In this document: positions 1-64,000 of the stretch, piece after piece | How positions within the stretch are numbered: position 1 is the stretch's first letter | Layout of the letters: every line of letters starts with the position of its first letter | Source of the DNA: Cyclobacteriaceae bacterium | GTDB taxonomy: Bacteria; Bacteroidota; Bacteroidia; Cytophagales; Cyclobacteriaceae | Direction of reading: 5' to 3' | DNA length: 64,000 nt | NCBI GenBank assembly: GCA_016787725.1 | Contig: JAEUTZ010000010.1 | Coordinates: 26,740-90,739, forward strand | Notes under the pieces: model-generated | Databases searched by the model: none | Seen by the model: only the letters and a program-made list of their open reading frames with translations | Told to the model about the DNA's origin: nothing | Position numbers and translations under genes: made by a program

Positions 1-1710
1 TACATTAATCAGAATTGTGCCCGTTGATGACAGGGACACGTCTTGTACCGTGAAGGTAAATGAATCAGACCCATTGTAATTTAAATCAGGAGTATAGATT
101 AAATTGGGTTCAATACCACTTACAGTTCCATGGCTCGGTTGAGTGGCGATAGCGAATGTCAAGACATCGCCATCTACATCGCTGCCCGATAAGATTATAG
201 TTTTAGCGACATCCTCAGTAACTTCAATTTGCTGATTGCCGGCAACCGGAGCATCATTGACTGGTTGCATGGTTAACGAGATTGTTCCGGCCGGGTCTGC
301 TGTATAAATCCCATCACTTACCTGGAAAGTGAAATTATCTGGACCAAAGTAATTTGGATTGGGTGTGTAGGTAATGGTTGGAGGTGTTCCCGATAAGGTT
401 CCATGCGTAGGAGGGTTGACAATTGTATATGCGATTATGTCACCGTCCGGATCAGTGCCGGTTAACACGATCGCCAGCGGAGTATCTTCCGTTACAATGA
501 GATTCTGACTATCAGCCACGGGCCTTTCATTCGGCTGGACAACGGTTACAGAAGCGCTGGCGGAATTATCTCCATCTGCCCCGCAAGGCACACTGTTTTC
601 ATCAAGTTGGGCTTTCGCCACAACGCGGTCGAATGATTCGAGAGGATTGCTTAATGCAACAATCCAGATTCCGTTCGAATTTGCAAACGTAGTTTTCTGC
701 TCCCGAGGCGTTGTATCCCAGATAGGACTTGTGTCTGTACCACCGATGCGTGAATAGATCTCAACCGCAATAAATACGTTGGGTTCTGCCGTTCCGGAAA
801 TTCCGGGTTGTCCAGCCCGCACGGGGGTATCAATGGTGGGCGCATCCACCAAAGCATTAGAAAATCCGGGACATGTTTCACAAAGGTCAAGGACAGGAGT
901 AGGGCACTGGTTGGAAACCAGGTTTTGGAAAGCACAAGAAACGCAATCCGCGTATTCCGGATCATTGTTATCGACTCCGGAAACGTCCGAAATTTTGCCC
1001 GCCATGGCACAGGTTGCTGAGACATTGGATACAGCAGCATACCGCAACCCGGTGGTGGCGGCAATCCCAAATTGAGCTGCGATTTGACCAAAAGGCACAA
1101 AGAAATCGTAGAAGTAATCAGGATCTCCACAGGTTACTTCATCGGCTATGGCAATCTGGAAATGGGTACTAAATGGATAGGTTAGGAGGGGTGTTGGGCA
1201 ACTGTCAATTCCATCGATGTTATAAACTAATACACCCTTGTTGACATTCTTAATTAACGTGATGTCTATCTCAAATCCTGGATTCTCTTCAGTTGAATTG
1301 GGATCGTTCACACCAAACAACCCATCGGTATCCAGCAGAATCGTCCAGGCCTCCACGCTGGGGTTATTATCGCCCACTCGGAAACGGAAAATCAGATTAT
1401 TGTTGTTATCACGGACAGCATAGACGGAATATCCTTTATTATCAGGTGTCAGATCCGTAATGCCGCAATTTTTACCAATATTATCCCCGGTAACATCGCC
1501 CTCCAATTTGGGGATTCCAAACATGAAGATTTCAAACTCATCAACATAGTAACCATCAAAGCCAAAACCCTGATTGGTCTTGGAAACGAACCCATCCCCA
1601 TTGGGGTCTAAAACGGGTGAGGCTGGCTTGATTATTTTGCCACGGTCCGACTGGCTAAGACCAATCAGGGGTAAAAAGACTATAAATAAGAGGATCCGGT
1701 ATGGATTCAC
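1..1710 (-). CDS. Secreted repeat protein with Ig-like and cadherin-like/tandem-95 domains, C-terminus beyond the left edge
   Basis: An open frame of 570 codons reads from a GTG at 1710 to the window edge without a stop. An upstream in-frame ATG at 1746 is cut off by a TAA, which supports the GTG. The N-terminus is a clear signal peptide (hydrophobic LLFIVFLPLIG, then SQS). A domain of about 230 residues follows, opening with the Asp-rich motif DPNGDGFVS. Next is a bacterial Ig-like domain (about residues 270-360), then two tandem-95/cadherin-like repeats, each with the VTED, DPDGD/DVDGD and YTPxxNYxGxDxFTF signatures. Such proteins are usually large cell-surface or secreted adhesins, and in this phylum often end in a T9SS sorting domain. 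That end is not visible here. Substrate or partner unknown. Confidence 0.85.
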   Translation of the reverse strand, partial: MNPYRILLFIVFLPLIGLSQSDRGKIIKPASPVLDPNGDGFVSKTNQGFGFDGYYVDEFEIFMFGIPKLEGDVTGDNIGKNCGITDLTPDNKGYSVYAVRDNNNNLIFRFRVGDNNPSVEAWTILLDTDGLFGVNDPNSTEENPGFEIDITLIKNVNKGVLVYNIDGIDSCPTPLLTYPFSTHFQIAIADEVTCGDPDYFYDFFVPFGQIAAQFGIAATTGLRYAAVSNVSATCAMAGKISDVSGVDNNDPEYADCVSCAFQNLVSNQCPTPVLDLCETCPGFSNALVDAPTIDTPVRAGQPGISGTAEPNVFIAVEIYSRIGGTDTSPIWDTTPREQKTTFANSNGIWIVALSNPLESFDRVVAKAQLDENSVPCGADGDNSASASVTVVQPNERPVADSQNLIVTEDTPLAIVLTGTDPDGDIIAYTIVNPPTHGTLSGTPPTITYTPNPNYFGPDNFTFQVSDGIYTADPAGTISLTMQPVNDAPVAGNQQIEVTEDVAKTIILSGSDVDGDVLTFAIATQPSHGTVSGIEPNLIYTPDLNYNGSDSFTFTVQDVSLSSTGTILINV

Positions 1711-2084
1711 GGGTTAAAAGGAGGCTATTGTTTGGGGATCAACCATTTAGCTCTGAACTCCCGGGGAATTTCACTGGTGTTTATTTAAGTTAATATCGTA
1801 ATGTAACCCTTAATCTGTTGAGAATCAACAAATGAGCAGAGGTTGGTTCAATAATTAAGACTATCGGCTTTGTAGTGTGAACTTAATTTGGGAAGGCTTT
1901 TTCTGGAAAAGATCATAAAAATTTGTGGTGCTGAGAGCATTTTTAATGTGATAAGAATCATAGGGATTTCAAGGTCATTCTTAAAACTATATGCCTTTAA
2001 TTGTCGTTGTAAAATTGTAATCAAGGATGGTGATTGCACATTCTGAAAACATCAGAATGGTAAATAAATTTAAACCATACCAAT
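1711..2084. other. Intergenic region, 374 bp
   Basis: This divergent gap lies between the secreted repeat protein and the YtxH-like gene. No ORF worth calling is seen. A perfect 8-bp stem with a 5-nt loop lies at 2039-2059 (CATTCTGA / TCAGAATG), about 25 nt before the YtxH start. The sequence TAAATTTA at 2065-2072 is one mismatch from the Bacteroidota -7 box. Either could control the YtxH gene; neither is strong evidence alone. Confidence 0.4.
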
Positions 2085-2336
2085 ATGAACACTGCAGGTA
2101 AAGTAATGGTAGGTGTACTGGCAGGAGCAGCCGTTGGATTATTGACAGGAATCCTGATTGCTCCCGACAGCGGAAAAAAAACCCGTGAAAAGTTAATGGG
2201 TAAGACCAACGACCTGAAAAACAAGGTTACGGATTCCATTGACGGGGCGAAGAAGGCGTATAACAAAAAAGTGGAAGCCTTTGCCGGAGAGGGCAAGTCA
2301 AGCATTGACTATCTAAAAGATACCTTGAAGGTATAA
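2085..2336 (+). CDS. YtxH domain-containing protein
   Basis: This small protein of 83 residues has one N-terminal membrane or glycine-zipper segment (about residues 6-27, VMVGVLAGAAVGLLTGILIAP). A charged amphipathic helix rich in Lys and Asp follows, containing the PDSGKKTREKL motif. This is the usual layout of YtxH (gas-vesicle-protein-like) stress-associated proteins. Their biochemical role is unknown; they are often induced by general stress. The gene stands alone and ends at a strong stem-loop terminator at 2358-2391. Confidence 0.85.
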   Translation: MNTAGKVMVGVLAGAAVGLLTGILIAPDSGKKTREKLMGKTNDLKNKVTDSIDGAKKAYNKKVEAFAGEGKSSIDYLKDTLKV

Positions 2337-2357
2337 GTCTTCTAAAGCGTGTAAAAG

Positions 2358-2391
2358 AAAAAATCCACCGTTATGAGACGGTGGATTTTTT
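2358..2391. terminator. Bidirectional intrinsic terminator
   Basis: A perfect stem (AAAAAATCCACCGT at 2358-2371 with its complement at 2378-2391) has a 6-nt loop and is flanked by A-run and T-run. It therefore works as a rho-independent terminator on both strands. It separates the convergent YtxH gene (+) and the amidohydrolase operon (-). Confidence 0.9.
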
Positions 2392-2420
2392 ATTATGTTG
2401 AACAAGTACTTACCTAAGAA

Positions 2421-3725
2421 TTATTTGATGTGTCCGTATTTACGTGAGTACCGCTCATACAATTCCTGTTGAATACCCGGCAGGATTACCTGCTTGCCGG
2501 AAATAAAGGCATGGGATAGAATATTGGTCCGGTAATCCAGTGCATCGCCTTCCGATACAAAAAGAGTCGCATCCTTCCCAACCTCCAGGGTTCCAACGCG
2601 GCTGTCAACCCCTAATGCTTTGGCCGTATTTGAGGTAATGGCTTTTAAGGCTTCTTCTTTATCCATACCATAGGCAACTGCGGTGCCCGCAAAAAAGGCC
2701 AGGTTCCGGCTTCCGTGCAGGGCATCGTCATTGCTCAGGCAAACGGTAACACCGGCCTGCGTTAACAGATGGGGTAGCTTGAAGGGCAGATCAACGTCAT
2801 CATCAATGCGGGCAGGAAGGCTGTGCGTAGAGGGAAGGATAACCGGTATTTTATTTTCTTTGAGGAAATCGGCTACCCATAAAGCCCCCAGTCCACCGAC
2901 TACAACGATACGCTTAACTCCGCTGCGTTGTGCGAAACGAACGGACTCTACAATTTCTTTCGGGTTATTAACGTGAAGAAAGAGTACTTTTTTTCCGTCA
3001 AACAGACCTTGCATCGCTTCCAGCTTGAGATTCGTTTCTTTTGAAGTCTGCTTTCCATACGAAACGGATTCTGCGAAAAACATTTCCAACTCATTGACCT
3101 GTTTTTCATAATCACGGTTCGGAGATTCGGCAAAAGAGAACGTGTTGAAATCAAACTGCCGTCTGTTTTGGGGTGGCCAGTTCAAGTGAATGCCGATGTC
3201 AACGGTATGGGCCGCATCTTCCCAGTTCCAGCCTTCCATCTCTACCAGCGAAGAAGATCCGGAAATGGTGCCTCCGCTGGGCGTGGTTTCCGCCAGCAAT
3301 ACCCCATTGAAGCGGTAGGTTGGAATGTATTCAGAGTCGGTATTGTAGGAAATGATGGACCGCACATTCGGGTTCATTTCACCCCGTTCAGCATAGTCGT
3401 TCATTGCCCGTACAGCGCTCACTTCCTGCAAACCCACCTGAGAATTAGGGAGGATGAAGCCCGGGTAAACATGCTTGCCATCAATTCGGATTACTTCATA
3501 ACCCGATAAATCAACCCGGACAACCGTGGCATCGGCCACTATGGTTAGTTTCCCCTTATCAAAGGCAATCAATGCGTTTTTGATTACCTGGCCATTCCCT
3601 AAGTGGGCAACGCCACCGGTTAAGGCGATGGGTTTAGCTTGGGCCTTTGCCGGAACCGGAGTTTGTGCTGCTGCGATTGAGGCAATCACCGCAGCGAAGA
3701 AAATGAGGGATATGATCTTTTTCAT
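2421..3725 (-). CDS. Secreted amidohydrolase-family protein lacking the metal-binding HxH motif
   Basis: 434 residues with a signal peptide (MKKIISLIFFAAVIASIAAA). The N- and C-terminal composite beta domain of amidohydrolases is clear (GKHVYPGFI near residue 85; GTLEVGKDATLFV near 385). At the position where active members have D-x-H-x-H, this protein reads GFILPNSQVGL, so both metal-ligand histidines are missing. A Ser-Asn-Asp-Asp segment near the usual catalytic Asp is retained. It follows the 1003-residue paralogue by 12 bp and is surely co-transcribed. It probably serves as a non-catalytic partner, or has lost metal dependence. Function not known; periplasmic location inferred from the signal peptide. 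Confidence 0.8.
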   Translation of the reverse strand: MKKIISLIFFAAVIASIAAAQTPVPAKAQAKPIALTGGVAHLGNGQVIKNALIAFDKGKLTIVADATVVRVDLSGYEVIRIDGKHVYPGFILPNSQVGLQEVSAVRAMNDYAERGEMNPNVRSIISYNTDSEYIPTYRFNGVLLAETTPSGGTISGSSSLVEMEGWNWEDAAHTVDIGIHLNWPPQNRRQFDFNTFSFAESPNRDYEKQVNELEMFFAESVSYGKQTSKETNLKLEAMQGLFDGKKVLFLHVNNPKEIVESVRFAQRSGVKRIVVVGGLGALWVADFLKENKIPVILPSTHSLPARIDDDVDLPFKLPHLLTQAGVTVCLSNDDALHGSRNLAFFAGTAVAYGMDKEEALKAITSNTAKALGVDSRVGTLEVGKDATLFVSEGDALDYRTNILSHAFISGKQVILPGIQQELYERYSRKYGHIK

Positions 3726-3737
3726 AATTCTTTTCGA

Positions 3738-6700
3738 TTAGTCTTCCAATGTTTCAACACCCAATACATCATCGCAATGAAACTCAGCCTGGCTTCTTAC
3801 GTCTGCCCGTTGCGTAGGCATTCCTGATTTCTTGGCGCCCTTCAACTTCTGAATAAGTCGTGCCCGTTCTGTTTCCAGTTCCTTATTGTTTTGCTGATCT
3901 TTTTCGATGTCGAAATACACTTTTCCATCAATAATAGTCTTCTCCGCTTTGGCGTAGACGGAAAGCGGATGGTCTGTCCACAAAACAACATCGGCCGATT
4001 TGCCTACCTTAAGGCTGCCCATCTGGTTGTCCAGGTGCAACATTCTGGCGGGGTTCAATGTTACCATCTTCCAGGCGTCTTCTTCCGAGAGACCGGCATA
4101 TTTCACCGACTTAGCGGCTTCCTGATTCAACCGCCTACCCATTTCTGCATCATCCGAGTTGATCGCAGTTACCACGCCTTCGCGGTGCATGATGGCTGCG
4201 TTGTAGGGTATAGCATATCGTACTTCCCATTTATAATTCCACCAGTCGGCAAATGTTGAAGCAGCCACGCCATGGGCTTTCATTTTATCGGCCACTTTAT
4301 ATCCTTCCAGGATGTGGGTAAATGTATTTACCCGGAAGTTGAAACGTTCTGCCACTTTCATGAGCATGTTAATTTCGGATTGCACATACGAGTGGCAGGA
4401 AATGAATCGCTTCTTGTTTAGGATTTCCAACATAGCTTCATCAGCCAGATCCCTTCTTGGTTTAACCACCAGGGCTTTGTCTTTGGCGGGAAGATTATTG
4501 TAAGCATTCCAGCGTTTTTCGTATTCGCGGGCATTGGTGAAAGCATCGACAAATACCTGTTCAACACCCATGCGGGTTTGCGGGAAGCGAATGGAACTTG
4601 CATTGCTGGTTCGTTTCACATTCTCACCCAAAGCAAACTTGATAAAACCATCGGCACCCTGAATCTTGTAATTCTCAGGCGACTCGCCCCAACGAAGCTT
4701 TATCAACGCTGACTGACCACCAATCGGGTTCGCGGATCCGTGCAATACCTGCACAGCAACAACACCCCCGGCCAACGCCCGGTACACATTGATATTTTCA
4801 GCATCCAGGTTATCACCAATGCGGACCATACCCGAGTTGGAGGCAACGTCATTGATGCTGGCCGCACCAATGTGCGAGTGCTCGTCAATAATTCCAGCAG
4901 TGAGGTGCTTACCGGTAGCGTCCACTGTTTTAGCACCCGGTTCAGATAGATTCTTACCGATCCTGGCAATCTTACCGTCTTTCAACAATACATCGGTATT
5001 TTGCAGGATGCCCTCGGCTTCGTTGGTCCAAACGGTGGCGTTCTTGATAAGGATTGTCTCAACGACCGGTAGGGACGGATATCCATGGCCGGTAAATGGA
5101 TAAATTACTTTTCCAACGTCAACTTTTTTGTCGCCTGCTGGTTTGTTATTGGATTTAGCAGCATCACCCGTACGGGTTGTGCTCCAGTTAATCCAGGTAC
5201 CATCCACCAACTGGCCCCTTCCTTTCCAACCGGCTCCTTCGCTCCAGCCACTCAACCGGATACTCCCGGTCTCTTTTGGAATTTTGAAACTAAGGGTAAT
5301 CAGATCATTGCCAAAGGTAGATGTAACATCAACGGAAGTAGAGTCATTCACTTTTACTTTTGCTTTATGACTTCCTGGTTCTCCACTAATCTCCAAGCTG
5401 TAATTCTGACTATTCAGCGAAAGATTATAGTTGCCACTAAAATCTTTGGTATCCAGAGGTTTGATCGCATACTGCTGGCCCTGGATCCAATTTTGATGCA
5501 GTATGGTTTTCTCATCGAATAGTTTTCCGGAGGTAATGATGAAGTTCGCCAAGAGTCCTTTCTTCAGGGAGCCGACCTGATCATCCACTTTTAAGAGTTG
5601 AGCCGGGGTGGTAGTAAGCGCCTTGAGTGCAGCAGTTTCTGTCAATCCATGTTCAATGGCTTTGCGGATGTTGGCCAGGAAATCACTTTTCTTGGCAAGT
5701 CCACTCGTAGTGATGGCGAAGTTAATTCCATTTTTTTCCAACACACCCAGGTTGGTGGGGGCCAGTTCCCAATGCTTCATATCGGCCAGTGAAGTGCGCT
5801 GCGCATCGAACGGATCTTCCACATCGTAGGCTTCCGGAAAAGTTACCGGAATGATAAAACTCGCTTTAGTGGCTTTGATGTCATGGATGCGTTTGTATTC
5901 ATCGCCTGCACCTTTAAGGATGTACTGAACGCCAAACTCGTCACCCACTTTATCGGCTCGCAGCGAGTTCATCCAACTGGTGGCAGCAAAAATCTGGGGC
6001 AACCGTTGATTCTGTATCCAGGCTTCGAGCGATTGATCTGCGAAGGGTCGGGGGTTTTGACTTCCAAACCATTCGGCATCGAGGTAGGTTTGGCGCAAAA
6101 CGGCAATAAAGCCCATGAGTGAAGACGGATAGTTCTGCGTTGACGATCCTTTTTCCAGCGAGTAGTGTGCTGCTACGCGTTGACGGATCAGGGCCGTGTT
6201 GTCATTCTTCTCACTCAAGGAGACAAATGCAGAGGTACCCCGCGCCAACCCATCGGGCTTGGAGGTAAGCACCGCGCCAAAACCCAGTTTGCGAAGTTCG
6301 TCAGCCGTCTTGGCATTTACTGAGAATTCATCTGCGGCATTGTAGTGTGACCGGATGGCCTGGTTTGCATTGTAGGCACCTTTTGTTTTGGATTCCACTT
6401 GTTCAACCCCCCCAAAACCACCACCGCGGGCCCGCTCCACTTCGGGTAAACCATAGTCAGTAAACATATCGATGAGGGCGGGATAAATGTATTTCCCCTT
6501 CAGATCGATGATCGTATATCCGGTGGGGATCGTTATATTGGCTCCTACCTGATCAACCCGATTTCCTTTAATCAATAAGGTTGCATTTTGAAGGGTAGTT
6601 TGTGGATCTGCCACGATGGTTGCATTGGTAAAGGCAAATAATCCTGCCCGATTATCTTTGACATCATTCCGGGGAAAGGTTTCCTGCGCCCAGGTGCTTC

Positions 6701-6749
6701 CTCCCAAAAGAATCAAAGCAAGAATAAGAATGACCCTGCTGTTCTTCAT
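3738..6749 (-). CDS. Secreted tandem amidohydrolase: degenerate N-terminal half, apparently active C-terminal half
   Basis: 1003 residues with a signal peptide ending near QETFP. Two amidohydrolase-like modules are joined by a beta-rich linker (about residues 430-560). The first module has lost the HxH motif (KGKYIYPALIDMFTDYG). The second keeps it (IDEHSHIG near residue 623) and keeps further candidate metal ligands (CHSY near 785, THILEG near 809) and the catalytic-type NSDDAE near 863. It resembles imidazolonepropionase-like and peptidase-related amidohydrolases, so a cyclic amide or dipeptide substrate is likely, but the specificity cannot be read. First gene of a two-gene operon with the 434-residue protein. 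Confidence 0.85.
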   Translation of the reverse strand: MKNSRVILILALILLGGSTWAQETFPRNDVKDNRAGLFAFTNATIVADPQTTLQNATLLIKGNRVDQVGANITIPTGYTIIDLKGKYIYPALIDMFTDYGLPEVERARGGGFGGVEQVESKTKGAYNANQAIRSHYNAADEFSVNAKTADELRKLGFGAVLTSKPDGLARGTSAFVSLSEKNDNTALIRQRVAAHYSLEKGSSTQNYPSSLMGFIAVLRQTYLDAEWFGSQNPRPFADQSLEAWIQNQRLPQIFAATSWMNSLRADKVGDEFGVQYILKGAGDEYKRIHDIKATKASFIIPVTFPEAYDVEDPFDAQRTSLADMKHWELAPTNLGVLEKNGINFAITTSGLAKKSDFLANIRKAIEHGLTETAALKALTTTPAQLLKVDDQVGSLKKGLLANFIITSGKLFDEKTILHQNWIQGQQYAIKPLDTKDFSGNYNLSLNSQNYSLEISGEPGSHKAKVKVNDSTSVDVTSTFGNDLITLSFKIPKETGSIRLSGWSEGAGWKGRGQLVDGTWINWSTTRTGDAAKSNNKPAGDKKVDVGKVIYPFTGHGYPSLPVVETILIKNATVWTNEAEGILQNTDVLLKDGKIARIGKNLSEPGAKTVDATGKHLTAGIIDEHSHIGAASINDVASNSGMVRIGDNLDAENINVYRALAGGVVAVQVLHGSANPIGGQSALIKLRWGESPENYKIQGADGFIKFALGENVKRTSNASSIRFPQTRMGVEQVFVDAFTNAREYEKRWNAYNNLPAKDKALVVKPRRDLADEAMLEILNKKRFISCHSYVQSEINMLMKVAERFNFRVNTFTHILEGYKVADKMKAHGVAASTFADWWNYKWEVRYAIPYNAAIMHREGVVTAINSDDAEMGRRLNQEAAKSVKYAGLSEEDAWKMVTLNPARMLHLDNQMGSLKVGKSADVVLWTDHPLSVYAKAEKTIIDGKVYFDIEKDQQNNKELETERARLIQKLKGAKKSGMPTQRADVRSQAEFHCDDVLGVETLED

Positions 6750-6960
6750 AGGTAATTAGGTTACTGATACGTGATGTTCAATTAAGATTGATCGTGGAAA
6801 AGTATAAAAAAATGATGGTGCTACAGCGAATTAGTGATGTACGGTTATTAGATGGTTTTATTAAATTTTAGAGAGCGTTGACTCTATAATTATTGGATAT
6901 CCGTTGATTAATCAGTAAACTTTCGAGAATTTATTCTAACCCTTACCCTGGATTGTACAC

Positions 6961-8661
6961 GTGACTGAAGGTCAATCGAATATTGAATCCCTGATCAATC
7001 ATGGCCGCTATTTTGAAGCCCGATCAAAAGCGGAGGAAGGTCTTCGGAATTCTGACGAGCTACGCTTGAAGCAACTTTTTGCGTTGGCTACTTCCAAGTC
7101 TGGAAATCCCAAGGTAGCGCTTGATTACTTGTCCGGTTTATACGCCTCCAATCCGGATGACCCCGAGACCGCGGGTATCCTGGGTGGGATCTACAAGGAG
7201 TTGTTTAAAAAGCATCAGGATTCCAGGTATGCAATCCTTTCGAGAGATACCTATCTAAAGAACTTTACGGCCACTAAAAATTACTATACCGGAATCAATG
7301 CCGCCACCATGTCGGCCATTGCAGGCAAAGCGGTACAAGGCCGTGAAATTGCGGCAACAGTTATTTCCTTGATAGAGAGTCAGGCCAACTCGTTATGGGA
7401 GATGGCTACCCTCGGTGAAGCTTACTTGTTGACAAAGAACCGCGATCGCTCAGTAGAGTATTACATTAAAGCCCGCCAATTGGCAGGAACCGATTGGGGC
7501 AAGGTCTTGAGTATCCATAATCAATTGTGGTTACTCAATCATTATATGCCGGTGCCTAAGGAGGTTCAGCGCATCTTTTCACCTCCGGTGGTGGTAGCCT
7601 TTGCCGGTCATATGATTGACGCCCCAGGCCGGCCAACACCACGCTTTCCGACTGCTATTGAAAGCCGGGTTAAGGATGCTATTCGTGGAGCGATACGGAC
7701 GCTGAATGCAAGCATCGGATATTGTTCGCTGGCCAGCGGGGGTGATATCTTGTTTGCCGAGGCCATGACCGAAGAGGGGGGCGAGGTACACGTGCTGATG
7801 CCCTTTTCAAAAGCTGATTTTATCGACACCAGTCTTTCGTTTGCAGGGCAATCGTGGATAGACCGTTTCGAGGCTTTGCAAACAAAATATCCCAACACCT
7901 TTATTTCGTATGATCGCTATGGAGGTAATGATGACCTGTTTTCATTGCTTGGGAAAGTCATCTTTGGTTCTGCGATATTAAGAAGTCAAACCTACCATCA
8001 GGAGCCTTTTCTCTTAACCGTTTTGTCGGAATACGACTTGAAGCGGAGGGAAGGAGGAACGCGTGATACGCTGCAACTCTGGCCCTTTCCGCAGCGTCAT
8101 ACGAACATCAACCCGGACATCATGCTCACGCCAGGTCAGCCCGGCAATGCCGAATTGCCTACACTAGGTTATGAACGAACGCTCATTCCAAACCGACCTG
8201 TATTGTATACCGCTTGCCTTGAGTTGAGTGCTGTGTTGCCGATGGATCGTGAGCGTATTGAGAAGTTGATCAAATCAATGGCGGGTGAGGAACAGCTTTC
8301 CTTAAAGATTTTTGAATCACGTGCCGAATCAATCGTTTTTGGCCTGGAGACGGAGATCGGATTGATGGATATTGTTCGTGCCGTCTGGAATAGTACCTCC
8401 ACCTTTAAACCCGAGAAGCCCCTTCGAATTGGATTGCATGCAGCTCCGATTTATGTCAACGCAACGGACGATGATCATAATCTGGCTGCCCTGTATTCGA
8501 TCAGTGAGTTCACTCCCAAAGGAAGTATTTGTGCAAGCATTGGCTTTGCGGCCGTGCTGGCATTATATCCAAAGAAATTTCAATTGGATTACGTTGGGAT
8601 CATCCAACTTAAGGACCATCCAGACAGTACTGATTTATACCAGATCACTTTTAAACAATAA
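6961..8661 (+). CDS. TPR (TRAFs-binding-like) - SLOG-like - cyclase-like signalling protein
   Basis: 566 residues starting at GTG; no signal peptide. Residues 1-195 are helical TPR-like repeats similar to the TRAFs-binding (DUF4071) region. Residues about 208-350 form a Rossmann-like domain with FAGHMIDAPGR, PRFP, SGGDILFAEA and VLMPFSKADF, resembling SLOG/LOG-type nucleotide-binding domains. The C-terminus (about 410-566) resembles the second half of a class III nucleotide cyclase (LRIGLHAAPIY, GSICASIGFAAVLAL), but I see no metal-binding Asp pair, so it is probably a sensor or pseudo-cyclase. Cytoplasmic. No enzymatic activity can be assigned. Convergent with the phosphatase gene 8666-10090. 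Confidence 0.7.
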   Translation: MTEGQSNIESLINHGRYFEARSKAEEGLRNSDELRLKQLFALATSKSGNPKVALDYLSGLYASNPDDPETAGILGGIYKELFKKHQDSRYAILSRDTYLKNFTATKNYYTGINAATMSAIAGKAVQGREIAATVISLIESQANSLWEMATLGEAYLLTKNRDRSVEYYIKARQLAGTDWGKVLSIHNQLWLLNHYMPVPKEVQRIFSPPVVVAFAGHMIDAPGRPTPRFPTAIESRVKDAIRGAIRTLNASIGYCSLASGGDILFAEAMTEEGGEVHVLMPFSKADFIDTSLSFAGQSWIDRFEALQTKYPNTFISYDRYGGNDDLFSLLGKVIFGSAILRSQTYHQEPFLLTVLSEYDLKRREGGTRDTLQLWPFPQRHTNINPDIMLTPGQPGNAELPTLGYERTLIPNRPVLYTACLELSAVLPMDRERIEKLIKSMAGEEQLSLKIFESRAESIVFGLETEIGLMDIVRAVWNSTSTFKPEKPLRIGLHAAPIYVNATDDDHNLAALYSISEFTPKGSICASIGFAAVLALYPKKFQLDYVGIIQLKDHPDSTDLYQITFKQ

Positions 8662-8665
8662 GACC

Positions 8666-10090
8666 TTACTTGGTGATGGTAATGTTATCTAAAACATTTC
8701 CCTTACCATCCATTTGCTTCAACACCAATTTTTTGCCCGCTGTTTCTATTAAGGTAAATGAGTGAATGTCTGAAATCAATTTAGTAGTAAAAGGTACCCA
8801 GTTTTCCGCTGTACCCTGCACCCATAGTTCAGGTTTTCCACTTAAAGTCGGATCGTATAAACCTGCCCCACCCGCGCCTGTAACGATGTAAATGATTCCT
8901 TTGGGTATGGTGTTGGTCATGCCATCGTATGATTCGTCTAAAGTAAACTTACCATCTACGCGACCTTCCTCGGAGATCATATAGCGGGCGCCACTTTCAT
9001 CCCGTTTGGGTTGGAATGTTAACGGGCGAGTGCGCTGATAATTGTGAACGTGCCCCGTCAACACCATATCGACTTCCAGTTCCTCCAGCACGGGCGCAAG
9101 TAGTCGCATGATTTGATCGTTGTAATGTGCTTTGCTGGAATTAAATCCCGGTTGATGGTACGTAACAATTTTCCAATCGGCTTTGCTGTTTTGCAAATCC
9201 TGCGCGAGCCATTGTACCAAAACCGGATCCAATGGATTTGCATAGCTGTTGGCGTCCAGGCAGGCGATGTGTACATTTCCATGGTCGAATGAATAGTTTG
9301 ACATTTTGGGATAACGGGGTTTGGTATTGGAAACAAAATTCTTGATGAGCGTTTCATCACCCGATGGTTTTACGACAAATTCACTGGATGGACCATTTAG
9401 CGGCTGATCGCTGTAATAGAAATAGGCAAGTCCATCGGGATATTTCTCGAACTTGGCTCCATAAATATCATGGTTCCCCAAGATCATGTAAAAAGGGATC
9501 GACTTCATTAACGGTGCCCCCTTTTGCGGACTAATTTCATCGGAAGTATACGCTGGAAAAAAGTTTTTGCGGTATTCATTTTCCAAACCATAAGAATAGA
9601 CATTGTCGCCCGTAATGAGTACAAACTGTGGCTTTTGTTGATAGACCTGGTAAGCAATTTCAGCCTGTTGGAGGGAACCGGTACCACAATCGCCAAACAC
9701 CACAAATCTGGTTTCATTCTTTTTTGTTCGTGTGGTAAAGGTTCCGTTCGCAAGCGGGGCTCCATTTAGCAATACCCGGTAGGTGTATTCTGCATCAAAT
9801 TTTAGACCCGTCAAACTGGCACGATACAGCAATGTGGTTTTATTTTTCAATTTCAATGCATTCTGCGTGATCTTTCCACTGGCCAATTTGGACCCCGGTG
9901 TTTTGAGTGCAAATTCAACCTGATATTTTCCGGGAATACTATCCGTTTGCCAAAGCAACACTTTTGATTCCCTGGCAAGCGTGGGGGCATTGCCAGGCTG
10001 CAGGTAAGGTGGCACTAACAACGTCTGACCAAGACTTGTTTGAATTGTTAAACAAAACAAGACTAATTTTAGAGACAAAAGATGCTTCAT
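8666..10090 (-). CDS. Purple acid phosphatase-like metallophosphoesterase, secreted
   Basis: 474 residues with an N-terminal signal peptide ending near SLGQ. An N-terminal fibronectin/Ig-like domain (about 30-125) is followed by a calcineurin-like phosphoesterase domain. The metal-ligand motifs appear in order: FGDCG, GDNVYSYG, GNHDIYG, TYHQPGF and GHVHNYQR. The order and the Tyr after GDN fit purple acid phosphatases with a dinuclear metal centre. It likely releases phosphate from phosphomonoesters or nucleotides in the periplasm or outside. Divergent from the TIR-HD gene, with only 73 bp between the start codons. Confidence 0.88.
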   Translation of the reverse strand: MKHLLSLKLVLFCLTIQTSLGQTLLVPPYLQPGNAPTLARESKVLLWQTDSIPGKYQVEFALKTPGSKLASGKITQNALKLKNKTTLLYRASLTGLKFDAEYTYRVLLNGAPLANGTFTTRTKKNETRFVVFGDCGTGSLQQAEIAYQVYQQKPQFVLITGDNVYSYGLENEYRKNFFPAYTSDEISPQKGAPLMKSIPFYMILGNHDIYGAKFEKYPDGLAYFYYSDQPLNGPSSEFVVKPSGDETLIKNFVSNTKPRYPKMSNYSFDHGNVHIACLDANSYANPLDPVLVQWLAQDLQNSKADWKIVTYHQPGFNSSKAHYNDQIMRLLAPVLEELEVDMVLTGHVHNYQRTRPLTFQPKRDESGARYMISEEGRVDGKFTLDESYDGMTNTIPKGIIYIVTGAGGAGLYDPTLSGKPELWVQGTAENWVPFTTKLISDIHSFTLIETAGKKLVLKQMDGKGNVLDNITITK

Positions 10091-10150
10091 TCCTTCATGA
10101 ATTTATTCCAAAACCGGCCCGACTTCGTTGCCAGGAGCAACACAAATTAC

Positions 10151-10158
10151 TACATTTG
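10151..10158 (+). promoter_or_regulatory. Bacteroidota -7 box (TACATTTG) of the first TIR gene
   Basis: TACATTTG matches the Bacteroidota -7 consensus TAnnTTTG exactly. A TTG at 10128-10130 lies 20 nt upstream, where the -33 element is expected. The box ends only 5 nt before the ATG at 10164, so the transcript should start at or within a few bases of the start codon. Confidence 0.65.
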
Positions 10159-10163
10159 AAAAT

Positions 10164-12833
10164 ATGCCTTCTGTTGTTCCTGGATACGAATATGATATTT
10201 TTATTTCATACCGACATAAAGATAACCGGGGCACTGCAGGAGGCGTCAATAGCTCCGGGTTTCAGGCGGCCAATGGGTGGGTAACGGAGTTTGTAAGTGA
10301 TCTCAGCAAGGAGTTGGAGAGCACTTTCAAAGAAGATATCTCTATTTACTTTGATTCCAATCCGGACGATGGACTGCTGGAGACACATCATGTTGATAAA
10401 AGCCTGGAGGGAAAACTGAAGTCGGTCATCTTCATTCCTATTCTCTCCCAAATCTATTGTGATCCACGATGTTATGCCTGGCAAAATGAATTCTGCGCAT
10501 TCAACCGACTTGCCCAAACAGAACCGATAGGCAGGGACATTAAGCTCCGTAATGGAAATGTTGCCAGCCGGATTCTGCCAGTGATCATCCACCAACTCGA
10601 TCACGATGATTTGAATCTGCTTGAGACTGAACTGAATTCCAAACTTCGCTCGATTGAATTTATTTTCCGGTCTCCAGGCGTTAATAGACCGCTTCGCCCG
10701 GATGATTTACGGCAAGATAATGCAAGCAATCTGTTTTACCGGGATCAGATCAATAAGGTGGCAAATGCGATTAAGGAAATTATCCAGGCAATTAAAAATC
10801 CAGGCAGGTCTACGGACATGTATGATGCGATCGAGGCGGTAGACACGGATGCCCAGGCAGAAGCTAAAGTACAAACCGATAAGACGGTGCTGGCCAATTC
10901 GCTGGCGGTGCTCCCTTTCGTAAGCCTATCACACGATCCCAATCAGGAATACTTTGCAGATGGCATCACCGAGAATATATTGATCCAGTTGGCTGGGAGT
11001 TCGAAACTCCGGGTGATCTCGCGCACTTCAGTGATGCGCTACAAAAAGACTACAAAATCAGCCCCCGAAATTGCGGCCGAACTCGCAGTCAAGTACATCC
11101 TGGAGGGGAGCGCACAGGCCCATGGCAACAAAGTGAGAATCAACGTTCAATTGATTGATGCTGTCAACGACCGCCCGATTTGGTCGAAAGTTTTCGTAGA
11201 GAGCATGGATGACATCTTTGAAATTCAAAACAGTGTTGCCGAAATAGTGGCCAAGGAGTTACACACCTCCATCCAGGGTGGTTCTCTTGAACGGAAGAAG
11301 GAGCCGACAAAGAACCTGGAGGCCTACGATCTTTTCCTGAAGGGAAGACATGCTTTTAATCAATGGAGTGTGGATGGATATCGCACCGCTTCCGAATTCT
11401 TTAAACAAGCCATTGCCAAGGATCCCGAATTTCAGGAAGCTTATTCCTATTTGGCGAGTTCGTATTCGGCTCGCATGTCCTGGAATGGAGACCTTTCACC
11501 CGAAGAGGCCAAAATTCATATCGAAAAGTATTTGCAGGAAGCCTGGCAACGAGGTCCTACCGATAACGACTATTTGACAAAAGCCTTTGTTGAATTTTTC
11601 ATCAATAAGAATTTTACTGCCTCCGAACAATATTTGGTACAGGCATTGGAACGGGGACCCAACAATGCAAATGTGATGTACACGTATAGTTATCTCCTGA
11701 ATGCACAAGGCCGGCATGATGAGGCATTGCTCATGGTAAGCAAGGCAAAGGCGATTGATCCATTAACCGTGGCGTATTTCAATTATCAAATCATCAGTTT
11801 GTATTTGTTAAGCAGGCGGGAGGAAGCGCTACAGACTGTACAGGAAGCACTTCAATTGTATCCTACGGTGCTTCGGTTATATGATTTTCTGGGCAGAATT
11901 TATGTTACCCTGGAGCGTTACCAGGATGCGGAAGAAGCGTTGGTATCGGGGTTGCGGATTTCCAAAATCAGACCACCCTCCATGTTGGCTTATTTGTTCC
12001 GGGCATATCTTGGCTTGAAGCAAGAGAACAAAGCCAAGGAGCTTCTTCATGAATTACTGACCCGAAGTGAAGCCCGGGAAAAGGGGGTAAATATTTACCT
12101 GGTACATGCCTTTCATTCGATGAATGATAGTGCGTCTGCAAAACGATTCCTGTTAAAAGCACATCAAACCAATGATATTGATCTTATCTGGTGGTCGGTG
12201 GATCCACTTTTATCGGAGTTGCGAAAGACAATTGACAATCAACGGAATCGAATCCCGGATTATTCAGGTGCCGAAAGACACATCACCGAGTTGGTAGAAA
12301 ACACGATGCCCAACCTTTCTTATCACAATAAGCAGCATGTGTATGATGTCCTGGCGGCAGCGGTACACATCGCGGAGCAGGAAAAGATTGACGGAAAAGA
12401 TCTGCAACTTCTTCGGTTGGCTGCCTTATTTCATGATATTGGCTTTATTCATTCTGCAAAGAATCATGAGCAACGCGGGGCGGACATGGCCCGGGAAATC
12501 TTGCCCGGCTATGGATTACCGGAAGAAGACATTGATACCATCAGCAAAATGATTTTAGCTACCCGGATACCCCAATCGCCCGCTACGCAACTGGAAAGGA
12601 TTCTTTGTGATGCCGATTTGGATTATCTGGGCAGAGAAGACTTTTATGAAATTGGAAGCCGGTTGTTGGATGAATTGAAATCACAGGGTGTGGTTGAAAC
12701 CGAGCGTGAGTGGAATCTTGTTCAAAAAACATTTCTGGAATCGCACCGATTTCATACTGCCTACAGCCGGGAACATCGTGAAAAGAAGAAGCAAGATCAT
12801 GTGCAGGAGATCATTGCTAAATTTAAGCGCTAA
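10164..12833 (+). CDS. TIR - FlgO/TolB-like - TPR - HD domain protein
   Basis: 889 residues. The ATG at 10164 (MPSVVPGYEYDIF) matches the starts of both paralogues and is preferred to an upstream in-frame start at 10128. Residues 7-205 are a TIR domain (YDIFISYRH; SIYFDSNPDDG; YAWQNEF, whose Glu is placed like the NADase catalytic Glu). Residues about 242-385 are the FlgO/TolB-like domain found in cyclase-associated proteins (LAVLPF, EYFADGITE, VISRTS). TPRs run to about 690. The C-terminus is an HD phosphohydrolase domain (SYHNKQH near 718, LFHDIGF near 754, CDADLDYLG near 815). No membrane segment. NAD-cleaving and nucleotide-related activities are inferences from the families. Confidence 0.85.
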   Translation: MPSVVPGYEYDIFISYRHKDNRGTAGGVNSSGFQAANGWVTEFVSDLSKELESTFKEDISIYFDSNPDDGLLETHHVDKSLEGKLKSVIFIPILSQIYCDPRCYAWQNEFCAFNRLAQTEPIGRDIKLRNGNVASRILPVIIHQLDHDDLNLLETELNSKLRSIEFIFRSPGVNRPLRPDDLRQDNASNLFYRDQINKVANAIKEIIQAIKNPGRSTDMYDAIEAVDTDAQAEAKVQTDKTVLANSLAVLPFVSLSHDPNQEYFADGITENILIQLAGSSKLRVISRTSVMRYKKTTKSAPEIAAELAVKYILEGSAQAHGNKVRINVQLIDAVNDRPIWSKVFVESMDDIFEIQNSVAEIVAKELHTSIQGGSLERKKEPTKNLEAYDLFLKGRHAFNQWSVDGYRTASEFFKQAIAKDPEFQEAYSYLASSYSARMSWNGDLSPEEAKIHIEKYLQEAWQRGPTDNDYLTKAFVEFFINKNFTASEQYLVQALERGPNNANVMYTYSYLLNAQGRHDEALLMVSKAKAIDPLTVAYFNYQIISLYLLSRREEALQTVQEALQLYPTVLRLYDFLGRIYVTLERYQDAEEALVSGLRISKIRPPSMLAYLFRAYLGLKQENKAKELLHELLTRSEAREKGVNIYLVHAFHSMNDSASAKRFLLKAHQTNDIDLIWWSVDPLLSELRKTIDNQRNRIPDYSGAERHITELVENTMPNLSYHNKQHVYDVLAAAVHIAEQEKIDGKDLQLLRLAALFHDIGFIHSAKNHEQRGADMAREILPGYGLPEEDIDTISKMILATRIPQSPATQLERILCDADLDYLGREDFYEIGSRLLDELKSQGVVETEREWNLVQKTFLESHRFHTAYSREHREKKKQDHVQEIIAKFKR

Positions 12834-12862
12834 TCAACCCTTTGGAACTACAAACATTTGAA

Positions 12863-14821
12863 TTAAGCCGTTTGTAAAACCGGTTTATGAATTTCACTTT
12901 CCACAAAATACATATCCACTTCACCAATGTTCTTGGCTGAAATCTTACCCCGGTAGATGCATTGATAATATTCGCTGATAAGGTGATAAGTGGTAGCGGA
13001 GATGTTGACTTTGCCGGGCTCTCCATTCGATTCCATGCGACTTGCTATATTGACGGTATCCCCCCAGATGTCATAGGCGTATTTCTTTTTACCCACCACA
13101 CCCGCCACCACAGGACCGGTATGAATTCCAATCCGCAATTCCCAACCCGGTAATCCTGAATTGGTTTTTTCGCGCTGTCGCTTTTCCATATACGCTTGCA
13201 TAGCCAGGGCAGCTTTCACGGCATCCAGGGGATGAGAGTCGTTGGTGGTAGGAATGCCCCCCGCACACATGTAGGCATCGCCAATGGTTTTAATTTTCTC
13301 GAGGTTGTACTTGCTCATGATTTCATCAAATGCCATGAAGTACTCATTCAGCTCGGCTACTAATTGAATGGGTGTTAGCTTCCCTGCGATTGATGAAAAT
13401 CCCTTAAAGTCGGTAAAGAGAACAGTTACATTGTCGTAAAACCGGGTCTTCGCATATCCATTTGATTCCAGCTCACGGGCCGTTTCTTCGGGTAAAATGT
13501 TCAGCAACAACTCCTGGGATCGATCGCGTTCGTTCTTGATTATTTTATTTGTTTTCCGAACATACTGGTAGCGATTATAGAATCCGGCAACTACCAGGAT
13601 CAATAGAAATCCGGTTATCACAGCTGCATAGTTCAAAATTTTCTGCCGTTGTATGGTGGCATCCTTCAATGCCTGATCCGCTGTTAACAAACTGATTTCG
13701 GCTTCTTTTTTGCCCAAATCGGAATTGAATTGTGATTGCTGAATTTTCTTATCGTTGTCAACATTGTAAAGGGTATCCTTAATGCTACTATATAATGTAT
13801 CATAGGCATAAGCTTTCTTAAAATTGCCGATTTTGGCATAGGCCCGGGCTAATCCATCATAGGCATCTTTAAGCGGAACCCGGGCACCAATTTCCGAAGC
13901 GAGATCTTCTGCCTGCTGATAGAAGGGTATGGCAATCGAATAGTTCTTCATTTTCTTATGCGTGGTAGCAATGCCAATCAGGCTTTGGGCCATTTCTAAT
14001 TTGGCATCTTGAGCTTTTGCAATTTCCAACGCTTTATTTTGGTAGGCCAATGCTTGCTTAAAATCACCCTGATCTGCATAAATTTCACCAAGCAGGTTAA
14101 GTGGAAAGCATGCGTCCACTGTACCCCGATAGATTTCCAATGATTCATCGAGATACAAAATGGCGGAATCATACCGTTGCTTCTTTTTATAGATCTCCCC
14201 GATGTTCATGGCAACGATACCTTCACCGTCTTCATAGTTAATACTGCGGAAAATGGGCCGTGCCATTGAGTAATACTCGAGGGCTTTGTTCTGCGTGTCA
14301 GGGTTGTTCGCGTAAATGTTTCCGATGCCGTTCATGGCCGTTCCGATGCGCAACGAGTCTTTCAATTCTTCGGAAATTTTAAGCGAGCGCAGGAAAAAGT
14401 CGATCGCTACGGCATCTTTTCCACCGCCATTAAAGTAGGCAGACCCCAGACTACTTAATATATTGGCAACGCCTACCTGATAGCCAATGGAATCGAAGAG
14501 TGTAAGTGATCGCTCAAACTGGCTAATGGCCTCCGGGTAATCGGCTTTGTAAAAATATCCAAAGCCAATGGCTTTGTAGGAGTAGGCTTCTCCTTTTATG
14601 AAAGCCAGTTGATGGGCGAGTTGTTGACTTTGTTGAGCATACCGGATCGCCTGATCCGGGTCTTTAGCCAGGTACTCCGAACTAAGTTTTATGAGTTTAT
14701 TAACTTTCAGGCTATCATCTGGTTGGCCGGCAATCTCCAGTCGGAGTTGTTCAATTTCCGCACTTTGTGAGTAGCTGGACCAGGACAACAGGAGAAAGAA
14801 AAGAATGAAAACGCGATCCAC
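12863..14821 (-). CDS. TPR - transmembrane - class III adenylate cyclase
   Basis: 652 residues from a GTG start, with a signal peptide (VFILFFLLLSWSSYSQS). Periplasmic-side MalT-like TPRs span about 25-345. One transmembrane helix follows (near 395-415), then a cytoplasmic class III cyclase domain. Both metal Asp motifs (FTDFKGF and IGDAYM), the adenine-selecting Lys (EKIKTIGD) and Asp (YDIWGD), and the transition-state Asn/Arg (NIASRMES) are all present. It should therefore be an active adenylate cyclase, making cAMP in response to a signal sensed by the TPR part. Convergent with the TIR-HD gene (29 bp apart). Confidence 0.92.
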   Translation of the reverse strand: MDRVFILFFLLLSWSSYSQSAEIEQLRLEIAGQPDDSLKVNKLIKLSSEYLAKDPDQAIRYAQQSQQLAHQLAFIKGEAYSYKAIGFGYFYKADYPEAISQFERSLTLFDSIGYQVGVANILSSLGSAYFNGGGKDAVAIDFFLRSLKISEELKDSLRIGTAMNGIGNIYANNPDTQNKALEYYSMARPIFRSINYEDGEGIVAMNIGEIYKKKQRYDSAILYLDESLEIYRGTVDACFPLNLLGEIYADQGDFKQALAYQNKALEIAKAQDAKLEMAQSLIGIATTHKKMKNYSIAIPFYQQAEDLASEIGARVPLKDAYDGLARAYAKIGNFKKAYAYDTLYSSIKDTLYNVDNDKKIQQSQFNSDLGKKEAEISLLTADQALKDATIQRQKILNYAAVITGFLLILVVAGFYNRYQYVRKTNKIIKNERDRSQELLLNILPEETARELESNGYAKTRFYDNVTVLFTDFKGFSSIAGKLTPIQLVAELNEYFMAFDEIMSKYNLEKIKTIGDAYMCAGGIPTTNDSHPLDAVKAALAMQAYMEKRQREKTNSGLPGWELRIGIHTGPVVAGVVGKKKYAYDIWGDTVNIASRMESNGEPGKVNISATTYHLISEYYQCIYRGKISAKNIGEVDMYFVESEIHKPVLQTA

Positions 14822-14888
14822 TTGAAAGTCAATAACACGACAAGGTACAAATCATTTCAGGAATTCTGAACAGGGATTGATGGAAACA

Positions 14889-14914
14889 AAAAGCGGGAAT
14901 AACTTCCCGCTTTT
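14889..14914 (-). terminator. Intrinsic terminator of the giant T9SS protein gene
   Basis: An 11-bp perfect stem (AAAAGCGGGAA / TTCCCGCTTTT) has a 4-nt loop. Read on the minus strand it is followed by a T-rich run. It lies 20 bp after the stop of the giant gene and before the cyclase gene, so the two are separate transcription units. Confidence 0.85.
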
Positions 14915-14933
14915 CTGCTTTAAGGATACAAAA

Positions 14934-17900
14934 TTATTCCTTATAAATTTTCAGCGTTTGTATTCCTGTAGATTGGGTAACTTTGATCAGGTAGAGTCCC
15001 CGCTCGAATTCCGTAAAATCAATTTCCACCACACCGGGTTGCCACCTTGCATGCACCGGGTAGGAGCGCCCGATCCGGTCAACGATCATTAGCTGGGTAG
15101 AAGTGAGTTTCTCAGAAATTCCGGAAATGGTTACCCGATCGGTGACGGGGTTGGGAAAAGCAATTACTTCCAACACATTTTCCGGTTCAATAGGAGCATC
15201 GCTCTGAGTAAGGTAGTATGTTGATTCACCTTCTCGCACGGAAGTACCCGAACGATTCGCTCCCGGCTTGATGGCAATTTGTTGCGCTACCCAGAAGTCT
15301 CGTTTCGTTGCAATTGCGATCTTATTGCCTGTTTCCCCAGCCTCAGCTTGCGTATTAATTGCCATCATATTCGAAGTAAGCCCTTGCTGATGGTTGGGGC
15401 TGTCATAAACTTCCGTATACCCTGCAGGAGGTGTCCAGGTCGCATCGGTTTTATTCGTAAAGAATGCCATCACCAATGCATTGCAATGAGTGGTTGTTAT
15501 TGTGGGTGCAATGGCATTGTAATCCTTATTACCAGTTGCTCCATTGTGAGCGTCAATAGGATTATTTGGGTCGGCACCTGTTACCCTGGAAATACCCATT
15601 GACCATTTCGGGCTATTGGAGAGATTAAAAGTATAAGATCCGGGTTCATTATTTTCCGCGATTTTATAGTAGGTGGCGAGGCCAACCTGATTGCCCTGAT
15701 TATCAGCCCGAATGAAATTCCAGCCGGAAGGCGGAGTAATCTGGGTGCCGGTACCTTTTTCAAAAGTCAATCCAACGATCAACAAATCACCAACTTCCGT
15801 ACCAACAGGCTTAAATACCGTGGGTATACTGGAACCACCGCCCAGAGCTACCTCATGACCGGCAATAATTGCAGGTGTCGGGCAAACAATGGTAATGGTA
15901 GTCGTGCTGAAAGATGGGAAATAATTGCTGTTGCCTGCATAGTTGGCCGTAACTTCATAGTTGCCGATTTCGACAGGAGCTGATCCGCCTGAATAAGTAT
16001 AGGTTACAGAAGGGCTTAACACATCCGTTTCTCCCCCTACACCATAGGCAAAACCGGTAGCCTCTTTGGGATTGCCATCGTAATCAAAGGTTCCGCCTGT
16101 AAGACTTACGGTAGAGTTAGCCTTGGTAATGGTGAACTGTGCCGTGTTGTAAGTAACAACATAATTGTCTAATACGCTGGCCGGATTTAATAGAGCACTA
16201 ATCATGTAGGGTGATCCGATTACATTTTCGCCTGTTGTGCGCGAATACAATGCAACTATACCATCAGATTGCAGAAATCCTGAGAGAGTTCCGGTAAGTG
16301 TCGGATCATCGCTTCCGTAGATTTTAGTTTTATTATTTGGTGTAACGCTGGCCACTCGCTTGCCGATCGTAAAAGTAGCCGTGTTATAGGTAATCGAATA
16401 GTTCGTCAAGGCCCCGACCGGACTTAATGCAGCGCTGATCGTGTACAGACCACCTGCTTGTTCACCTGAAGTTCTTGAATAGGTTGCAGTTATTCCATCA
16501 GCTTCCAGGAAGCCTGTGAGAATACCTTGCAGAGCTACATCAGCATCTCCATACGTCTTGCCAGCAGGATTTGGAGTTACGGAAGCTACTTTGGTATTTA
16601 CGGAAAGTCCACCCTGGGTTCCGGTTTCAATCCGGTAGTTCGAGGGTGTTATCAGATTCACCGTAGGAACAACGTGATAAGATCCAACCGGGATTAACCC
16701 TGTGCTTTCAAAGGTCGCTTCCGCTTTTAAGAGTGAATAGTCGATCGATTGAACTACGTTGGCGGCAGTTTCCGCCACGGTCACCTTCGCTGGATTCCCC
16801 GTTTCAAAGAATTCCGTAGTGTAGGCAAATCCTTCGAAAGTGGAAGTGTACTCCGGAGTTGGATCGCCATAGATGATTTCATTCGGAGTAGCGGCCGTAG
16901 ACACCGTTAAAGCGGCCGGAGTAATTTCCAGCGTACCGGCTTCATATGAAACAATAAAGTTGTTCGATAAAAATGTACCCGGAACAATGATATGCGGAGC
17001 TCCTGGTCCGGTAACATGGGTTCCACTTACCAGATTGATGGAGTAAAACTCAAGAATATAATCCTCTTCATTGTCGATATCTGCCCCGAAATCGTAATAC
17101 TCTGTGCCGTTCGATTCCACTTCTTCAGCCGGTTCTAAATCCTTCTCCCCAAAGAGAATTAACATATTATCCAATTCAGGGGCATCGGCTTCCGGGCCTT
17201 CTGTACCATTGATTAGGGTGCGACCATTGATGAGCGTGCGACCATTGATTAACGTACGACCATTGATTAATGTGCGACCGTTAATCAGAGTACGACCATT
17301 GATCAGGGTTCGACCGTTGATCAGGGTCCGGCCGTTAATCAGGGTTCTGCCGTTCAACTCCGGATTAACCAGAGTCTGGTTCAATTCATCGGTTGGTGTG
17401 GCTTTATAATTTTCAAAAGAACTCATGGGCACATCGAATACCGAGTTGATCAGGGTTCTCCCGTTAATCAAGGTACGACCATTGATGAGGGTACGACCAT
17501 TAATCAAAGTCCGGCCACTGACCATGAAACTCAGGTTGTCTGCATCTGAATTAATCAGCGTTCTGCCGTTAAACTGTTGTGTGTCGAAGATGGCCAATGG
17601 CAGGGCATCATCACTGGCGGATTTGGCGCGTTCCAGGTCCTGACGGTAGGCATTTTCAATGGCCGCCTTCAATCCAGGAACATCTGTAATTTCAGATTCA
17701 TCTGCTTCTTCAAAGTTGATTTCATAATCGAGTGCATCACTGATGGATTGACCGTATTCCAATTGTAAATTGACGGGCTTGAGGGTGATTGGCAAAGCCT
17801 CCACCGTAACGGAACCAGCCCCATAGGGGCCATACGTATTATCAATACCATTGTATACCAGGGTTCCATTCGATTGGATAACGCCAACATAATCATAGAG

Positions 17901-20900
17901 TTCGCGGAAAATAATATTGGTTTCCGAATGAACCGGGATGATATCGTAATCACCAACCGGTGCAAGGTCGCCACCGGAAGTAGTAATGGAACTTGCGAAC
18001 GCAAGAGGAACTAACGGTCCGGTTGCAGATCCCAGGGTTAATCCAACTTGCTCCAGGGTTAAACTAGCGGGTTGCCAGGTTTGATTGCCGGATTCATCAT
18101 CAGCTAATGTTAATACGGTTGCACCATAGGGGAGTGCTGCTTGACCATACTTTTTAGTTATATCATTTGCCTGGATCGCCACAATTTGCTTTGGAATATT
18201 AAGGATCGGAACAGATTCCGAGTCACCACCGTCCCCGGCATTGGTCATGGCAATATTTTTTACCTGGACAGGGGGATTTCCTTCAAACGGGGGAATGGTT
18301 ACTTCGAGGTTGGTGGTTTCTTCATTGTAGAATACATCCTCCTCGTTCAATTCATTTCCACGGAGGAATACTTTTGAGTCGTAATAAAAGTTTGTCCCCT
18401 CAATAATCAATGTGAATTCTTCAACACCAACATTGGCGCCATCCGGAAGCAACAGCCGGGTTATTTTTGGTTTGGGTGTGGCGAGGGTAAGCAAGGCCGC
18501 ATCGCCACGCACCAATCCGTAGCCGGAATTGATATCAAAACCTTCACCATGTAAATCCTGCGCGGTGGTTTGCATCACCTTCCGAATGTCATCCGGAGAA
18601 CTTCCGATAAATTCTGTATCCCAACTGGCACCATCTTTATGAGTAGGGGCTGTACCCGCGTAATATTTTGTACGGGCTTGCATAATCAAAGCTGCCAATC
18701 CAGCAGCATGTGGAGCCGCGGCCGATGTACCAAAGAAATTGAACTTACCATCACCTTCGATGTCCGTACCATTCAGAAACACCGAAGTGTTTACTCCATT
18801 GGGAGCAACAAAGTCGGGTTTGGTTCTGATTTCAGAATCGGTTTCAGTGCCACCACGGGAGGAAAATGTTGCCACCGTGTTGGGTTCCGTGTTTGCCGGT
18901 ACCGGAGTATAGTTAAACGTTGAGGTATTGCTATACAAAATAGCACCCACCGTCATGGCTCCGGTAGCGTTGGCTTGTCCAACGATGGTGGAGCTCCCAG
19001 TAAAGTACTCATTCACCACCAGCTTGTCGCCACGGAAAATCACATACTTGAAATTGATATCGGAACTGCCATGGGCCCTCACGATCATGATATCGGTATG
19101 GATGGTGGTATTGGCCGGAACTGAAAAGGATAGAATTTCGATTGGATCACCACCGGTATTATTCCGGTTGAATCCAAAGAGTTCCGCCCCCTGAAAGTTC
19201 ACCAGGTAGATGTCGAGATCATTGGCTGAGCCGGACAGAATTTCACCGAACGAACCGATCGAGTACACAGGATCATCCCATTGTAATACAATCGTATACG
19301 TGGTGGGTTCTGCACCAGGGCCAAGGGTTATGTTCTGGAGGATGTCTCCACTTCCAAAGTTATGGGCTTGCTGACCGGGTAAATTTGCAGGGGCATTTAG
19401 AGGACTAAAATCAGAAGTGTACGATTTGCTGCCAAAGTTTCCGGCTGCAGTGAAATACGAAACTCCATCTTCACTTACATCATTAACGGCCTTTGCAATT
19501 CGACCATCGGTATAAAAAGGCTCGGTGATATAAGTAATGTCATCGACAATGATATCGCAGTCATTTTCAGGTAGCTTCAAGTCCCGGATTCCCTTGGCAA
19601 AGTCCCCAGCAGTAATAAAACCGGTCCGGAAATATAACTCGGCCCCAGGGGCGACATCATGAATAATTTGCAGCATCGCGCGGCCTTCATCCGTTCCCTG
19701 GCCGTAGCGGGAGGGGAGATCCTTAACCAGGTTGACTTCATTCAAATAACCAGAGGGATTTAACGCCCCGGGCAAATCTCCATCCTTAATATCCAGCGTG
19801 GCCGGGTTGTTGGGCAATGTATTATAACTGTCTGATAACACACCAATCTTTATACCGGTACCATCCAGGTCATATCCTAACCGAACCAGATTCGATCGCA
19901 TGACTTCATCACCTTGTGAGGCAATGGCACTTCGCACCGGAGGAATAGCGGGCCGTACATAATTGATGTATTCATCATAGGTATTCAGCACATCCAGATT
20001 TTCAACGGGAACAAATCCGGTAATTATCAACGAGCCTGCCAATTCGCTAATGTCATCATCAGTTTCAAAACCAAGCGTATTCAAGATTGCTTGCAGGTCT
20101 GAAAGTTGAGCGCTTGTTAATTCGGAGAGTACAATTATTTCTACCAGAACCCTGTTGTCGCTAATGAAGAATAATTCGTTGGTATTAACTGCCCCGCCTT
20201 GCTGTACGATCGTGTAGAGCATGGTCAATTCGGATCCGATCAGATCATTTACTTTACCAGCCAGGGGTGCACAAACCCCGAATTGCTGGCGCGCGTTCAC
20301 GGTAATTGTAAAGGTGGTGGTACTGGTGCATCCGGAGGCACTGACTGCGGTAACCGTGATTTGATCGCCATGTTCGGCAGTAAAGGATGAAGGTAATTGA
20401 ACCTCACCCTGTTGCCGACTCGTGAACGAAAGGGTATTGCCTTCAGCGGAAGCATAGAGCGTTAAATCAATAAGAGTGGTATTTCCGCCAAGCTCCGTGC
20501 TGCAAACTTCTTCATTGTTGATCGAAATAACCGGAGTTGGATTTACTGTCACGGTAACATCATCTGTAGCAGGGCATCCGTTGGTCCCTACTACAGTAAC
20601 TGAATAGGTAGTGGTAGTTATTGGGGCAACAGAAATTGATTCGGTTGTTTCTCCGGTACTCCAGGAGTAAGTATAGGGACCCGTACCAGCTGAAACTACT
20701 GCTGTGAGTGTGGCTCCACTTACTTCGGCACAAACATTCACATCCGCGCCAGCGCTAACCGTAGGCGGTGTCGTGTTCAGATTCACCAAGACAACATCGG
20801 TTGCGCTGCAAGCTCCTGAGGCGACCGTCAGTGTATATGTTCCTGCGGCATTAACGGTAGGGGTTGCGGTATTCGCACCCGATACAATGCTTCCTCCGTT

Positions 20901-22103
20901 GCTGGCTACCCAGCTATAGGTTACCCCAGGCGTGGTGGACGAACCATTGAGCTGTATTGTGGTGGCTACACAACTAATCGTCTTATCGGCCCCCGCATTT
21001 GCATTTGGTGTTGTGCAAGTTTGAAAAGGAGCAAAGACTACAGTAACACCACTTTGAATATTAACCTGCGTGCCACTCCAAAGGGCACCGGTGATGTCTG
21101 AACTTCCGGTTCCAGAGCCAACGTTAATAGCGGCATAAGGTGCCCATACTGTACCCAACCATTTTGATTTAGAACCGGTAGACCCATTGGCAATATCGAA
21201 TGCATATTTTGTACTACCCAGGCCAGTTCCATGTACTTCAGTAAAAATGCGATTGGCGCTACCGCCATTGATCAAGTTTACACTCAGCTTTCCAAGCCTG
21301 ACATTGTCATGAACATAAAGCTGAATGGTGCCGGTTGGATTATTTTCGAAGTCGAAGACGAAGGTATTGTTGTTCTTATTATCAATCAGGTGCAGTACAT
21401 AGACACCGGTACCTTTAAATGTGAGGGTTTGGTTGCCCGAAAGTTTAATGTCATCATACGCCCCCGGAGTAATGGTGCGGGTAGTGGTAATATCCGCCAT
21501 TTGTGGATAGGCAGGAAATGAAGTTATAGGCGGGAGCGTAGGAAATTGAGGGAGCGTTGGTGTTCCGGTAATTCTACCTCCACTGGGGACAGGTCCTGAA
21601 TATGTGGTTCCTGCAGGATGGGTGATGGTGCCTGTCACGCTTCCACCACCAATTACAATTCTTCCGTTAACATCAATATTTCCATTCATAGTGGCATTAG
21701 ACCCAACGGAAAGAATAGTTCCAGAAACTGCAGGGGTGTTCGAAGCCGCAATAGTACCAACCACACTATTGCTGTTGGCCAGAACGATCGTTCCCTTACT
21801 AAAGATGTTACTACTGAAAGAAGCCGTGCCTGTAGTTTTAACAAGTTTTAAACTGCCCACAGACCCTCCCGTAATCTGAGAGGAACTTCCGATCTGCACA
21901 GCATATCCCGGTGAGCTGCAAGAAGCTGTTCCAGGTCCTCCCGCACCTGAAAACAGAACAAAATCAGACATCTGAAGCTGCTGCCCTGGTTGAGACCGGA
22001 CTATACCCGGCAGGACGGAAAGCATAAAGATGAATGCTAAAACCTGCCTATTGTGAAGCGTACGGCCTAAACCACCTGAAGCTTCAACGCTAATTTTTTC
22101 CAT
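14934..22103 (-). CDS. Giant T9SS-exported multidomain subtilase/adhesin with NGRTLI hexapeptide repeats
   Basis: 2389 residues. After a signal peptide (AFIFMLSVLPGIVRS): a beta-helical choice-of-anchor/ice-binding-like domain (about 45-362), PKD/SprB-like repeats (366-620), and an S8-like peptidase domain (about 740-1165; Asp in IGVLSDSYN, AAGNFGS, FFGTSAAAPH with the nucleophile Ser near 1125). Then come an IPT/TIG domain (about 1208-1295), MBG-like repeats, 13 NGRTLI units (residues 1512-1631), more MBG-like domains (about 1720-1990), a globular domain (about 2070-2290) and a T9SS type A sorting domain (about 2304-2389, AFPNPVTDRVTISG, ending TLKIYKE). The usual HGT histidine motif of subtilases is replaced by DEGRAM. 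It is exported across the outer membrane and anchored or released. Likely a surface protease or adhesin; substrate unknown. Confidence 0.88.
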   Translation of the reverse strand: MEKISVEASGGLGRTLHNRQVLAFIFMLSVLPGIVRSQPGQQLQMSDFVLFSGAGGPGTASCSSPGYAVQIGSSSQITGGSVGSLKLVKTTGTASFSSNIFSKGTIVLANSNSVVGTIAASNTPAVSGTILSVGSNATMNGNIDVNGRIVIGGGSVTGTITHPAGTTYSGPVPSGGRITGTPTLPQFPTLPPITSFPAYPQMADITTTRTITPGAYDDIKLSGNQTLTFKGTGVYVLHLIDNKNNNTFVFDFENNPTGTIQLYVHDNVRLGKLSVNLINGGSANRIFTEVHGTGLGSTKYAFDIANGSTGSKSKWLGTVWAPYAAINVGSGTGSSDITGALWSGTQVNIQSGVTVVFAPFQTCTTPNANAGADKTISCVATTIQLNGSSTTPGVTYSWVASNGGSIVSGANTATPTVNAAGTYTLTVASGACSATDVVLVNLNTTPPTVSAGADVNVCAEVSGATLTAVVSAGTGPYTYSWSTGETTESISVAPITTTTYSVTVVGTNGCPATDDVTVTVNPTPVISINNEEVCSTELGGNTTLIDLTLYASAEGNTLSFTSRQQGEVQLPSSFTAEHGDQITVTAVSASGCTSTTTFTITVNARQQFGVCAPLAGKVNDLIGSELTMLYTIVQQGGAVNTNELFFISDNRVLVEIIVLSELTSAQLSDLQAILNTLGFETDDDISELAGSLIITGFVPVENLDVLNTYDEYINYVRPAIPPVRSAIASQGDEVMRSNLVRLGYDLDGTGIKIGVLSDSYNTLPNNPATLDIKDGDLPGALNPSGYLNEVNLVKDLPSRYGQGTDEGRAMLQIIHDVAPGAELYFRTGFITAGDFAKGIRDLKLPENDCDIIVDDITYITEPFYTDGRIAKAVNDVSEDGVSYFTAAGNFGSKSYTSDFSPLNAPANLPGQQAHNFGSGDILQNITLGPGAEPTTYTIVLQWDDPVYSIGSFGEILSGSANDLDIYLVNFQGAELFGFNRNNTGGDPIEILSFSVPANTTIHTDIMIVRAHGSSDINFKYVIFRGDKLVVNEYFTGSSTIVGQANATGAMTVGAILYSNTSTFNYTPVPANTEPNTVATFSSRGGTETDSEIRTKPDFVAPNGVNTSVFLNGTDIEGDGKFNFFGTSAAAPHAAGLAALIMQARTKYYAGTAPTHKDGASWDTEFIGSSPDDIRKVMQTTAQDLHGEGFDINSGYGLVRGDAALLTLATPKPKITRLLLPDGANVGVEEFTLIIEGTNFYYDSKVFLRGNELNEEDVFYNEETTNLEVTIPPFEGNPPVQVKNIAMTNAGDGGDSESVPILNIPKQIVAIQANDITKKYGQAALPYGATVLTLADDESGNQTWQPASLTLEQVGLTLGSATGPLVPLAFASSITTSGGDLAPVGDYDIIPVHSETNIIFRELYDYVGVIQSNGTLVYNGIDNTYGPYGAGSVTVEALPITLKPVNLQLEYGQSISDALDYEINFEEADESEITDVPGLKAAIENAYRQDLERAKSASDDALPLAIFDTQQFNGRTLINSDADNLSFMVSGRTLINGRTLINGRTLINGRTLINSVFDVPMSSFENYKATPTDELNQTLVNPELNGRTLINGRTLINGRTLINGRTLINGRTLINGRTLINGRTLINGRTLINGTEGPEADAPELDNMLILFGEKDLEPAEEVESNGTEYYDFGADIDNEEDYILEFYSINLVSGTHVTGPGAPHIIVPGTFLSNNFIVSYEAGTLEITPAALTVSTAATPNEIIYGDPTPEYTSTFEGFAYTTEFFETGNPAKVTVAETAANVVQSIDYSLLKAEATFESTGLIPVGSYHVVPTVNLITPSNYRIETGTQGGLSVNTKVASVTPNPAGKTYGDADVALQGILTGFLEADGITATYSRTSGEQAGGLYTISAALSPVGALTNYSITYNTATFTIGKRVASVTPNNKTKIYGSDDPTLTGTLSGFLQSDGIVALYSRTTGENVIGSPYMISALLNPASVLDNYVVTYNTAQFTITKANSTVSLTGGTFDYDGNPKEATGFAYGVGGETDVLSPSVTYTYSGGSAPVEIGNYEVTANYAGNSNYFPSFSTTTITIVCPTPAIIAGHEVALGGGSSIPTVFKPVGTEVGDLLIVGLTFEKGTGTQITPPSGWNFIRADNQGNQVGLATYYKIAENNEPGSYTFNLSNSPKWSMGISRVTGADPNNPIDAHNGATGNKDYNAIAPTITTTHCNALVMAFFTNKTDATWTPPAGYTEVYDSPNHQQGLTSNMMAINTQAEAGETGNKIAIATKRDFWVAQQIAIKPGANRSGTSVREGESTYYLTQSDAPIEPENVLEVIAFPNPVTDRVTISGISEKLTSTQLMIVDRIGRSYPVHARWQPGVVEIDFTEFERGLYLIKVTQSTGIQTLKIYKE
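17211..17354 (-). repeat. Eight tandem 18-bp units encoding NGRTLI
   Basis: Eight perfect hexapeptide units (8 x 18 bp, in frame) encode residues 1584-1631 of the giant protein. The units differ at synonymous positions (Arg as CGC, CGT, CGG, AGA), so the peptide is conserved more than the DNA. Confidence 0.97.
17448..17519 (-). repeat. Four tandem 18-bp units encoding (N/S)GRTLI
   Basis: A second block of the same repeat encodes residues 1529-1552; the first unit in protein order is SGRTLI. A single isolated unit lies at 17553-17570 (residues 1512-1517). A spacer of about 31 residues separates this block from the eight-unit block. Confidence 0.97.
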
Positions 22104-22367
22104 GGAAATGTGGGGTGTTTCTTGTTGGGTGTGAGGCGAATAGGATGTTAATAATAGGGTTCAGTATGGTAAAGTAACCTGATTTCTATGTAAGATAGGG
22201 GTAATAAATCAATTAAACATGAAAGAATACGTGAGTAAGTCTTCTCTATTCAACCTATAGAGTAGATTATTTCAATACGCGTGAAAAACACTTCCTTAAA
22301 TTCTTAGACTGGTCATGAATTATTTAAGGGGTTAGCAGATGGGAGCAAAATTTCTCTGGTTTTGAAA

Positions 22368-22931
22368 TCACAACATGATAAATAGTAGGAAAATCAACAC
22401 GCTGAAGCTAAATCCAAACATAAAGACTTGGTAGGCATAGCTTAATAATCGGTATTTACGCGTTAGGATGAGCCCCTGGTTGTAGATGTCGATGGTCATG
22501 TTTTCATGAATGTCGGTCCGGGATTGCAAGAGTATGTTCATTTTCTCCAGGTACTCCTTTTGACTAAAACGGGCGATCACTCCAAAGAAAAGCAAGCTTG
22601 ATTTTTCCTCTTTGTCTGGAATCCGCGAAGCGGAAATGACCTTGGGACGGGCCGCCTGAATGGCGAACATAGCCGAGATCAGGCACGAGAGCACGATCAA
22701 TGCGATGGGAACGATGATGTTGGATTTGTAAAGATCCAATTGATTGGCGACTGCTCCATAGCCGGTAATGGCAATGATGGAGGAAATGATCATGGCATTG
22801 ATGCTAATGACGATGTTTGCCTTGTTATCGGCAATTTGGATCAGGTTGTTTTGATTCCGGTACGTTACCCGGAAGAGCGTTTCGGTTTCCCGTCCACTTT
22901 TCTTTTTCTTGGGTGGCTTTTCAGGTTCCAT
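22368..22931 (-). CDS. PycTM-like (DUF5706, Pycsar effector family) membrane protein
   Basis: 187 residues from the ATG at 22931; a TTG at 22961 would give 10 more. A basic N-terminus leads to the family motif IADNKANIVISINA, then two membrane helices (about 45-62 and 72-95). A soluble part contains ARPKV, LLFFG and IYNQGLILTRKYRLLSYAY, followed by a final membrane helix. This is the pattern of the PycTM/DUF5706 family, membrane effectors of the cyclic-pyrimidine Pycsar defence. I recall Bacteroidota members often having an N-terminal HD domain; here it is absent. No cyclase is adjacent, so its partner is unclear. Divergent from the CotH-like gene at 23033. Confidence 0.8.
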   Translation of the reverse strand: MEPEKPPKKKKSGRETETLFRVTYRNQNNLIQIADNKANIVISINAMIISSIIAITGYGAVANQLDLYKSNIIVPIALIVLSCLISAMFAIQAARPKVISASRIPDKEEKSSLLFFGVIARFSQKEYLEKMNILLQSRTDIHENMTIDIYNQGLILTRKYRLLSYAYQVFMFGFSFSVLIFLLFIML

Positions 22932-23032
22932 GCAAGGTTGAATATTTTCGAATGTACTCAAATAATTGGTAGAGCGGATGGACGCTAAATATTCTGAAGG
23001 GTTTTAGTATCTTTAAGTAGCTCCATTCCAAA

Positions 23033-24109
23033 ATGCCACGCTCGCACACAGCATCGATCAATCAGTTTATCTTGCTCCTCGTTTTTGCAGGAATTCAATC
23101 CTACACTTGCCGGGCCCAAAAACTTTTTGAAAGAGATTCCCCTCTCAAAATTCAATTGAGCGGACAAGTCGAGGTGCTGTTGCAAGATCGGGGCGAGGAT
23201 ACCCAATATCATGAGATCCAACTTACCTATACCGATTCCAGTGTAAGCAACCAACCGGTCTCGATTCCCATACAAGTCCGGGTACGCGGGAATTTCAGGC
23301 GCTTAAAAAGTAATTGTGATTTTCCGCCACTCTTGTTGAATTTTTCCGGCACGACAACCAAAGGAACGCTGTTCGAAAGTCAGAATAAGGTCAAGTTGGT
23401 GATGCCTTGTCAGGGCGATAAATATGTAGTCCGTGAGTATTTGACCTATCAGCTCTACAACCGGCTTACCCCAAAGAGTTTTAAAGCGCGATTAGTATCT
23501 GTTGAATTACAAGATCCAAACCTGAAACCAAAGCGGGCTGCATTCTTTTATGGTATCTTATTGGAAGAAGAGGAGCAAGTAGCGGAGCGAAATGGCATGA
23601 TCATGCTTGAACGACAATTGGTGCGTCCGGAACAAACCCAAAAGGAAGACTTTCTGACCATGGCTGTTTTTGAATACCTGATCGGGAACACGGATTGGTC
23701 GGTGCAGTATCGCCAAAATGTGAAGCTGATCGCAAAAGATACATTGTCCATTCCCATTACGGTACCCTACGATTTTGACCATGCCGGCATCGTTTCTGCA
23801 CCCTACGCGCTGCCGGCCTTCGAGCTGGGATTGAATTCAACCCGGGAAAGAAGATACCGGGGATATTGTATTCAGGATATGAAACAATTTGAACCTGTTG
23901 TCGCTAAATTTAATGAGGCCCGGGACGATTTTTATCGGATTTATTCCGAATGTCCTTACCTGGAATTAGGATATGTAAAGACCACGTTAAAGTATTTGGA
24001 CGACTTCTATAAAACGATTAACGATCCGAAACGGATAAAATACCAATTTCAATACCCTTGCGATCCAAGCGGAACAGGTAATGTGGTGATCAAAGGGTTG
24101 AAGCAGTAG
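23033..24109 (+). CDS. Secreted CotH-like (kinase-fold) protein, first copy
   Basis: 358 residues with a signal peptide ending near CRAQ. The body shows scattered hallmarks of CotH-like spore-coat-kinase-fold proteins: VRVRGNFRR, a helix with YVVREYLTYQLYN, FFYGILLEEEEQVAERN, FEYLIGNTDWSV and VPYDFDHAG. The last matches the PWDYDD metal-binding segment in the second CotH-like protein of this window. CotH proteins phosphorylate secreted proteins; activity here is not shown. It ends 36 bp before the second TIR gene, in the same orientation. Confidence 0.7.
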   Translation: MPRSHTASINQFILLLVFAGIQSYTCRAQKLFERDSPLKIQLSGQVEVLLQDRGEDTQYHEIQLTYTDSSVSNQPVSIPIQVRVRGNFRRLKSNCDFPPLLLNFSGTTTKGTLFESQNKVKLVMPCQGDKYVVREYLTYQLYNRLTPKSFKARLVSVELQDPNLKPKRAAFFYGILLEEEEQVAERNGMIMLERQLVRPEQTQKEDFLTMAVFEYLIGNTDWSVQYRQNVKLIAKDTLSIPITVPYDFDHAGIVSAPYALPAFELGLNSTRERRYRGYCIQDMKQFEPVVAKFNEARDDFYRIYSECPYLELGYVKTTLKYLDDFYKTINDPKRIKYQFQYPCDPSGTGNVVIKGLKQ

Positions 24110-24134
24110 ACCAATAATTAACCTGCATTTTGAT

Positions 24135-24142
24135 TAACTTTG
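24135..24142 (+). promoter_or_regulatory. Bacteroidota -7 box (TAACTTTG) of the second TIR gene
   Basis: TAACTTTG is an exact TAnnTTTG match and ends 3 nt before the ATG at 24146. I do not see a good -33 element at the right spacing. The placement matches that at the other two TIR genes. Confidence 0.5.
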
Positions 24143-24145
24143 ATT

Positions 24146-26734
24146 ATGCCCTCCTTGTTGCCAGGATACGAATACGACATTTTCATATCGTACCGCCACA
24201 ACGACAATCGATCCGGGTGGGTAACTGATTTTGTTAACCACCTAAAAGAGGAGTTAGCGGCCACCATCAAGGAGCCTGTCTCGGTGTATTATGATTCCAA
24301 TCCGCATGACGGTCTGTTGGAGATTCATCATGTAGATAAAAGCCTGGAGGGTAAATTGCGATGCTTCATTTTCATTCCCATCATTTCCCACACGTACTGC
24401 GATACCAAGAGCTTTGCCTGGAACAATGAGTTTCTAGCTTTTTGCAAATTGGCGAAGCAAGATGCCCTGGGGCTCCATGTGAAATTACCGAATCGCAATG
24501 TTACCAGCCGAATTCTACCGGTTCAGATTCACGACCTTGATCCGAGTGATCAATTACTTTTTGAGCGAGAAGCGGAAAGTCCATTGCGCGCAATCGAATT
24601 TATATTCCGTTCACCCGGGGTGAACCGACCCTTGACGCCTCAGGATACCCGACTGGATAATACAAATCGAACTTTTTACCGCGATCAAATCAATAAGATC
24701 GCGAATGCGATTAATCACCTATTCCTGGCCGTGAACCAGCAACCGAAAGCTGAAATTAAAGTGGAGTTACAGCAAACCTTAGATTCAGATCCGAAACCAG
24801 AAGGAATCTCGTGGTTATGGAGTGAAGTGAGGCGGAGAAATGTTGGGCGGGCTGCGCTTACCTATACCATTGTGGCATTGGTGCTCCATCAGTTTCTAAT
24901 ATTTATAGCGCCATTCATTAAGTTGGAGTCCCGGTTTGTTGAGTTGGTTGCCTGGATGTTGCTAGGTGGATTTCCGCTCGCCACCTTGTTTGCTTGGTTT
25001 TATGAGGTCAGTCCACATGGTTTGATCCGCACAAATTCTCCTCAAGCCACCGAAAATCCATTTCCGCCAGAACGAAAAAAACCATTTACTGGAAGGCCTC
25101 TCATTCTGCTTTTAATAATCGTCATGATCAGTCAGTTTGTTTATCTCAATTATTTGAAGGACACGGGTATTATTCCAACGGTGGATGAGGAGGGAAACAG
25201 AGTAATTTCAATCGCGGTTATACCGTTTGAGAATCGGGGTGGAGATCAATATTTCGCAGCAGGAATCACAGAAGATATAATCAATCGATTAATTATTATC
25301 AAACAATTTCGGGTCACCAATAAAAGGCGTACTCAGGAATTTGCCGGAAGTCTTCTTCCCATTGAAGATATTGCCAAACGTTTAAATGTCGCGTTGATCC
25401 TGACGGGGAGCATCGCACAGCAGGGTGATAAAATTGCAGTGCGCGCCCAACTCATTGATCAGGATGACACGTACCTGTGGGGGAATACGTTTCAGCATAC
25501 TTCACAGGACATTATGGCCGTTCAGTCGGAGATTGCGCAACGGATTGCTGATCAATTGAAGATCCAACTCAGTGAGAGTGAGAAACGTCAATTACACAAG
25601 AAAGCAACCACAAATCCTACCGCGTATGATTTATACTTGCGTGGTCGCAGTTTGTACTATGAATATCAAAGCAAGTCGAATGATTCTGCGGTGGTACTTT
25701 TTAAACAAGCCATTGATCTTGATCCTAATTATGCCCGGGCCTGGGCAGGGTTGAGTGATGCTTATGCCCAGCGGTATGGTCGGTTTGTGCAAGCGTATTT
25801 TTGGACGGATTCAAGTTTAGTGGCTGGAAAGCGTGCTATTGAGTTAGATTCAAATCTTTCCGAGGCGTACAAGGCCTTAGCCACCGCGTATGATTACCGT
25901 GAGGACTATGAAAGTGGTCATCCATTATTGTTAAAGGCGGTGGCATTGGATCCAACGGATGATCGGGCAGTTGGAAATTTGGGTACGAATTATTTACTCC
26001 GGGGGGATTTACCCACCGCCTTACGGTGGCAAAAGAAGTCGGCCGGGCTGAATCCCACTAATTGGATTCCGTACCAATTAATTGGTTGGATCTATCGATT
26101 ACTGGGCGATTTGGAGAATGCGGAAGCATGGTTTAAGAAATCCCTGGCTGCAGATAAAGGATCCACCCGATACGATACCTATGAACTTTTAGCGTATACG
26201 CTGGTATCGCTTGACCGGAATCAGGAAGCGTTGGATCTGATACCGAAGGTACTTGAAATCGGGAATGATACGCGTGTGTTTGAAACAGCGGGCCTGATTG
26301 CACACTTTGCCGGAGACCGGGTAAATGCCAAGAAGTATTTTCAACAAGCTATTGAAACCAACACTATGTATCGGGAGGACCATTACACAGCCAGTCCGAT
26401 CGGCTTGGGTCAGCTCTTGCTCGAAGAAGGCGATCGGGTAGAAGCAGAGGTCTACTTAAACCATGCCCTGGAAAATAATTTATTTGAGGTAAACAATGGT
26501 TCAAAAAGCTTTGAACCTCCATTTTACCTGGCGGCCATCTATGCAATTAAAGGCAATCGTACTAAATCATTGGAATGGTTGCACCGGGCTATTGAGATGC
26601 ATTGGGTTGATTATGCTAAATTTTATTATGGACCTTACTTTCGACTGTACAAAAGTGATCCCGAGTTTTTATCACTCATCAACAAAGTGAAAGAAAATGT
26701 CCAATCCATGCGGAAATCTATATCAGAGAATTAA
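24146..26734 (+). CDS. TIR - three-helix membrane - FlgO/TolB-like - TPR protein
   Basis: 862 residues; the ATG at 24146 (MPSLLPGYEYDIF) is preferred to a TTG six bases upstream. The TIR domain spans residues 5-200 (YDIFISYRHND; VYYDSNPHDG; FAWNNEF). Residues about 220-290 carry the SEVRRRNVGR two-helix module that often precedes FlgO/TolB-TPR parts in cyclase-like proteins, ending FYEVSPHGLIR. A third membrane helix lies at 315-335. The FlgO/TolB-like domain is at about 353-480 (SIAVIPFENRG, AAGITEDI), and TPRs fill the rest. It lacks the HD domain of the first paralogue. Inner-membrane protein with an N-terminal cytoplasmic TIR domain, an NADase by family inference. Confidence 0.85.
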   Translation: MPSLLPGYEYDIFISYRHNDNRSGWVTDFVNHLKEELAATIKEPVSVYYDSNPHDGLLEIHHVDKSLEGKLRCFIFIPIISHTYCDTKSFAWNNEFLAFCKLAKQDALGLHVKLPNRNVTSRILPVQIHDLDPSDQLLFEREAESPLRAIEFIFRSPGVNRPLTPQDTRLDNTNRTFYRDQINKIANAINHLFLAVNQQPKAEIKVELQQTLDSDPKPEGISWLWSEVRRRNVGRAALTYTIVALVLHQFLIFIAPFIKLESRFVELVAWMLLGGFPLATLFAWFYEVSPHGLIRTNSPQATENPFPPERKKPFTGRPLILLLIIVMISQFVYLNYLKDTGIIPTVDEEGNRVISIAVIPFENRGGDQYFAAGITEDIINRLIIIKQFRVTNKRRTQEFAGSLLPIEDIAKRLNVALILTGSIAQQGDKIAVRAQLIDQDDTYLWGNTFQHTSQDIMAVQSEIAQRIADQLKIQLSESEKRQLHKKATTNPTAYDLYLRGRSLYYEYQSKSNDSAVVLFKQAIDLDPNYARAWAGLSDAYAQRYGRFVQAYFWTDSSLVAGKRAIELDSNLSEAYKALATAYDYREDYESGHPLLLKAVALDPTDDRAVGNLGTNYLLRGDLPTALRWQKKSAGLNPTNWIPYQLIGWIYRLLGDLENAEAWFKKSLAADKGSTRYDTYELLAYTLVSLDRNQEALDLIPKVLEIGNDTRVFETAGLIAHFAGDRVNAKKYFQQAIETNTMYREDHYTASPIGLGQLLLEEGDRVEAEVYLNHALENNLFEVNNGSKSFEPPFYLAAIYAIKGNRTKSLEWLHRAIEMHWVDYAKFYYGPYFRLYKSDPEFLSLINKVKENVQSMRKSISEN

Positions 26735-26745
26735 TAGAGTTAATT

Positions 26746-28077
26746 CTACTTGGTTCCCATCGGATAGTCTGTAATTGTAGATGAACCGGGTAAGCCACAA
26801 CCCACCATTTTTCCCTTCACCGGTAATTTTCCTGTCGAATGGATCACTCCAGAAATAACTGCAGTTGCCATGGAGGTTCCTGATACGACCATATACGTCC
26901 ATTTTGCTGCTGTGGCGTCATAAAGAAACGTTGAGATAACATCTGTGCCTACCGCAACGTAGTCTACAGAAGAGCCGTAATTTGAATATAGCGAACAATT
27001 TAACGTACAATTAACCGCGGCAACAGTAACCAATCCATTTTCATCAAGGCAACCGGGCAGGGATTTATTTGAATCATCCATGTTATTACCAGCGGCCATT
27101 ACGACAAATCGTTGCTGACCCAACTCAGTGAGTATTTCCGGTAACCCTGGAATCTCCTTTTTGCAATCCGTAATTGGATAATCACCAAGGCTTAGGTTAA
27201 TGACATCACCTATTTTCGAATTTTCACCGATGTAATCCAATGCGGCAAGAATATGAGACCAATATCCCCACCCATCCCGGTCTAATACTTTAATGGGGAC
27301 AAGTCTTGCCCCCATGGATACGCCTGAACAGATCTTGATATTACCAGTCCAGGTAAATTTCTTCAGGCCGGCAATACCTGCTATCAAAGTGCCATGGCCG
27401 TTATCATCATTGGCATCAGCTGTTGGAGGAAATATTGTGAAATTTTTTCCAAGAGCAAGATCTACATTCAAGTACGGATGATCCTTGGCAATACCCGTAT
27501 CAACAATCCAGATGGCGTTCGGATCAGTTTCGCCATTCGAAGCACCACCTGCTTTATCAATGGCACAGCTTTGCCAGCAATTACCTTTTTTGCGCATACC
27601 CCAATCCTCTTCACCATTTTCCCCTTGATGAATTGGCCGACCCTGATGAATCGGTCTGCCCTGGTGGATGGGTCGACCTTGTATCTGAACATCTTTTTCT
27701 ACAGACTTTACGGCTTCATCCATTCTTAAGGAATCGGCTTTACTTTCCGTAAGGTCAGTGTCGAAGGCCACAATAGCATCGACATATATTTTTTCATCGG
27801 GTACCTGATTTTCAAGGTGATACTTTTCCAACAATTCTTTTACTCTTTCTTTTGATTGAATTCTGGCATTTGCTTTAGCCTTTTCATCCGCCTTCAATAA
27901 GGTGGGGTCGTTTAATAATGGTTTTAAATAACTATTCTTTAGGATAATGATATAATGGGCATTGGGTTGGAGCAAACCTTGAGATTGAGATGATGAAGAT
28001 GAATCTGTATTTGTTTGTGTACACGAAATTGCGATCAAAGCAATTCCTGTCCACGCAAGGGATAGGCTGTGGCGCAT
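26746..28077 (-). CDS. Lipoprotein subtilisin-like serine protease (S8) with QGRPIH repeats
   Basis: 443 residues. The N-terminus is a lipoprotein signal (ALIAISC). An inhibitor I9-like propeptide spans about 35-130, then three QGRPIH units (residues 133-150). The S8 catalytic domain follows with all triad motifs: Asp in WIVDTGIAKDHP, His in NGHGTLIAGIAG, Asn in AAGNNMDD, and Ser in VSGTSMATAVISG. An active secreted peptidase tethered to the membrane is expected. The repeat lies exactly between propeptide and catalytic domain, where maturation cleavage normally occurs. Convergent with the second TIR gene (11 bp apart). Confidence 0.92.
   Translation of the reverse strand: MRHSLSLAWTGIALIAISCTQTNTDSSSSSQSQGLLQPNAHYIIILKNSYLKPLLNDPTLLKADEKAKANARIQSKERVKELLEKYHLENQVPDEKIYVDAIVAFDTDLTESKADSLRMDEAVKSVEKDVQIQGRPIHQGRPIHQGRPIHQGENGEEDWGMRKKGNCWQSCAIDKAGGASNGETDPNAIWIVDTGIAKDHPYLNVDLALGKNFTIFPPTADANDDNGHGTLIAGIAGLKKFTWTGNIKICSGVSMGARLVPIKVLDRDGWGYWSHILAALDYIGENSKIGDVINLSLGDYPITDCKKEIPGLPEILTELGQQRFVVMAAGNNMDDSNKSLPGCLDENGLVTVAAVNCTLNCSLYSNYGSSVDYVAVGTDVISTFLYDATAAKWTYMVVSGTSMATAVISGVIHSTGKLPVKGKMVGCGLPGSSTITDYPMGTK
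27628..27681 (-). repeat. Three tandem 18-bp units encoding QGRPIH
   Basis: Three in-frame units encode residues 133-150 of the lipoprotein subtilase. Codons vary between units (Arg as CGA, AGA, CGG), so the hexapeptide is conserved at protein level. The pattern x-G-R-x-hydrophobic-x is shared with the NGRTLI repeat of the giant T9SS subtilase. Confidence 0.95.
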
Positions 28078-28143
28078 AGCGGTGGCTTTTTGGGTAAATG
28101 AATATAGGAGAATTACACTAAAATTCCTAGGAGGGTAAGGTTA

Positions 28144-29361
28144 TCAGACTATCCTCCGCAGTTCCTCCAACACAAAATCCACTTCTTCCCGGGTATTGTA
28201 AATCGAAATCCCCAACCGGGTAACACCTCCGCGTTCCAACAAGCCCAACACTTCAATTGCATGGATGGCATAGAAGTGCCCATCCCACGCGCAAATGTTT
28301 TTGGAAGCCAGGTGTTGACAGACTTGCGTTGGCGTTTTCCCTTCTCGTGTAAAAGAAAGGGTAGGAGTTCGTTGTTTGGAAGAAAAATCTTGTCCGATCA
28401 CCCTTATCCCGGGGATTTTATTCAACCCATCATAAAGTCGAGCTGCCAATAGAAATTCATGGACACTGATTTTTTGATATGCACTCACCAGTTGATCACG
28501 CAAAGTCGATCCTTCGCCAAGGCTGGCAATAAATTCAACGGCCGCAGCTACCCCCGCAATGGCAGCATGATTTAAAGTGCCGGTTTCTATACTCTCAGGA
28601 GCTGTTTGACCGGCCGTACGAAGCCGGTCGGTAGGCAGCCGATCGAGCAGCCCGGGTTTACTATAGAGAATTCCTACGTGGGGACCGTAGAATTTATAGG
28701 CAGAGCACAAAAGGAAATCGCAGCCAATATCCTGAACATCGATCGTGAAATGGGGCGCGTAGTGGACTGCATCCAGCAGCAACCAGGCATTTACTTTATA
28801 GGTGAGCTCCCGAATCAATTTGAAATTATTCACCGTGCCGATGCTGTTGGCCGACATACCCATGCAAACCAACTTTGTATTTTCATTGATCTTGTTGGCA
28901 AAGTCGTCATAATCTAGAACTCCGGTGGGCAAAAGATTAACTTCCCGAACCTTCACGCCAACCTCCCGCAACGACAGCCACGGTCCACGGTTGGCTTCAT
29001 GGTCCAGTTGGGTGATCAATACTTCATCTCCAGGTTTTAAAATGCGGGCCATGGCCCGTGCCAGAGAAAAGTTCAGTGTGGTCATGTTTTGACCAATGGA
29101 AATACAGTCCTCACTTTCGGCTCCTAGTAACGCGGCCATGCAGGAACGCATGTGGTGAATGACCCGATCCGTTTCGTTGGTGGTAATAAATGTACCATGC
29201 GAATTGGCATTGGAGTTTTTATAGTAGTATGTAATCGCATCGATTACCCTTTGTGGCACTTGCGTACCAGCGGGGCCATCGAAGTACACCAGGGGTTGGT
29301 TGTTGTGTGTACGAAGCAGGGAAGGAAAATGGTTGCGAACAGCATTCAGATCAAAGGTCAT
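28144..29361 (-). CDS. Cysteine desulfurase-like class V aminotransferase
   Basis: 405 residues of the PLP-dependent fold-type I class V family. The PLP Lys lies in CSAYKFYGPHVG. The substrate pocket is marked by the N-terminal VYFDGPAGTQVP and ANSHGTF, and LDAVHYAPH carries the PLP-stacking and Asp residues. The layout matches the cysteine desulfurase-like family of Bacteroidota rather than IscS or SufS proper. The substrate could be cysteine or another amino acid. It follows the transketolase N-half by 20 bp in the same direction. Confidence 0.85.
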   Translation of the reverse strand: MTFDLNAVRNHFPSLLRTHNNQPLVYFDGPAGTQVPQRVIDAITYYYKNSNANSHGTFITTNETDRVIHHMRSCMAALLGAESEDCISIGQNMTTLNFSLARAMARILKPGDEVLITQLDHEANRGPWLSLREVGVKVREVNLLPTGVLDYDDFANKINENTKLVCMGMSANSIGTVNNFKLIRELTYKVNAWLLLDAVHYAPHFTIDVQDIGCDFLLCSAYKFYGPHVGILYSKPGLLDRLPTDRLRTAGQTAPESIETGTLNHAAIAGVAAAVEFIASLGEGSTLRDQLVSAYQKISVHEFLLAARLYDGLNKIPGIRVIGQDFSSKQRTPTLSFTREGKTPTQVCQHLASKNICAWDGHFYAIHAIEVLGLLERGGVTRLGISIYNTREEVDFVLEELRRIV

Positions 29362-29381
29362 CTCACAGAGTAGTTTTGAAT

Positions 29382-30230
29382 CTAATAATCTCCCACCGTC
29401 TCTTCCAGCTGTGCCAGGGCCTTCTTCAGTTCCTCATCATTAGGCGCTACGCCATGCCACTTGTGTGAGCCCATCATGTAATCTACCCCAAAACCCATTT
29501 CGGTCCGCATCAGGTTCATCACCGGTTTGCCTTTTCCGGTCAGGGATTTAGCTTTTTCAAGAGCAGACACAACTTCTTCTATCTTGTTACCATTGAATTC
29601 TTCCACGTGCCAACCGAAAGATTCCCACTTGGCTTTCAGGTTCATCAGCGATACAATCTTATCCACCGGACCATCAATCTGCTGACCATTGTAATCAATC
29701 GTGGCAATCAGGTTGTCAATCTTGTTGTGAGCTCCATACATAGCGGCTTCCCACACCTGGCCTTCCTGTTGTTCACCATCACCCATCAACACATAAACAA
29801 GGGATTGATCCTGATTTAGTTTTTTGGTTTGAGCCGCACCAATGGCCACCGACAATCCTTGTCCCAATGAGCCTGAAGCGATGCGCACACCCGGTAAATG
29901 TTCATGGGTAGCCGGATGCCCTTGAAGCCGGGTATTCAAAAACCGGAACGTAGCTAGTTCCTTGGTATCAAAGTACCCGGAGCGGGCCAGCGTGGCATAC
30001 CACACCGGTGAAATATGACCGTTGGAAAGAAAGAACAAATCTTCGCCCCGTCCATCCATGTTAAATTTCGGATTGTGATTGAGGATATGAAAATAGAGGG
30101 CCACAAAAAAATCAGTACATCCCAACGATCCACCCGGATGGCCGCTCTGGCAGGCATGCACCATGCGCACAATGTCTCTGCGAATTTGACTGGATAACTT
30201 CTTTAGTTTAACGAAATCAGGTTGGGCCAT
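29382..30230 (-). CDS. Transketolase N-terminal (TPP-binding) subunit
   Basis: 282 residues covering only the TPP-binding half of transketolase. The signature SGHPGGSLG, the TPP motif MGDGEQQEGQVWEAA and the Asn-containing IATIDYNGQQ are all present. In many bacteria this half pairs with a separate C-terminal subunit encoded next door; here no such gene adjoins. The next gene downstream is a class V aminotransferase. It must use a C-terminal half encoded elsewhere. Pentose-phosphate sugar interconversion is the family role. Confidence 0.9.
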   Translation of the reverse strand: MAQPDFVKLKKLSSQIRRDIVRMVHACQSGHPGGSLGCTDFFVALYFHILNHNPKFNMDGRGEDLFFLSNGHISPVWYATLARSGYFDTKELATFRFLNTRLQGHPATHEHLPGVRIASGSLGQGLSVAIGAAQTKKLNQDQSLVYVLMGDGEQQEGQVWEAAMYGAHNKIDNLIATIDYNGQQIDGPVDKIVSLMNLKAKWESFGWHVEEFNGNKIEEVVSALEKAKSLTGKGKPVMNLMRTEMGFGVDYMMGSHKWHGVAPNDEELKKALAQLEETVGDY

Positions 30231-30389
30231 AATCGGGCATGGTTATGGCGCGAAGATAAGGTTAATGGGAGAAATTAAGCTAGTGGTGTGAGCAATCGGG
30301 ATAGATTTATTCAGAAGGAAAGCAGGTCACAAAACACTTTATGGACTTATTTTTCAGGGAACCTGAATTATCCAACCGACTCAGCATAC

Positions 30390-30965
30390 CTACTTTTTCT
30401 TCTTTGTGATCTTTGTCTTAACCCGCTTCACTGCTTTTCTGGCAATTATTTTCACGGTCTTTTTAGCAGGGGACTTTTTTTCTGACTTATCTGCAGATTT
30501 TGCTGGGGCGTGTAATCCGCCCAAAATCTGAGCAGCATGATTTTTTGTGTCAACTTTTTCAATTACTTCCTGAATCTTCCCATGCTCATCGATAATAAAC
30601 GTGACCCGGGCCGTGCCCATGTATTTTCTTCCATACATCGATTTCTCCACCCAGGTTCCAAACTTGGCATGGACAGATTTGTCCACATCCGCCAGCAAGC
30701 GGAAGGGGAGCTTTTCCTTTTCAATAAACTTCCGGTGCGATTTTTCATCGTCTGAACTGATGCCCATTACTTCATAGCCGGCTTTTTTAAGGGCTTTATA
30801 ATTATCTCGTAAACTGCAGGCTTCGGCCGTACACCCGGGAGTCATATCCTTGGGATAGAAATAAAGGACCACTTTCTTGCCTTTGAAATCCGAAAGCTTT
30901 ATTTCGTTGCCATCCTGATCGGTGGTCTTGAAATCCGGTGCGGATGAACCCACTGCTAGTGCCAT
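30390..30965 (-). CDS. bcp: Peroxiredoxin (Bcp/PrxQ type) with a lysine-rich C-terminal tail
   Basis: 191 residues. The Prx domain has APDFKTTDQDG, the catalytic site PKDMTPGCTAEACSL (peroxidatic Cys and a second Cys 5 residues on, as in Bcp) and GTARVTFIIDEHG. It should reduce hydroperoxides using thioredoxin. Unusually, the last 35-40 residues (AKSADKSEKKSPAK onward) form a histone-H1-like basic tail of Lys, Arg, Ala and Pro, longer than normal Bcp. It begins 2 bp after the M23 peptidase gene and is co-transcribed with it. Confidence 0.92.
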   Translation of the reverse strand: MALAVGSSAPDFKTTDQDGNEIKLSDFKGKKVVLYFYPKDMTPGCTAEACSLRDNYKALKKAGYEVMGISSDDEKSHRKFIEKEKLPFRLLADVDKSVHAKFGTWVEKSMYGRKYMGTARVTFIIDEHGKIQEVIEKVDTKNHAAQILGGLHAPAKSADKSEKKSPAKKTVKIIARKAVKRVKTKITKKKK

Positions 30966-30967
30966 GG

Positions 30968-32896
30968 TTATATTTTTTGTTTGAAGATACGTTCGTTACC
31001 GGCATAATCTACAACCTTCAGCTCGAAGTCTCCTGTTAAGGGCTTGGTTCCTTCCAGCTTTTCAGATTTCAGAATGCCCGACTTGTAATCATAAACCATT
31101 AACAGCCAATCACCATTTATGTTTGCTTCGAAATAGGCAATGCCAGAAAGATTGTCCTTGATTTTGAACCGGGCCGCGGCTGTGGAGAGTCCGATTTTTG
31201 TGATCGTTGGCGGCACGGTATCCCGCATAAGGGTATACGTTCCAAACTCCCGGGTGCTGAATTGAATCCAACTGTTTTTCCATTCGCTGGGAACATAGGC
31301 AAAGCCCCGTCCTTCCTTGCGGTATAACCCCAGGTCGCGTGATTGAAAATATTCAAATTTTGGTTTCAGGGTAACGGAAATGTTTTTGTACAGGGGCGTA
31401 GTTCGTTGGCCGATTGAAAAGTATTCTTGCTGATTCAGGGTGTCATACACGATGCTGAGAAAGGTGGTATCATACAGTGCCTGCCGGGGAAATTCAATAT
31501 CGACCAAATCGCTGTAGTATTTATATTCTGCATTGGAAGGAATCTGATCGTGAAAATCAAACGGAACAGTGCCCTGACAGGTTTGGATCGAATCCGGTAA
31601 TTGGCTAAGCAGGTTGATCAGATAAACGGATTGATTGCCACCCGCATAGGTAGGTTGCAAGGCAACTGGTTTCTTTCTGCTCCAAACTACAATTTCAGGC
31701 GACCCTTCCATACACGATTTGACAGAAAGGCGCAGTGTGTTTTCAATGATTTCTGCTTCAAACGGTTTACCACTGACGGGCAGAAGGGTTGTTTCCGCTA
31801 CCACGGGAGTCGGCCTCAATGTAAAATGAACATTGCTGCTGTTCCCGTTGTAATCCTTCAATTGAATTCTGACTGTGCTTTCTTTTTCCCTGACAAGGAT
31901 GCCTTTCTTTTTTGGCACACCGGGAAAATAGTTCAGGTGATTTCCATCATCGATGTAGAGTTTATTAAACCGGTTTCCCCGTAATTCCAGGACTTTGTAA
32001 TCCATTAACGACAGAATTTGCCGGGTATCTCCAAAGTTCACTTTGTCGATGGTTTGTGTAAACACGTGCTGGCTATCCACCAGCATATCGATGTAATTAA
32101 TGCCATAGCGATACGAGCTGTTCTCCATCTTGTCATGCGCCAATACTTCCACACCGATGTGGCCATAGGCCAGGATGGGGTGGGGCAAAGCATACGAATT
32201 CCCATTCCGTACAACAGAAAATTCGAATCGTCCGAATTGATCGTTGATGCGCGATTGCTCATCGAGGGTTTTCAGCGCGATTTTAAATACCACCGGGGCG
32301 AGGTTGTCTTTCACTTCTGCAAACTCATAGATCAATGGGTTAATGGCTTCATTGGATTCGTTACGTACTTCGAAATGTAAATGCGGTCCACCCGATCCAC
32401 CGGTATTCCCCGATAACCCGATCAACTCACCTTTGCTTACGGGAAACTCGTTCGGCTTAAATTCAAGGTCAATTTCAGATACTTTACGGGCATATCGTTC
32501 CTTGCGAATATATTCGCCCGCGGCTCCTTTAAATTGTTCGAGATGGGCATACACGGTAGTGTTACCATCCGGGTGGGTTATGTAAAGCACGTTTCCATAC
32601 CCTCCGGTAGTTGCCGAAGCACGGGACACATAACCATCTTCGGCTGATACCACCGGTACACCAATACCCGGGGTGTCAATATCCAATCCTGCATGAAAGT
32701 GGGTATTCCGCAGTTCCCCCATGGTGCCTGTAATAACGGCTGTGTTACCCGGTTTGATGGGAAATAAATAATTGCTGCGAGCCACCGGGCTGGGCAGTAT
32801 AATTTTATCCGGACTAAATTGTGCTACGGCACTGCTGCAACTTAGAAAAAGATAAAAAAATGTTTCACTTAACCTCAAATTCCAACAACTTCTCAT
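30968..32896 (-). CDS. M23 family metallopeptidase, secreted
   Basis: 642 residues from the ATG at 32896; an in-frame TTG at 32926 is less likely. A signal peptide (ETFFYLFLSCSSAVA) is followed by an M23 peptidase domain with HFHAGLDID (about 66-75) and GPHLHFEV (near 165-172), the zinc ligands H..D and HxH. A large C-terminal beta-rich region without clear domains follows. It likely cuts peptidoglycan cross-bridges or other periplasmic peptides. The start overlaps the FAH gene end by 32 nt. Confidence 0.9.
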   Translation of the reverse strand: MRSCWNLRLSETFFYLFLSCSSAVAQFSPDKIILPSPVARSNYLFPIKPGNTAVITGTMGELRNTHFHAGLDIDTPGIGVPVVSAEDGYVSRASATTGGYGNVLYITHPDGNTTVYAHLEQFKGAAGEYIRKERYARKVSEIDLEFKPNEFPVSKGELIGLSGNTGGSGGPHLHFEVRNESNEAINPLIYEFAEVKDNLAPVVFKIALKTLDEQSRINDQFGRFEFSVVRNGNSYALPHPILAYGHIGVEVLAHDKMENSSYRYGINYIDMLVDSQHVFTQTIDKVNFGDTRQILSLMDYKVLELRGNRFNKLYIDDGNHLNYFPGVPKKKGILVREKESTVRIQLKDYNGNSSNVHFTLRPTPVVAETTLLPVSGKPFEAEIIENTLRLSVKSCMEGSPEIVVWSRKKPVALQPTYAGGNQSVYLINLLSQLPDSIQTCQGTVPFDFHDQIPSNAEYKYYSDLVDIEFPRQALYDTTFLSIVYDTLNQQEYFSIGQRTTPLYKNISVTLKPKFEYFQSRDLGLYRKEGRGFAYVPSEWKNSWIQFSTREFGTYTLMRDTVPPTITKIGLSTAAARFKIKDNLSGIAYFEANINGDWLLMVYDYKSGILKSEKLEGTKPLTGDFELKVVDYAGNERIFKQKI

Positions 32897-33479
32897 GTTC
32901 AATGTAAGCGGATAGTTTATTTCCAATCGTCACAGGTCCAACACCCTTTGGCGTGCCGGTAAAAATCAAATCACCGGTGCGCAACGTAAAAAATTTTGAT
33001 AAATAGTGGATGATGTAATCAAACGGAAAAAGTAAAAGACTGGTACTGCCTTGTTGTTTCAGTACACCGTTTACTTCCAGTTTAAAATTAATGTTCTTCA
33101 GATCTTTAAATTCGCTAACCGGAATGAATTTATCAGAGATCGGGGCCGAGCCGTTGAACCCTTTGGCAATATCCCAGGGTAACCCTTTTTCCTTTAGCTT
33201 GGACTGAATGTCACGGGCGGTAAAATCAATCCCGATGCCAATGGCATCATAATATTTGTGTGCAAACTTCTCTTCGATGTTTTTTCCTTCTTTACAAATT
33301 CGAAGCACCAATTCAACTTCATGGTGAACATCTTTGGAAAAATCCGGGTAGTAAAAAGGACCGTTGTTCCGAATGAGGGCGGTATCCGGCTTGGTAAAAA
33401 TAACCGGCTCATCGGGCCGTTCGTTGTTCAGCTCTTGAATGTGCTCGGCATAGTTTCTTCCAATCGCAAAAATCCGCAT
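32865..33479 (-). CDS. Fumarylacetoacetate hydrolase (FAH) family protein
   Basis: 204 residues from the ATG at 33479 (MRIFAIGRNYAEH); an upstream alternative start is less likely. FAH fold signatures are present: FTKPDTALI, the metal-binding HHEVELVLRI, GIDFTARDIQ and FTGTPKGVGP. Members hydrolyse or decarboxylate acylpyruvates or oxaloacetate. This size and layout match the YcgM-type proteins widespread in Bacteroidota. First gene of the FAH-M23-Prx operon, with its own promoter at 33500-33507. Confidence 0.9.
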   Translation of the reverse strand: MRIFAIGRNYAEHIQELNNERPDEPVIFTKPDTALIRNNGPFYYPDFSKDVHHEVELVLRICKEGKNIEEKFAHKYYDAIGIGIDFTARDIQSKLKEKGLPWDIAKGFNGSAPISDKFIPVSEFKDLKNINFKLEVNGVLKQQGSTSLLLFPFDYIIHYLSKFFTLRTGDLIFTGTPKGVGPVTIGNKLSAYIEHEKLLEFEVK

Positions 33480-33499
33480 ACTTCGTTCAGGCTTTTGTG

Positions 33500-33507
33500 C
33501 AAATTTA
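33500..33507 (-). promoter_or_regulatory. Bacteroidota -7 box (TAAATTTG) of the FAH operon
   Basis: On the minus strand TAAATTTG matches TAnnTTTG exactly and lies about 20 nt before the ATG at 33479. A TTTG at 33535-33532 lies 24 nt upstream, slightly long for a -33 element. Confidence 0.5.
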
Positions 33508-33572
33508 GACAACAATCTTGTCTGAAAGTCTCAAATTCATCGGTTATTTTGATTTTTTACCTACAAGGAACT

Positions 33573-33580
33573 TACATTTG
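33573..33580 (+). promoter_or_regulatory. Bacteroidota -7 box (TACATTTG) of the M48 peptidase gene
   Basis: TACATTTG at 33573-33580 with TTTG at 33548-33551 (21-nt spacer) is a full -33/-7 Bacteroidota promoter. The predicted 5' leader is about 12 nt. It is divergent from the FAH operon promoter. Confidence 0.65.
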
Positions 33581-33598
33581 TCATCTAAACACAACACC

Positions 33599-34396
33599 AT
33601 GATTCGTAAAATCGCAAGCTTCACCATTCTGCTCACTGCCCTTTATGCCTGTGCCACAGTACCGGTAACAGGGCGGAAACAATTGAGTCTTGTGTCAAGT
33701 GCCGAGATCAATCAGATGGCAGCCCAGCAATATCAAGAAGTGATCAAGAAAGGTCCATTGTCAACCAATCTGGAACAAACCCAACAAATCAAGACCATTG
33801 GAGTGCGCATTCAAAAAGCAGTGGAACAATACATGGCCGATAAGGGAATGAGTGATCAACTCGCAGGGTTTAATTGGGAGTTCAACCTGATTCAGGATGA
33901 TAAGACGGTGAATGCCTGGTGTATGCCTGGTGGCAAGGTAGCTTTCTATACCGCCATTCTGCCCATCTGCAAAGATGAACTGGGGATTGCCGTGGTGATG
34001 GGGCATGAAGTTGCTCATGCCATTGCCAACCACGGCCGGGAGCGGATGAGCCAGGGACTCATGGCCGAGTTTGGATTAAGTACCATCGGTGCCGCCATGG
34101 GTCAGAATCCAACGGCTACCCAGCAGATATTTATGCAAGCGGTGGGTATGGGCACCAACGTGGGTATGCTCAAATTTTCGCGAAGCCACGAATCGGAAGC
34201 CGATCACATGGGATTGATCTTTATGGCGATGGCCGGGTATGACCCCTCATCAGCTCCCAAATTTTGGGAGCGCATGGCTACCTTGAGCGGAGGGCAGCAA
34301 CCACCGGAGTTTCTTTCAACACACCCTTCACACGAAACCCGGATTAAGGATTTAGAGGGTTGGATTCCCGAGGCCATGACGTATTATAAAAAGTAA
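33599..34396 (+). CDS. M48 family metallopeptidase, lipoprotein
   Basis: 265 residues from the ATG at 33599, which gives a lipoprotein signal peptide (FTILLTALYAC). A longer frame upstream is less likely. The zinc motif HEVAH (GHEVAHAIANHG) and the third ligand (SRSHESEADHMG) fit the LoiP/BepA-like M48 group. The catalytic domain is complete. It likely degrades misfolded outer-membrane or periplasmic proteins. Confidence 0.92.
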   Translation: MIRKIASFTILLTALYACATVPVTGRKQLSLVSSAEINQMAAQQYQEVIKKGPLSTNLEQTQQIKTIGVRIQKAVEQYMADKGMSDQLAGFNWEFNLIQDDKTVNAWCMPGGKVAFYTAILPICKDELGIAVVMGHEVAHAIANHGRERMSQGLMAEFGLSTIGAAMGQNPTATQQIFMQAVGMGTNVGMLKFSRSHESEADHMGLIFMAMAGYDPSSAPKFWERMATLSGGQQPPEFLSTHPSHETRIKDLEGWIPEAMTYYKK

Positions 34397-34455
34397 GCGA
34401 AGGCGGTATTGTTTACACAACCATTCACCCGTTGTGAGCGTTAATAGAACGTTGC

Positions 34456-35244
34456 ATGGTTGACGCCTATAACTTCTTAGCCTCCTGGCAGCTCTTTCCC
34501 GAAAAGGGAACGTATGAGTTTGGCAATCGGCCGAAGTCGGGAATATACCGAATCGAATTAGGGGGCACCGGCAAACAACTTGCGATCAGCATGAATTGGG
34601 TCTCACTTGAAGACCAGGCCTTTGCTTCACAATACACGATCACTCCGGATGGCGAGAACTACGATTTCGATAATCATGAGATAGGCGATTCAATCCGCAG
34701 TACCTTTCTCAACGCACTGTCTTTTCAAACAGCCTTTACTCGGCATAATAAGCCAACGTTAGAGGTTGTGCACGAGATCACACCCAAAGGGTATTTGCGT
34801 GTTGTGCATCATCATTATAATGAACAAGGCGAAAAATTTACGAACGAAGAAATTTATCACAAGCAACTCAGTGTGTTGCCTTATTCGGCTTCGGTATCGG
34901 GGGCCGTCATTAAACCCAACGAGGCCGGGGTGATCCGCCATCAGGCATTGTCGGCCATGGAAGATCAAACCAACATGCAGTTAACACAGATCCGCCAGCA
35001 GATCGAGTTGCTCGCCATTCAGGCCAAAGAAATCCAAAAGCGCAAGGAACTCTCCATGATCATCTACGATGCGCAGATTGGGTTTGTACCGGTCATTGGC
35101 CAGACGTATTACCTCTACGAGAAGGAGGATGGAACCCACCTCGTTTCATTGATTGGCCCGAAGGAATGGGGCCGAAGCAAACCGTACAAAAATTTTGTGG
35201 CGGCCGTAAAATTGTTGGCCGATCATACTTGGAAGGAAATGTAG
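34456..35244 (+). CDS. DUF2452 domain-containing protein
   Basis: 262 residues. The N-terminal half (1-130) is a beta-rich domain with no match I recognise. The C-terminal half (about 150-260) is DUF2452: QIRQQIELLAIQAKEI, MIIYDAQIGFVPVIGQTY and SLIGPKEWG. No signal peptide or membrane helix; probably cytoplasmic. Function unknown. It follows the M48 gene by 59 bp. Confidence 0.75.
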   Translation: MVDAYNFLASWQLFPEKGTYEFGNRPKSGIYRIELGGTGKQLAISMNWVSLEDQAFASQYTITPDGENYDFDNHEIGDSIRSTFLNALSFQTAFTRHNKPTLEVVHEITPKGYLRVVHHHYNEQGEKFTNEEIYHKQLSVLPYSASVSGAVIKPNEAGVIRHQALSAMEDQTNMQLTQIRQQIELLAIQAKEIQKRKELSMIIYDAQIGFVPVIGQTYYLYEKEDGTHLVSLIGPKEWGRSKPYKNFVAAVKLLADHTWKEM

Positions 35245-35267
35245 TGTTGTTAACGGATCGTTAAAAT

Positions 35268-35339
35268 AAGACTGTCAATTCGTGGTTCTGAAAACATAGG
35301 CCGCAGGGAACCGTTAACAGGTGAACCTATTGCAGTCTT
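35268..35339 (+). promoter_or_regulatory. Candidate structured 5' leader of cysE with a possible pseudoknot
   Basis: An outer helix (AAGACTG at 35268-35274 with CAGTCTT at 35333-35339) encloses two crossing pairings: GGTTC 35284-35288 with GAACC 35308-35312, and ATAGG 35296-35300 with CCTAT 35326-35330. The crossing order is that of an H-type pseudoknot. A T-run follows. A perfect TTAACG-GAT-CGTTAA hairpin precedes it (35250-35264). It matches no riboswitch class that I can name. Confidence 0.35.
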
Positions 35340-35355
35340 TTTAGCTTATTACATT

Positions 35356-36171
35356 ATGGACAAAGCATTTATTCGCCAACTTTACCTTAGTCACCAGCAA
35401 TGCCCTACCTGTCCGGCTCCGGCTGAAGTGGCTCAATTCTTCACCGACTTATTGGGCGCCTTGTTTGCAGACTTTACCCAGTTGGCGCACTTAAGTGAAA
35501 AGGAATTGGAGGAATTGCTTCTAAACTTGCAGTCAGAATTGGAGCGAATTCTTCGTCACAATCCAACACCCGGTGGAACGAATCCGACCCTGGTGGCAGA
35601 GAAGTTTTTTCAGTCACTGCCCGGCCTGTTCAACGCCCTGCAACAGGATGTCACCTCCATGTACGAAGGCGATCCGGCTGCCAAAAGTCGCAATGAAGTG
35701 ATTCGTACTTATCCGGGCTTTTATGCAATTGCTGCCTACCGCCTGGCGCATGCGTTGCATCAACTGGGCGTACAGGGCATTCCGCGCATCATCACCGAAC
35801 ATGCCCATAGTAAAACCGGGATTGATATTCATCCGGCAGCACGCATTGGTACTCATTTCTGTATTGATCATGGAACCGGCATCGTCATCGGAGAAACGGC
35901 TGTGATTGGTAATCATGTAAAGATATATCAGGGCGTAACCTTAGGGGCGCTTAGCGTGAATAAAGCAGACGCGGAAAAGCAACGCCATCCAACCATCGAG
36001 GATCATGTTGTTATCTATTCCGGGGCTACCATCCTGGGGGGTGAAACAGTAATCGGCCATGATAGTATTATTGGCGGCAATGTGTGGATAACGAAAAGTC
36101 TGGCGCCCCATTCGAAAGTATATTATCAGGCCGAAGCGGGCAGTCCCGAAACCCTCCTGATTAAAAATTGA
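35356..36171 (+). CDS. cysE: Serine O-acetyltransferase
   Basis: 271 residues. The N-terminal alpha-helical region is followed by the left-handed beta-helix. Motifs include IHPAARIGTHFCIDHGTG, GVTLGALS and HPTIEDHVVIYSGATILGG, with His residues placed as the catalytic pair. The length and helical N-terminus fit the EpsC/CysE-like short form. It converts L-serine and acetyl-CoA to O-acetylserine. It sits 3 bp upstream of cysM in the same operon. Confidence 0.93.
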   Translation: MDKAFIRQLYLSHQQCPTCPAPAEVAQFFTDLLGALFADFTQLAHLSEKELEELLLNLQSELERILRHNPTPGGTNPTLVAEKFFQSLPGLFNALQQDVTSMYEGDPAAKSRNEVIRTYPGFYAIAAYRLAHALHQLGVQGIPRIITEHAHSKTGIDIHPAARIGTHFCIDHGTGIVIGETAVIGNHVKIYQGVTLGALSVNKADAEKQRHPTIEDHVVIYSGATILGGETVIGHDSIIGGNVWITKSLAPHSKVYYQAEAGSPETLLIKN

Positions 36172-36174
36172 CCT

Positions 36175-37053
36175 ATGAAGCTGGCAGATTTGATTGGCAA
36201 TACCCCCCTTGTAGAATTACAGCACATTCCGGTTAATAAGAAGGTAACGATTTTTGGGAAGCTGGAAGGAAATAACCCGGGTGGGAGTGTGAAAGACCGT
36301 GCGGCCTTCGGCATGATTAAAGGTGCGTTGGATCGGGGCCAAATCAAACGGGGTGATCAATTGATTGAAGCCACCAGTGGGAATACCGGAATAGCGCTGG
36401 CCATGATAGCCCGCATTATGGGTTTGAACATGACCTTGGTGATGCCGGATAACTCCACACGTGAGCGGGTGTTGGCCATGGAAGCGTATGGCGCGCGGGT
36501 CATTTTAACACCCGCTGCCAAAACGATCGAATATTCCCGTGAATTAGCAGAGGCTATGGCAAGCCAGGAAGGATATTTTATTTTAAATCAGTTTGCCAAT
36601 GCTGACAATTACGGCATGCATTATAAAACTACCGGACCCGAAATTTGGCGGGATACACAAGGAAGCTTAACGCACTTTGTTTCTGCCATGGGCACCACCG
36701 GAACGATCATTGGGGTATCCCGTTTTCTGAAAGAAAAGAATAAATCGATTCAAATAGTAGGTACACAACCCGTAGAAGGTTCCAGCATTCCGGGCATCCG
36801 CAGATGGTCACCTGAATTTTTGCCAAAGATTTTTGAGCCGCATCGGGTGGATCGCATAGTGGATGTGAGTGAAGCCGAAGCGCGGCAAATGACTCAACGG
36901 TTGGCGAAGGAAGAAGGGATTTTAGCAGGCATGAGCAGTGGGGGCGCGTTACAGGCAGCCCTTACGATTGCCAATGAGATTGAAACCGGGGTAATCGTTT
37001 TTATCATCTGCGACCGGGGCGATCGCTACCTGAGTTCAGATTTGTTTGGCTAG
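36175..37053 (+). CDS. cysM: Cysteine synthase B (O-acetylserine sulfhydrylase)
   Basis: 292 residues of the fold-type II PLP family. The PLP Lys is in NPGGSVKDRAAFG, the substrate loop is EATSGNTGIALA, and GTTGTIIGVSRFL and GMSSGGALQAAL are also present. It makes cysteine from O-acetylserine and sulfide. It pairs with cysE upstream and faces the sulfate reduction operon (15 bp to the cysN stop), so sulfide made by the latter is used here. Confidence 0.94.
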   Translation: MKLADLIGNTPLVELQHIPVNKKVTIFGKLEGNNPGGSVKDRAAFGMIKGALDRGQIKRGDQLIEATSGNTGIALAMIARIMGLNMTLVMPDNSTRERVLAMEAYGARVILTPAAKTIEYSRELAEAMASQEGYFILNQFANADNYGMHYKTTGPEIWRDTQGSLTHFVSAMGTTGTIIGVSRFLKEKNKSIQIVGTQPVEGSSIPGIRRWSPEFLPKIFEPHRVDRIVDVSEAEARQMTQRLAKEEGILAGMSSGGALQAALTIANEIETGVIVFIICDRGDRYLSSDLFG

Positions 37054-37068
37054 GGTAATCCCAACGTA

Positions 37069-38313
37069 TTAACTTACAAATCCCACGGCTACCGTGTTGT
37101 TGGAGTATTCATCAATCAGGATGAAAGATCCATTGCTGGGATTGTTGTCGTACGCATCTGCCGGAATGGATTTAGCGGTTTTGATTTTAACCCGTGCAAT
37201 TTCATTCATTTTGATGGTGGTTGCTGATACCTGCTCCAGCGTGGAAGGAATCTTGATAAAATCTACTCCGGTGATCTTCGCCTTCGACAAGGAGGTGCCC
37301 GACTGTAACAAGTACGTCTTGCTGCCCGTCATCGGTTCATTGTTTAACCAACAGAGATCAGCCTGCAACTCTTTTAAAAGGGTTGGTTCTTCACCGGTTT
37401 TTACAATCATATCACCACGACTTACATCCACATCATCAGTTAGTGTAATGACGACTGATTGTTTGGTATTTGCGTGGGGTATTGCCTGATCATATTGATA
37501 GATCTTGTTGATCGTGCTGGTACGTTGTGAGGGAAGAATCGTTACAGCATCTCCCTCTTTAAAATATCCGCTCGCCACCCGACCTGCGTATCCGCGAAAA
37601 TCATGGTACTGATCCGTTCGGGGCCGGATGATGTACTGCACCGGAAACCGCGCCTGTGCATGCGATTCGTTTGGGTGCACTTCCAACGATTCCAGTACGT
37701 CCAGCAACGAGCTCCCTTTGAACCAATTCATTTTGTCGGACCGGGTGGTAATATTTTGCCCATATAAAGAACTGATGGGAATAAATTGAATTTGCTGCTT
37801 TTGGGATTTTATCTTTCCGGCAAACTCGGTGAACTTCTGCTCGATGGCCCTGAATTTTTCTTCTTCGTAACCAATCAGGTCCATCTTGTTAACACACACA
37901 ATCACTTGTGGTATTTGCAACAAATGGGCGATGTAATAATGCCGGTGCGTTTGCTCCAGAATTCCATGCCGGGCATCCACCAGAATGACTGAAACATCCG
38001 CATGCGAGGCCCCCGTAATCATGTTGCGTGTATACTCCACATGGCCAGGCGAATCGGCAATAATAAATTTACGCCTCGGAGTTTGAAAGTAGATATGCGC
38101 CACATCGATGGTAATACCCTGTTCGCGTTCAGCAATCAATCCATCGGTAAGTAAGGACAAATCAACAAAGTCAATCCCCTTGCGCTGACTGGCTTTATGA
38201 ATGGCTTCCAGTTTATCGGTGGTGATGGAATTGGTTTCGTATAAAAGTCTTCCAATCAAGGTACTCTTGCCGTCATCCACACTGCCGGCTGTTGCTATGC
38301 GTAATACTTCCAT
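37069..38313 (-). CDS. cysN: Sulfate adenylyltransferase subunit 1 (GTPase)
   Basis: 414 residues. The translation-factor-type GTPase has AGSVDDGKSTLIGRL (P-loop), DSPGHVEYTRNM and VNKMDLIGY, with beta-barrel domains after. There is no fused APS kinase (CysC), as the length shows. With CysD it makes APS from sulfate and ATP, driven by GTP hydrolysis. It follows cysD by 44 bp. Confidence 0.95.
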   Translation of the reverse strand: MEVLRIATAGSVDDGKSTLIGRLLYETNSITTDKLEAIHKASQRKGIDFVDLSLLTDGLIAEREQGITIDVAHIYFQTPRRKFIIADSPGHVEYTRNMITGASHADVSVILVDARHGILEQTHRHYYIAHLLQIPQVIVCVNKMDLIGYEEEKFRAIEQKFTEFAGKIKSQKQQIQFIPISSLYGQNITTRSDKMNWFKGSSLLDVLESLEVHPNESHAQARFPVQYIIRPRTDQYHDFRGYAGRVASGYFKEGDAVTILPSQRTSTINKIYQYDQAIPHANTKQSVVITLTDDVDVSRGDMIVKTGEEPTLLKELQADLCWLNNEPMTGSKTYLLQSGTSLSKAKITGVDFIKIPSTLEQVSATTIKMNEIARVKIKTAKSIPADAYDNNPSNGSFILIDEYSNNTVAVGFVS

Positions 38314-38357
38314 GCTCTTCTATTTCTCTTCTATTGCCTCTTCGTTACCCGAACACA

Positions 38358-39263
38358 TTAAAAATAGCCACTGACTTTTCTCAGTTCCATCGCTGCTTCT
38401 GCCCGCTTATCGTCCAACCGGGTGCCTCGTTCGCTTAACGTGGCACTGATGATTTCATCTATGATTGTATCCAGCGTGTTGGCTTCCGAAGCCAAAGCTG
38501 CAGTGCATGACATATCGCCCACGGTCCGGAATCGCACGTTCTTTCGCACAACTTCTTCATCGGCATCGCGATAGATGAAGTCACTAATGGGCCACAACAC
38601 GCCATCGCGTACCACCACCTCACGCTCATGCGTAAAGTAGATGGAGGGGATTGCCAGTTCTTCTTCGCGGATATAATTCCAAACATCTAATTCTGTCCAG
38701 TTGGAGATGGGAAACACCCGCACATTTTCTCCCGGCTTTATCCGACCATTCAAAAAGTCAAATAATTCGGGGCGTTGGTTCTTGGCATCCCATTGGCCAA
38801 ACTCATCGCGCACGGAGAAAATCCGTTCTTTGGCGCGCGCCTTTTCTTCATCCCTGCGTGCACCACCAAGGCAGGCATCGAACTTCTGTTCTTCAATCAT
38901 GCGCAGGAGTGTAACAGTCTGCAACGTATTGCGACTGGCGAACTTCCCTTTCTCCTCGGTTACCCGGCCGGCATCAATATCCTCTTGCACATACCCGACA
39001 ATCATATCCACTCCGGTAGTTTGCACCAGCCAATCGCGAAATACTATAGTTTCCGGAAAATTATGACCGGTATCGATGTGCAAAAGTGGAAACGGAATTT
39101 TACCAGGATAAAATGCCTTCTGTGCTAACCGGACCAGCGTAATGGAGTCTTTGCCGCCTGAAAATAAAATTGCAGGTCGCTCAAATTGCGCAGCTGCTTC
39201 ACGCAGGATATAGATGGCTTCGTCTTCTAAGTCTCGTGGAAACTCTTTCTTCATGGTAGACAT
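38358..39263 (-). CDS. cysD: Sulfate adenylyltransferase subunit 2
   Basis: 301 residues. The PP-loop ATP pyrophosphatase motif FSGGKDSITLVRL and the family signatures HIDTGHNFPET and LGGARRDEEKARAKER are present, with DMSCTAAL near the C-terminus. It catalyses the sulfate-to-APS adenylyl transfer. It directly follows cysH (2 bp) and is followed by cysN. Confidence 0.95.
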   Translation of the reverse strand: MSTMKKEFPRDLEDEAIYILREAAAQFERPAILFSGGKDSITLVRLAQKAFYPGKIPFPLLHIDTGHNFPETIVFRDWLVQTTGVDMIVGYVQEDIDAGRVTEEKGKFASRNTLQTVTLLRMIEEQKFDACLGGARRDEEKARAKERIFSVRDEFGQWDAKNQRPELFDFLNGRIKPGENVRVFPISNWTELDVWNYIREEELAIPSIYFTHEREVVVRDGVLWPISDFIYRDADEEVVRKNVRFRTVGDMSCTAALASEANTLDTIIDEIISATLSERGTRLDDKRAEAAMELRKVSGYF

Positions 39264-39265
39264 AC

Positions 39266-39982
39266 TTACTTTTTCAGAGAAACATCCGGTTCATGCAGGC
39301 CACATTCTTTGTTGGAACTTTCCCACCACCAACGGCCCGCCCGAACATCTTCTCCCGGCATAATAGCCCGGGTACAAGGAGCACAACCAATGCTGGGATA
39401 GCCCTTCTTATGCAATGTATTTACCGGAATTTTATGAACGTCAATGAAGTCGGTAACTTCCTTTTCCTTCCAATGCAACAGCGGATTGTATTTGATGACC
39501 TGATGGTGTTCATCCCATTCTACCAAGGGCATATGGCTGCGGTTGGTTGATTGTTCTGCCCGTACTCCGGTTATCCACACTATTGTATCTTGCAAGGCAC
39601 GTTTCAAAGGTTCCACTTTGCGAATGAAACAACATTCCTTCCGGTTGGCTACGGAATCATAAAAGCTGTTCGGTCCCTTTTCAGTTATCAGTTTCTCAAC
39701 AGATTCGGCTTTTGGGAAATACACCTGAATGGGGATTCCGTATTTCTTTTGTGTGAGATCGAGCAAATCGTAAGTTTCCTGAAAAAGCCGGCCTGTATCG
39801 AGGGTAAAGATTTTGATGTCGATTTTCTCGGACCCAATCATGTGGGTAATCACCTGATCTTCCAGCCCAAGCGCACTGGAAAAACGAACTGCTTCCGGAA
39901 ACTGAAGGGCCAGCCAGCGTAGTCCTTGCTGGGCCGACAAAGCGGCCAGTGAATTTGCCACAAATCCAACGTTTGCACTCAT
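39266..39982 (-). CDS. cysH: Assimilatory APS reductase (CysH family with FeS cysteines)
   Basis: 238 residues from the ATG at 39982; an upstream TTG is less likely. The PP-loop domain has FSSALGLEDQVI. Cys pairs NRKECCFIRKVEPL and SIGCAPCTRAI form the [4Fe-4S] motif, and NKECGLH carries the nucleophile Cys. The FeS motif is the mark of APS-type, not PAPS-type, reductases. This fits the absence of cysC. It reduces APS to sulfite. First gene of cysH-cysD-cysN. Confidence 0.93.
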   Translation of the reverse strand: MSANVGFVANSLAALSAQQGLRWLALQFPEAVRFSSALGLEDQVITHMIGSEKIDIKIFTLDTGRLFQETYDLLDLTQKKYGIPIQVYFPKAESVEKLITEKGPNSFYDSVANRKECCFIRKVEPLKRALQDTIVWITGVRAEQSTNRSHMPLVEWDEHHQVIKYNPLLHWKEKEVTDFIDVHKIPVNTLHKKGYPSIGCAPCTRAIMPGEDVRAGRWWWESSNKECGLHEPDVSLKK

Positions 39983-40003
39983 GGAGAACCTTTTACCAAG
40001 GCG

Positions 40004-40011
40004 CAAATGTA
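40004..40011 (-). promoter_or_regulatory. Bacteroidota -7 box (TACATTTG) of the cysHDN operon
   Basis: On the minus strand TACATTTG fits TAnnTTTG and would start a transcript about 16 nt before the cysH ATG. There is no TTTG at -33; inverted repeats at 40018-40042 occupy that region instead. Confidence 0.55.
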
Positions 40012-40017
40012 GTTTTT

Positions 40018-40042
40018 ATTCTATAGAATTTATAGGATTCTA
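40018..40042. promoter_or_regulatory. Overlapping palindromes upstream of cysHDN, candidate operator
   Basis: A perfect 12-bp palindrome ATTCTATAGAAT (40018-40029) overlaps a second inverted repeat (TAGAAT at 40024-40029 with ATTCTA at 40037-40042). They sit directly upstream of the -7 box, in place of a -33 element. An Rrf2-type or LysR-type sulfur regulator is plausible; the binder is not identified here. Confidence 0.45.
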
Positions 40043-40059
40043 CGCCTTCACATCTAGCG

Positions 40060-41439
40060 TTAATTAGCGAATTCGAGGATCGGAGTAAACGAGGGTGTGC
40101 TGATCACTTTATCGGCACTGTAGTTCAGTAATTCATGGGTGGAGCAAAACGAGACGCCAATACCAGCTTGTTTAATCATACAAAGATCGTTGGAACTATC
40201 CCCCACAGCAATGGTATTTGACAACGAAATGGCATGCTTATCCAATACTTTAATCATGGCATGCGATTTACATAACGTGTGCCGGCACACGCTTCGTTCA
40301 CCCGGAAAAAAGAAGGAGGGTACTTTCACCTCTCCGGTGGCAATGCTGTTGGAAAATTCCAACTCATTGGATAGGGCAAAGTCAGCGCGGATTTTATTCT
40401 TGATGTGCGTAGTTACGAAGTCGTAACTGTCGCTGATAATACCTACCAGGTAACCGCGCTGGTGAAGAACCTCAACGGTTGGAATAATATCGTCAACGAG
40501 GGGGAGGGTATCGGCCACGGAAATCAATTGCGAAATGGTAAGTCCTTTCAATAAAGTGGCAATATTCTTTGTCCTGGATACAGGGTCCTCTATAGAGGAA
40601 CGAATTTCCATGAGCTTATCAGTAAATCCATACAGGCGGGCACAACGATCAATGTAACGACCTTTTAAAAGCGTGTTGTCCATGTCGAAGATTACCGCTT
40701 TATTAAACTCCCGTAACTTTTCTTTTAATGCGAAGTCCATCTGGCTGCGGATCACTTGAATCGTTTCGGCTTCTTCCAGCGAAAATAGATTGTCCGGATG
40801 CCGCAGGGCTTTTGTTAAAATTGTTTGTGAAACTTCTTTACTCATTTTCCCCAACTCCTGCCAGGGTTTCATTTTGTTTTCGATCTCGCCAATAAATATT
40901 TCTTTGATTCGTGCTTTGGCAAGAAAGACATCAATCAGCAATCCGATGTCCACTCCATAGTCATCCTGAAATTTCACTTCGTTCAGAATCTTTTTGTGTG
41001 CAGCAATCATGCCGCTGAGCGGTTGTTTGAAATTGGCGAGATCCGGAAACAGGATCGACAACAAGGGCTTGGCCACCAATTCAGTTACCCGGCCCGCCTG
41101 ACGGCTAAAGGTGGCTTTGCAAAAGTCCGCCTCATCATTCAAAATAGGTTCAATCAATAAGGGAATGGTTTCATCGGGGTAAGGATCAATGTCACCATCC
41201 AGAAAAACAATTACATCGTTTTTCGCCAACATGACACCTTCCCGCATCGAAACTCCTTTTCCGACCTTGGTACTGGTAATAACCCGGGCACCGGCCTCTT
41301 GTGCTACCTTTACGGTGTTGTCTACGGACTTATCATCGATGACAAGAACTTCTGATACCGCAGAATGAGACAGGGCGTATCGCACGACCGCCCCTACGGT
41401 TGCTTCTTCATTCAATACCGGGATAACCACACTTACCAT
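40060..41439 (-). CDS. Glycosyltransferase (GT2/GT81-like) fused to a HAD-type phosphatase
   Basis: 459 residues from the ATG at 41439; an upstream TTG would add 7. The N-terminal half (1-230) is a GT-A glycosyltransferase (SVVIPVLNEEATV, VIDDKSVDNT, FLDGDIDPYPDE). RVTELVAKPLLSILFPDL with FKQPLSG resembles glucosyl-3-phosphoglycerate synthase (GT81). The C-terminal half (about 250-459) is a HAD-IB phosphatase like SerB (VIFDMDNTLL, GIISDSYDF, GDSSNDLCMI). A likely reading is a bifunctional glucosylglycerate enzyme: synthase plus product phosphatase. That substrate is inference. Confidence 0.8.
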   Translation of the reverse strand: MVSVVIPVLNEEATVGAVVRYALSHSAVSEVLVIDDKSVDNTVKVAQEAGARVITSTKVGKGVSMREGVMLAKNDVIVFLDGDIDPYPDETIPLLIEPILNDEADFCKATFSRQAGRVTELVAKPLLSILFPDLANFKQPLSGMIAAHKKILNEVKFQDDYGVDIGLLIDVFLAKARIKEIFIGEIENKMKPWQELGKMSKEVSQTILTKALRHPDNLFSLEEAETIQVIRSQMDFALKEKLREFNKAVIFDMDNTLLKGRYIDRCARLYGFTDKLMEIRSSIEDPVSRTKNIATLLKGLTISQLISVADTLPLVDDIIPTVEVLHQRGYLVGIISDSYDFVTTHIKNKIRADFALSNELEFSNSIATGEVKVPSFFFPGERSVCRHTLCKSHAMIKVLDKHAISLSNTIAVGDSSNDLCMIKQAGIGVSFCSTHELLNYSADKVISTPSFTPILEFAN

Positions 41440-41572
41440 GTACTTCAATTGAACAGGCAAGTTAAAGTCTTGACGGTGAAGATGTGTTATAATTTAATTA
41501 AAGAATCAGAGCTTGATTTTACTTATTGAATCGCCAAAAATTACGGAAATAGATCTATTCCACTAGAATGAG

Positions 41573-42925
41573 TTAAATGCCTTCCGGGGTAGGATGAATC
41601 CACGGCCCGCGGTACGCACGGGTCAAGAGTTGGGTCGCTTCCTCATCGTTCACGACAATCCGCTTCGTTGGATCATATTGAAGCGTTCTTCCGGTCTTCA
41701 TAGCCACATTGGCCAGGATACAGCTGGCCGTACTGATGTGCCCTTCTTCGATATCGGCCACCGGTTTATTCCCGGATTCAATGCAACTTAAAAAGTTGAG
41801 CATCTGGCCTCGGGTAGCAGGAGCCGTGTGTAGTTCAATGTCCTTCTCTTTCAAATCTTCCGGATACTTTTCCCGTTCATAGGTAACATCCATATGAATT
41901 TTCTTGCCTTCTGTGGGTGTAAAATCAAATCGATAAGGACTGCCAGCCAGCACCCCTTTGTCACCATAAATTTTGAACCCCCATGGATAATCCGGATCCA
42001 CTGCGGGACCCCATGTTCGATGCTGCCACACAGCCGTCAGATTACCGAATTCAAAAATGGCGGTTTGGGTATCCGCTATGTTGGACTTACCTGTTTTCTG
42101 CACATAGATTCCACCCGAAGAGGAAATGCGGGTTGGCCAGCCCAGGTCAAGTGTCCAGCGAACGGCATCCAGCATGTGCACACACATATCACCTACAATC
42201 CCGTTACCATATTCCATAAACGCACGCCACCAACCCCTGTGGGGTAAGCCATCGTAGAGTCGAAGGGGTGCCGGTCCGGTCCACATTTCATAGTCAAGAA
42301 AATCGGGAATGGCTTGTACAGGCGGATTGCTGTTGTTGCGCATGTGATAATAACAAAATATTTCTACGTGCGAAATTTTTCCGAGCAGTCCCGCTTCCAC
42401 CACATTTATTTTAGCGTCTATCAGGTGTGGAGTGCTTCTTCGCTGCAAGCCAACCTGTACCGTTCGTTTGTACTTGCGTGCGGCCGCCACCATGGCTTCG
42501 CCTTCCATCACGTCCACGCTGATGGGCTTCTGCACATACACATGGGCTCCGGCTTTCATGGCATCAATGGCTTGTAAGGCGTGCCAATGGTCGGGTGACC
42601 CAATCAACACGATGTCTGGTTTTTGTTCTGATAAAAGTTTTCGGTAGTCACCAAACAACGCTGGCACTTTACCGGATTGTTGACGCTGACTGACAAGCGA
42701 TCCGGCCTCCTTCAATAAATTTTTATCCACATCGCACAATCCTACGACATCCACAGGGGCTACCTGAATTAATTTGAAGAGATCACTTTTGCCATACCAT
42801 CCGGTGCCAATCAAGCCCACGCGCAAGGGTTTGGGTTGATGAAAATAACTCATGGCCGGGCTTGAAATTGCGCCCAGGGCCAATGCCGCTCCTGTTTTGA
42901 GAAATTCTCTGCGATGGATTTTCAT
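41573..42925 (-). CDS. Gfo/Idh/MocA oxidoreductase with a Tat signal
   Basis: 450 residues. The N-terminus has a twin-arginine signal (HRREFLKTGAALALGA), so it is exported folded with its cofactor. The Rossmann motif is VGLIGTGWYGKSD, and the catalytic EKP-like motif is YVQKPISVD. The C-terminal dimerisation domain follows (WTGPAPLR, HRGWWRAFMEYGNGIVGD). Likely an NAD(P)-dependent sugar or polyol dehydrogenase acting in the periplasm. Substrate not known. Confidence 0.9.
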   Translation of the reverse strand: MKIHRREFLKTGAALALGAISSPAMSYFHQPKPLRVGLIGTGWYGKSDLFKLIQVAPVDVVGLCDVDKNLLKEAGSLVSQRQQSGKVPALFGDYRKLLSEQKPDIVLIGSPDHWHALQAIDAMKAGAHVYVQKPISVDVMEGEAMVAAARKYKRTVQVGLQRRSTPHLIDAKINVVEAGLLGKISHVEIFCYYHMRNNSNPPVQAIPDFLDYEMWTGPAPLRLYDGLPHRGWWRAFMEYGNGIVGDMCVHMLDAVRWTLDLGWPTRISSSGGIYVQKTGKSNIADTQTAIFEFGNLTAVWQHRTWGPAVDPDYPWGFKIYGDKGVLAGSPYRFDFTPTEGKKIHMDVTYEREKYPEDLKEKDIELHTAPATRGQMLNFLSCIESGNKPVADIEEGHISTASCILANVAMKTGRTLQYDPTKRIVVNDEEATQLLTRAYRGPWIHPTPEGI

Positions 42926-43058
42926 GGATAAAGTGAAAGATGGTCTCTTTCATGCGAATGTACTAAATGATAGAATGTTTGTGAATTATCCTAACCAACT
43001 GTAGGTGGATTTATCTATCTTGTAACTACCAATACTATAATCATAAAAACAAATCCTC

Positions 43059-46000
43059 ATGAGAAGCATTGTCTTCATCCTGTTTTTGATAGGCCCGGGT
43101 TTATACGCGCAACAAAAGGGATATTATCTCACCCCGGCCATACACGGACAATGGGTTGTATTTACAACCGAGGGTGACCTTTGGAAGTATGACCTGTCTA
43201 CCGGACAAACCTCAAGACTCACCACCCACCACGGCATCGAGTCTGAACCGATCTTTAGTCCGGATGGGAAACAGATTGTTTTCACAGGCCAGCTGGAGGG
43301 CAGCTCTGAATTGTATAGCATCGCCAGTACCGGGGGCATTCCCAAACGCCTTACGTATGTTAATTCCTGGGAAGTAAAGGCGATTGCCTGGCTACCGGAT
43401 GGAAAAATTCTTTATACAGCCCGAAATGAAAGTGCACTGGATGACAATCAGTTATTCAAACTGGATCCAAATACGCTTGCCTCGGAAATCATTCCCCTGG
43501 CACAGGCCGCAGATGGTACATATGATACCAAAGGAACCTTATACTTTACACGGTTTGCTTTTCAGGGAAGTCATACGAAGCGCTATCAAGGAGGTACCGC
43601 TCAAAATATTTGGCGGTTTGTTGGCAACGCACCGTCTACGTGCATGACCTGCGACTATGCCGGTACCAGCCGGGAAGCAATGTTTTACAAAGACCGGATT
43701 TACTTTGCCAGCGACCGCGATGGCACCATGAACATCTGGTCGATGAACCTGGAAGCGAAAGACCTGAAGCAACATACGTTTTCCAGTGGGTGGGACCTGC
43801 TGTCACCTTCCCTTCATGATTCCAAAATCGTTTACCACAAAGGAGCGGATCTCGGATTGTATGATATTGAAAAAAATGAAGACCGCATCCTCGACATTAC
43901 CATACAATCGGATTTCGATCAGCGGAGCCCACGCTGGATAAAAAATCCAACCGATAAAATATCCTATTGGGAAGTTTCACCCGGGGGAAAATTTATAGCC
44001 TTGATTTCACGTGGAAGACTATTCGTTAGTCCGGCCAACGGGAGTCGCTGGGTGGAGATTACCCGAAAGAGTGGAGTGCGTTATAAAATGGTCGCCTTCC
44101 TGGATGAGAAGAATGTAGTGTATTTATCGGATGAAAGCGGTGAATATGAGATCTGGAAAGCACCGGCCGATGGGAGTGGAGTACCACAACAACTGACACG
44201 GAATTCCAGAGTACTGATTACGGACCTGTTTGTGGCTCCCAATGGAAAACACATCGCTTATGCGGATAAGGATCTAAAATTATTCTTGTATACGTTGGCC
44301 GATGGAACTACAAAACTCATTGAACAGAACCTGGATGGCGGTATGGCCGGAGTGGCCTGGGCCAAGGAAGACTATTTAACATACGAAGCTGCTGCTGAGA
44401 ATTCTAACGGCATCCTTCGGTCGTATCACATTCCAACCGCAAAGCTTGAGACCATTACCACTACCCGATTAAATAATTACAGTGCCCACTACACACCGGA
44501 TAACCAATGGCTCTATTTTGCTTCGGAACGAAATCTGGCCACTTCGGTAGGATCTCCCTGGGGTTTGCGTCAACCGGAACCCTATTATGATAAGACCGCC
44601 AAAATTTATGCGATGCCTTTGAAGGCAGATCTTCCTTTCCCGTTTATGCAACCGGATGGCTGGATGGAAGAGAAGAAGGACGAGGAGCCAAAATCAGAAG
44701 ACAAAAAATCCAAATCAAAAAAGCAGGAAGAAAAAAAGGAGCCCGCATTCGTCATTGATTGGAAGAGGGCGGCAGCAAGTCTTTACGAAGTGCCAGTGCC
44801 GGGTAAGAATTTACTCCGGCTGCGGGTGGCCGAGAAACATCTTTACTGGACGGAGATGGAAGCCGGCCAGTGGAACAAGCAGAAATTGTTTGCGTTGAAG
44901 ATCGGATATGATAAAAAGTTCGAACCCACACTGGTGGCAGAGGACATTACCGGATACGATTTATCGCCTGATAGGAAAAAGGTGGTGATCGATAAAAATA
45001 ATACCCTTTACATCGCGGAGGCCGATGGCAGCAAAGCCGACTTGGAGAAGACAAAACTGGATCTTTCTAATTGGGTGTTTCAGTTTGATCCGGTAGACGA
45101 CTGGCGTCAAATGTTTAACGATGCGTGGCGCATGGAACGTGATTATTTCTACGATCCTAAGTTGCATGGTGTGGATTGGGTGGCTGTCAAAAAGCGGTAT
45201 GAAGTCTTGTTGCCGCGCATTACCGATCGCTATGAACTCGATAACCTGATTGCACAAATGGTTTCGGAGCTTTCAGCACTGCACATCTTTGTTTATGGTG
45301 GTGATAAACGCCAACCTCCGGTTAATATCCCAATGGCTTCGTTGGGAGCCAAGTTGCAACGACATGCTTCCGGTACCGGATACGTGATTGCGCACATTTA
45401 CCAGGGCGACCCCGATTATCCGGAAAGCCTTTCCCCGCTTATGAAACCACATCTCAGGATTAAAGCCGGGGATGTGTTACTGAAAATAAATGACCAACCG
45501 GTAAACGATCCGGCTAGTTTGTCGTTGGCGTTATCCGGCAAAGCGAATGTCTGGGTTAAATTATTGTTACGAAATGCAAGCGGCACAGACTACACTCAAT
45601 TGGTGAAGCCAATAACAGAGTGGGAGGAATCCAATCTTCGATACACCGAGTGGGAGTACACACGGAGACTTGACGTTGAGCAAAAGACCGGAGCCCAAGT
45701 AGGTTACATTCACTTGCGCGCGATGACACGCCCTGACATGGATGACTTTGTGAAGCAGTTTTATCCGGTCTTTAATCGCGGTGGTCTCATTCTGGATGTG
45801 CGTCACAATGGCGGAGGTAATATTGATAGCTGGGTGTTAGAAAAGCTGATGCGAAAAGCATGGTTCTATTGGCAACCGCGTGTGGGCAAACCGTACTGGA
45901 ACATGCAATATGCATTTCGCGGACACATCGTATTGTTGTGCGATGAAGCTACCGGATCAGATGGGGAGGCGGTAGCGGAAGGTATACGCAGGTTAAACCT

Positions 46001-46307
46001 GGGTACGATCATTGGCACACGCACCTGGGGTGGCGAAGTGTGGCTCACCAGCAGCAATCGGTTGGTGGATGGCGGCATTGCTACGGCAGCTGAGTTTGGT
46101 GTGTATGCCGATGGTCAATGGCTGATTGAAGGGCATGGCGTGGATCCGGACGTGGTGGTGGATAATGAGCCCTATTCTACGTTTCAAGGTAAGGATACAC
46201 AATTGGAAGCGGCCATAAAATTCCTGCAGGATAAGTTGGCAAAGGAACCGGTTCCGGTGCCCAAAGCTCCGGCCTATCCGGATAAGAGTTTTAAGTACAA
46301 GGAATAA
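43059..46307 (+). CDS. Tricorn-type protease homologue (S41), secreted
   Basis: 1082 residues with a signal peptide ending GPGLYAQ. Two beta-propeller regions (about 20-560, WD/TolB-like PIFSPDGKQIVFTG repeats) are followed by a Lys/Glu-rich linker (about 540-570), a PDZ domain (about 770-850) and the S41 core. Likely catalytic residues: His in SALHIFVYGGD, nucleophile Ser in ATGSDGEAV, Glu in WLIEGHGVDPDV. It degrades peptides and is exported, unlike cytoplasmic Tricorn. nth follows 29 bp downstream. Confidence 0.9.
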   Translation: MRSIVFILFLIGPGLYAQQKGYYLTPAIHGQWVVFTTEGDLWKYDLSTGQTSRLTTHHGIESEPIFSPDGKQIVFTGQLEGSSELYSIASTGGIPKRLTYVNSWEVKAIAWLPDGKILYTARNESALDDNQLFKLDPNTLASEIIPLAQAADGTYDTKGTLYFTRFAFQGSHTKRYQGGTAQNIWRFVGNAPSTCMTCDYAGTSREAMFYKDRIYFASDRDGTMNIWSMNLEAKDLKQHTFSSGWDLLSPSLHDSKIVYHKGADLGLYDIEKNEDRILDITIQSDFDQRSPRWIKNPTDKISYWEVSPGGKFIALISRGRLFVSPANGSRWVEITRKSGVRYKMVAFLDEKNVVYLSDESGEYEIWKAPADGSGVPQQLTRNSRVLITDLFVAPNGKHIAYADKDLKLFLYTLADGTTKLIEQNLDGGMAGVAWAKEDYLTYEAAAENSNGILRSYHIPTAKLETITTTRLNNYSAHYTPDNQWLYFASERNLATSVGSPWGLRQPEPYYDKTAKIYAMPLKADLPFPFMQPDGWMEEKKDEEPKSEDKKSKSKKQEEKKEPAFVIDWKRAAASLYEVPVPGKNLLRLRVAEKHLYWTEMEAGQWNKQKLFALKIGYDKKFEPTLVAEDITGYDLSPDRKKVVIDKNNTLYIAEADGSKADLEKTKLDLSNWVFQFDPVDDWRQMFNDAWRMERDYFYDPKLHGVDWVAVKKRYEVLLPRITDRYELDNLIAQMVSELSALHIFVYGGDKRQPPVNIPMASLGAKLQRHASGTGYVIAHIYQGDPDYPESLSPLMKPHLRIKAGDVLLKINDQPVNDPASLSLALSGKANVWVKLLLRNASGTDYTQLVKPITEWEESNLRYTEWEYTRRLDVEQKTGAQVGYIHLRAMTRPDMDDFVKQFYPVFNRGGLILDVRHNGGGNIDSWVLEKLMRKAWFYWQPRVGKPYWNMQYAFRGHIVLLCDEATGSDGEAVAEGIRRLNLGTIIGTRTWGGEVWLTSSNRLVDGGIATAAEFGVYADGQWLIEGHGVDPDVVVDNEPYSTFQGKDTQLEAAIKFLQDKLAKEPVPVPKAPAYPDKSFKYKE

Positions 46308-46336
46308 AAATCACCGGAGTACACAAAGCAACGCTC

Positions 46337-46972
46337 ATGAAAAACCATCATTGGCAAAACGAGATTCAACCCCTGATTAAAAAATACAAGGGCAAACACC
46401 ACCCGCTCGATTACCGGAATGCCTACGAATTGCTGGTTGTGGTGGTGCTATCGGCACAAGACTCTGATCGAAACATCAACAAACTTTCCCCTGAATTCTT
46501 TAACGCATTTCCGGATATGAATTCGTTAGCCCGCGCTGATTCAGAATCGGTATTATCGTTGATTAGCAAAGTCAGAAGTTCCCGAAAGAAGACGAAGTGG
46601 CTGTTGGAGATTGCATCGCAAATTAAAGAGGATAAGAACATACCTACCACCTTAGCGGCCCTCACCGAATTGCCTGGCCTGGGCAGAAAGTCGGCCAATG
46701 TAATTATGCGCGAATTGGGGGTGAAGGCAGAAGGAATTATCGTTGACCTGCACGTGGTGCGGGTAGCACCCCGGCTTGGTATCGCACAAGGCACGGATCC
46801 TAAGAAACTGGAAAAACAAATGATGGAATTGCTGGATCCAAGAGATTGGGGCGAAGCCGGCATGGCGATTTCTTTTTTAGGCCGTGAAATCTGCCGGCCG
46901 AAAAATCCTAAATGCTCCGAATGTGTGATGAATGCTGTTTGTGATTATTATCAAAAGAACAAACCGGAGTAA
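46337..46972 (+). CDS. nth: Endonuclease III (DNA glycosylase/AP lyase)
   Basis: 211 residues. The HhH motif LPGLGRKSANVIM carries the catalytic Lys, IIVDLHVVRV the Asp. The C-terminal [4Fe-4S] loop follows the C-x6-C-x2-C-x5-C pattern (ICRPKNPKCSECVMNAVC). It excises oxidised pyrimidines in base excision repair. It is co-directional with the Tricorn gene. Confidence 0.94.
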   Translation: MKNHHWQNEIQPLIKKYKGKHHPLDYRNAYELLVVVVLSAQDSDRNINKLSPEFFNAFPDMNSLARADSESVLSLISKVRSSRKKTKWLLEIASQIKEDKNIPTTLAALTELPGLGRKSANVIMRELGVKAEGIIVDLHVVRVAPRLGIAQGTDPKKLEKQMMELLDPRDWGEAGMAISFLGREICRPKNPKCSECVMNAVCDYYQKNKPE

Positions 46973-46984
46973 TTTGGATTCAGG

Positions 46985-48421
46985 TTAGAACCACTTGATC
47001 GTCATATCAATCAGCTTCTGCTTTTTAGCGGTGTACGGTGGCGACATCAGATCCAATCCGCTCATGGGTGACCACTGTTTGAGTACGGCTCTGGGATTCG
47101 AGAACTCTTCAAATCCAAAGAACCCGTTCCCTTTGCCAATACCACTGTTATTAGAGCCGCCAAAAGGAAGATTGTTATTAAAGAAATGAATGCCGCTGTG
47201 ATTGACACACGTTGCACCGGCACGCGTATGATGGATGATGCGGTCTACATTTATCCGGCTGTTGCTATAAATATATAATGCCAATGGCTTTTCCTTGGCG
47301 TTGATTTTGTCAATTACTTCCTGTAAATCGGTATAGACGATGTACGGAAGGATTGGGCCAAAAATTTCTTTCTCCCACAAATCTGAATCTTCTGAAATGT
47401 TGGTCATAATGGTGGGCCCGAAGTAATCCTGGGCTGCATCGGTTTTGCCGCCATATTCCACCACGGCTCCTTTTGACAGGGCATCTTCGAAATAACCTTT
47501 TACACGCTTAAAGTGCCTGTTGTTGACAATTCGGTTATACGAGTCGGAAGTGGATGCATCTTCACCATAGTATTCTTTTAAGGTTGTCTTCAGATTCGTT
47601 AAAAACTCATCCGCTACCGATTGATGCACAAATACGTAATCCGGTGCGATACACACTTGCCCGTTATTGATCCATTTTGCAAAAGCAATGCGCTGGGCGG
47701 CAGTTTTTAAGTTAGCGGTTTCATCTACAAGGGTCGGGGATTTGCCACCTAATTCGAGCGTAACAGAGGCCAGGTTTTCAGCAGCTGCCTTCATCACGAC
47801 CTTACCAATCTCCGGAGCTCCGGTGAAAAAGATATGATGGAAGGGTAATTTTAACAGGGCTGTCGAAACTTCGACAGCTCCTTCAATCAAGGCCACTTCC
47901 GATTCATCGAATAGTTCGGTAATGATTTTCTTCATCAGCGCAGAGGCATGGGGTGTATACTCGGAGGGTTTGAGAATAATACAATTACCCGCAGCAATAG
48001 CGGAAATCATCGGGCCAAAGGTGAGGCTTATCGGAAAATTCCAGGGCGAAATAATCAATACCTGGCCTTTGGGTTCGTAATGGATGTAGGAACTCGTTCC
48101 AAGTTGTGCCAGGGGGGTGCCTACCTTCCGGGGTCGCATCCACTGGGCCAGGTGTGCCCGGGTATGTTTAATGTCCGAGGTCAACTTATAGATTTCTGCA
48201 ATATCCACCTCGCTGGGATGCTTACGGAAATCACTATACAAGGCCTGCTGGATTTCGGTGCGATATGTTAAAACGGCATCATACAAGCGATCGAGTTTTT
48301 TGATACGATCGCGCGCAGTCGAATCGGCTACGTTTTGCTGATTGCGCTTTTGAAGGTGAAAGATTCTGGAAATTTCAGACTGGATTCCGGATTCAGGAGC
48401 AGCATCAGTGAGAACATTCAT
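46985..48421 (-). CDS. Aldehyde dehydrogenase (ALDH3-like)
   Basis: 478 residues. The cofactor and catalytic motifs are in order: ISPWNFPISLTFGP, SVTLELGGKSPTLV (general base Glu) and NNGQVCIAPDYVF (nucleophile Cys). The short length and the C-terminal region fit the class 3 (fatty or aromatic aldehyde) ALDHs such as YwdH. It oxidises aldehydes with NAD(P). Convergent with nth (12 bp). Confidence 0.92.
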   Translation of the reverse strand: MNVLTDAAPESGIQSEISRIFHLQKRNQQNVADSTARDRIKKLDRLYDAVLTYRTEIQQALYSDFRKHPSEVDIAEIYKLTSDIKHTRAHLAQWMRPRKVGTPLAQLGTSSYIHYEPKGQVLIISPWNFPISLTFGPMISAIAAGNCIILKPSEYTPHASALMKKIITELFDESEVALIEGAVEVSTALLKLPFHHIFFTGAPEIGKVVMKAAAENLASVTLELGGKSPTLVDETANLKTAAQRIAFAKWINNGQVCIAPDYVFVHQSVADEFLTNLKTTLKEYYGEDASTSDSYNRIVNNRHFKRVKGYFEDALSKGAVVEYGGKTDAAQDYFGPTIMTNISEDSDLWEKEIFGPILPYIVYTDLQEVIDKINAKEKPLALYIYSNSRINVDRIIHHTRAGATCVNHSGIHFFNNNLPFGGSNNSGIGKGNGFFGFEEFSNPRAVLKQWSPMSGLDLMSPPYTAKKQKLIDMTIKWF

Positions 48422-48853
48422 GGCAATGGCGAATTAAACGTATTTCAAAAAAGTAGAAATGATCAATCAGAGTATCTGTCAAAGATACTAAACTGACCTG
48501 AAAATGGTAACCACAAAGCTCTTGACTGCACTACGGCTTATTCACCAATTTCCTTTATAGTCTATGTGGGCTATGATGAATAATAGGATTTAGTTGAATC
48601 GAGCCGTTTCTTTGGGATTCGATGACCCGTTGCGCAGAAATATTCAAGCATTATTACTTCTGCATGCTACCACATTAGGTTTAGCAAATTAAATGCGCTA
48701 GCTTCCAAGTATTCTGCAATATACCTCATGATCAATACGTATTGATTCCTGAGCCAACCGAACGTGGGCTAATTGTAGCCAAGGGGTATAATCGGAAGCT
48801 CCTGATTTGCATACATTTCTTTAATCAAATTATTTACCAAACCCCAAATCTTT
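48422..48853. other. Intergenic region, 432 bp
   Basis: Between the ALDH start (-) and the 244-residue secreted protein (+). It holds a small hairpin (AGTATCT-GTCAA-AGATACT, 48471-48489), a 16-bp perfect palindrome at 48731-48746 and TACATTTC (48812-48819), one mismatch from a -7 box. No RNA gene was recognised. Confidence 0.4.
48731..48746. promoter_or_regulatory. 16-bp perfect palindrome, candidate operator
   Basis: ATCAATACGTATTGAT reads the same on both strands. It sits 108 bp before the start of the 244-residue secreted protein, in an otherwise feature-poor gap. The regulator is unknown. Confidence 0.4.
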
Positions 48854-49588
48854 ATGAGAAGAGTAATTTTAGTCCTTGGCCTCTTAGCCTTTATGCTCAC
48901 TGGTGTGCAGGCACAGGCACCGTATGAGCAATTTGAGTCCACCCCCATGCTGCCAAAAGCTGACAAAGTGGATCTGTTTAAAAAGGGATTAGCAGCGCAC
49001 AACAAAAAGTATCATGCTACGGATCCATACAAAGCAAGTGTCTGGACGGATATTACAGGCCCTACCTCCGGCTATTATTATTGGTTTATGGGTCCCACCA
49101 CCTGGGCCCAGATGGATGCACGTCCCGCGGGTGGTGAACATCAGCTTGATTGGGATAAGAATGTAACTCCTTATGTTGAATCGTATGGTGAAGTGTCTTA
49201 CTGGCGCATGAATAAGGACGTTAACTATATGCCAGAAGGTGCGTCAGCAGCAGCATTCACCAAAAGCCGGGGGCGCTTTCACACTGTAAAGCCCGGGCAA
49301 ATGGATCGCTACATCGAGCAAATGAAAAAAGTAGCGGCTGTCAATAAACACATGAAAAGTGCCGCTTCCTTCTATTTAGCCGTGCGCCAGGGTGCATCAA
49401 AAGGACCTCATGTTGTTACGTATAGCGATTTTACCAGCTGGTCGTGGTTGGATTCAAATACTAATTTTCAAAAGGAGTTCGATGTGGTGCATGGAGTAGG
49501 GGCCTATGCGAAATTTATAGACGAACTTGATTTGTGTCTGGACCGTTCGGAAACGTATGACGTATTAAGTGAATTGGTGAAAGAATAG
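48854..49588 (+). CDS. Secreted protein of unknown function
   Basis: 244 residues with a signal peptide ending GVQAQAP. No domain is recognised with confidence. It is rich in Trp, Tyr and His (YYYWFMGPTTWAQMDARP), with two similar halves that might be dimeric alpha/beta-barrel (ABM-like) modules. This cannot be tested here. It has its own upstream region and ends at a strong stem-loop. Confidence 0.65.
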   Translation: MRRVILVLGLLAFMLTGVQAQAPYEQFESTPMLPKADKVDLFKKGLAAHNKKYHATDPYKASVWTDITGPTSGYYYWFMGPTTWAQMDARPAGGEHQLDWDKNVTPYVESYGEVSYWRMNKDVNYMPEGASAAAFTKSRGRFHTVKPGQMDRYIEQMKKVAAVNKHMKSAASFYLAVRQGASKGPHVVTYSDFTSWSWLDSNTNFQKEFDVVHGVGAYAKFIDELDLCLDRSETYDVLSELVKE

Positions 49589-49610
49589 ACTTCATCGATT
49601 TATACAACTA

Positions 49611-49666
49611 GCTGTATCATAAGTCAAAGGGTTTGATCACTCCTTGACTAATGGTACAGCTTTCTT
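49611..49666. terminator. Long stem-loop terminator between convergent genes
   Basis: An imperfect stem of about 19 bp (49611-49630 with 49642-49660, one mismatch and one bulge) has an 11-nt loop and is followed by TTTCTT. It lies between the 244-residue protein (+) and the Gfo/Idh/MocA gene (-), so it probably stops transcription from the left gene. Confidence 0.6.
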
Positions 49667-49681
49667 ATTAAAAAACGGAAA

Positions 49682-50764
49682 TCACAAGTGCACTACATTG
49701 CCTGTCCGTACCGATTCATCGCAGGCAAATGCAATGCGCAAACTGTTTACGGCATCTTGCATATGATCAGAGAGATCCAGATTCTCCCGAATGGCTTTTA
49801 AGAAATACCGTTGCTCCCGGTTACACAATTCCTGATGATCAGGCTCATCCTGCAGATTGATCCACTCATCTTTCTTCGTGAAATTATTTTTTTCATCAAT
49901 ATCCGCATGATGAAAGCGTAAGGATTCTGTTTTAGTGTGTGCTTCTACGGAATCGGACTTACCACTCGCTCCGGCATCTTTTGCCACAATGGAGACGCAA
50001 CCTTTAGGACCGATTACATCCTTAACAAAGAAAGCTGTTTCACTGATCATGGGTCCCCAGCCCGCTTCGTACCAACCTACCGAACCATCTGCAAACTTGA
50101 TTTGAAGCTGACCATAATTGTAATTACCAGCCGGAATATCTTCGGTTAACCGGGCACCAATAGCACTTACCTGCAGGGGCTTGCTGCGCGTCATCTGACA
50201 CATCACATCAATGTAATGCACGCCACAATCCACAATGGGGCTCAGGCTCTTCATCAGGTTGCGGTGCACATCCCACATAATGCCATGGCTTTGCTGGTTC
50301 AGGTTCATGCGCATGACCAGGGGCTTTCCCAGTTTGCCAGCCAATTCAATAAATTTTTCCCAGCTGGGGTGGTGCCGGAGGATATACCCGACTACCAGTT
50401 TCTTTTTGGCTTTTATCGCAGCGGCCACTACGCGCTCGGCACCTGCAACGGTATCCGCCACGGGCTTTTCAATAAACACATGACAACCGTGTTGAAAGGC
50501 CTGAATGGCGAAGGATTCATGAGTATCCGGATAGGTAGAAATGCACACGGCATCCGGCTTGGTTTTTTCGAGGGCTTCGGTGTAGTCTGAAAACACCGCA
50601 TACCCACCACCCAGTTTTGCATTCAGCGTGTCTTTGCTCTTGCCGGTGGATACTAACCCACAAATCTGAAACCCACCCACCGTGTGATAGGCCGTAGCAT
50701 GTGAGGCCCCCATGTTGCCACACCCCACTACCAATACCCGAATTGAATTTAGGTCCGAAGCCAT
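49682..50764 (-). CDS. Gfo/Idh/MocA oxidoreductase, cytoplasmic
   Basis: 360 residues without a signal. The Rossmann motif is VLVVGCGNMGASHA, the catalytic segment is HVFIEKPVADTVAG, and DCGVHYIDVM carries the conserved His. A C-terminal dimerisation domain follows. The family oxidises or isomerises sugars and polyols with NAD(P). A -7 box candidate (TATTTTTG) lies at 50803-50796 on the minus strand. Last gene of the minus-strand run from 60.4 kb. Confidence 0.9.
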   Translation of the reverse strand: MASDLNSIRVLVVGCGNMGASHATAYHTVGGFQICGLVSTGKSKDTLNAKLGGGYAVFSDYTEALEKTKPDAVCISTYPDTHESFAIQAFQHGCHVFIEKPVADTVAGAERVVAAAIKAKKKLVVGYILRHHPSWEKFIELAGKLGKPLVMRMNLNQQSHGIMWDVHRNLMKSLSPIVDCGVHYIDVMCQMTRSKPLQVSAIGARLTEDIPAGNYNYGQLQIKFADGSVGWYEAGWGPMISETAFFVKDVIGPKGCVSIVAKDAGASGKSDSVEAHTKTESLRFHHADIDEKNNFTKKDEWINLQDEPDHQELCNREQRYFLKAIRENLDLSDHMQDAVNSLRIAFACDESVRTGNVVHL

Positions 50765-50815
50765 TGTCGAATTTGTTTACACATGTTGACGAAGCCAAAA
50801 ATAATGAAATAGATC

Positions 50816-51979
50816 CTACTCCAGTGCTTTGAGCAACACAATTCGTTGGTTGTGCAGAAAGTTTGCTGCCACGCGAAGATCTTCTTTCGCCTGCTCCAAT
50901 ACAAAGGGATGTTTATCCAGAAACCGGGAGGCAGCATTCATGGTGGGATCATTTGAAATCGACTCCAATTCGTGTAACACCTGATCGAAGGTGCGTTGTA
51001 ACAATTCCGGATCACGGTCTAACAATACCTGTTTGAAATCCACTCGGTAGCGTGTGTAAAGTACATCGTCTGAGGCTATTTTACGGTCAAGGTCATCTTC
51101 GAGGGAAAATACCAGCCGGTCTTTAAGCTGTGCCTGACGAACGTGCGCACCCTCATGCGGTTCGCGCCTGAAGAGATCGTCATAATCCCAGGGGATGATT
51201 TCAAATTTGCCGGAATCCGGGTGCACATAAAAGTAAACTTCATCGGAGTAATCTCCATTCATTACGAAGTAGTTGAAGGCCAGCCAACGGAAATAACTGG
51301 TTAAGTTCAATCGATCCTGCAGGTATAAGAACAATTCCTGATGCTGATACCGATGGAGGTTCTTGTATAGACTCATGTATTGTTCTTTAAATGGCCGGAC
51401 TTCTACTTTCGAACTCGAGTGCAGATATTCCTGATCAATCTTAAGTTCGGCTCCGCGTCTTATCATGTATGGACTTTTCATGGTAGCCGTGTAATGGTTT
51501 GGTTTTTCCACCAACAGGTAAATGCCCTGCGGTTGATCGTTAATCCAAAGTTTGCAGTAGGTATTGAACAAAGGAAAAAGTCCCAATTCTGCCAGATTCA
51601 TAAAGGCCCATCGGTTGTGCCAGAGATTTTTATCCATCACCAGGTTTAGCAAATCAAATTTTTTGATTTTTATGGATCCGGTGGACGAAGTAATGGTTAC
51701 GGCTTTATCCAGATCCACCGATAAAGACTTCCGTACAAAAGTTAGGGTAGTACGTCCACGGGAATGCATTTCTTTGAGGACAACGGTGTCTTGATTCAGC
51801 AGCAGGAGCGCCTGACTGAGGTCAATTTTATTTCCATCCTGACTTTGAAGGTTACGCAATCGATCTTTCGAAAGATAAATTCGGAATTCAGGAAAAGTGG
51901 GATTGGGGTCATCCGATTGGCCGTAACTTATTATTGCAATAAGCAATGAAACGAATGTCGGTATGCCATATTGCCGCAT
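50816..51979 (-). CDS. Secreted CotH-like (kinase-fold) protein, second copy
   Basis: 387 residues from the ATG at 51979; the TTG six bases upstream is less likely. A signal peptide ends near ISYGQSD. CotH-type motifs: SRGRTTLTFVRKS, DQPQGIYLLVEKP, the helix RWLAFNYFVMNGDYSD, and FEIIPWDYDDLFR with the Asp pair of the metal site. It lies 11 bp downstream of the third TIR gene in the same direction, while the first CotH-like gene lies upstream of the second TIR gene. Protein-kinase activity is inferred from the family only. Confidence 0.8.
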   Translation of the reverse strand: MRQYGIPTFVSLLIAIISYGQSDDPNPTFPEFRIYLSKDRLRNLQSQDGNKIDLSQALLLLNQDTVVLKEMHSRGRTTLTFVRKSLSVDLDKAVTITSSTGSIKIKKFDLLNLVMDKNLWHNRWAFMNLAELGLFPLFNTYCKLWINDQPQGIYLLVEKPNHYTATMKSPYMIRRGAELKIDQEYLHSSSKVEVRPFKEQYMSLYKNLHRYQHQELFLYLQDRLNLTSYFRWLAFNYFVMNGDYSDEVYFYVHPDSGKFEIIPWDYDDLFRREPHEGAHVRQAQLKDRLVFSLEDDLDRKIASDDVLYTRYRVDFKQVLLDRDPELLQRTFDQVLHELESISNDPTMNAASRFLDKHPFVLEQAKEDLRVAANFLHNQRIVLLKALE

Positions 51980-51990
51980 CCGCAATGAAG

Positions 51991-54075
51991 TTAATAATTG
52001 ATCAACGACCGGATACGTTGTTTAATCATCCCTAATGCAGGATCATCCTTTGGTAATAGAAACATGTACTTATGATTTTGCAGCAACGTAGTCAGCACTG
52101 GATCTCTTACTTCAATGGCCTGGTTGGCGTAGTGTAAGAAATTTTTCAGATCTCCGGCAATTCCGTAATTCCCGGCTACAATGGCCGGGGACAAATAGTC
52201 CTCCCGGGCCTGTACAATTTCAATGAATTTAATAACATCAGCACGCAGGAGCGCATTCGAGCCCTGATAGAACTGAACCAATTCTTCGTGTGAGGCGGCC
52301 TTTGCAATTTCAAGGGCTTTTTCTATGCTGCCCAGATTCCAGTACACAACAGAATGTTGATACGGATCATTTTGAAATAGGGAATCAATGTTGAGTTGAC
52401 CCTTATTCAACTCAAGCAACGCATACTTTTTATTCCCCGTTAAGTACCGGAACGTAGGATTAAAAACCAATCCGGCATCCAGTATTTCGATGGCTTCTTT
52501 GGGCTTGCCAACGATTATCAACAAACTCCCCAGCCAATTGTAGGCATTGTCCTGATTGGGATTTAAGGCAATGGCTTTTCGGTAAAGTTTTTCCGCTTCC
52601 CGAAAGTTGAAATTGTTGAAGTGCCAGTAGCCTAAGGAAGCTTGTATTTCGGCAGCCTGGGGTTCCAGTTGCAAGGCCTTGTCGATGCTCTCCTTTGCCA
52701 AGGGCATATAGAGTTGCGGATTGCCCCAACCGCGGCCTACAATCAATAAATAGGAGTCGGCAAGACCTGCATAAGCGAGAACAAAAGTGGAATCGAAGGC
52801 AAGGGCCTCATTAAACAAGGTAACGGCCTGATCAAGTCCTTCCTTGGTTCGTTTTTCCATTTCATATTTTCCTTTCAGATACCGGTCGTACGCGTCCTTG
52901 CTTTGGGTAGGAATGTTCCGGATGCCTGCATCCACTTCCGGTGCAATATCAATCTTCAAACGCTTGACAATTTCCAACGCAATTTTTGTTTGCACATCCA
53001 GAACGTCATTGACTTCTTCCTCAAACGTTTCCACCCATAAATGTTTGTCCGAATCAACGTCAATAAGTTCGGCTGTAATCCGAACCCGGTTCCCCGACCT
53101 TCGAACACTTCCTTCCAGGATGCTGGTCACATTTAGTTCATCGGCAATCTTTCTGAGATTTAAGACTTGCCCTTTGTAAGCTTTCACCGAACTTCGGCTG
53201 ATGACCCGCAGGTTCTTGATCTTTGAGATGTTGCTGATAATTTCTTCCGTGATCCCATCCACAAAATATTCCTGGCCCGGATCACCACTCATGTTGTCGA
53301 AATACAAAACGGCAATAGATTTATCGTCACTAGCAGAGGACGAAGAGGTAAACCATTTCGGAATAAAATAAAGCCCGGCAACAACCAACAACAGCAGTAA
53401 GGTGGCAACTAATCTTGTCATGGTTTTGGACCGAGTGGGGGGTGACCAGGTGGGTTCCCGTTTTGTCGGACTATCCGGATGTTTGATGCCAATTAATATT
53501 TCCTTTACTGCATTGGCCACTTTATTTACCTGATCCCTGTAGAACGTCTTGTTGAGGTTATCATTTGGATGATCTTCCACGGCCCGTAAGGGCCGGTTTA
53601 CACCGGGTGATTTAAAGATGAAGTCGATGCATCGGAGCGGGCCTCCTATCTCTTTCTCAACCAACGCCCTGTCGTCTGCTTCTACGTCATGGATTTTAAT
53701 GGGTAAAATACGGCTGGCTACATTGCCATTCCGCAGTTTAATTTCACGACCCAGTGAATCTGCCATGGCAAGCTTTTTAAAAGCGAGGAATTCATGCTGC
53801 CAGGCATAAGATTTGGGGTCGCAATAGGTTTGCGATAGTATGGGGATAAAGATCAGACACTTTAGCTTTTGCTCCAGGCTTTGATTCACCTGATGGTTTT
53901 CCAGAAGCCCATCCTGCGGGTTGGAGTCAAAGTAAACAGTTACTGGGTCCTTGATGGTGGCAGCCAATTCCTGATTCAGGGACTTAACAAATTTGGTGAC
54001 CCACCCGCTTTGATTATCGTTTTGACGATAAGAGATAAAGATGTCGTATTCGAAGCCAGGTACCTGGGCAGGCAT
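51991..54075 (-). CDS. TIR - single transmembrane - FlgO/TolB-like - TPR protein
   Basis: 694 residues (MPAQVPGFEYDIF). The TIR domain spans 5-200 (YDIFISYRQNDNQ; VYFDSNPQDG; YAWQHEF). One transmembrane helix follows at about 220-242 (LVATLLLLLVVAGLYFI). The FlgO/TolB-like domain is at about 252-390 (SIAVLYFDNMSGDPGQ, YFVDGITEEI, VISRSSV), and TPRs fill about 400-690. It has one membrane segment where the second paralogue has three and the first has none, and no HD domain. NADase activity is an inference. Co-transcribed with the second CotH-like gene. Confidence 0.85.
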   Translation of the reverse strand: MPAQVPGFEYDIFISYRQNDNQSGWVTKFVKSLNQELAATIKDPVTVYFDSNPQDGLLENHQVNQSLEQKLKCLIFIPILSQTYCDPKSYAWQHEFLAFKKLAMADSLGREIKLRNGNVASRILPIKIHDVEADDRALVEKEIGGPLRCIDFIFKSPGVNRPLRAVEDHPNDNLNKTFYRDQVNKVANAVKEILIGIKHPDSPTKREPTWSPPTRSKTMTRLVATLLLLLVVAGLYFIPKWFTSSSSASDDKSIAVLYFDNMSGDPGQEYFVDGITEEIISNISKIKNLRVISRSSVKAYKGQVLNLRKIADELNVTSILEGSVRRSGNRVRITAELIDVDSDKHLWVETFEEEVNDVLDVQTKIALEIVKRLKIDIAPEVDAGIRNIPTQSKDAYDRYLKGKYEMEKRTKEGLDQAVTLFNEALAFDSTFVLAYAGLADSYLLIVGRGWGNPQLYMPLAKESIDKALQLEPQAAEIQASLGYWHFNNFNFREAEKLYRKAIALNPNQDNAYNWLGSLLIIVGKPKEAIEILDAGLVFNPTFRYLTGNKKYALLELNKGQLNIDSLFQNDPYQHSVVYWNLGSIEKALEIAKAASHEELVQFYQGSNALLRADVIKFIEIVQAREDYLSPAIVAGNYGIAGDLKNFLHYANQAIEVRDPVLTTLLQNHKYMFLLPKDDPALGMIKQRIRSLINY

Positions 54076-54079
54076 AGAT

Positions 54080-54087
54080 CAAATATA
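54080..54087 (-). promoter_or_regulatory. Bacteroidota -7 box (TATATTTG) of the third TIR gene
   Basis: On the minus strand TATATTTG matches TAnnTTTG exactly and ends 4 nt before the ATG at 54075. No clear -33 TTTG at the right spacing. The close placement matches the other two TIR genes. Confidence 0.55.
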
Positions 54088-54118
54088 CTCTTTCGACTTC
54101 AAATATGAGTGGTCAAAT

Positions 54119-54781
54119 TCAATTGATATTCAACCCGAAGATTATTCCAAACCACGGTGTACCCTGGTAAATCCAAATAGCTTTGTCTCGGTCGGTCAGG
54201 TAATCCCAGCCAATCGCAAGACCACTGGTAATACGCCCCAGTCCCACCATGGTGGCAAAGCCATGCGTTACGATCAATCCATGATACTCATCCATCATTT
54301 GATAGTTGGTCGACCAGGGTGTCACAGCCGTAGCGCCTAGCCCACCGAAGGCTCCGAATGTAATACCGTGATAAACAGAGTTCTTAACAAACCCAATGGG
54401 GGTTTTTGAATAATGTACCTGGTATCGATCAATCCGGTACCCTAAATAAAGGTGCCCATTGAATTCGTAGTTGAGTTGACGGGGCAGATTTTCCTGAGCG
54501 TTCCGGTATTTGAAAATGGCGGTAGTCAGGTCCACATCAAATCCTGTGTTTTGAAATACTTCATCCCGGGTAGGGATAATTGATATTTTTTCATCCTCAA
54601 ATTCGGGATAAATATGTACGGTATCCTCGCTGGTTTCTACAAACACCGGTTTAAACTTAGACCCTTCTTGTTTGAATTTGTAATACCCGGTGCCCAATTC
54701 ATATTTAGGAGGATGCCGCAACGAACCACAGGCTTGTTGAAGCAACGCCATTCCAAGAATCCAATAGTGGATAGTCTTCAT
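54119..54781 (-). CDS. Lipoprotein of unknown function
   Basis: 220 residues from the ATG at 54781, which gives a lipobox (LLQQACGS); a TTG upstream would add 8. The C-terminal half contains hydrophobic glycine-rich segments (GITFGAFGGLGATAV, HGFATMVGLGRITSG) that may be a small beta-barrel or membrane-associated part. No known domain. It sits between the frameshifted membrane protein and the third TIR gene. Confidence 0.7.
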   Translation of the reverse strand: MKTIHYWILGMALLQQACGSLRHPPKYELGTGYYKFKQEGSKFKPVFVETSEDTVHIYPEFEDEKISIIPTRDEVFQNTGFDVDLTTAIFKYRNAQENLPRQLNYEFNGHLYLGYRIDRYQVHYSKTPIGFVKNSVYHGITFGAFGGLGATAVTPWSTNYQMMDEYHGLIVTHGFATMVGLGRITSGLAIGWDYLTDRDKAIWIYQGTPWFGIIFGLNIN

Positions 54782-54901
54782 TACATCGTTTAAACTGTAA
54801 TTCAATACGACTATTCATACTAAGATAGCGGCCTCCCCTGAGTATTACAATCAAATCGGGAGTGGATTTTGAAACGACTAGTCGGTTAGTAGGATCCTGA
54901 A

Positions 54902-55626
54902 TCAATAGAGGGCGATAAACCATTCACTGAATGACTTCCAGAAAGGAAAGGCATGGAAGGTAAGCACCGATCCTTGATACAATAGCATGACCACCAACGC
55001 CAAGGGAAACACATTCCACCGCTGATGGGCTCGCCAATCCCAGATACTCAGGCCCACCAGCAGGATGTCGGCCAGAATAAATCCTATCACTGGCTCAATG
55101 GGTTTACCTGCAACGTTGGCAGGTTCTTCAACAGAGACGGAATATAGATATTGATGATCCGGTCGGTGATGGGGGTGAACATCGGGAACACGGTGCACAA
55201 CATAAAGCGCGCGTGTACAGTGGGTTGTTTCCGATTATAAATAGCAAGGACATAGAAAAGAACAAAGACAACCAAAGCATTCAAAACCAACGCCACAAAA
55301 AGAAGTGCAAAAGGATCCGGATCGACCACAGCGCGATATATATAATGAAGCAGATCCACTGTACTGAAAAGAATTATCGGCACCAGCAAATAGGAAAGTT
55401 TTCCAATGGTACGGTGCAACGGCCGGGCATTGATTCGAATCAAATAGGCCTGGCAGATGAGCATTAAACACCAAAGAAAAACAGAAATACCGTGCAGATG
55501 CATCCGAAAATTTTCCTGATCAAATAATCGGGTGAAATAGGTAAACCAAAAACCAAGTAAGGCGAAAAGAAAAAAGACAAGGAAGTAGAGATAACTGCGG
55601 GTATACAGAACCTTCTCCAGTTTCAT
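54902..55626 (-). pseudogene. Integral membrane protein, split by a frameshift near 55108
   Basis: The frame from the ATG at 55626 encodes about 174 residues with 5-6 membrane helices, then reaches a stop after NLPTLQVNPLSQ. In the next frame translation continues naturally (GKPIEPVIGFILADILLVG) to a stop at 54902 with two more helices. Adding one base near 55105-55112 joins the halves into a protein of about 240 residues. It is therefore a real frameshift, a sequencing error or a recoded gene. Function unknown. Confidence 0.75.
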
Positions 55627-55640
55627 GCGTTGCTTGAGAA

Positions 55641-56681
55641 TTAATCAATCACATTGTAAACCACGACCGGTGCTTGTTTGTTTTTCAACAAGACTTCCCC
55701 AATGCGCACGCAATGAAACGAATCTTTTACTTGTTGATAGGCCGCTTCGTTAATGATAATTTGCCCGGGATTGGCTGCGGCTTGTAACCGCTGAGCAGTA
55801 TTCACGGTGTCACCGATAACGGTATAATCCAATCTGCGCAAGGTTGCCGAACCAATGTTTCCTGAAATCATTTCACCCCGATTGATGCCAATGGAAACCT
55901 GGGGTTTAAAGGCGCTTTGGGTCTCGGTAACCGGCAGTTCGAGTATTTGCTTGCGAATGGCGAGGCTGGCATCGAGGGCGCGATCCAAATGATAGTCGCC
56001 CCGGAAAACAGCCATGATGGCATCGCCAATAAACTTATCAACGTACCCGCCCTGGTCAATGATTTCTTTTACAATAATTTCAAAGTAACTGTTTAGCAGA
56101 TTCACCACCAGGTCGGGTTTCTCACGTTCACTGATCGCAGTAAACCCGCAGATGTCGATAAAAGCCACCGTGGCTTCCAGGGTTTCATTGGCTAGCAACG
56201 AGGATTCATACTCCCGGCTGCCCATAAAGTTGAGCACGGTCTTATCCACATACATCTTCAGAATATTGTTCTCTTTAATGGCTTGCAGCGTTTGACGGGT
56301 TTGAAGTACCTGCTTCAGGGTTTTCTCCATAGTCAGCGAAAGGTCATCAAAATTGATGGGCTTGGTGATAAAATCAAAGGCCCCGCGGTTCATGGCGGTG
56401 CGAATGTTATCCATGTCACCATAAGCCGATATGATTACGGCTTTCACTAACGGACTGCCTTCCTGCAACCGGCTCAGCAAGGTAAGCCCATCCATCTCCG
56501 GCATGTTGATATCACTAAGCACAATATCCACATCCGGATGCTGCTGTAATTTATCGAGCGCCTCCTTTCCATTGATGGCAAACACGAATTCATATTCACG
56601 CTCACGAATCTTTTGCCGGAACTTCTGCTTGATCAGAACCTCCAGGTCCGCTTCATCATCGGCAACAAGAATTTTAGCCAC
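55641..56681 (-). CDS. Response regulator with a C-terminal class III adenylate cyclase (REC-cyclase)
   Basis: 346 residues from a GTG start that overlaps the previous REC gene by 8 nt. The REC domain (1-125) has the phospho-acceptor in [13 protein letters not shown] and the KPI Lys. The cyclase domain (about 165-345) has both metal Asp motifs (FIDICGF, FIGDAIM), the adenine Lys (VDKFIGD), Thr in place of Asp (DYTVIGD, subclass IIIb) and NTAQRL. It should make cAMP when phosphorylated by the upstream kinase. Cytoplasmic. Confidence 0.93.
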
Positions 56682-57051
56682 GGGATAACTTTAATTTCTC
56701 CTTTAATATAGCAAAGTCTACCGGCTTTGTCAGAAAATCATCGGCCCCCAACTCTTTGGCAATCCGGTGATTTTCCGCATCGCCATAGGCGGTCACCATC
56801 ATCACCACGGGCGGTGGCTTGAGGTATTTCTTCTTCACATTCTCCAGCAACTGCAGGCCACTCATGCCGGGCATATTAATATCCGACAAAATGAGCACGG
56901 CTTCATGTTCCCACTTATTTAAATACTCGAGTGCTTCTTCACCGGAAAAGGCAAATACAAACGTTACTGTTCCTGCTTTAATCTCCTTCCGAAAACGCTG
57001 CTCAAAGAGTACCTGAATGTCATGTTCATCATCGACTACTAAAATCTTCAT
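56674..57051 (-). CDS. Stand-alone response regulator (REC only)
   Basis: 125 residues of a complete receiver domain: VVDDEHD, phospho-acceptor Asp in [18 protein letters not shown] and FLTKPVD with the Lys. No output domain. Placed between a histidine kinase and a REC-cyclase, it may act as a phosphate sink or as an extra regulator. Overlaps the next gene by 8 nt. Confidence 0.93.
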
Positions 57052-57060
57052 AGGGTTGTG

Positions 57061-58437
57061 TTAGCAAGGTAATTGTATAATAAATTCCGATCCTTCGCCC
57101 GATTTGGATTCCACTGTCAATTCGCCCTCATGAACTTTGGTGATGATGTCGTAGCTCATACTTAACCCCAGGCCGGTACCATGCCCCGTGGGCTTGGTGG
57201 TGAAGAAGGGTTGAAAGATTTTATCGCGGATATTGATGGGTATTCCATTGCCATTATCGCGCACACGAATCTCAACTGTGTCGTTCACCTTTTGGGTACT
57301 AACGGTTACTGTGGGCTCATAGGCAGGACCGGTCGAGTTCTTCTTCTCAGTGACCGCATAAAAGGCGTTCGTGATCAGATTGAGAATAACCCGGCCCAGA
57401 TCTTGCGGAACTACATGGACGAGTCCAATCGTGTCATCGAATTCGGTCTTCATGATGGCATTAAACGATTTATCTTTTGCCCGCAAACCATGGTAGGCCA
57501 GGCGCAAGTATTCGTCAGCCAATACATTAATGTCGGTAGGTTCTTTCACACCGGTACTGCTGCGGCTATGTTGCAGCATGCCCTTCACAATGCCATCCGC
57601 CCGTTTGCCATGATGCACGATTTTCTTTTCGTTCTCCAGGATGCTTTTCGCCAGTACCCGGGCAGCATCCAGATTTCCCTTCCCGATTTCTTCATTTAGT
57701 TCGTCAATTAACTCGGAATTCACTTCTGAAAAGTTGTTGACAAAGTTCAGGGGGTTTTGAATTTCATGGGCAATCCCGGCCGTCAGTTCACCGAGCGAAG
57801 CCATCTTCTCGGCCTGGATCAGTTGGGTCTGGGTGATTACCAGATCGTGGTGCCTTTTTTCTGCCAACCGAAGCGCTTTGTTCTTGCTGTTCTCATACAC
57901 CAGCAACAGAATGAAAATAGAAATATTGGTGCTCAGCACCGAACCATAAAAGAGATAGGCTTTCTTATCCACCGGGTAGTGGACCGTTGGCGTTCCGTAG
58001 CGGACTTCATACAGGTAAAACCCCGTTATCATCAAAGCCGTGATCACAAACCAAACGATGGCCGAACGCTTTCCAAGGATGAGGATCGTAACGGCCGGTA
58101 ACAAAAAATAGGCAGCCGTAGCAGGAGTAATCAAACCGCCCTGGTACCAGGCCTGTACCCCGAAGCTAATGGCATGCTGAAGCAGGAAGGCATGGGCTAC
58201 CAAATTCTTGGGTACACCATATTTATATAAAACCAATAATGCCAGGTTGATAATCGCATTGGAAACCAACAGGTAGCCAATCACGGTTAGCTGAAGTTGA
58301 ATCGCCAGGCTGATGCCCAGCAAGTCGGCCAGAGCGGAAATCAACAACACACTGATGAAAATCCGTTCGGATCGAAGGTCGTGCCCTTTATTTTCGGCAG
58401 TACCAGGTAAAAAGGTATCAATCAGTTTTCGGATCAT
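57061..58437 (-). CDS. Membrane histidine kinase
   Basis: 458 residues. About six membrane helices (residues 25-195) form the sensor part, with no recognised input domain. The phosphorylated His is in TAGIAHEIQNPLNF, the HATPase_c boxes are LITNAFYAVTEK (N box), RDNGNGIP (G1) and GHGTGLGLSMSY (G2). It is immediately downstream (1 bp) of the PaxB-like gene and 9 bp upstream of the REC gene, so it most likely phosphorylates the REC and REC-cyclase. Confidence 0.94.
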   Translation of the reverse strand: MIRKLIDTFLPGTAENKGHDLRSERIFISVLLISALADLLGISLAIQLQLTVIGYLLVSNAIINLALLVLYKYGVPKNLVAHAFLLQHAISFGVQAWYQGGLITPATAAYFLLPAVTILILGKRSAIVWFVITALMITGFYLYEVRYGTPTVHYPVDKKAYLFYGSVLSTNISIFILLLVYENSKNKALRLAEKRHHDLVITQTQLIQAEKMASLGELTAGIAHEIQNPLNFVNNFSEVNSELIDELNEEIGKGNLDAARVLAKSILENEKKIVHHGKRADGIVKGMLQHSRSSTGVKEPTDINVLADEYLRLAYHGLRAKDKSFNAIMKTEFDDTIGLVHVVPQDLGRVILNLITNAFYAVTEKKNSTGPAYEPTVTVSTQKVNDTVEIRVRDNGNGIPINIRDKIFQPFFTTKPTGHGTGLGLSMSYDIITKVHEGELTVESKSGEGSEFIIQLPC

Positions 58438-58438
58438 T

Positions 58439-59110
58439 TCAGGATCTGCGTATCCCTAACAGGGTTCCATGTCTTTTCCACAACACGTAAATAAAGGTAC
58501 AATCCATTACCAGGCAAGAAACCCCGAGTAATTTGATGAAATTACTTTCCGGATAGAAGATAAACATGGATACGGTGATCAACCCCGTTCCCAACATCCG
58601 GCACCAGGCCAGTAACATGGAGAACTGGCTGGTATCTTTTGTCTGAAAGAGCAGCATCAGGCATTGCAGCGATAAGATAACATTGATGATGTACCCGGAG
58701 TTGGCCCCGATCAGCGTATCGTAGCCTTCATTTCGGTGGGTATAGCTAAACAGCACCCAAAAAATAAAATTGATTACACAAAATGCAGCAAAATGCTTTT
58801 TCGTTTCGGCATTCATCGGCTGCTTGGTGCCATAGCGCAATACGGAATAGAATATGTAACAATCGAGAAAAAAGGCGGCCTGATAACTTAATGAATACAA
58901 CAATCCGGTATTGGGATGATAGAAAAAACTCCACACAAATTCCCATCCGATATTGGCACCGGCCACATAAGCCGGCATCTCAACAAACTTTTTTTTTCGG
59001 ATTTCCCATACGAGTACAGCATAGGCTATTACCCAAAATAAACAGCCAACTCCGTTGAAGATCAAGCCGGCTACCGGATACTCCTGAAAGTTAATGAGCG
59101 GTTGATTCAT
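58439..59110 (-). CDS. Seven-helix membrane protein resembling PaxB-like terpene cyclases
   Basis: 223 residues with seven membrane helices. GANIGWEFVWSFFYHP with its acidic residue, and an Asp near the end (VMDCTFIYVLW), are placed like the catalytic acidic residues of the transmembrane terpene cyclases (PaxB/AtmB type). If enzymatic, it would cyclise an epoxy-isoprenoid. Alternatively it may be a sensor for the kinase that follows 1 bp later. Adjacent to an MpaB-like oxygenase (6 bp). Confidence 0.6.
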   Translation of the reverse strand: MNQPLINFQEYPVAGLIFNGVGCLFWVIAYAVLVWEIRKKKFVEMPAYVAGANIGWEFVWSFFYHPNTGLLYSLSYQAAFFLDCYIFYSVLRYGTKQPMNAETKKHFAAFCVINFIFWVLFSYTHRNEGYDTLIGANSGYIINVILSLQCLMLLFQTKDTSQFSMLLAWCRMLGTGLITVSMFIFYPESNFIKLLGVSCLVMDCTFIYVLWKRHGTLLGIRRS

Positions 59111-59116
59111 CGTATT

Positions 59117-60373
59117 TTACGTTTTAGCGTTCCAATCCTGGGTTAATGACTTCGGTAAGTAGAAGTTGATAATGCGGGTGGGCGTCATGCGGGTGATCAT
59201 CCATTGCAATCCAAGCTTGCTAATAAATTGAATGATCATTGCCAATACAAGACTCTTATCCAGAATTTCCATGACCCGGGCTATCCTGCGAAGTTTACGA
59301 CCTAACTTTTGCACCTGGTGTGTATCGAGGGAGGGCACTCCTAGCATATCGGAAATCTTTTCTCCCATCATCAGGCGCATCATGGCAATGTTCCCTTGTT
59401 CATCAAATAGGGGCTTGGAAGTCTTATCCTGGAAGTCAAGCAATGCTTTCATCAATGCTTTGCTGTGTTCGCTTTCCGAAATTTGATTGTCCAGAATGGC
59501 ATGCCCTAACCGTAGGGCATCGGCTGAATTTTCGGGAATCAGATCCGCCTGCAACCCAACGATGTGGCCAATCACGCGCCAGCAGTGAACGTAGGCTTCC
59601 TGCTCTACAGGCTCCAGGACGATGCCCAACTGTTCCATGCCTTCCAATACGAGAGCCGAGAACGACATCAGCGTGCCCGCCATGTCTTGCTGGTTGATCG
59701 GTTCGTTGAACGTACTGGAGTCCCAATTCTTTTGTTTCAGGTAATAGCGAATGATGGCATGAATAAGGCGCACTTTTTGAGCCGCCCGCAAGCCACTGCC
59801 TTCGCTCGATAATCCTCCGGGTTGCATCGAATAAAACACAAATTGAGCAGTCTCGGCAATCCTTCTTGAGTAGGCATCGAGCGAACCATGATGTTCGTTG
59901 AGCCGGGCTGTATGATATAGCACTTCGGCACCTTTGGCGCAGGCATAACATTCGGGCAGCGATTTGTAGGAGAGGAGTAGACTGATCCACACCCCATGGC
60001 GGATATACACTTGCTGACCTAATGCAATCAAATCCGGATCGGCCCAGGATGGAAGCGTGGCAGTTTGCGTGAAATAGTCCTTAATTTCCTGGGGTGCGGA
60101 GTCTGGCAATTGGTCATTATCATCCACAAACAATTGAAACAGATGATTCACCTGGGCCAGTTCATTCTTTTTCATGATGGTAGCGACAACACCATCGGCT
60201 ACCGGGTCGGTATGATTTCTCTTTTCCTCCAGAAAGGGCACGGTCCACCGGTCGGAAGCCCGCACATTCAGGGTGGTGAGTTTTTTCAGCGCCCGGGCTT
60301 TCAGGTTCCAGTACCAGAACACATAAACCAGGCTAATGACAACAAATAAAGTGAGCAGAATCCAGCCAATCAT
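59117..60373 (-). CDS. MpaB-family oxygenase (ER-bound/rubber-oxygenase-like domain)
   Basis: 418 residues from the ATG at 60373 (MIGWILLTLF), which gives one N-terminal membrane anchor; upstream ATGs at 60436 and 60439 are possible. The MpaB/latex-clearing (DUF2236-like) domain shows VYIRHGVWISLLLSY, LRAAQKVRLIHAIIRYY (with a likely haem-ligand His) and HCWRVIGHIVGLQADLIP. The family cleaves isoprenoid C=C bonds oxidatively using haem. First gene of the minus-strand run. Confidence 0.75.
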   Translation of the reverse strand: MIGWILLTLFVVISLVYVFWYWNLKARALKKLTTLNVRASDRWTVPFLEEKRNHTDPVADGVVATIMKKNELAQVNHLFQLFVDDNDQLPDSAPQEIKDYFTQTATLPSWADPDLIALGQQVYIRHGVWISLLLSYKSLPECYACAKGAEVLYHTARLNEHHGSLDAYSRRIAETAQFVFYSMQPGGLSSEGSGLRAAQKVRLIHAIIRYYLKQKNWDSSTFNEPINQQDMAGTLMSFSALVLEGMEQLGIVLEPVEQEAYVHCWRVIGHIVGLQADLIPENSADALRLGHAILDNQISESEHSKALMKALLDFQDKTSKPLFDEQGNIAMMRLMMGEKISDMLGVPSLDTHQVQKLGRKLRRIARVMEILDKSLVLAMIIQFISKLGLQWMITRMTPTRIINFYLPKSLTQDWNAKT

Positions 60374-60587
60374 GCAGGGTAGGTTAGGGGTTGGTATAAA
60401 TATAAACAAATCATCGACACGCAAAGCGAGTGTCATCATCCACGGTCAACAAAATATTGAGTGCAGGTTCGCGAAGGAATGGGAGGTACCTTGGAATCCC
60501 AGGGATCGAACCGGCCATACGATCTGTTCCTTTTTTCTTATTGGCGATTTACTATCTTAACGCAAAACGGTTCCCTGGATTTTGACC

Positions 60588-62813
60588 ATGAACAATTGCT
60601 TCCGCTCTCGCGGCTTATGGTTTTTATTAAGCTTACTCAGCCACTTCGTGTTTGGTCAGCAAATTGTTAACAATCCGGATGTAAAAGAGCGACCAACCGC
60701 AGCGGCCACCAGCCTGTCGCTCGAACCCGTTTTGGATGGTAACGTTCTGGAGGATGAAGTTTGGAACAAACTGACACCGATCACGCAACTGATTCAAACA
60801 AAACCCAATGCCGGCTTCCCTGCCTCCGAGAAAACGGAAATTCGCATTGGCTACACCGCAACCACTTTTTACTTATCAGTAGTTTGTTATGACCAGGAGC
60901 CATCCAAATTAGTCGTATCCGATGCACGAAGAGATGCCACCCTGGACAACACAGATAGTTTTTTGTTCATCCTCGACACCTTTCACGATCGACAAAATGG
61001 GTTTGTGTTTGGCACCAATCCCATCGGTATAGAATATGATGGACAGGTGGACAATGAGGGGCAAGGCAATTTTTCACAAAACCGACAGCAACAAGGCACC
61101 ATCGGTGGCTTCAATCTGAATTGGGATGCGCCCTTCATCGTAAAATCACAGGTGGGTGAGTTTGGCTGGAGTGCCGAGTTTGCCATTCCACTGCGAACCC
61201 TTCGGTTTGCCTCCGGCCAGGATCAGGTGTGGGGCGTCAATTTTCAACGCAACATTCGTAAGACCAATGAAATTGCGTATTGGGCTCCGCTGCCGATACA
61301 GTTTGATTTAAAGCGTCTATCCCTGGAAGGTACACTCACCGGACTCACGCTGCAAAGTCCGGGCAACTTGAAACTTATCCCCTATGTTTTGGGGAAGGTT
61401 AGTAAGGACTTTTTAACACCTCCTGCCGAAACCAAGTATAAACCGGCCTTTGGTGCCGATGTAAAATATAGTGTTACTTCATCGGTAACCCTCGACCTTA
61501 CCTACAATACCGACTTTGCCCAGGTGGAAGTTGATCAGCAACAAATCAACCTTGATCGATTCAATTTATTTTTTCCTGAAAAGCGACCTTTCTTTCTTGA
61601 AAATGCGGGGCAGTTCAGTGTTGGCAGTCCGGGTGAAGTGGACTTATTCTTTAGCCGAAGAATTGGGATCGGGCCCAATGGTGAAATTGTTCCGATCATT
61701 GGAGGCGCCCGGCTATCCGGTAAGGTGAATAACACCAACCTTGGCTTTCTCAGTATGTTTACTGACCAGGTCGGGTCGTTGGGAATAGAAAAAAATAATT
61801 TTAACGTGGCCCGCATTAACCAACAGATCGGCCAGCGTTCTTCTCTGGGTGGCATCTATGTAAACCGCAACGGCTTGGAGTCAGATAACGACTATCACCA
61901 TGCCTATGGAGTGGATGGCAAGTGGGGCATCGGCAAAGTTGCAACCGTCTCAGGATACTATGCAAAAACACAATCTCCGCAAGACAGCCTCAATACCCAG
62001 TCGTTCAAATTAGCCGGCAATTACGAGTGGAACGGATTGCGGGCAACGCTTGCCTACACCGAAGTGGGTGAAGGATTCAATCCGGAAGTCGGTTATTTGT
62101 TTCGTTCCGGATTTCGCAAACCGGAGGCGTTAATTTTCCAGCAGGTGCGGATGAATGGTAAGTTCGGGTTGCTGGAACTTCGACCGCACGTCAGCTATCG
62201 TGGGTATTGGAATTATGACAATTTTCTTGAGACAAGTTTTTTGCATGTGGACAATCACTGGGTGTGGGTGAATGGTCTGGAGATTCACACCGGGATAAAC
62301 TTTACTGTGGAAGGCGTTGTTAATCCCTTCACCATTTCCGGCATAACGGTCGATCCGGGCACGTATCATCACGAAGAGGCCCAACTGGTGCTGATCACCA
62401 ATCCAAGCAAAGTATTTTACGTTAATACGCGCTCCATCCTGGGCGGATCGTTTGGCGGTACCCGGTACCTGAATTCCGGAGCCTTTGGATTTCGGGTGGG
62501 GGATAAGTTTAATTCAGAATACAGTTTCGCTATAAATGATCTCCGGCTACCCAACGGAAGCACGGTTTCCACCTTGTTTGGAGCCCGGATTAATTATCTG
62601 TTCACACCGCGGATTAATTTTCAGGGATTTGTTCAATACAACAGTACAATCGATTTATGGTCGTTTAATTTGCGGTTCAGCATTCTGGAACAGGCCAATA
62701 CGGGATTGTTTGTTGTGTATAACGACATTTATACGGAAGGTGCCCCCAACAACCGTAGCGTTACGGTAAAGTATACCCACATGTTTGATCTGTTGGGAAG
62801 GAAACGCAGCTAA
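60588..62813 (+). CDS. CBM9-like/DUF5916 outer-membrane beta-barrel protein
   Basis: 741 residues from the ATG at 60588; a TTG two codons upstream is less likely. Signal peptide ends near HFVFGQ. A CBM9-like domain (about 40-245) with VLDGNVLEDEVWNKL and EIRIGYTATTFYLSV is followed by the DUF5916 barrel (about 255-741, DFAQVEVDQQQINLDR, FFPEKRPFFLENAG). It ends with a typical barrel strand (YTHMFDLLGRKR). Likely an outer-membrane protein binding carbohydrate or amino-acid polymers. Ligand unknown. Confidence 0.85.
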   Translation: MNNCFRSRGLWFLLSLLSHFVFGQQIVNNPDVKERPTAAATSLSLEPVLDGNVLEDEVWNKLTPITQLIQTKPNAGFPASEKTEIRIGYTATTFYLSVVCYDQEPSKLVVSDARRDATLDNTDSFLFILDTFHDRQNGFVFGTNPIGIEYDGQVDNEGQGNFSQNRQQQGTIGGFNLNWDAPFIVKSQVGEFGWSAEFAIPLRTLRFASGQDQVWGVNFQRNIRKTNEIAYWAPLPIQFDLKRLSLEGTLTGLTLQSPGNLKLIPYVLGKVSKDFLTPPAETKYKPAFGADVKYSVTSSVTLDLTYNTDFAQVEVDQQQINLDRFNLFFPEKRPFFLENAGQFSVGSPGEVDLFFSRRIGIGPNGEIVPIIGGARLSGKVNNTNLGFLSMFTDQVGSLGIEKNNFNVARINQQIGQRSSLGGIYVNRNGLESDNDYHHAYGVDGKWGIGKVATVSGYYAKTQSPQDSLNTQSFKLAGNYEWNGLRATLAYTEVGEGFNPEVGYLFRSGFRKPEALIFQQVRMNGKFGLLELRPHVSYRGYWNYDNFLETSFLHVDNHWVWVNGLEIHTGINFTVEGVVNPFTISGITVDPGTYHHEEAQLVLITNPSKVFYVNTRSILGGSFGGTRYLNSGAFGFRVGDKFNSEYSFAINDLRLPNGSTVSTLFGARINYLFTPRINFQGFVQYNSTIDLWSFNLRFSILEQANTGLFVVYNDIYTEGAPNNRSVTVKYTHMFDLLGRKRS

Positions 62814-62871
62814 TACCCTTCAAGATTATTTACGCAGCGGCTTCCAATTCCTTTCGCGAAGCAGGAATCTG

Positions 62872-64000
62872 TTACGCGGTTGGTAAGGAAATAATTAACT
62901 CCGCTCCTTTGCCTTCCTTTGTTTCTACCTTCAGTTCCCCACCATGCGTCTTTATTATATCATAACTTAAACTCAACCCCAATCCGGTTCCTTGTCCGGT
63001 AGGTTTGGTGGTGAAGAAAGGCTGAAAGATTTTTTCTTTGATGGAATCGGGAATGCCGTTGCCATTGTCCTTCACATTGATTTCTATTTTATTTCCAAGA
63101 TTCTGTGTGCTTACAGTAACTTTAGGATCGTAGCCTGCACCCGTCTTTTTACTTTCCACTTTCAACTTTTCACTCACTGCATAAAAGGCATTATTGATCA
63201 GATTCAACAACACCCGTCCAATATCCTGAGTTACTACATTGACTTTGGGTAGGGTAGGGTCGAGGTGGGTTTCAAACTTTGCATTGAAAGATTTGTCTTT
63301 TGCCCGCAATCCATGATAGGCCAAGCGCAGATACTCATCTGCCAGGTCGTTGATATCGGTTAATTCTTTTTGTCCGCTGTTCGTGCGACTGTGTTGCAGC
63401 ATTCCCTTCACAATATCCGCTGCGCGTTTGCCATGATATACGATCTTTTGCTCATTATCTTTCAGATTATCCAATGTTTCCCGGAGCAGAGACTCGTCCC
63501 AATCTGCTTTAGGTTTTACGCTTTCTGCTTTGAGCTCTGCTATTAATTCAGTATTTACTTCTGAAAAATTATTCACAAAGTTCAAGGGGTTTTGGATTTC
63601 ATGCGCAATACCGGCTGTGAGTTCTCCCAGGCTTGCCATTTTTTCAGATTGAATGAGTTGGGATTGTGTGGATTTTAAATGTGATAACGTTTCTTCCAAT
63701 ACTTTATTTGTCTTCTTTTTTTCATTATTGTTTCGGTACAGAACAACCGTAATCAGAATTGAAAAGCATAATCCCGTAAGCATGGCATAGTTTACCATTT
63801 TACTTTGATAGGCATCATTTTCTCTTTGCAATTCCTGCAATCGCATTTGCTCACCGAAAGAAAGGTTTTGGAATTCTGCCAGGCTATTCATTTTCGCCTT
63901 ATGTAAGCTATCTTTTGTTACTAAGGCGCGACCCTGATAGACAAAGGCACTATCGGTATTACCATTTAAGAGGTAAGCACGATAAACATTTTCGTAGGCC
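62872..64000 (-). CDS. TPR histidine kinase, N-terminus beyond the right edge
   Basis: The frame is open to the window edge with no start, so the gene is longer than the visible part. The upstream end reads as TPR-like repeat (AYENVYRAYLLNG, ALVTKDSLHKAKMN). One membrane helix (AMLTGLCFSILITVVLY) is followed by a kinase core: His in AGIAHEIQNPLNF, INNAFYAVSEK, KDNGNGIP and GQGTGLGLSLSY. The core closely resembles the kinase at 57061-58437. Partner not visible. Confidence 0.92.
   Translation of the reverse strand, partial: AYENVYRAYLLNGNTDSAFVYQGRALVTKDSLHKAKMNSLAEFQNLSFGEQMRLQELQRENDAYQSKMVNYAMLTGLCFSILITVVLYRNNNEKKKTNKVLEETLSHLKSTQSQLIQSEKMASLGELTAGIAHEIQNPLNFVNNFSEVNTELIAELKAESVKPKADWDESLLRETLDNLKDNEQKIVYHGKRAADIVKGMLQHSRTNSGQKELTDINDLADEYLRLAYHGLRAKDKSFNAKFETHLDPTLPKVNVVTQDIGRVLLNLINNAFYAVSEKLKVESKKTGAGYDPKVTVSTQNLGNKIEINVKDNGNGIPDSIKEKIFQPFFTTKPTGQGTGLGLSLSYDIIKTHGGELKVETKEGKGAELIISLPTA

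Follow-up and report, generated by a model that had tools for sequence, protein, structure and literature searches.

Adjacent TIR and CotH-fold genes in a Cyclobacteriaceae genome as probable separate juxtapositions within a TIR-rich region

Two of the three TIR genes in the window, the whole 64-kb stretch of DNA that was analysed, have a same-strand neighbour encoding an exported CotH-fold protein. The two pairs are probably separate juxtapositions within a TIR-rich, often reshuffled Cyclobacteriaceae region, and not copies of one two-component module. The first-pass annotation had read them as a conserved module of an intracellular TIR protein and a secreted kinase-fold protein; the linkage it noticed does recur above genome background, whereas the conserved module was not borne out. 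The genes concerned are as follows.

10128..12833, plus strand: third TIR gene, TIR–FlgO–TPR–HD, 901 aa (no membrane segment found by hydropathy)
22368..22961, minus strand: PycTM, a Pycsar-type membrane effector, divergent from cotA (PF18967, 90.5 bits; padloc PycTM)
23033..24109, plus strand: exported CotH-fold protein P0003, "cotA", 358 aa (AlphaFold/Foldseek)
24140..26734, plus strand: TIR–3 TM–FlgO/TolB–TPR protein P0001, 864 aa (ORF, Pfam, hydropathy)
26746..28077, minus strand: S8 subtilase with I9 prodomain, convergent with the 3-TM TIR gene at 11 bp (Pfam S8, 91.8 bits; I9, 21.0 bits, barely under the cut-off of 21.2)
49682..50764, minus strand: GFO/IDH/MocA oxidoreductase, anchor of the pair-2 locus in relatives (Pfam)
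50816..51985, minus strand: exported CotH-fold protein P0004, "cotB", 389 aa (PF08757, hydrophobic N-terminus)
51991..54075, minus strand: TIR–1 TM–FlgO/TolB-like–TPR protein P0002, 694 aa (ORF, TPR Pfam matches, TIR-domain model)
54119..54805, minus strand: 228-aa protein, 43 bp upstream of the pair-2 TIR gene (ORF)

The layout was as first described. In pair 1 the CotH-like gene precedes the TIR gene, with 36 bp between its end at 24109 and the TIR ATG at 24146 (both plus strand); in pair 2 the order is the opposite, with 11 bp between the end of the TIR frame at 51991 and the CotH-like ATG at 51979 (both minus strand). Any kinship between the two CotH-like proteins is remote, as had been suggested: neither BLASTP nor profile comparison matched P0003 to P0004 significantly. 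In a simple hydropathy test the N-terminus of each was hydrophobic and resembled a signal peptide, in line with the secretion proposed for them. The genome holds a fourth TIR gene, on another contig.

Assignment of the TIR domain relied on structure, since the Foldseek matches of a predicted model, together with a Pfam score in a homologue, point to TIR. At E 0.1, none of the three TIR proteins of the window matched a Pfam TIR model, and TIR_2 reached 26.5 bits in the homologue L120, below its cut-off of 28. The AlphaFold model of the P0002 TIR domain had a pLDDT of 77.3 (five models, 77 to 40, from an alignment of 8), and its top Foldseek matches were TIR domains (E from 2.3e-4), among them the NADase and signalling proteins AbTir, RUN1 and RPP1 of bacteria and plants. 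W92 and E95 were invariant in all 102 aligned TIR domains; the W..E motif of the window proteins resembles, and E95 presumably marks, the catalytic Glu region of TIR NADases.

Behind the TIR head, P0001 gave TPR matches over the Pfam cut-off and a TolB_N score of 21.2 bits, under its cut-off of 22.4, and P0002 gave TPR matches. Membrane and signal segments were called with a hydropathy window rather than a trained predictor, by which P0001 has three hydrophobic segments and P0002 has one (residues 220–238). Because the number of segments after the TIR head is odd in both, the FlgO/TPR tail is assumed to lie outside the cytosol, which makes the earlier description of an intracellular protein doubtful for P0001 and P0002. 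The heads of these two proteins are 61% identical. Between P0002 and five relatives, identity was 63–70% over the TIR head and 16–22% over the TPR tail. The 3-TM tail was 40–65% identical to that of P0001 in eight other proteins from both genera; a further 3-TM protein, in G058 and cut by the contig end, had a tail only 27% identical.

For the CotH-fold proteins, P0004 scored 96.5 bits against PF08757 (gathering cut-off 23.8), and profile A2 of its family matched B. cereus CotH (5jd9) at 2.2e-9. P0003 scored 18.2 bits, below the same cut-off, and 6 of 14 members of its family matched PF08757 at E 0.1 or better (best 1.5e-6). Its AlphaFold model (pLDDT 92.6) had the B. cereus CotH kinase 5jda as top Foldseek PDB match (E 7.4e-10, TM-score 0.48, 13% identity), and N219, D221, D247 and D249 were invariant in all 56 aligned relatives. 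P0003 and P0004 thus have the CotH kinase fold, as judged from profiles and models, and are predicted to be kinase-like enzymes.

Adjacency was then counted across 34 TIR-bearing genomes of two genera, where 110 TIR genes were called and 7 of them adjoin a CotH gene. The genome background predicts 0.18 such contacts (P 9e-10), an expectation calculated from rounded genome sizes and from 94 CotH-fold genes summed over several searches with overlaps removed; with related pairs collapsed to four events, the P value was 3.5e-5. Because 7 adjacencies stand against 0.18 expected, CotH genes are commoner beside TIR genes than beside other genes genome-wide, the opposite of the outcome that the first-pass annotation had named as the mark of a chance pairing. 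When genes were shuffled inside the 11 segments holding both families, 3.2 adjacencies were expected (P 0.028), and a second run gave 3.28 (P 0.0375). Adjacency is therefore far above the genome background and weakly above the within-segment shuffle; attraction beyond shared residence in the region is possible, since both shuffle P values lie below 0.05. All seven pairs are same-strand with gaps of 5–147 bp, and with 67% of neighbours overall on the same strand, the chance of seven in seven is 0.06.

These numbers rest on a longest-ORF gene-calling procedure in segments chosen around TIR and CotH genes, and the statistics take no account of kinship. Checked against 111 searched TIR places, the procedure left two TIR genes uncalled (G019 C135 and one of G039) and added one short fragment; the seven adjacencies stand, because no CotH place lies on the contigs of the missed or extra genes. 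It also missed the cotB of G023 C20, on a contig without TIR, and the cotA of L237. The neighbour counts cover the two genera; another 7 TIR places belong to three other genera (in G298, G334, G361, G442 and G405). Co-occurrence was counted with kinship likewise ignored: cotA was found in 12 of 15 TIR-bearing genomes vs 2 of 21 others (36 genus genomes searched), and cotB in 8 of 24 vs 1 of 35 (59 searched). The cotA searches used P0003 on 36 of the 63 genus genomes and A1 on the 24 TIR-bearing ones.

The two families share parts of the chromosome to differing degrees. In G020 a single 122.6-kb contig carries all six TIR genes, and in G335 all eight fall within a span of about 64 kb on a 0.8-Mb contig. 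Of 26 genomes with at least two TIR places, 9 have all of them on one contig; in the other 17, often fragmented assemblies, they are spread over several, and in G007 and G023 they occupy separate long contigs. Clustering of TIR genes is not general. On contigs longer than 3 Mb, the cotA nearest to a TIR gene lay at 20 bp (G138), about 4.5 kb (G384) and about 13 kb (G446), and in G020, G027 and G023 at 9–9.6 kb. Several genomes thus carry TIR genes on one contig with CotH-fold genes in the same stretch, and either occurs without the other.

Pair 2 was not retained in relatives. Among the 34 TIR-bearing genomes, the TIR-then-cotB order was found in the genome of the window (G000) only; a cotB-family gene adjoins a TIR gene in one other, G030 (C93), in reverse order. 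Within the fetched stretches the matching locus was found in two relatives, G020 and G050, by oxidoreductases 89–90% identical to that at 49682..50764 and likewise on the TIR side. Where the window genome reads oxidoreductase–cotB–TIR, G020 reads oxidoreductase–TIR–TIR with CotH absent, and G050 reads oxidoreductase–M28 peptidase–TIR–TIR, the peptidase taking the place of CotH. On this unique order and the missing CotH gene, a conserved operon was rejected for pair 2.

Pair 1 forms a small synteny block of cotA, the 3-TM TIR gene and the convergent subtilase (c13), of which some relatives lack TIR and subtilase. The order cotA–TIR–c13 is seen in G000, G030 and G138, and in G335 with one extra TIR gene, and is kept between the two genera at about 46% TIR-tail identity. 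In G020 and G034 the order is c34–cotA–c22–c23, with neither TIR nor subtilase. Of 12 fetched loci with the long type of cotA, 4 have a TIR gene directly downstream and a fifth carries a TIR fragment on the upstream side. A wider comparison in GTDB genomes, covering the best 80 of 504 cotA relatives, found an adjacent TIR gene of the P0001/P0002 family at 4 loci and none at 76; the four are contigs of G030 (L178), G038 (L181), G335 (L177) and G138 (L179), and the counts therefore overlap. In L172, L174, L208 and L241, one cotA gene stands at an end of the row of called genes. Commoner neighbours among these 80 loci were a large TPR/kinase/cyclase cluster, a second cotA, DUF4956, PycTM and a purple-acid-phosphatase-like protein, and cotA as an obligate TIR partner was rejected. 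All seven c13 subtilases called in the fetched segments touch a TIR gene, and the 8 contacts observed compare with 1.29 expected from shuffling, a number reached in no shuffle out of 2000 being that of the observed contacts; the count is confined to segments picked around TIR and CotH genes. A truncated c13 adjoins the 3-TM TIR gene of G038. In G020, G040 and G023 the TIR–c13 pair has other genes upstream in place of cotA, and in G007 no subtilase adjoins the 3-TM TIR gene.

A conserved TIR–CotH module, in which the exported kinase might modify or sense something outside the cell and trigger the TIR protein, would account for the excess over the genome background, for the same-strand pairs with short gaps and for the involvement of two CotH subfamilies lacking detectable mutual similarity, one of which, cotB, touches TIR in two genomes. 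Among the six complete TIR proteins encoded next to a CotH gene, four have an odd TM count, which a contact model wants; the other two have no TM segment, and direct touch by an exported partner would there be impossible. The seven CotH-adjacent proteins (three with 3 TM, one with 1 TM, two without, one fragment) thus have no common topology. With a variable gene order, CotH absent from the matching pair-2 locus, most cotA loci without an adjacent TIR gene and about half of the adjacencies expected from the within-segment shuffle (P 0.03–0.04), we consider this module distinctly unlikely. Pure chance between two unrelated neighbours is very improbable: the absence of the TIR-then-cotB pair from every other examined genome would suit it, whereas the background test rejects it as a genome-wide statement, both for seven adjacencies and for four events. 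It survives for pair 2 alone, inside the region.

A further reading makes only the pair-1 block functional, with the 3-TM TIR receptor, the exported CotH kinase and the subtilase forming a unit for envelope surveillance; the extracytoplasmic TPR tail would be loaded by the protease or by its peptides. The subtilase contacts, including the truncated copy in G038, the retained 3-TM tail and the four genomes that keep the block argue for it. The replacement of cotA in three genomes, the lack of a subtilase in G007, the low tail identity in G058, the convergent rather than co-directional subtilase and the confinement of the subtilase count to the chosen segments argue against it, and we regard it as unlikely. 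Separate juxtapositions in a shared region remain the preferred account of the two pairs. Weighing against this account are the uniform strand and small gaps of the seven pairs, the shuffle P values under 0.05, the cotB contacts in two genomes, the pair-1 order kept across two genera, the co-occurrence of cotA and cotB with TIR genes, the odd TM counts and the incomplete clustering of TIR genes, the last of which lowers our confidence slightly. Two families sharing one region can give rise to a gene pair that recurs within a window, and shuffling inside that region is the control to use for such pairs.

Under the preferred account, the constant part is the TIR head, with its conserved fold and invariant W..E, which would supply an enzymatic or signalling output and probably act on NAD+. 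Sensing would fall to the variable part, the FlgO/TPR tail, which diverges between proteins and would lie beyond the cytosol when 1 or 3 TM segments precede it. Exported and kinase-like, the CotH-fold proteins would act on extracytoplasmic substrates of their own; one transcript may cover neighbours that lie on the same strand a short distance apart. Interest remains in the TIR family itself, whose heads are constant while its sensor tails diverge and are often anchored in the membrane, and in the subtilase beside the 3-TM branch; if TIR and subtilase act together, they would be a bacterial TIR receptor watching the cell envelope. More speculatively, and with little probability attached, some Cyclobacteriaceae may hold a chromosomal repertoire of such receptors, in which the 3-TM branch, subtilase and exported CotH kinase form an envelope-surveillance unit, with the cytosolic TIR domain switched on once the TPR tail is reached by released peptides or by phosphorylated targets.

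The TIR proteins described here differ from the known NADase and signalling proteins in having, in place of an NLR, Argonaute or ThsA partner, a FlgO/TolB–TPR tail, often behind 1 or 3 TM segments. In CadC/HilA-type TM–TolB/TPR sensors the cytosolic domain binds DNA, whereas P0001 and P0002 have a TIR output in its place; they resemble the NCBIfam HilA/EilA and CadC models over the C-terminal part of the models, at scores far under the cut-offs. CotH secretory kinases (PF08757; B. cereus 5jd9/5jda) share fold, conserved acidic positions and export with the CotH-fold proteins; cotA is 13% identical to B. cereus CotH, the Bacteroidota members here are not spore-coat proteins, and their kinase activity is predicted. 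Genes akin to Pycsar (PycC/PycTM) lie in the same window, namely PycTM and a TPR-cyclase at 12863–14821 with PycC matches (best 1.3e-15), a 2389-aa subtilase gene lying between the two. As in nSTAND-type conflict systems, a TIR-DUF4062 protein precedes an nSTAND1 protein in relatives. Unlike members of those systems, the paired proteins gave at most marginal PADLOC matches (E 0.0016 and 0.0083), two having none at E 0.01, and a PADLOC assignment was rejected. Searches of the open-licence literature returned no paper on CotH with a TIR domain, on a TIR domain with FlgO and TPR, or on CotH with Pycsar, and to that extent the earlier remark that a TIR–CotH module is undescribed holds. CotH is absent from the main text of PMC7159879.

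The 228-aa gene upstream of the pair-2 TIR gene may belong to one putative transcript with TIR and cotB; its product matched no Pfam family, and its N-terminus looks lipoprotein-like by eye. The subtilase beside the 3-TM TIR branch carries tandem hexapeptides.

Two of the three TIR genes in the window have a CotH-type neighbour on the same strand, at the places reported by the first-pass annotation, and its spacings of 36 bp (first pair) and 11 bp (second pair) are correct with ATG codons as starts. The genome amounts to 4.2 Mb in 27 contigs. The genes concerned are as follows.

10128-12833, + strand, TIR gene 1, HD-bearing
23033-24109, + strand, cotA, CotH type, precedes TIR gene 2
24140-26734, + strand, TIR gene 2 (protein P0001), CotH-type neighbour 5' of it on the same strand
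50816-51985, - strand, cotB, CotH type, comes after TIR gene 3
51991-54075, - strand, TIR gene 3 (protein P0002), CotH-type neighbour 3' of it on the same strand

The cotB protein is a clear member of PF08757 (96.5 bits), and its family profile matched Bacillus cereus CotH at 2.2e-9. For the cotA protein, PF08757 gave 18.2 bits, under the cut-off of 23.8; its AlphaFold model (56-sequence alignment) had a pLDDT of 92.6, and the top Foldseek matches were both CotH kinase entries. No significant similarity between the two proteins was seen by BLASTP or profile comparison.

The TIR heads of P0001 and P0002 are 61% identical, and the predicted head structure matched TIR domains in Foldseek, with pLDDT above 70 in one of five models. 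By hydropathy scan, three membrane segments lie right behind the head in P0001 and one in P0002, and none was found in the HD-bearing protein. With a cytosolic head, these odd numbers would place the FlgO/TPR tails outside the cytosol, a reading helped by the weak similarity of the tails to the C-terminal regions of TolB, FlgO, CadC, and HilA; the label "intracellular" is therefore doubtful for both paired proteins. Between branches the head is conserved and the tails diverge: identity of P0002 to five relatives is 63-70% over the head but drops to 21-43% for the FlgO part and to 16-22% for the TPR part. Tails inside the branch with three membrane segments (3-TM) are closer, sharing 40-65%; a single protein cut short reaches 27%. 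Two 3-TM proteins (L254/L263, genomes G335/G138) have heads 97% identical and tails 75% identical, a hint that the head may have undergone recombination or conversion.

Of 63 genomes of the same genus, 24 contain TIR heads (85 places); so do 10 of 17 genomes of a second genus (26 places) and 13 of 391 genomes of an order-wide draw, 8 of these 13 coming from the same two genera. The surroundings of the 111 places in these two genera were fetched, and gene calling there yielded 110 TIR genes with 192 neighbour slots, the gene caller having missed two places and added one fragment. Seven TIR genes adjoin a CotH-fold gene, all same-strand with gaps of 5-147 bp: two in G000 (the present genome), two in G030, and one each in G138, G335, and G038, the last being a TIR fragment. 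The genome background, from 94 CotH-fold genes in 34 genomes (our own sum, overlaps removed), predicts 0.18; with related-looking cotA-TIR pairs collapsed, four events remained (P = 3.5e-5). When gene order was shuffled within the 11 segments holding both families, the mean was 3.2 adjacencies (P = 0.028), and a second run across all TIR-bearing segments gave 3.28 (P = 0.0375), so residence of the two families in one stretch would by itself account for about half of the adjacencies. Pairing is thus commoner than chance against the genome background but only weakly above the within-segment shuffle.

TIR directly follows cotA in 4 of 12 fetched long-type cotA loci (G000, G030, G138, and G335); in G038 a TIR fragment lies on the opposite side. 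Among the best 80 of 504 GTDB relatives of cotA, a TIR gene of the same family adjoins four, all in genomes already counted. A convergent S8 subtilase with an I9 prodomain (family c13) comes after cotA-TIR in G000, G030, and G138, and in G335 with an extra TIR gene in between. In G020 and G034, cotA lies between families c34 and c22/c23 without TIR or subtilase, and 3-TM TIR with subtilase but without cotA occurs in G020, G040, and G023. The cotA-TIR-subtilase arrangement is a genuine block of synteny shared by two genera, with TIR tails 46% identical between them, but its parts separate freely. The subtilase recurs beside TIR more strongly than CotH does: its seven called members in the TIR-centred segments, copies elsewhere lying outside the count, made 8 TIR contacts against 1.29 by shuffle, and 0 of 2000 shuffles reached 8. 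Nine 3-TM TIR genes are followed by another gene: seven face c13, that of G038 a truncated subtilase, and that of G007 something else. The window copy (26746-28077, -) carries an in-frame tandem hexapeptide, QGRPIH x3, between prodomain and S8 domain, and a 2389-aa subtilase (14934-22103, -) carries GRTLIN x4 plus x8; the repeats of relatives differ in letters (QGQPIQ, NGKALY, SRALVN).

For the second pair, the oxidoreductase gene lying past cotB is matched by genes of 89-90% identity in G020 and G050, where the corresponding loci read oxidoreductase-TIR-TIR and oxidoreductase-M28 peptidase-TIR-TIR, with no CotH gene in either. Among the genomes examined, TIR followed by cotB was seen in the present genome only; the second cotB-TIR contact (G030, contig C93) has CotH before TIR, and its TIR protein has no membrane segment.

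The recurring linkage thus stands as an observation, but the conserved two-component module proposed from it is not supported, given the within-segment shuffle, the CotH-free loci of G020 and G050, and the separable parts of the cotA block. The adjacency is probably not a module, though a residual signal may be present. Across the genus, cotA occurs in 12 of 15 TIR-bearing versus 2 of 21 TIR-less genomes (36 searched), and cotB in 8 of 24 versus 1 of 35 (59 searched), both uncorrected for descent; this strong co-occurrence is equally compatible with a shared region and with a module. Most likely, the CotH genes are co-residents of a region rich in TIR genes, with one three-gene block common to two genera and one private juxtaposition.

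Clustering of TIR genes in some genomes speaks for such a region, but it is not general. Three of the four TIR genes of the present genome lie in the window, all six of G020 on one 122.6-kb contig, and all eight of G335 inside about 64 kb. Single-contig sets were found in 9 of 26 genomes with at least two TIR places; in the other 17 they are spread over several contigs, often owing to assemblies in many pieces, and in G007 and G023 on separate long contigs. On contigs above 3 Mb, the nearest cotA-TIR distance was 20 bp (G138), about 4.5 kb (G384), and about 13 kb (G446); G456, assembled as a single contig, carries a TIR gene but lacks cotA.

Other branches of the TIR family adjoin different partner genes. 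In one, TIR proteins about 530 aa long (L084, L103, L118, L120, L126, and L129; DUF4062 in the one tested, L120) precede c2 proteins of about 1350 aa (nSTAND1 in the one tested, L103) at distances of up to 40 bp, and the HD-branch gene is flanked by a phosphoesterase and a TPR-cyclase. The block at 6961-14821 (TPR-S protein, phosphoesterase, TIR-FlgO-TPR-HD, and TPR-cyclase) is conserved in G020, G027, and G034 and partially in G030 and G022; contig ends truncate it in G034 and others. A PycTM gene (22368-22961, -) is divergent from cotA, and genes of its cluster adjoin cotA also in L147, L160, L172, L175, L180, L182, and L187. Three proteins recur as a set in L146, L177, L179, L199, and L206: a membrane protein of DUF4956 type, assigned by Pfam from the copy in L146; a protein with the CotH fold; and one resembling purple acid phosphatase.
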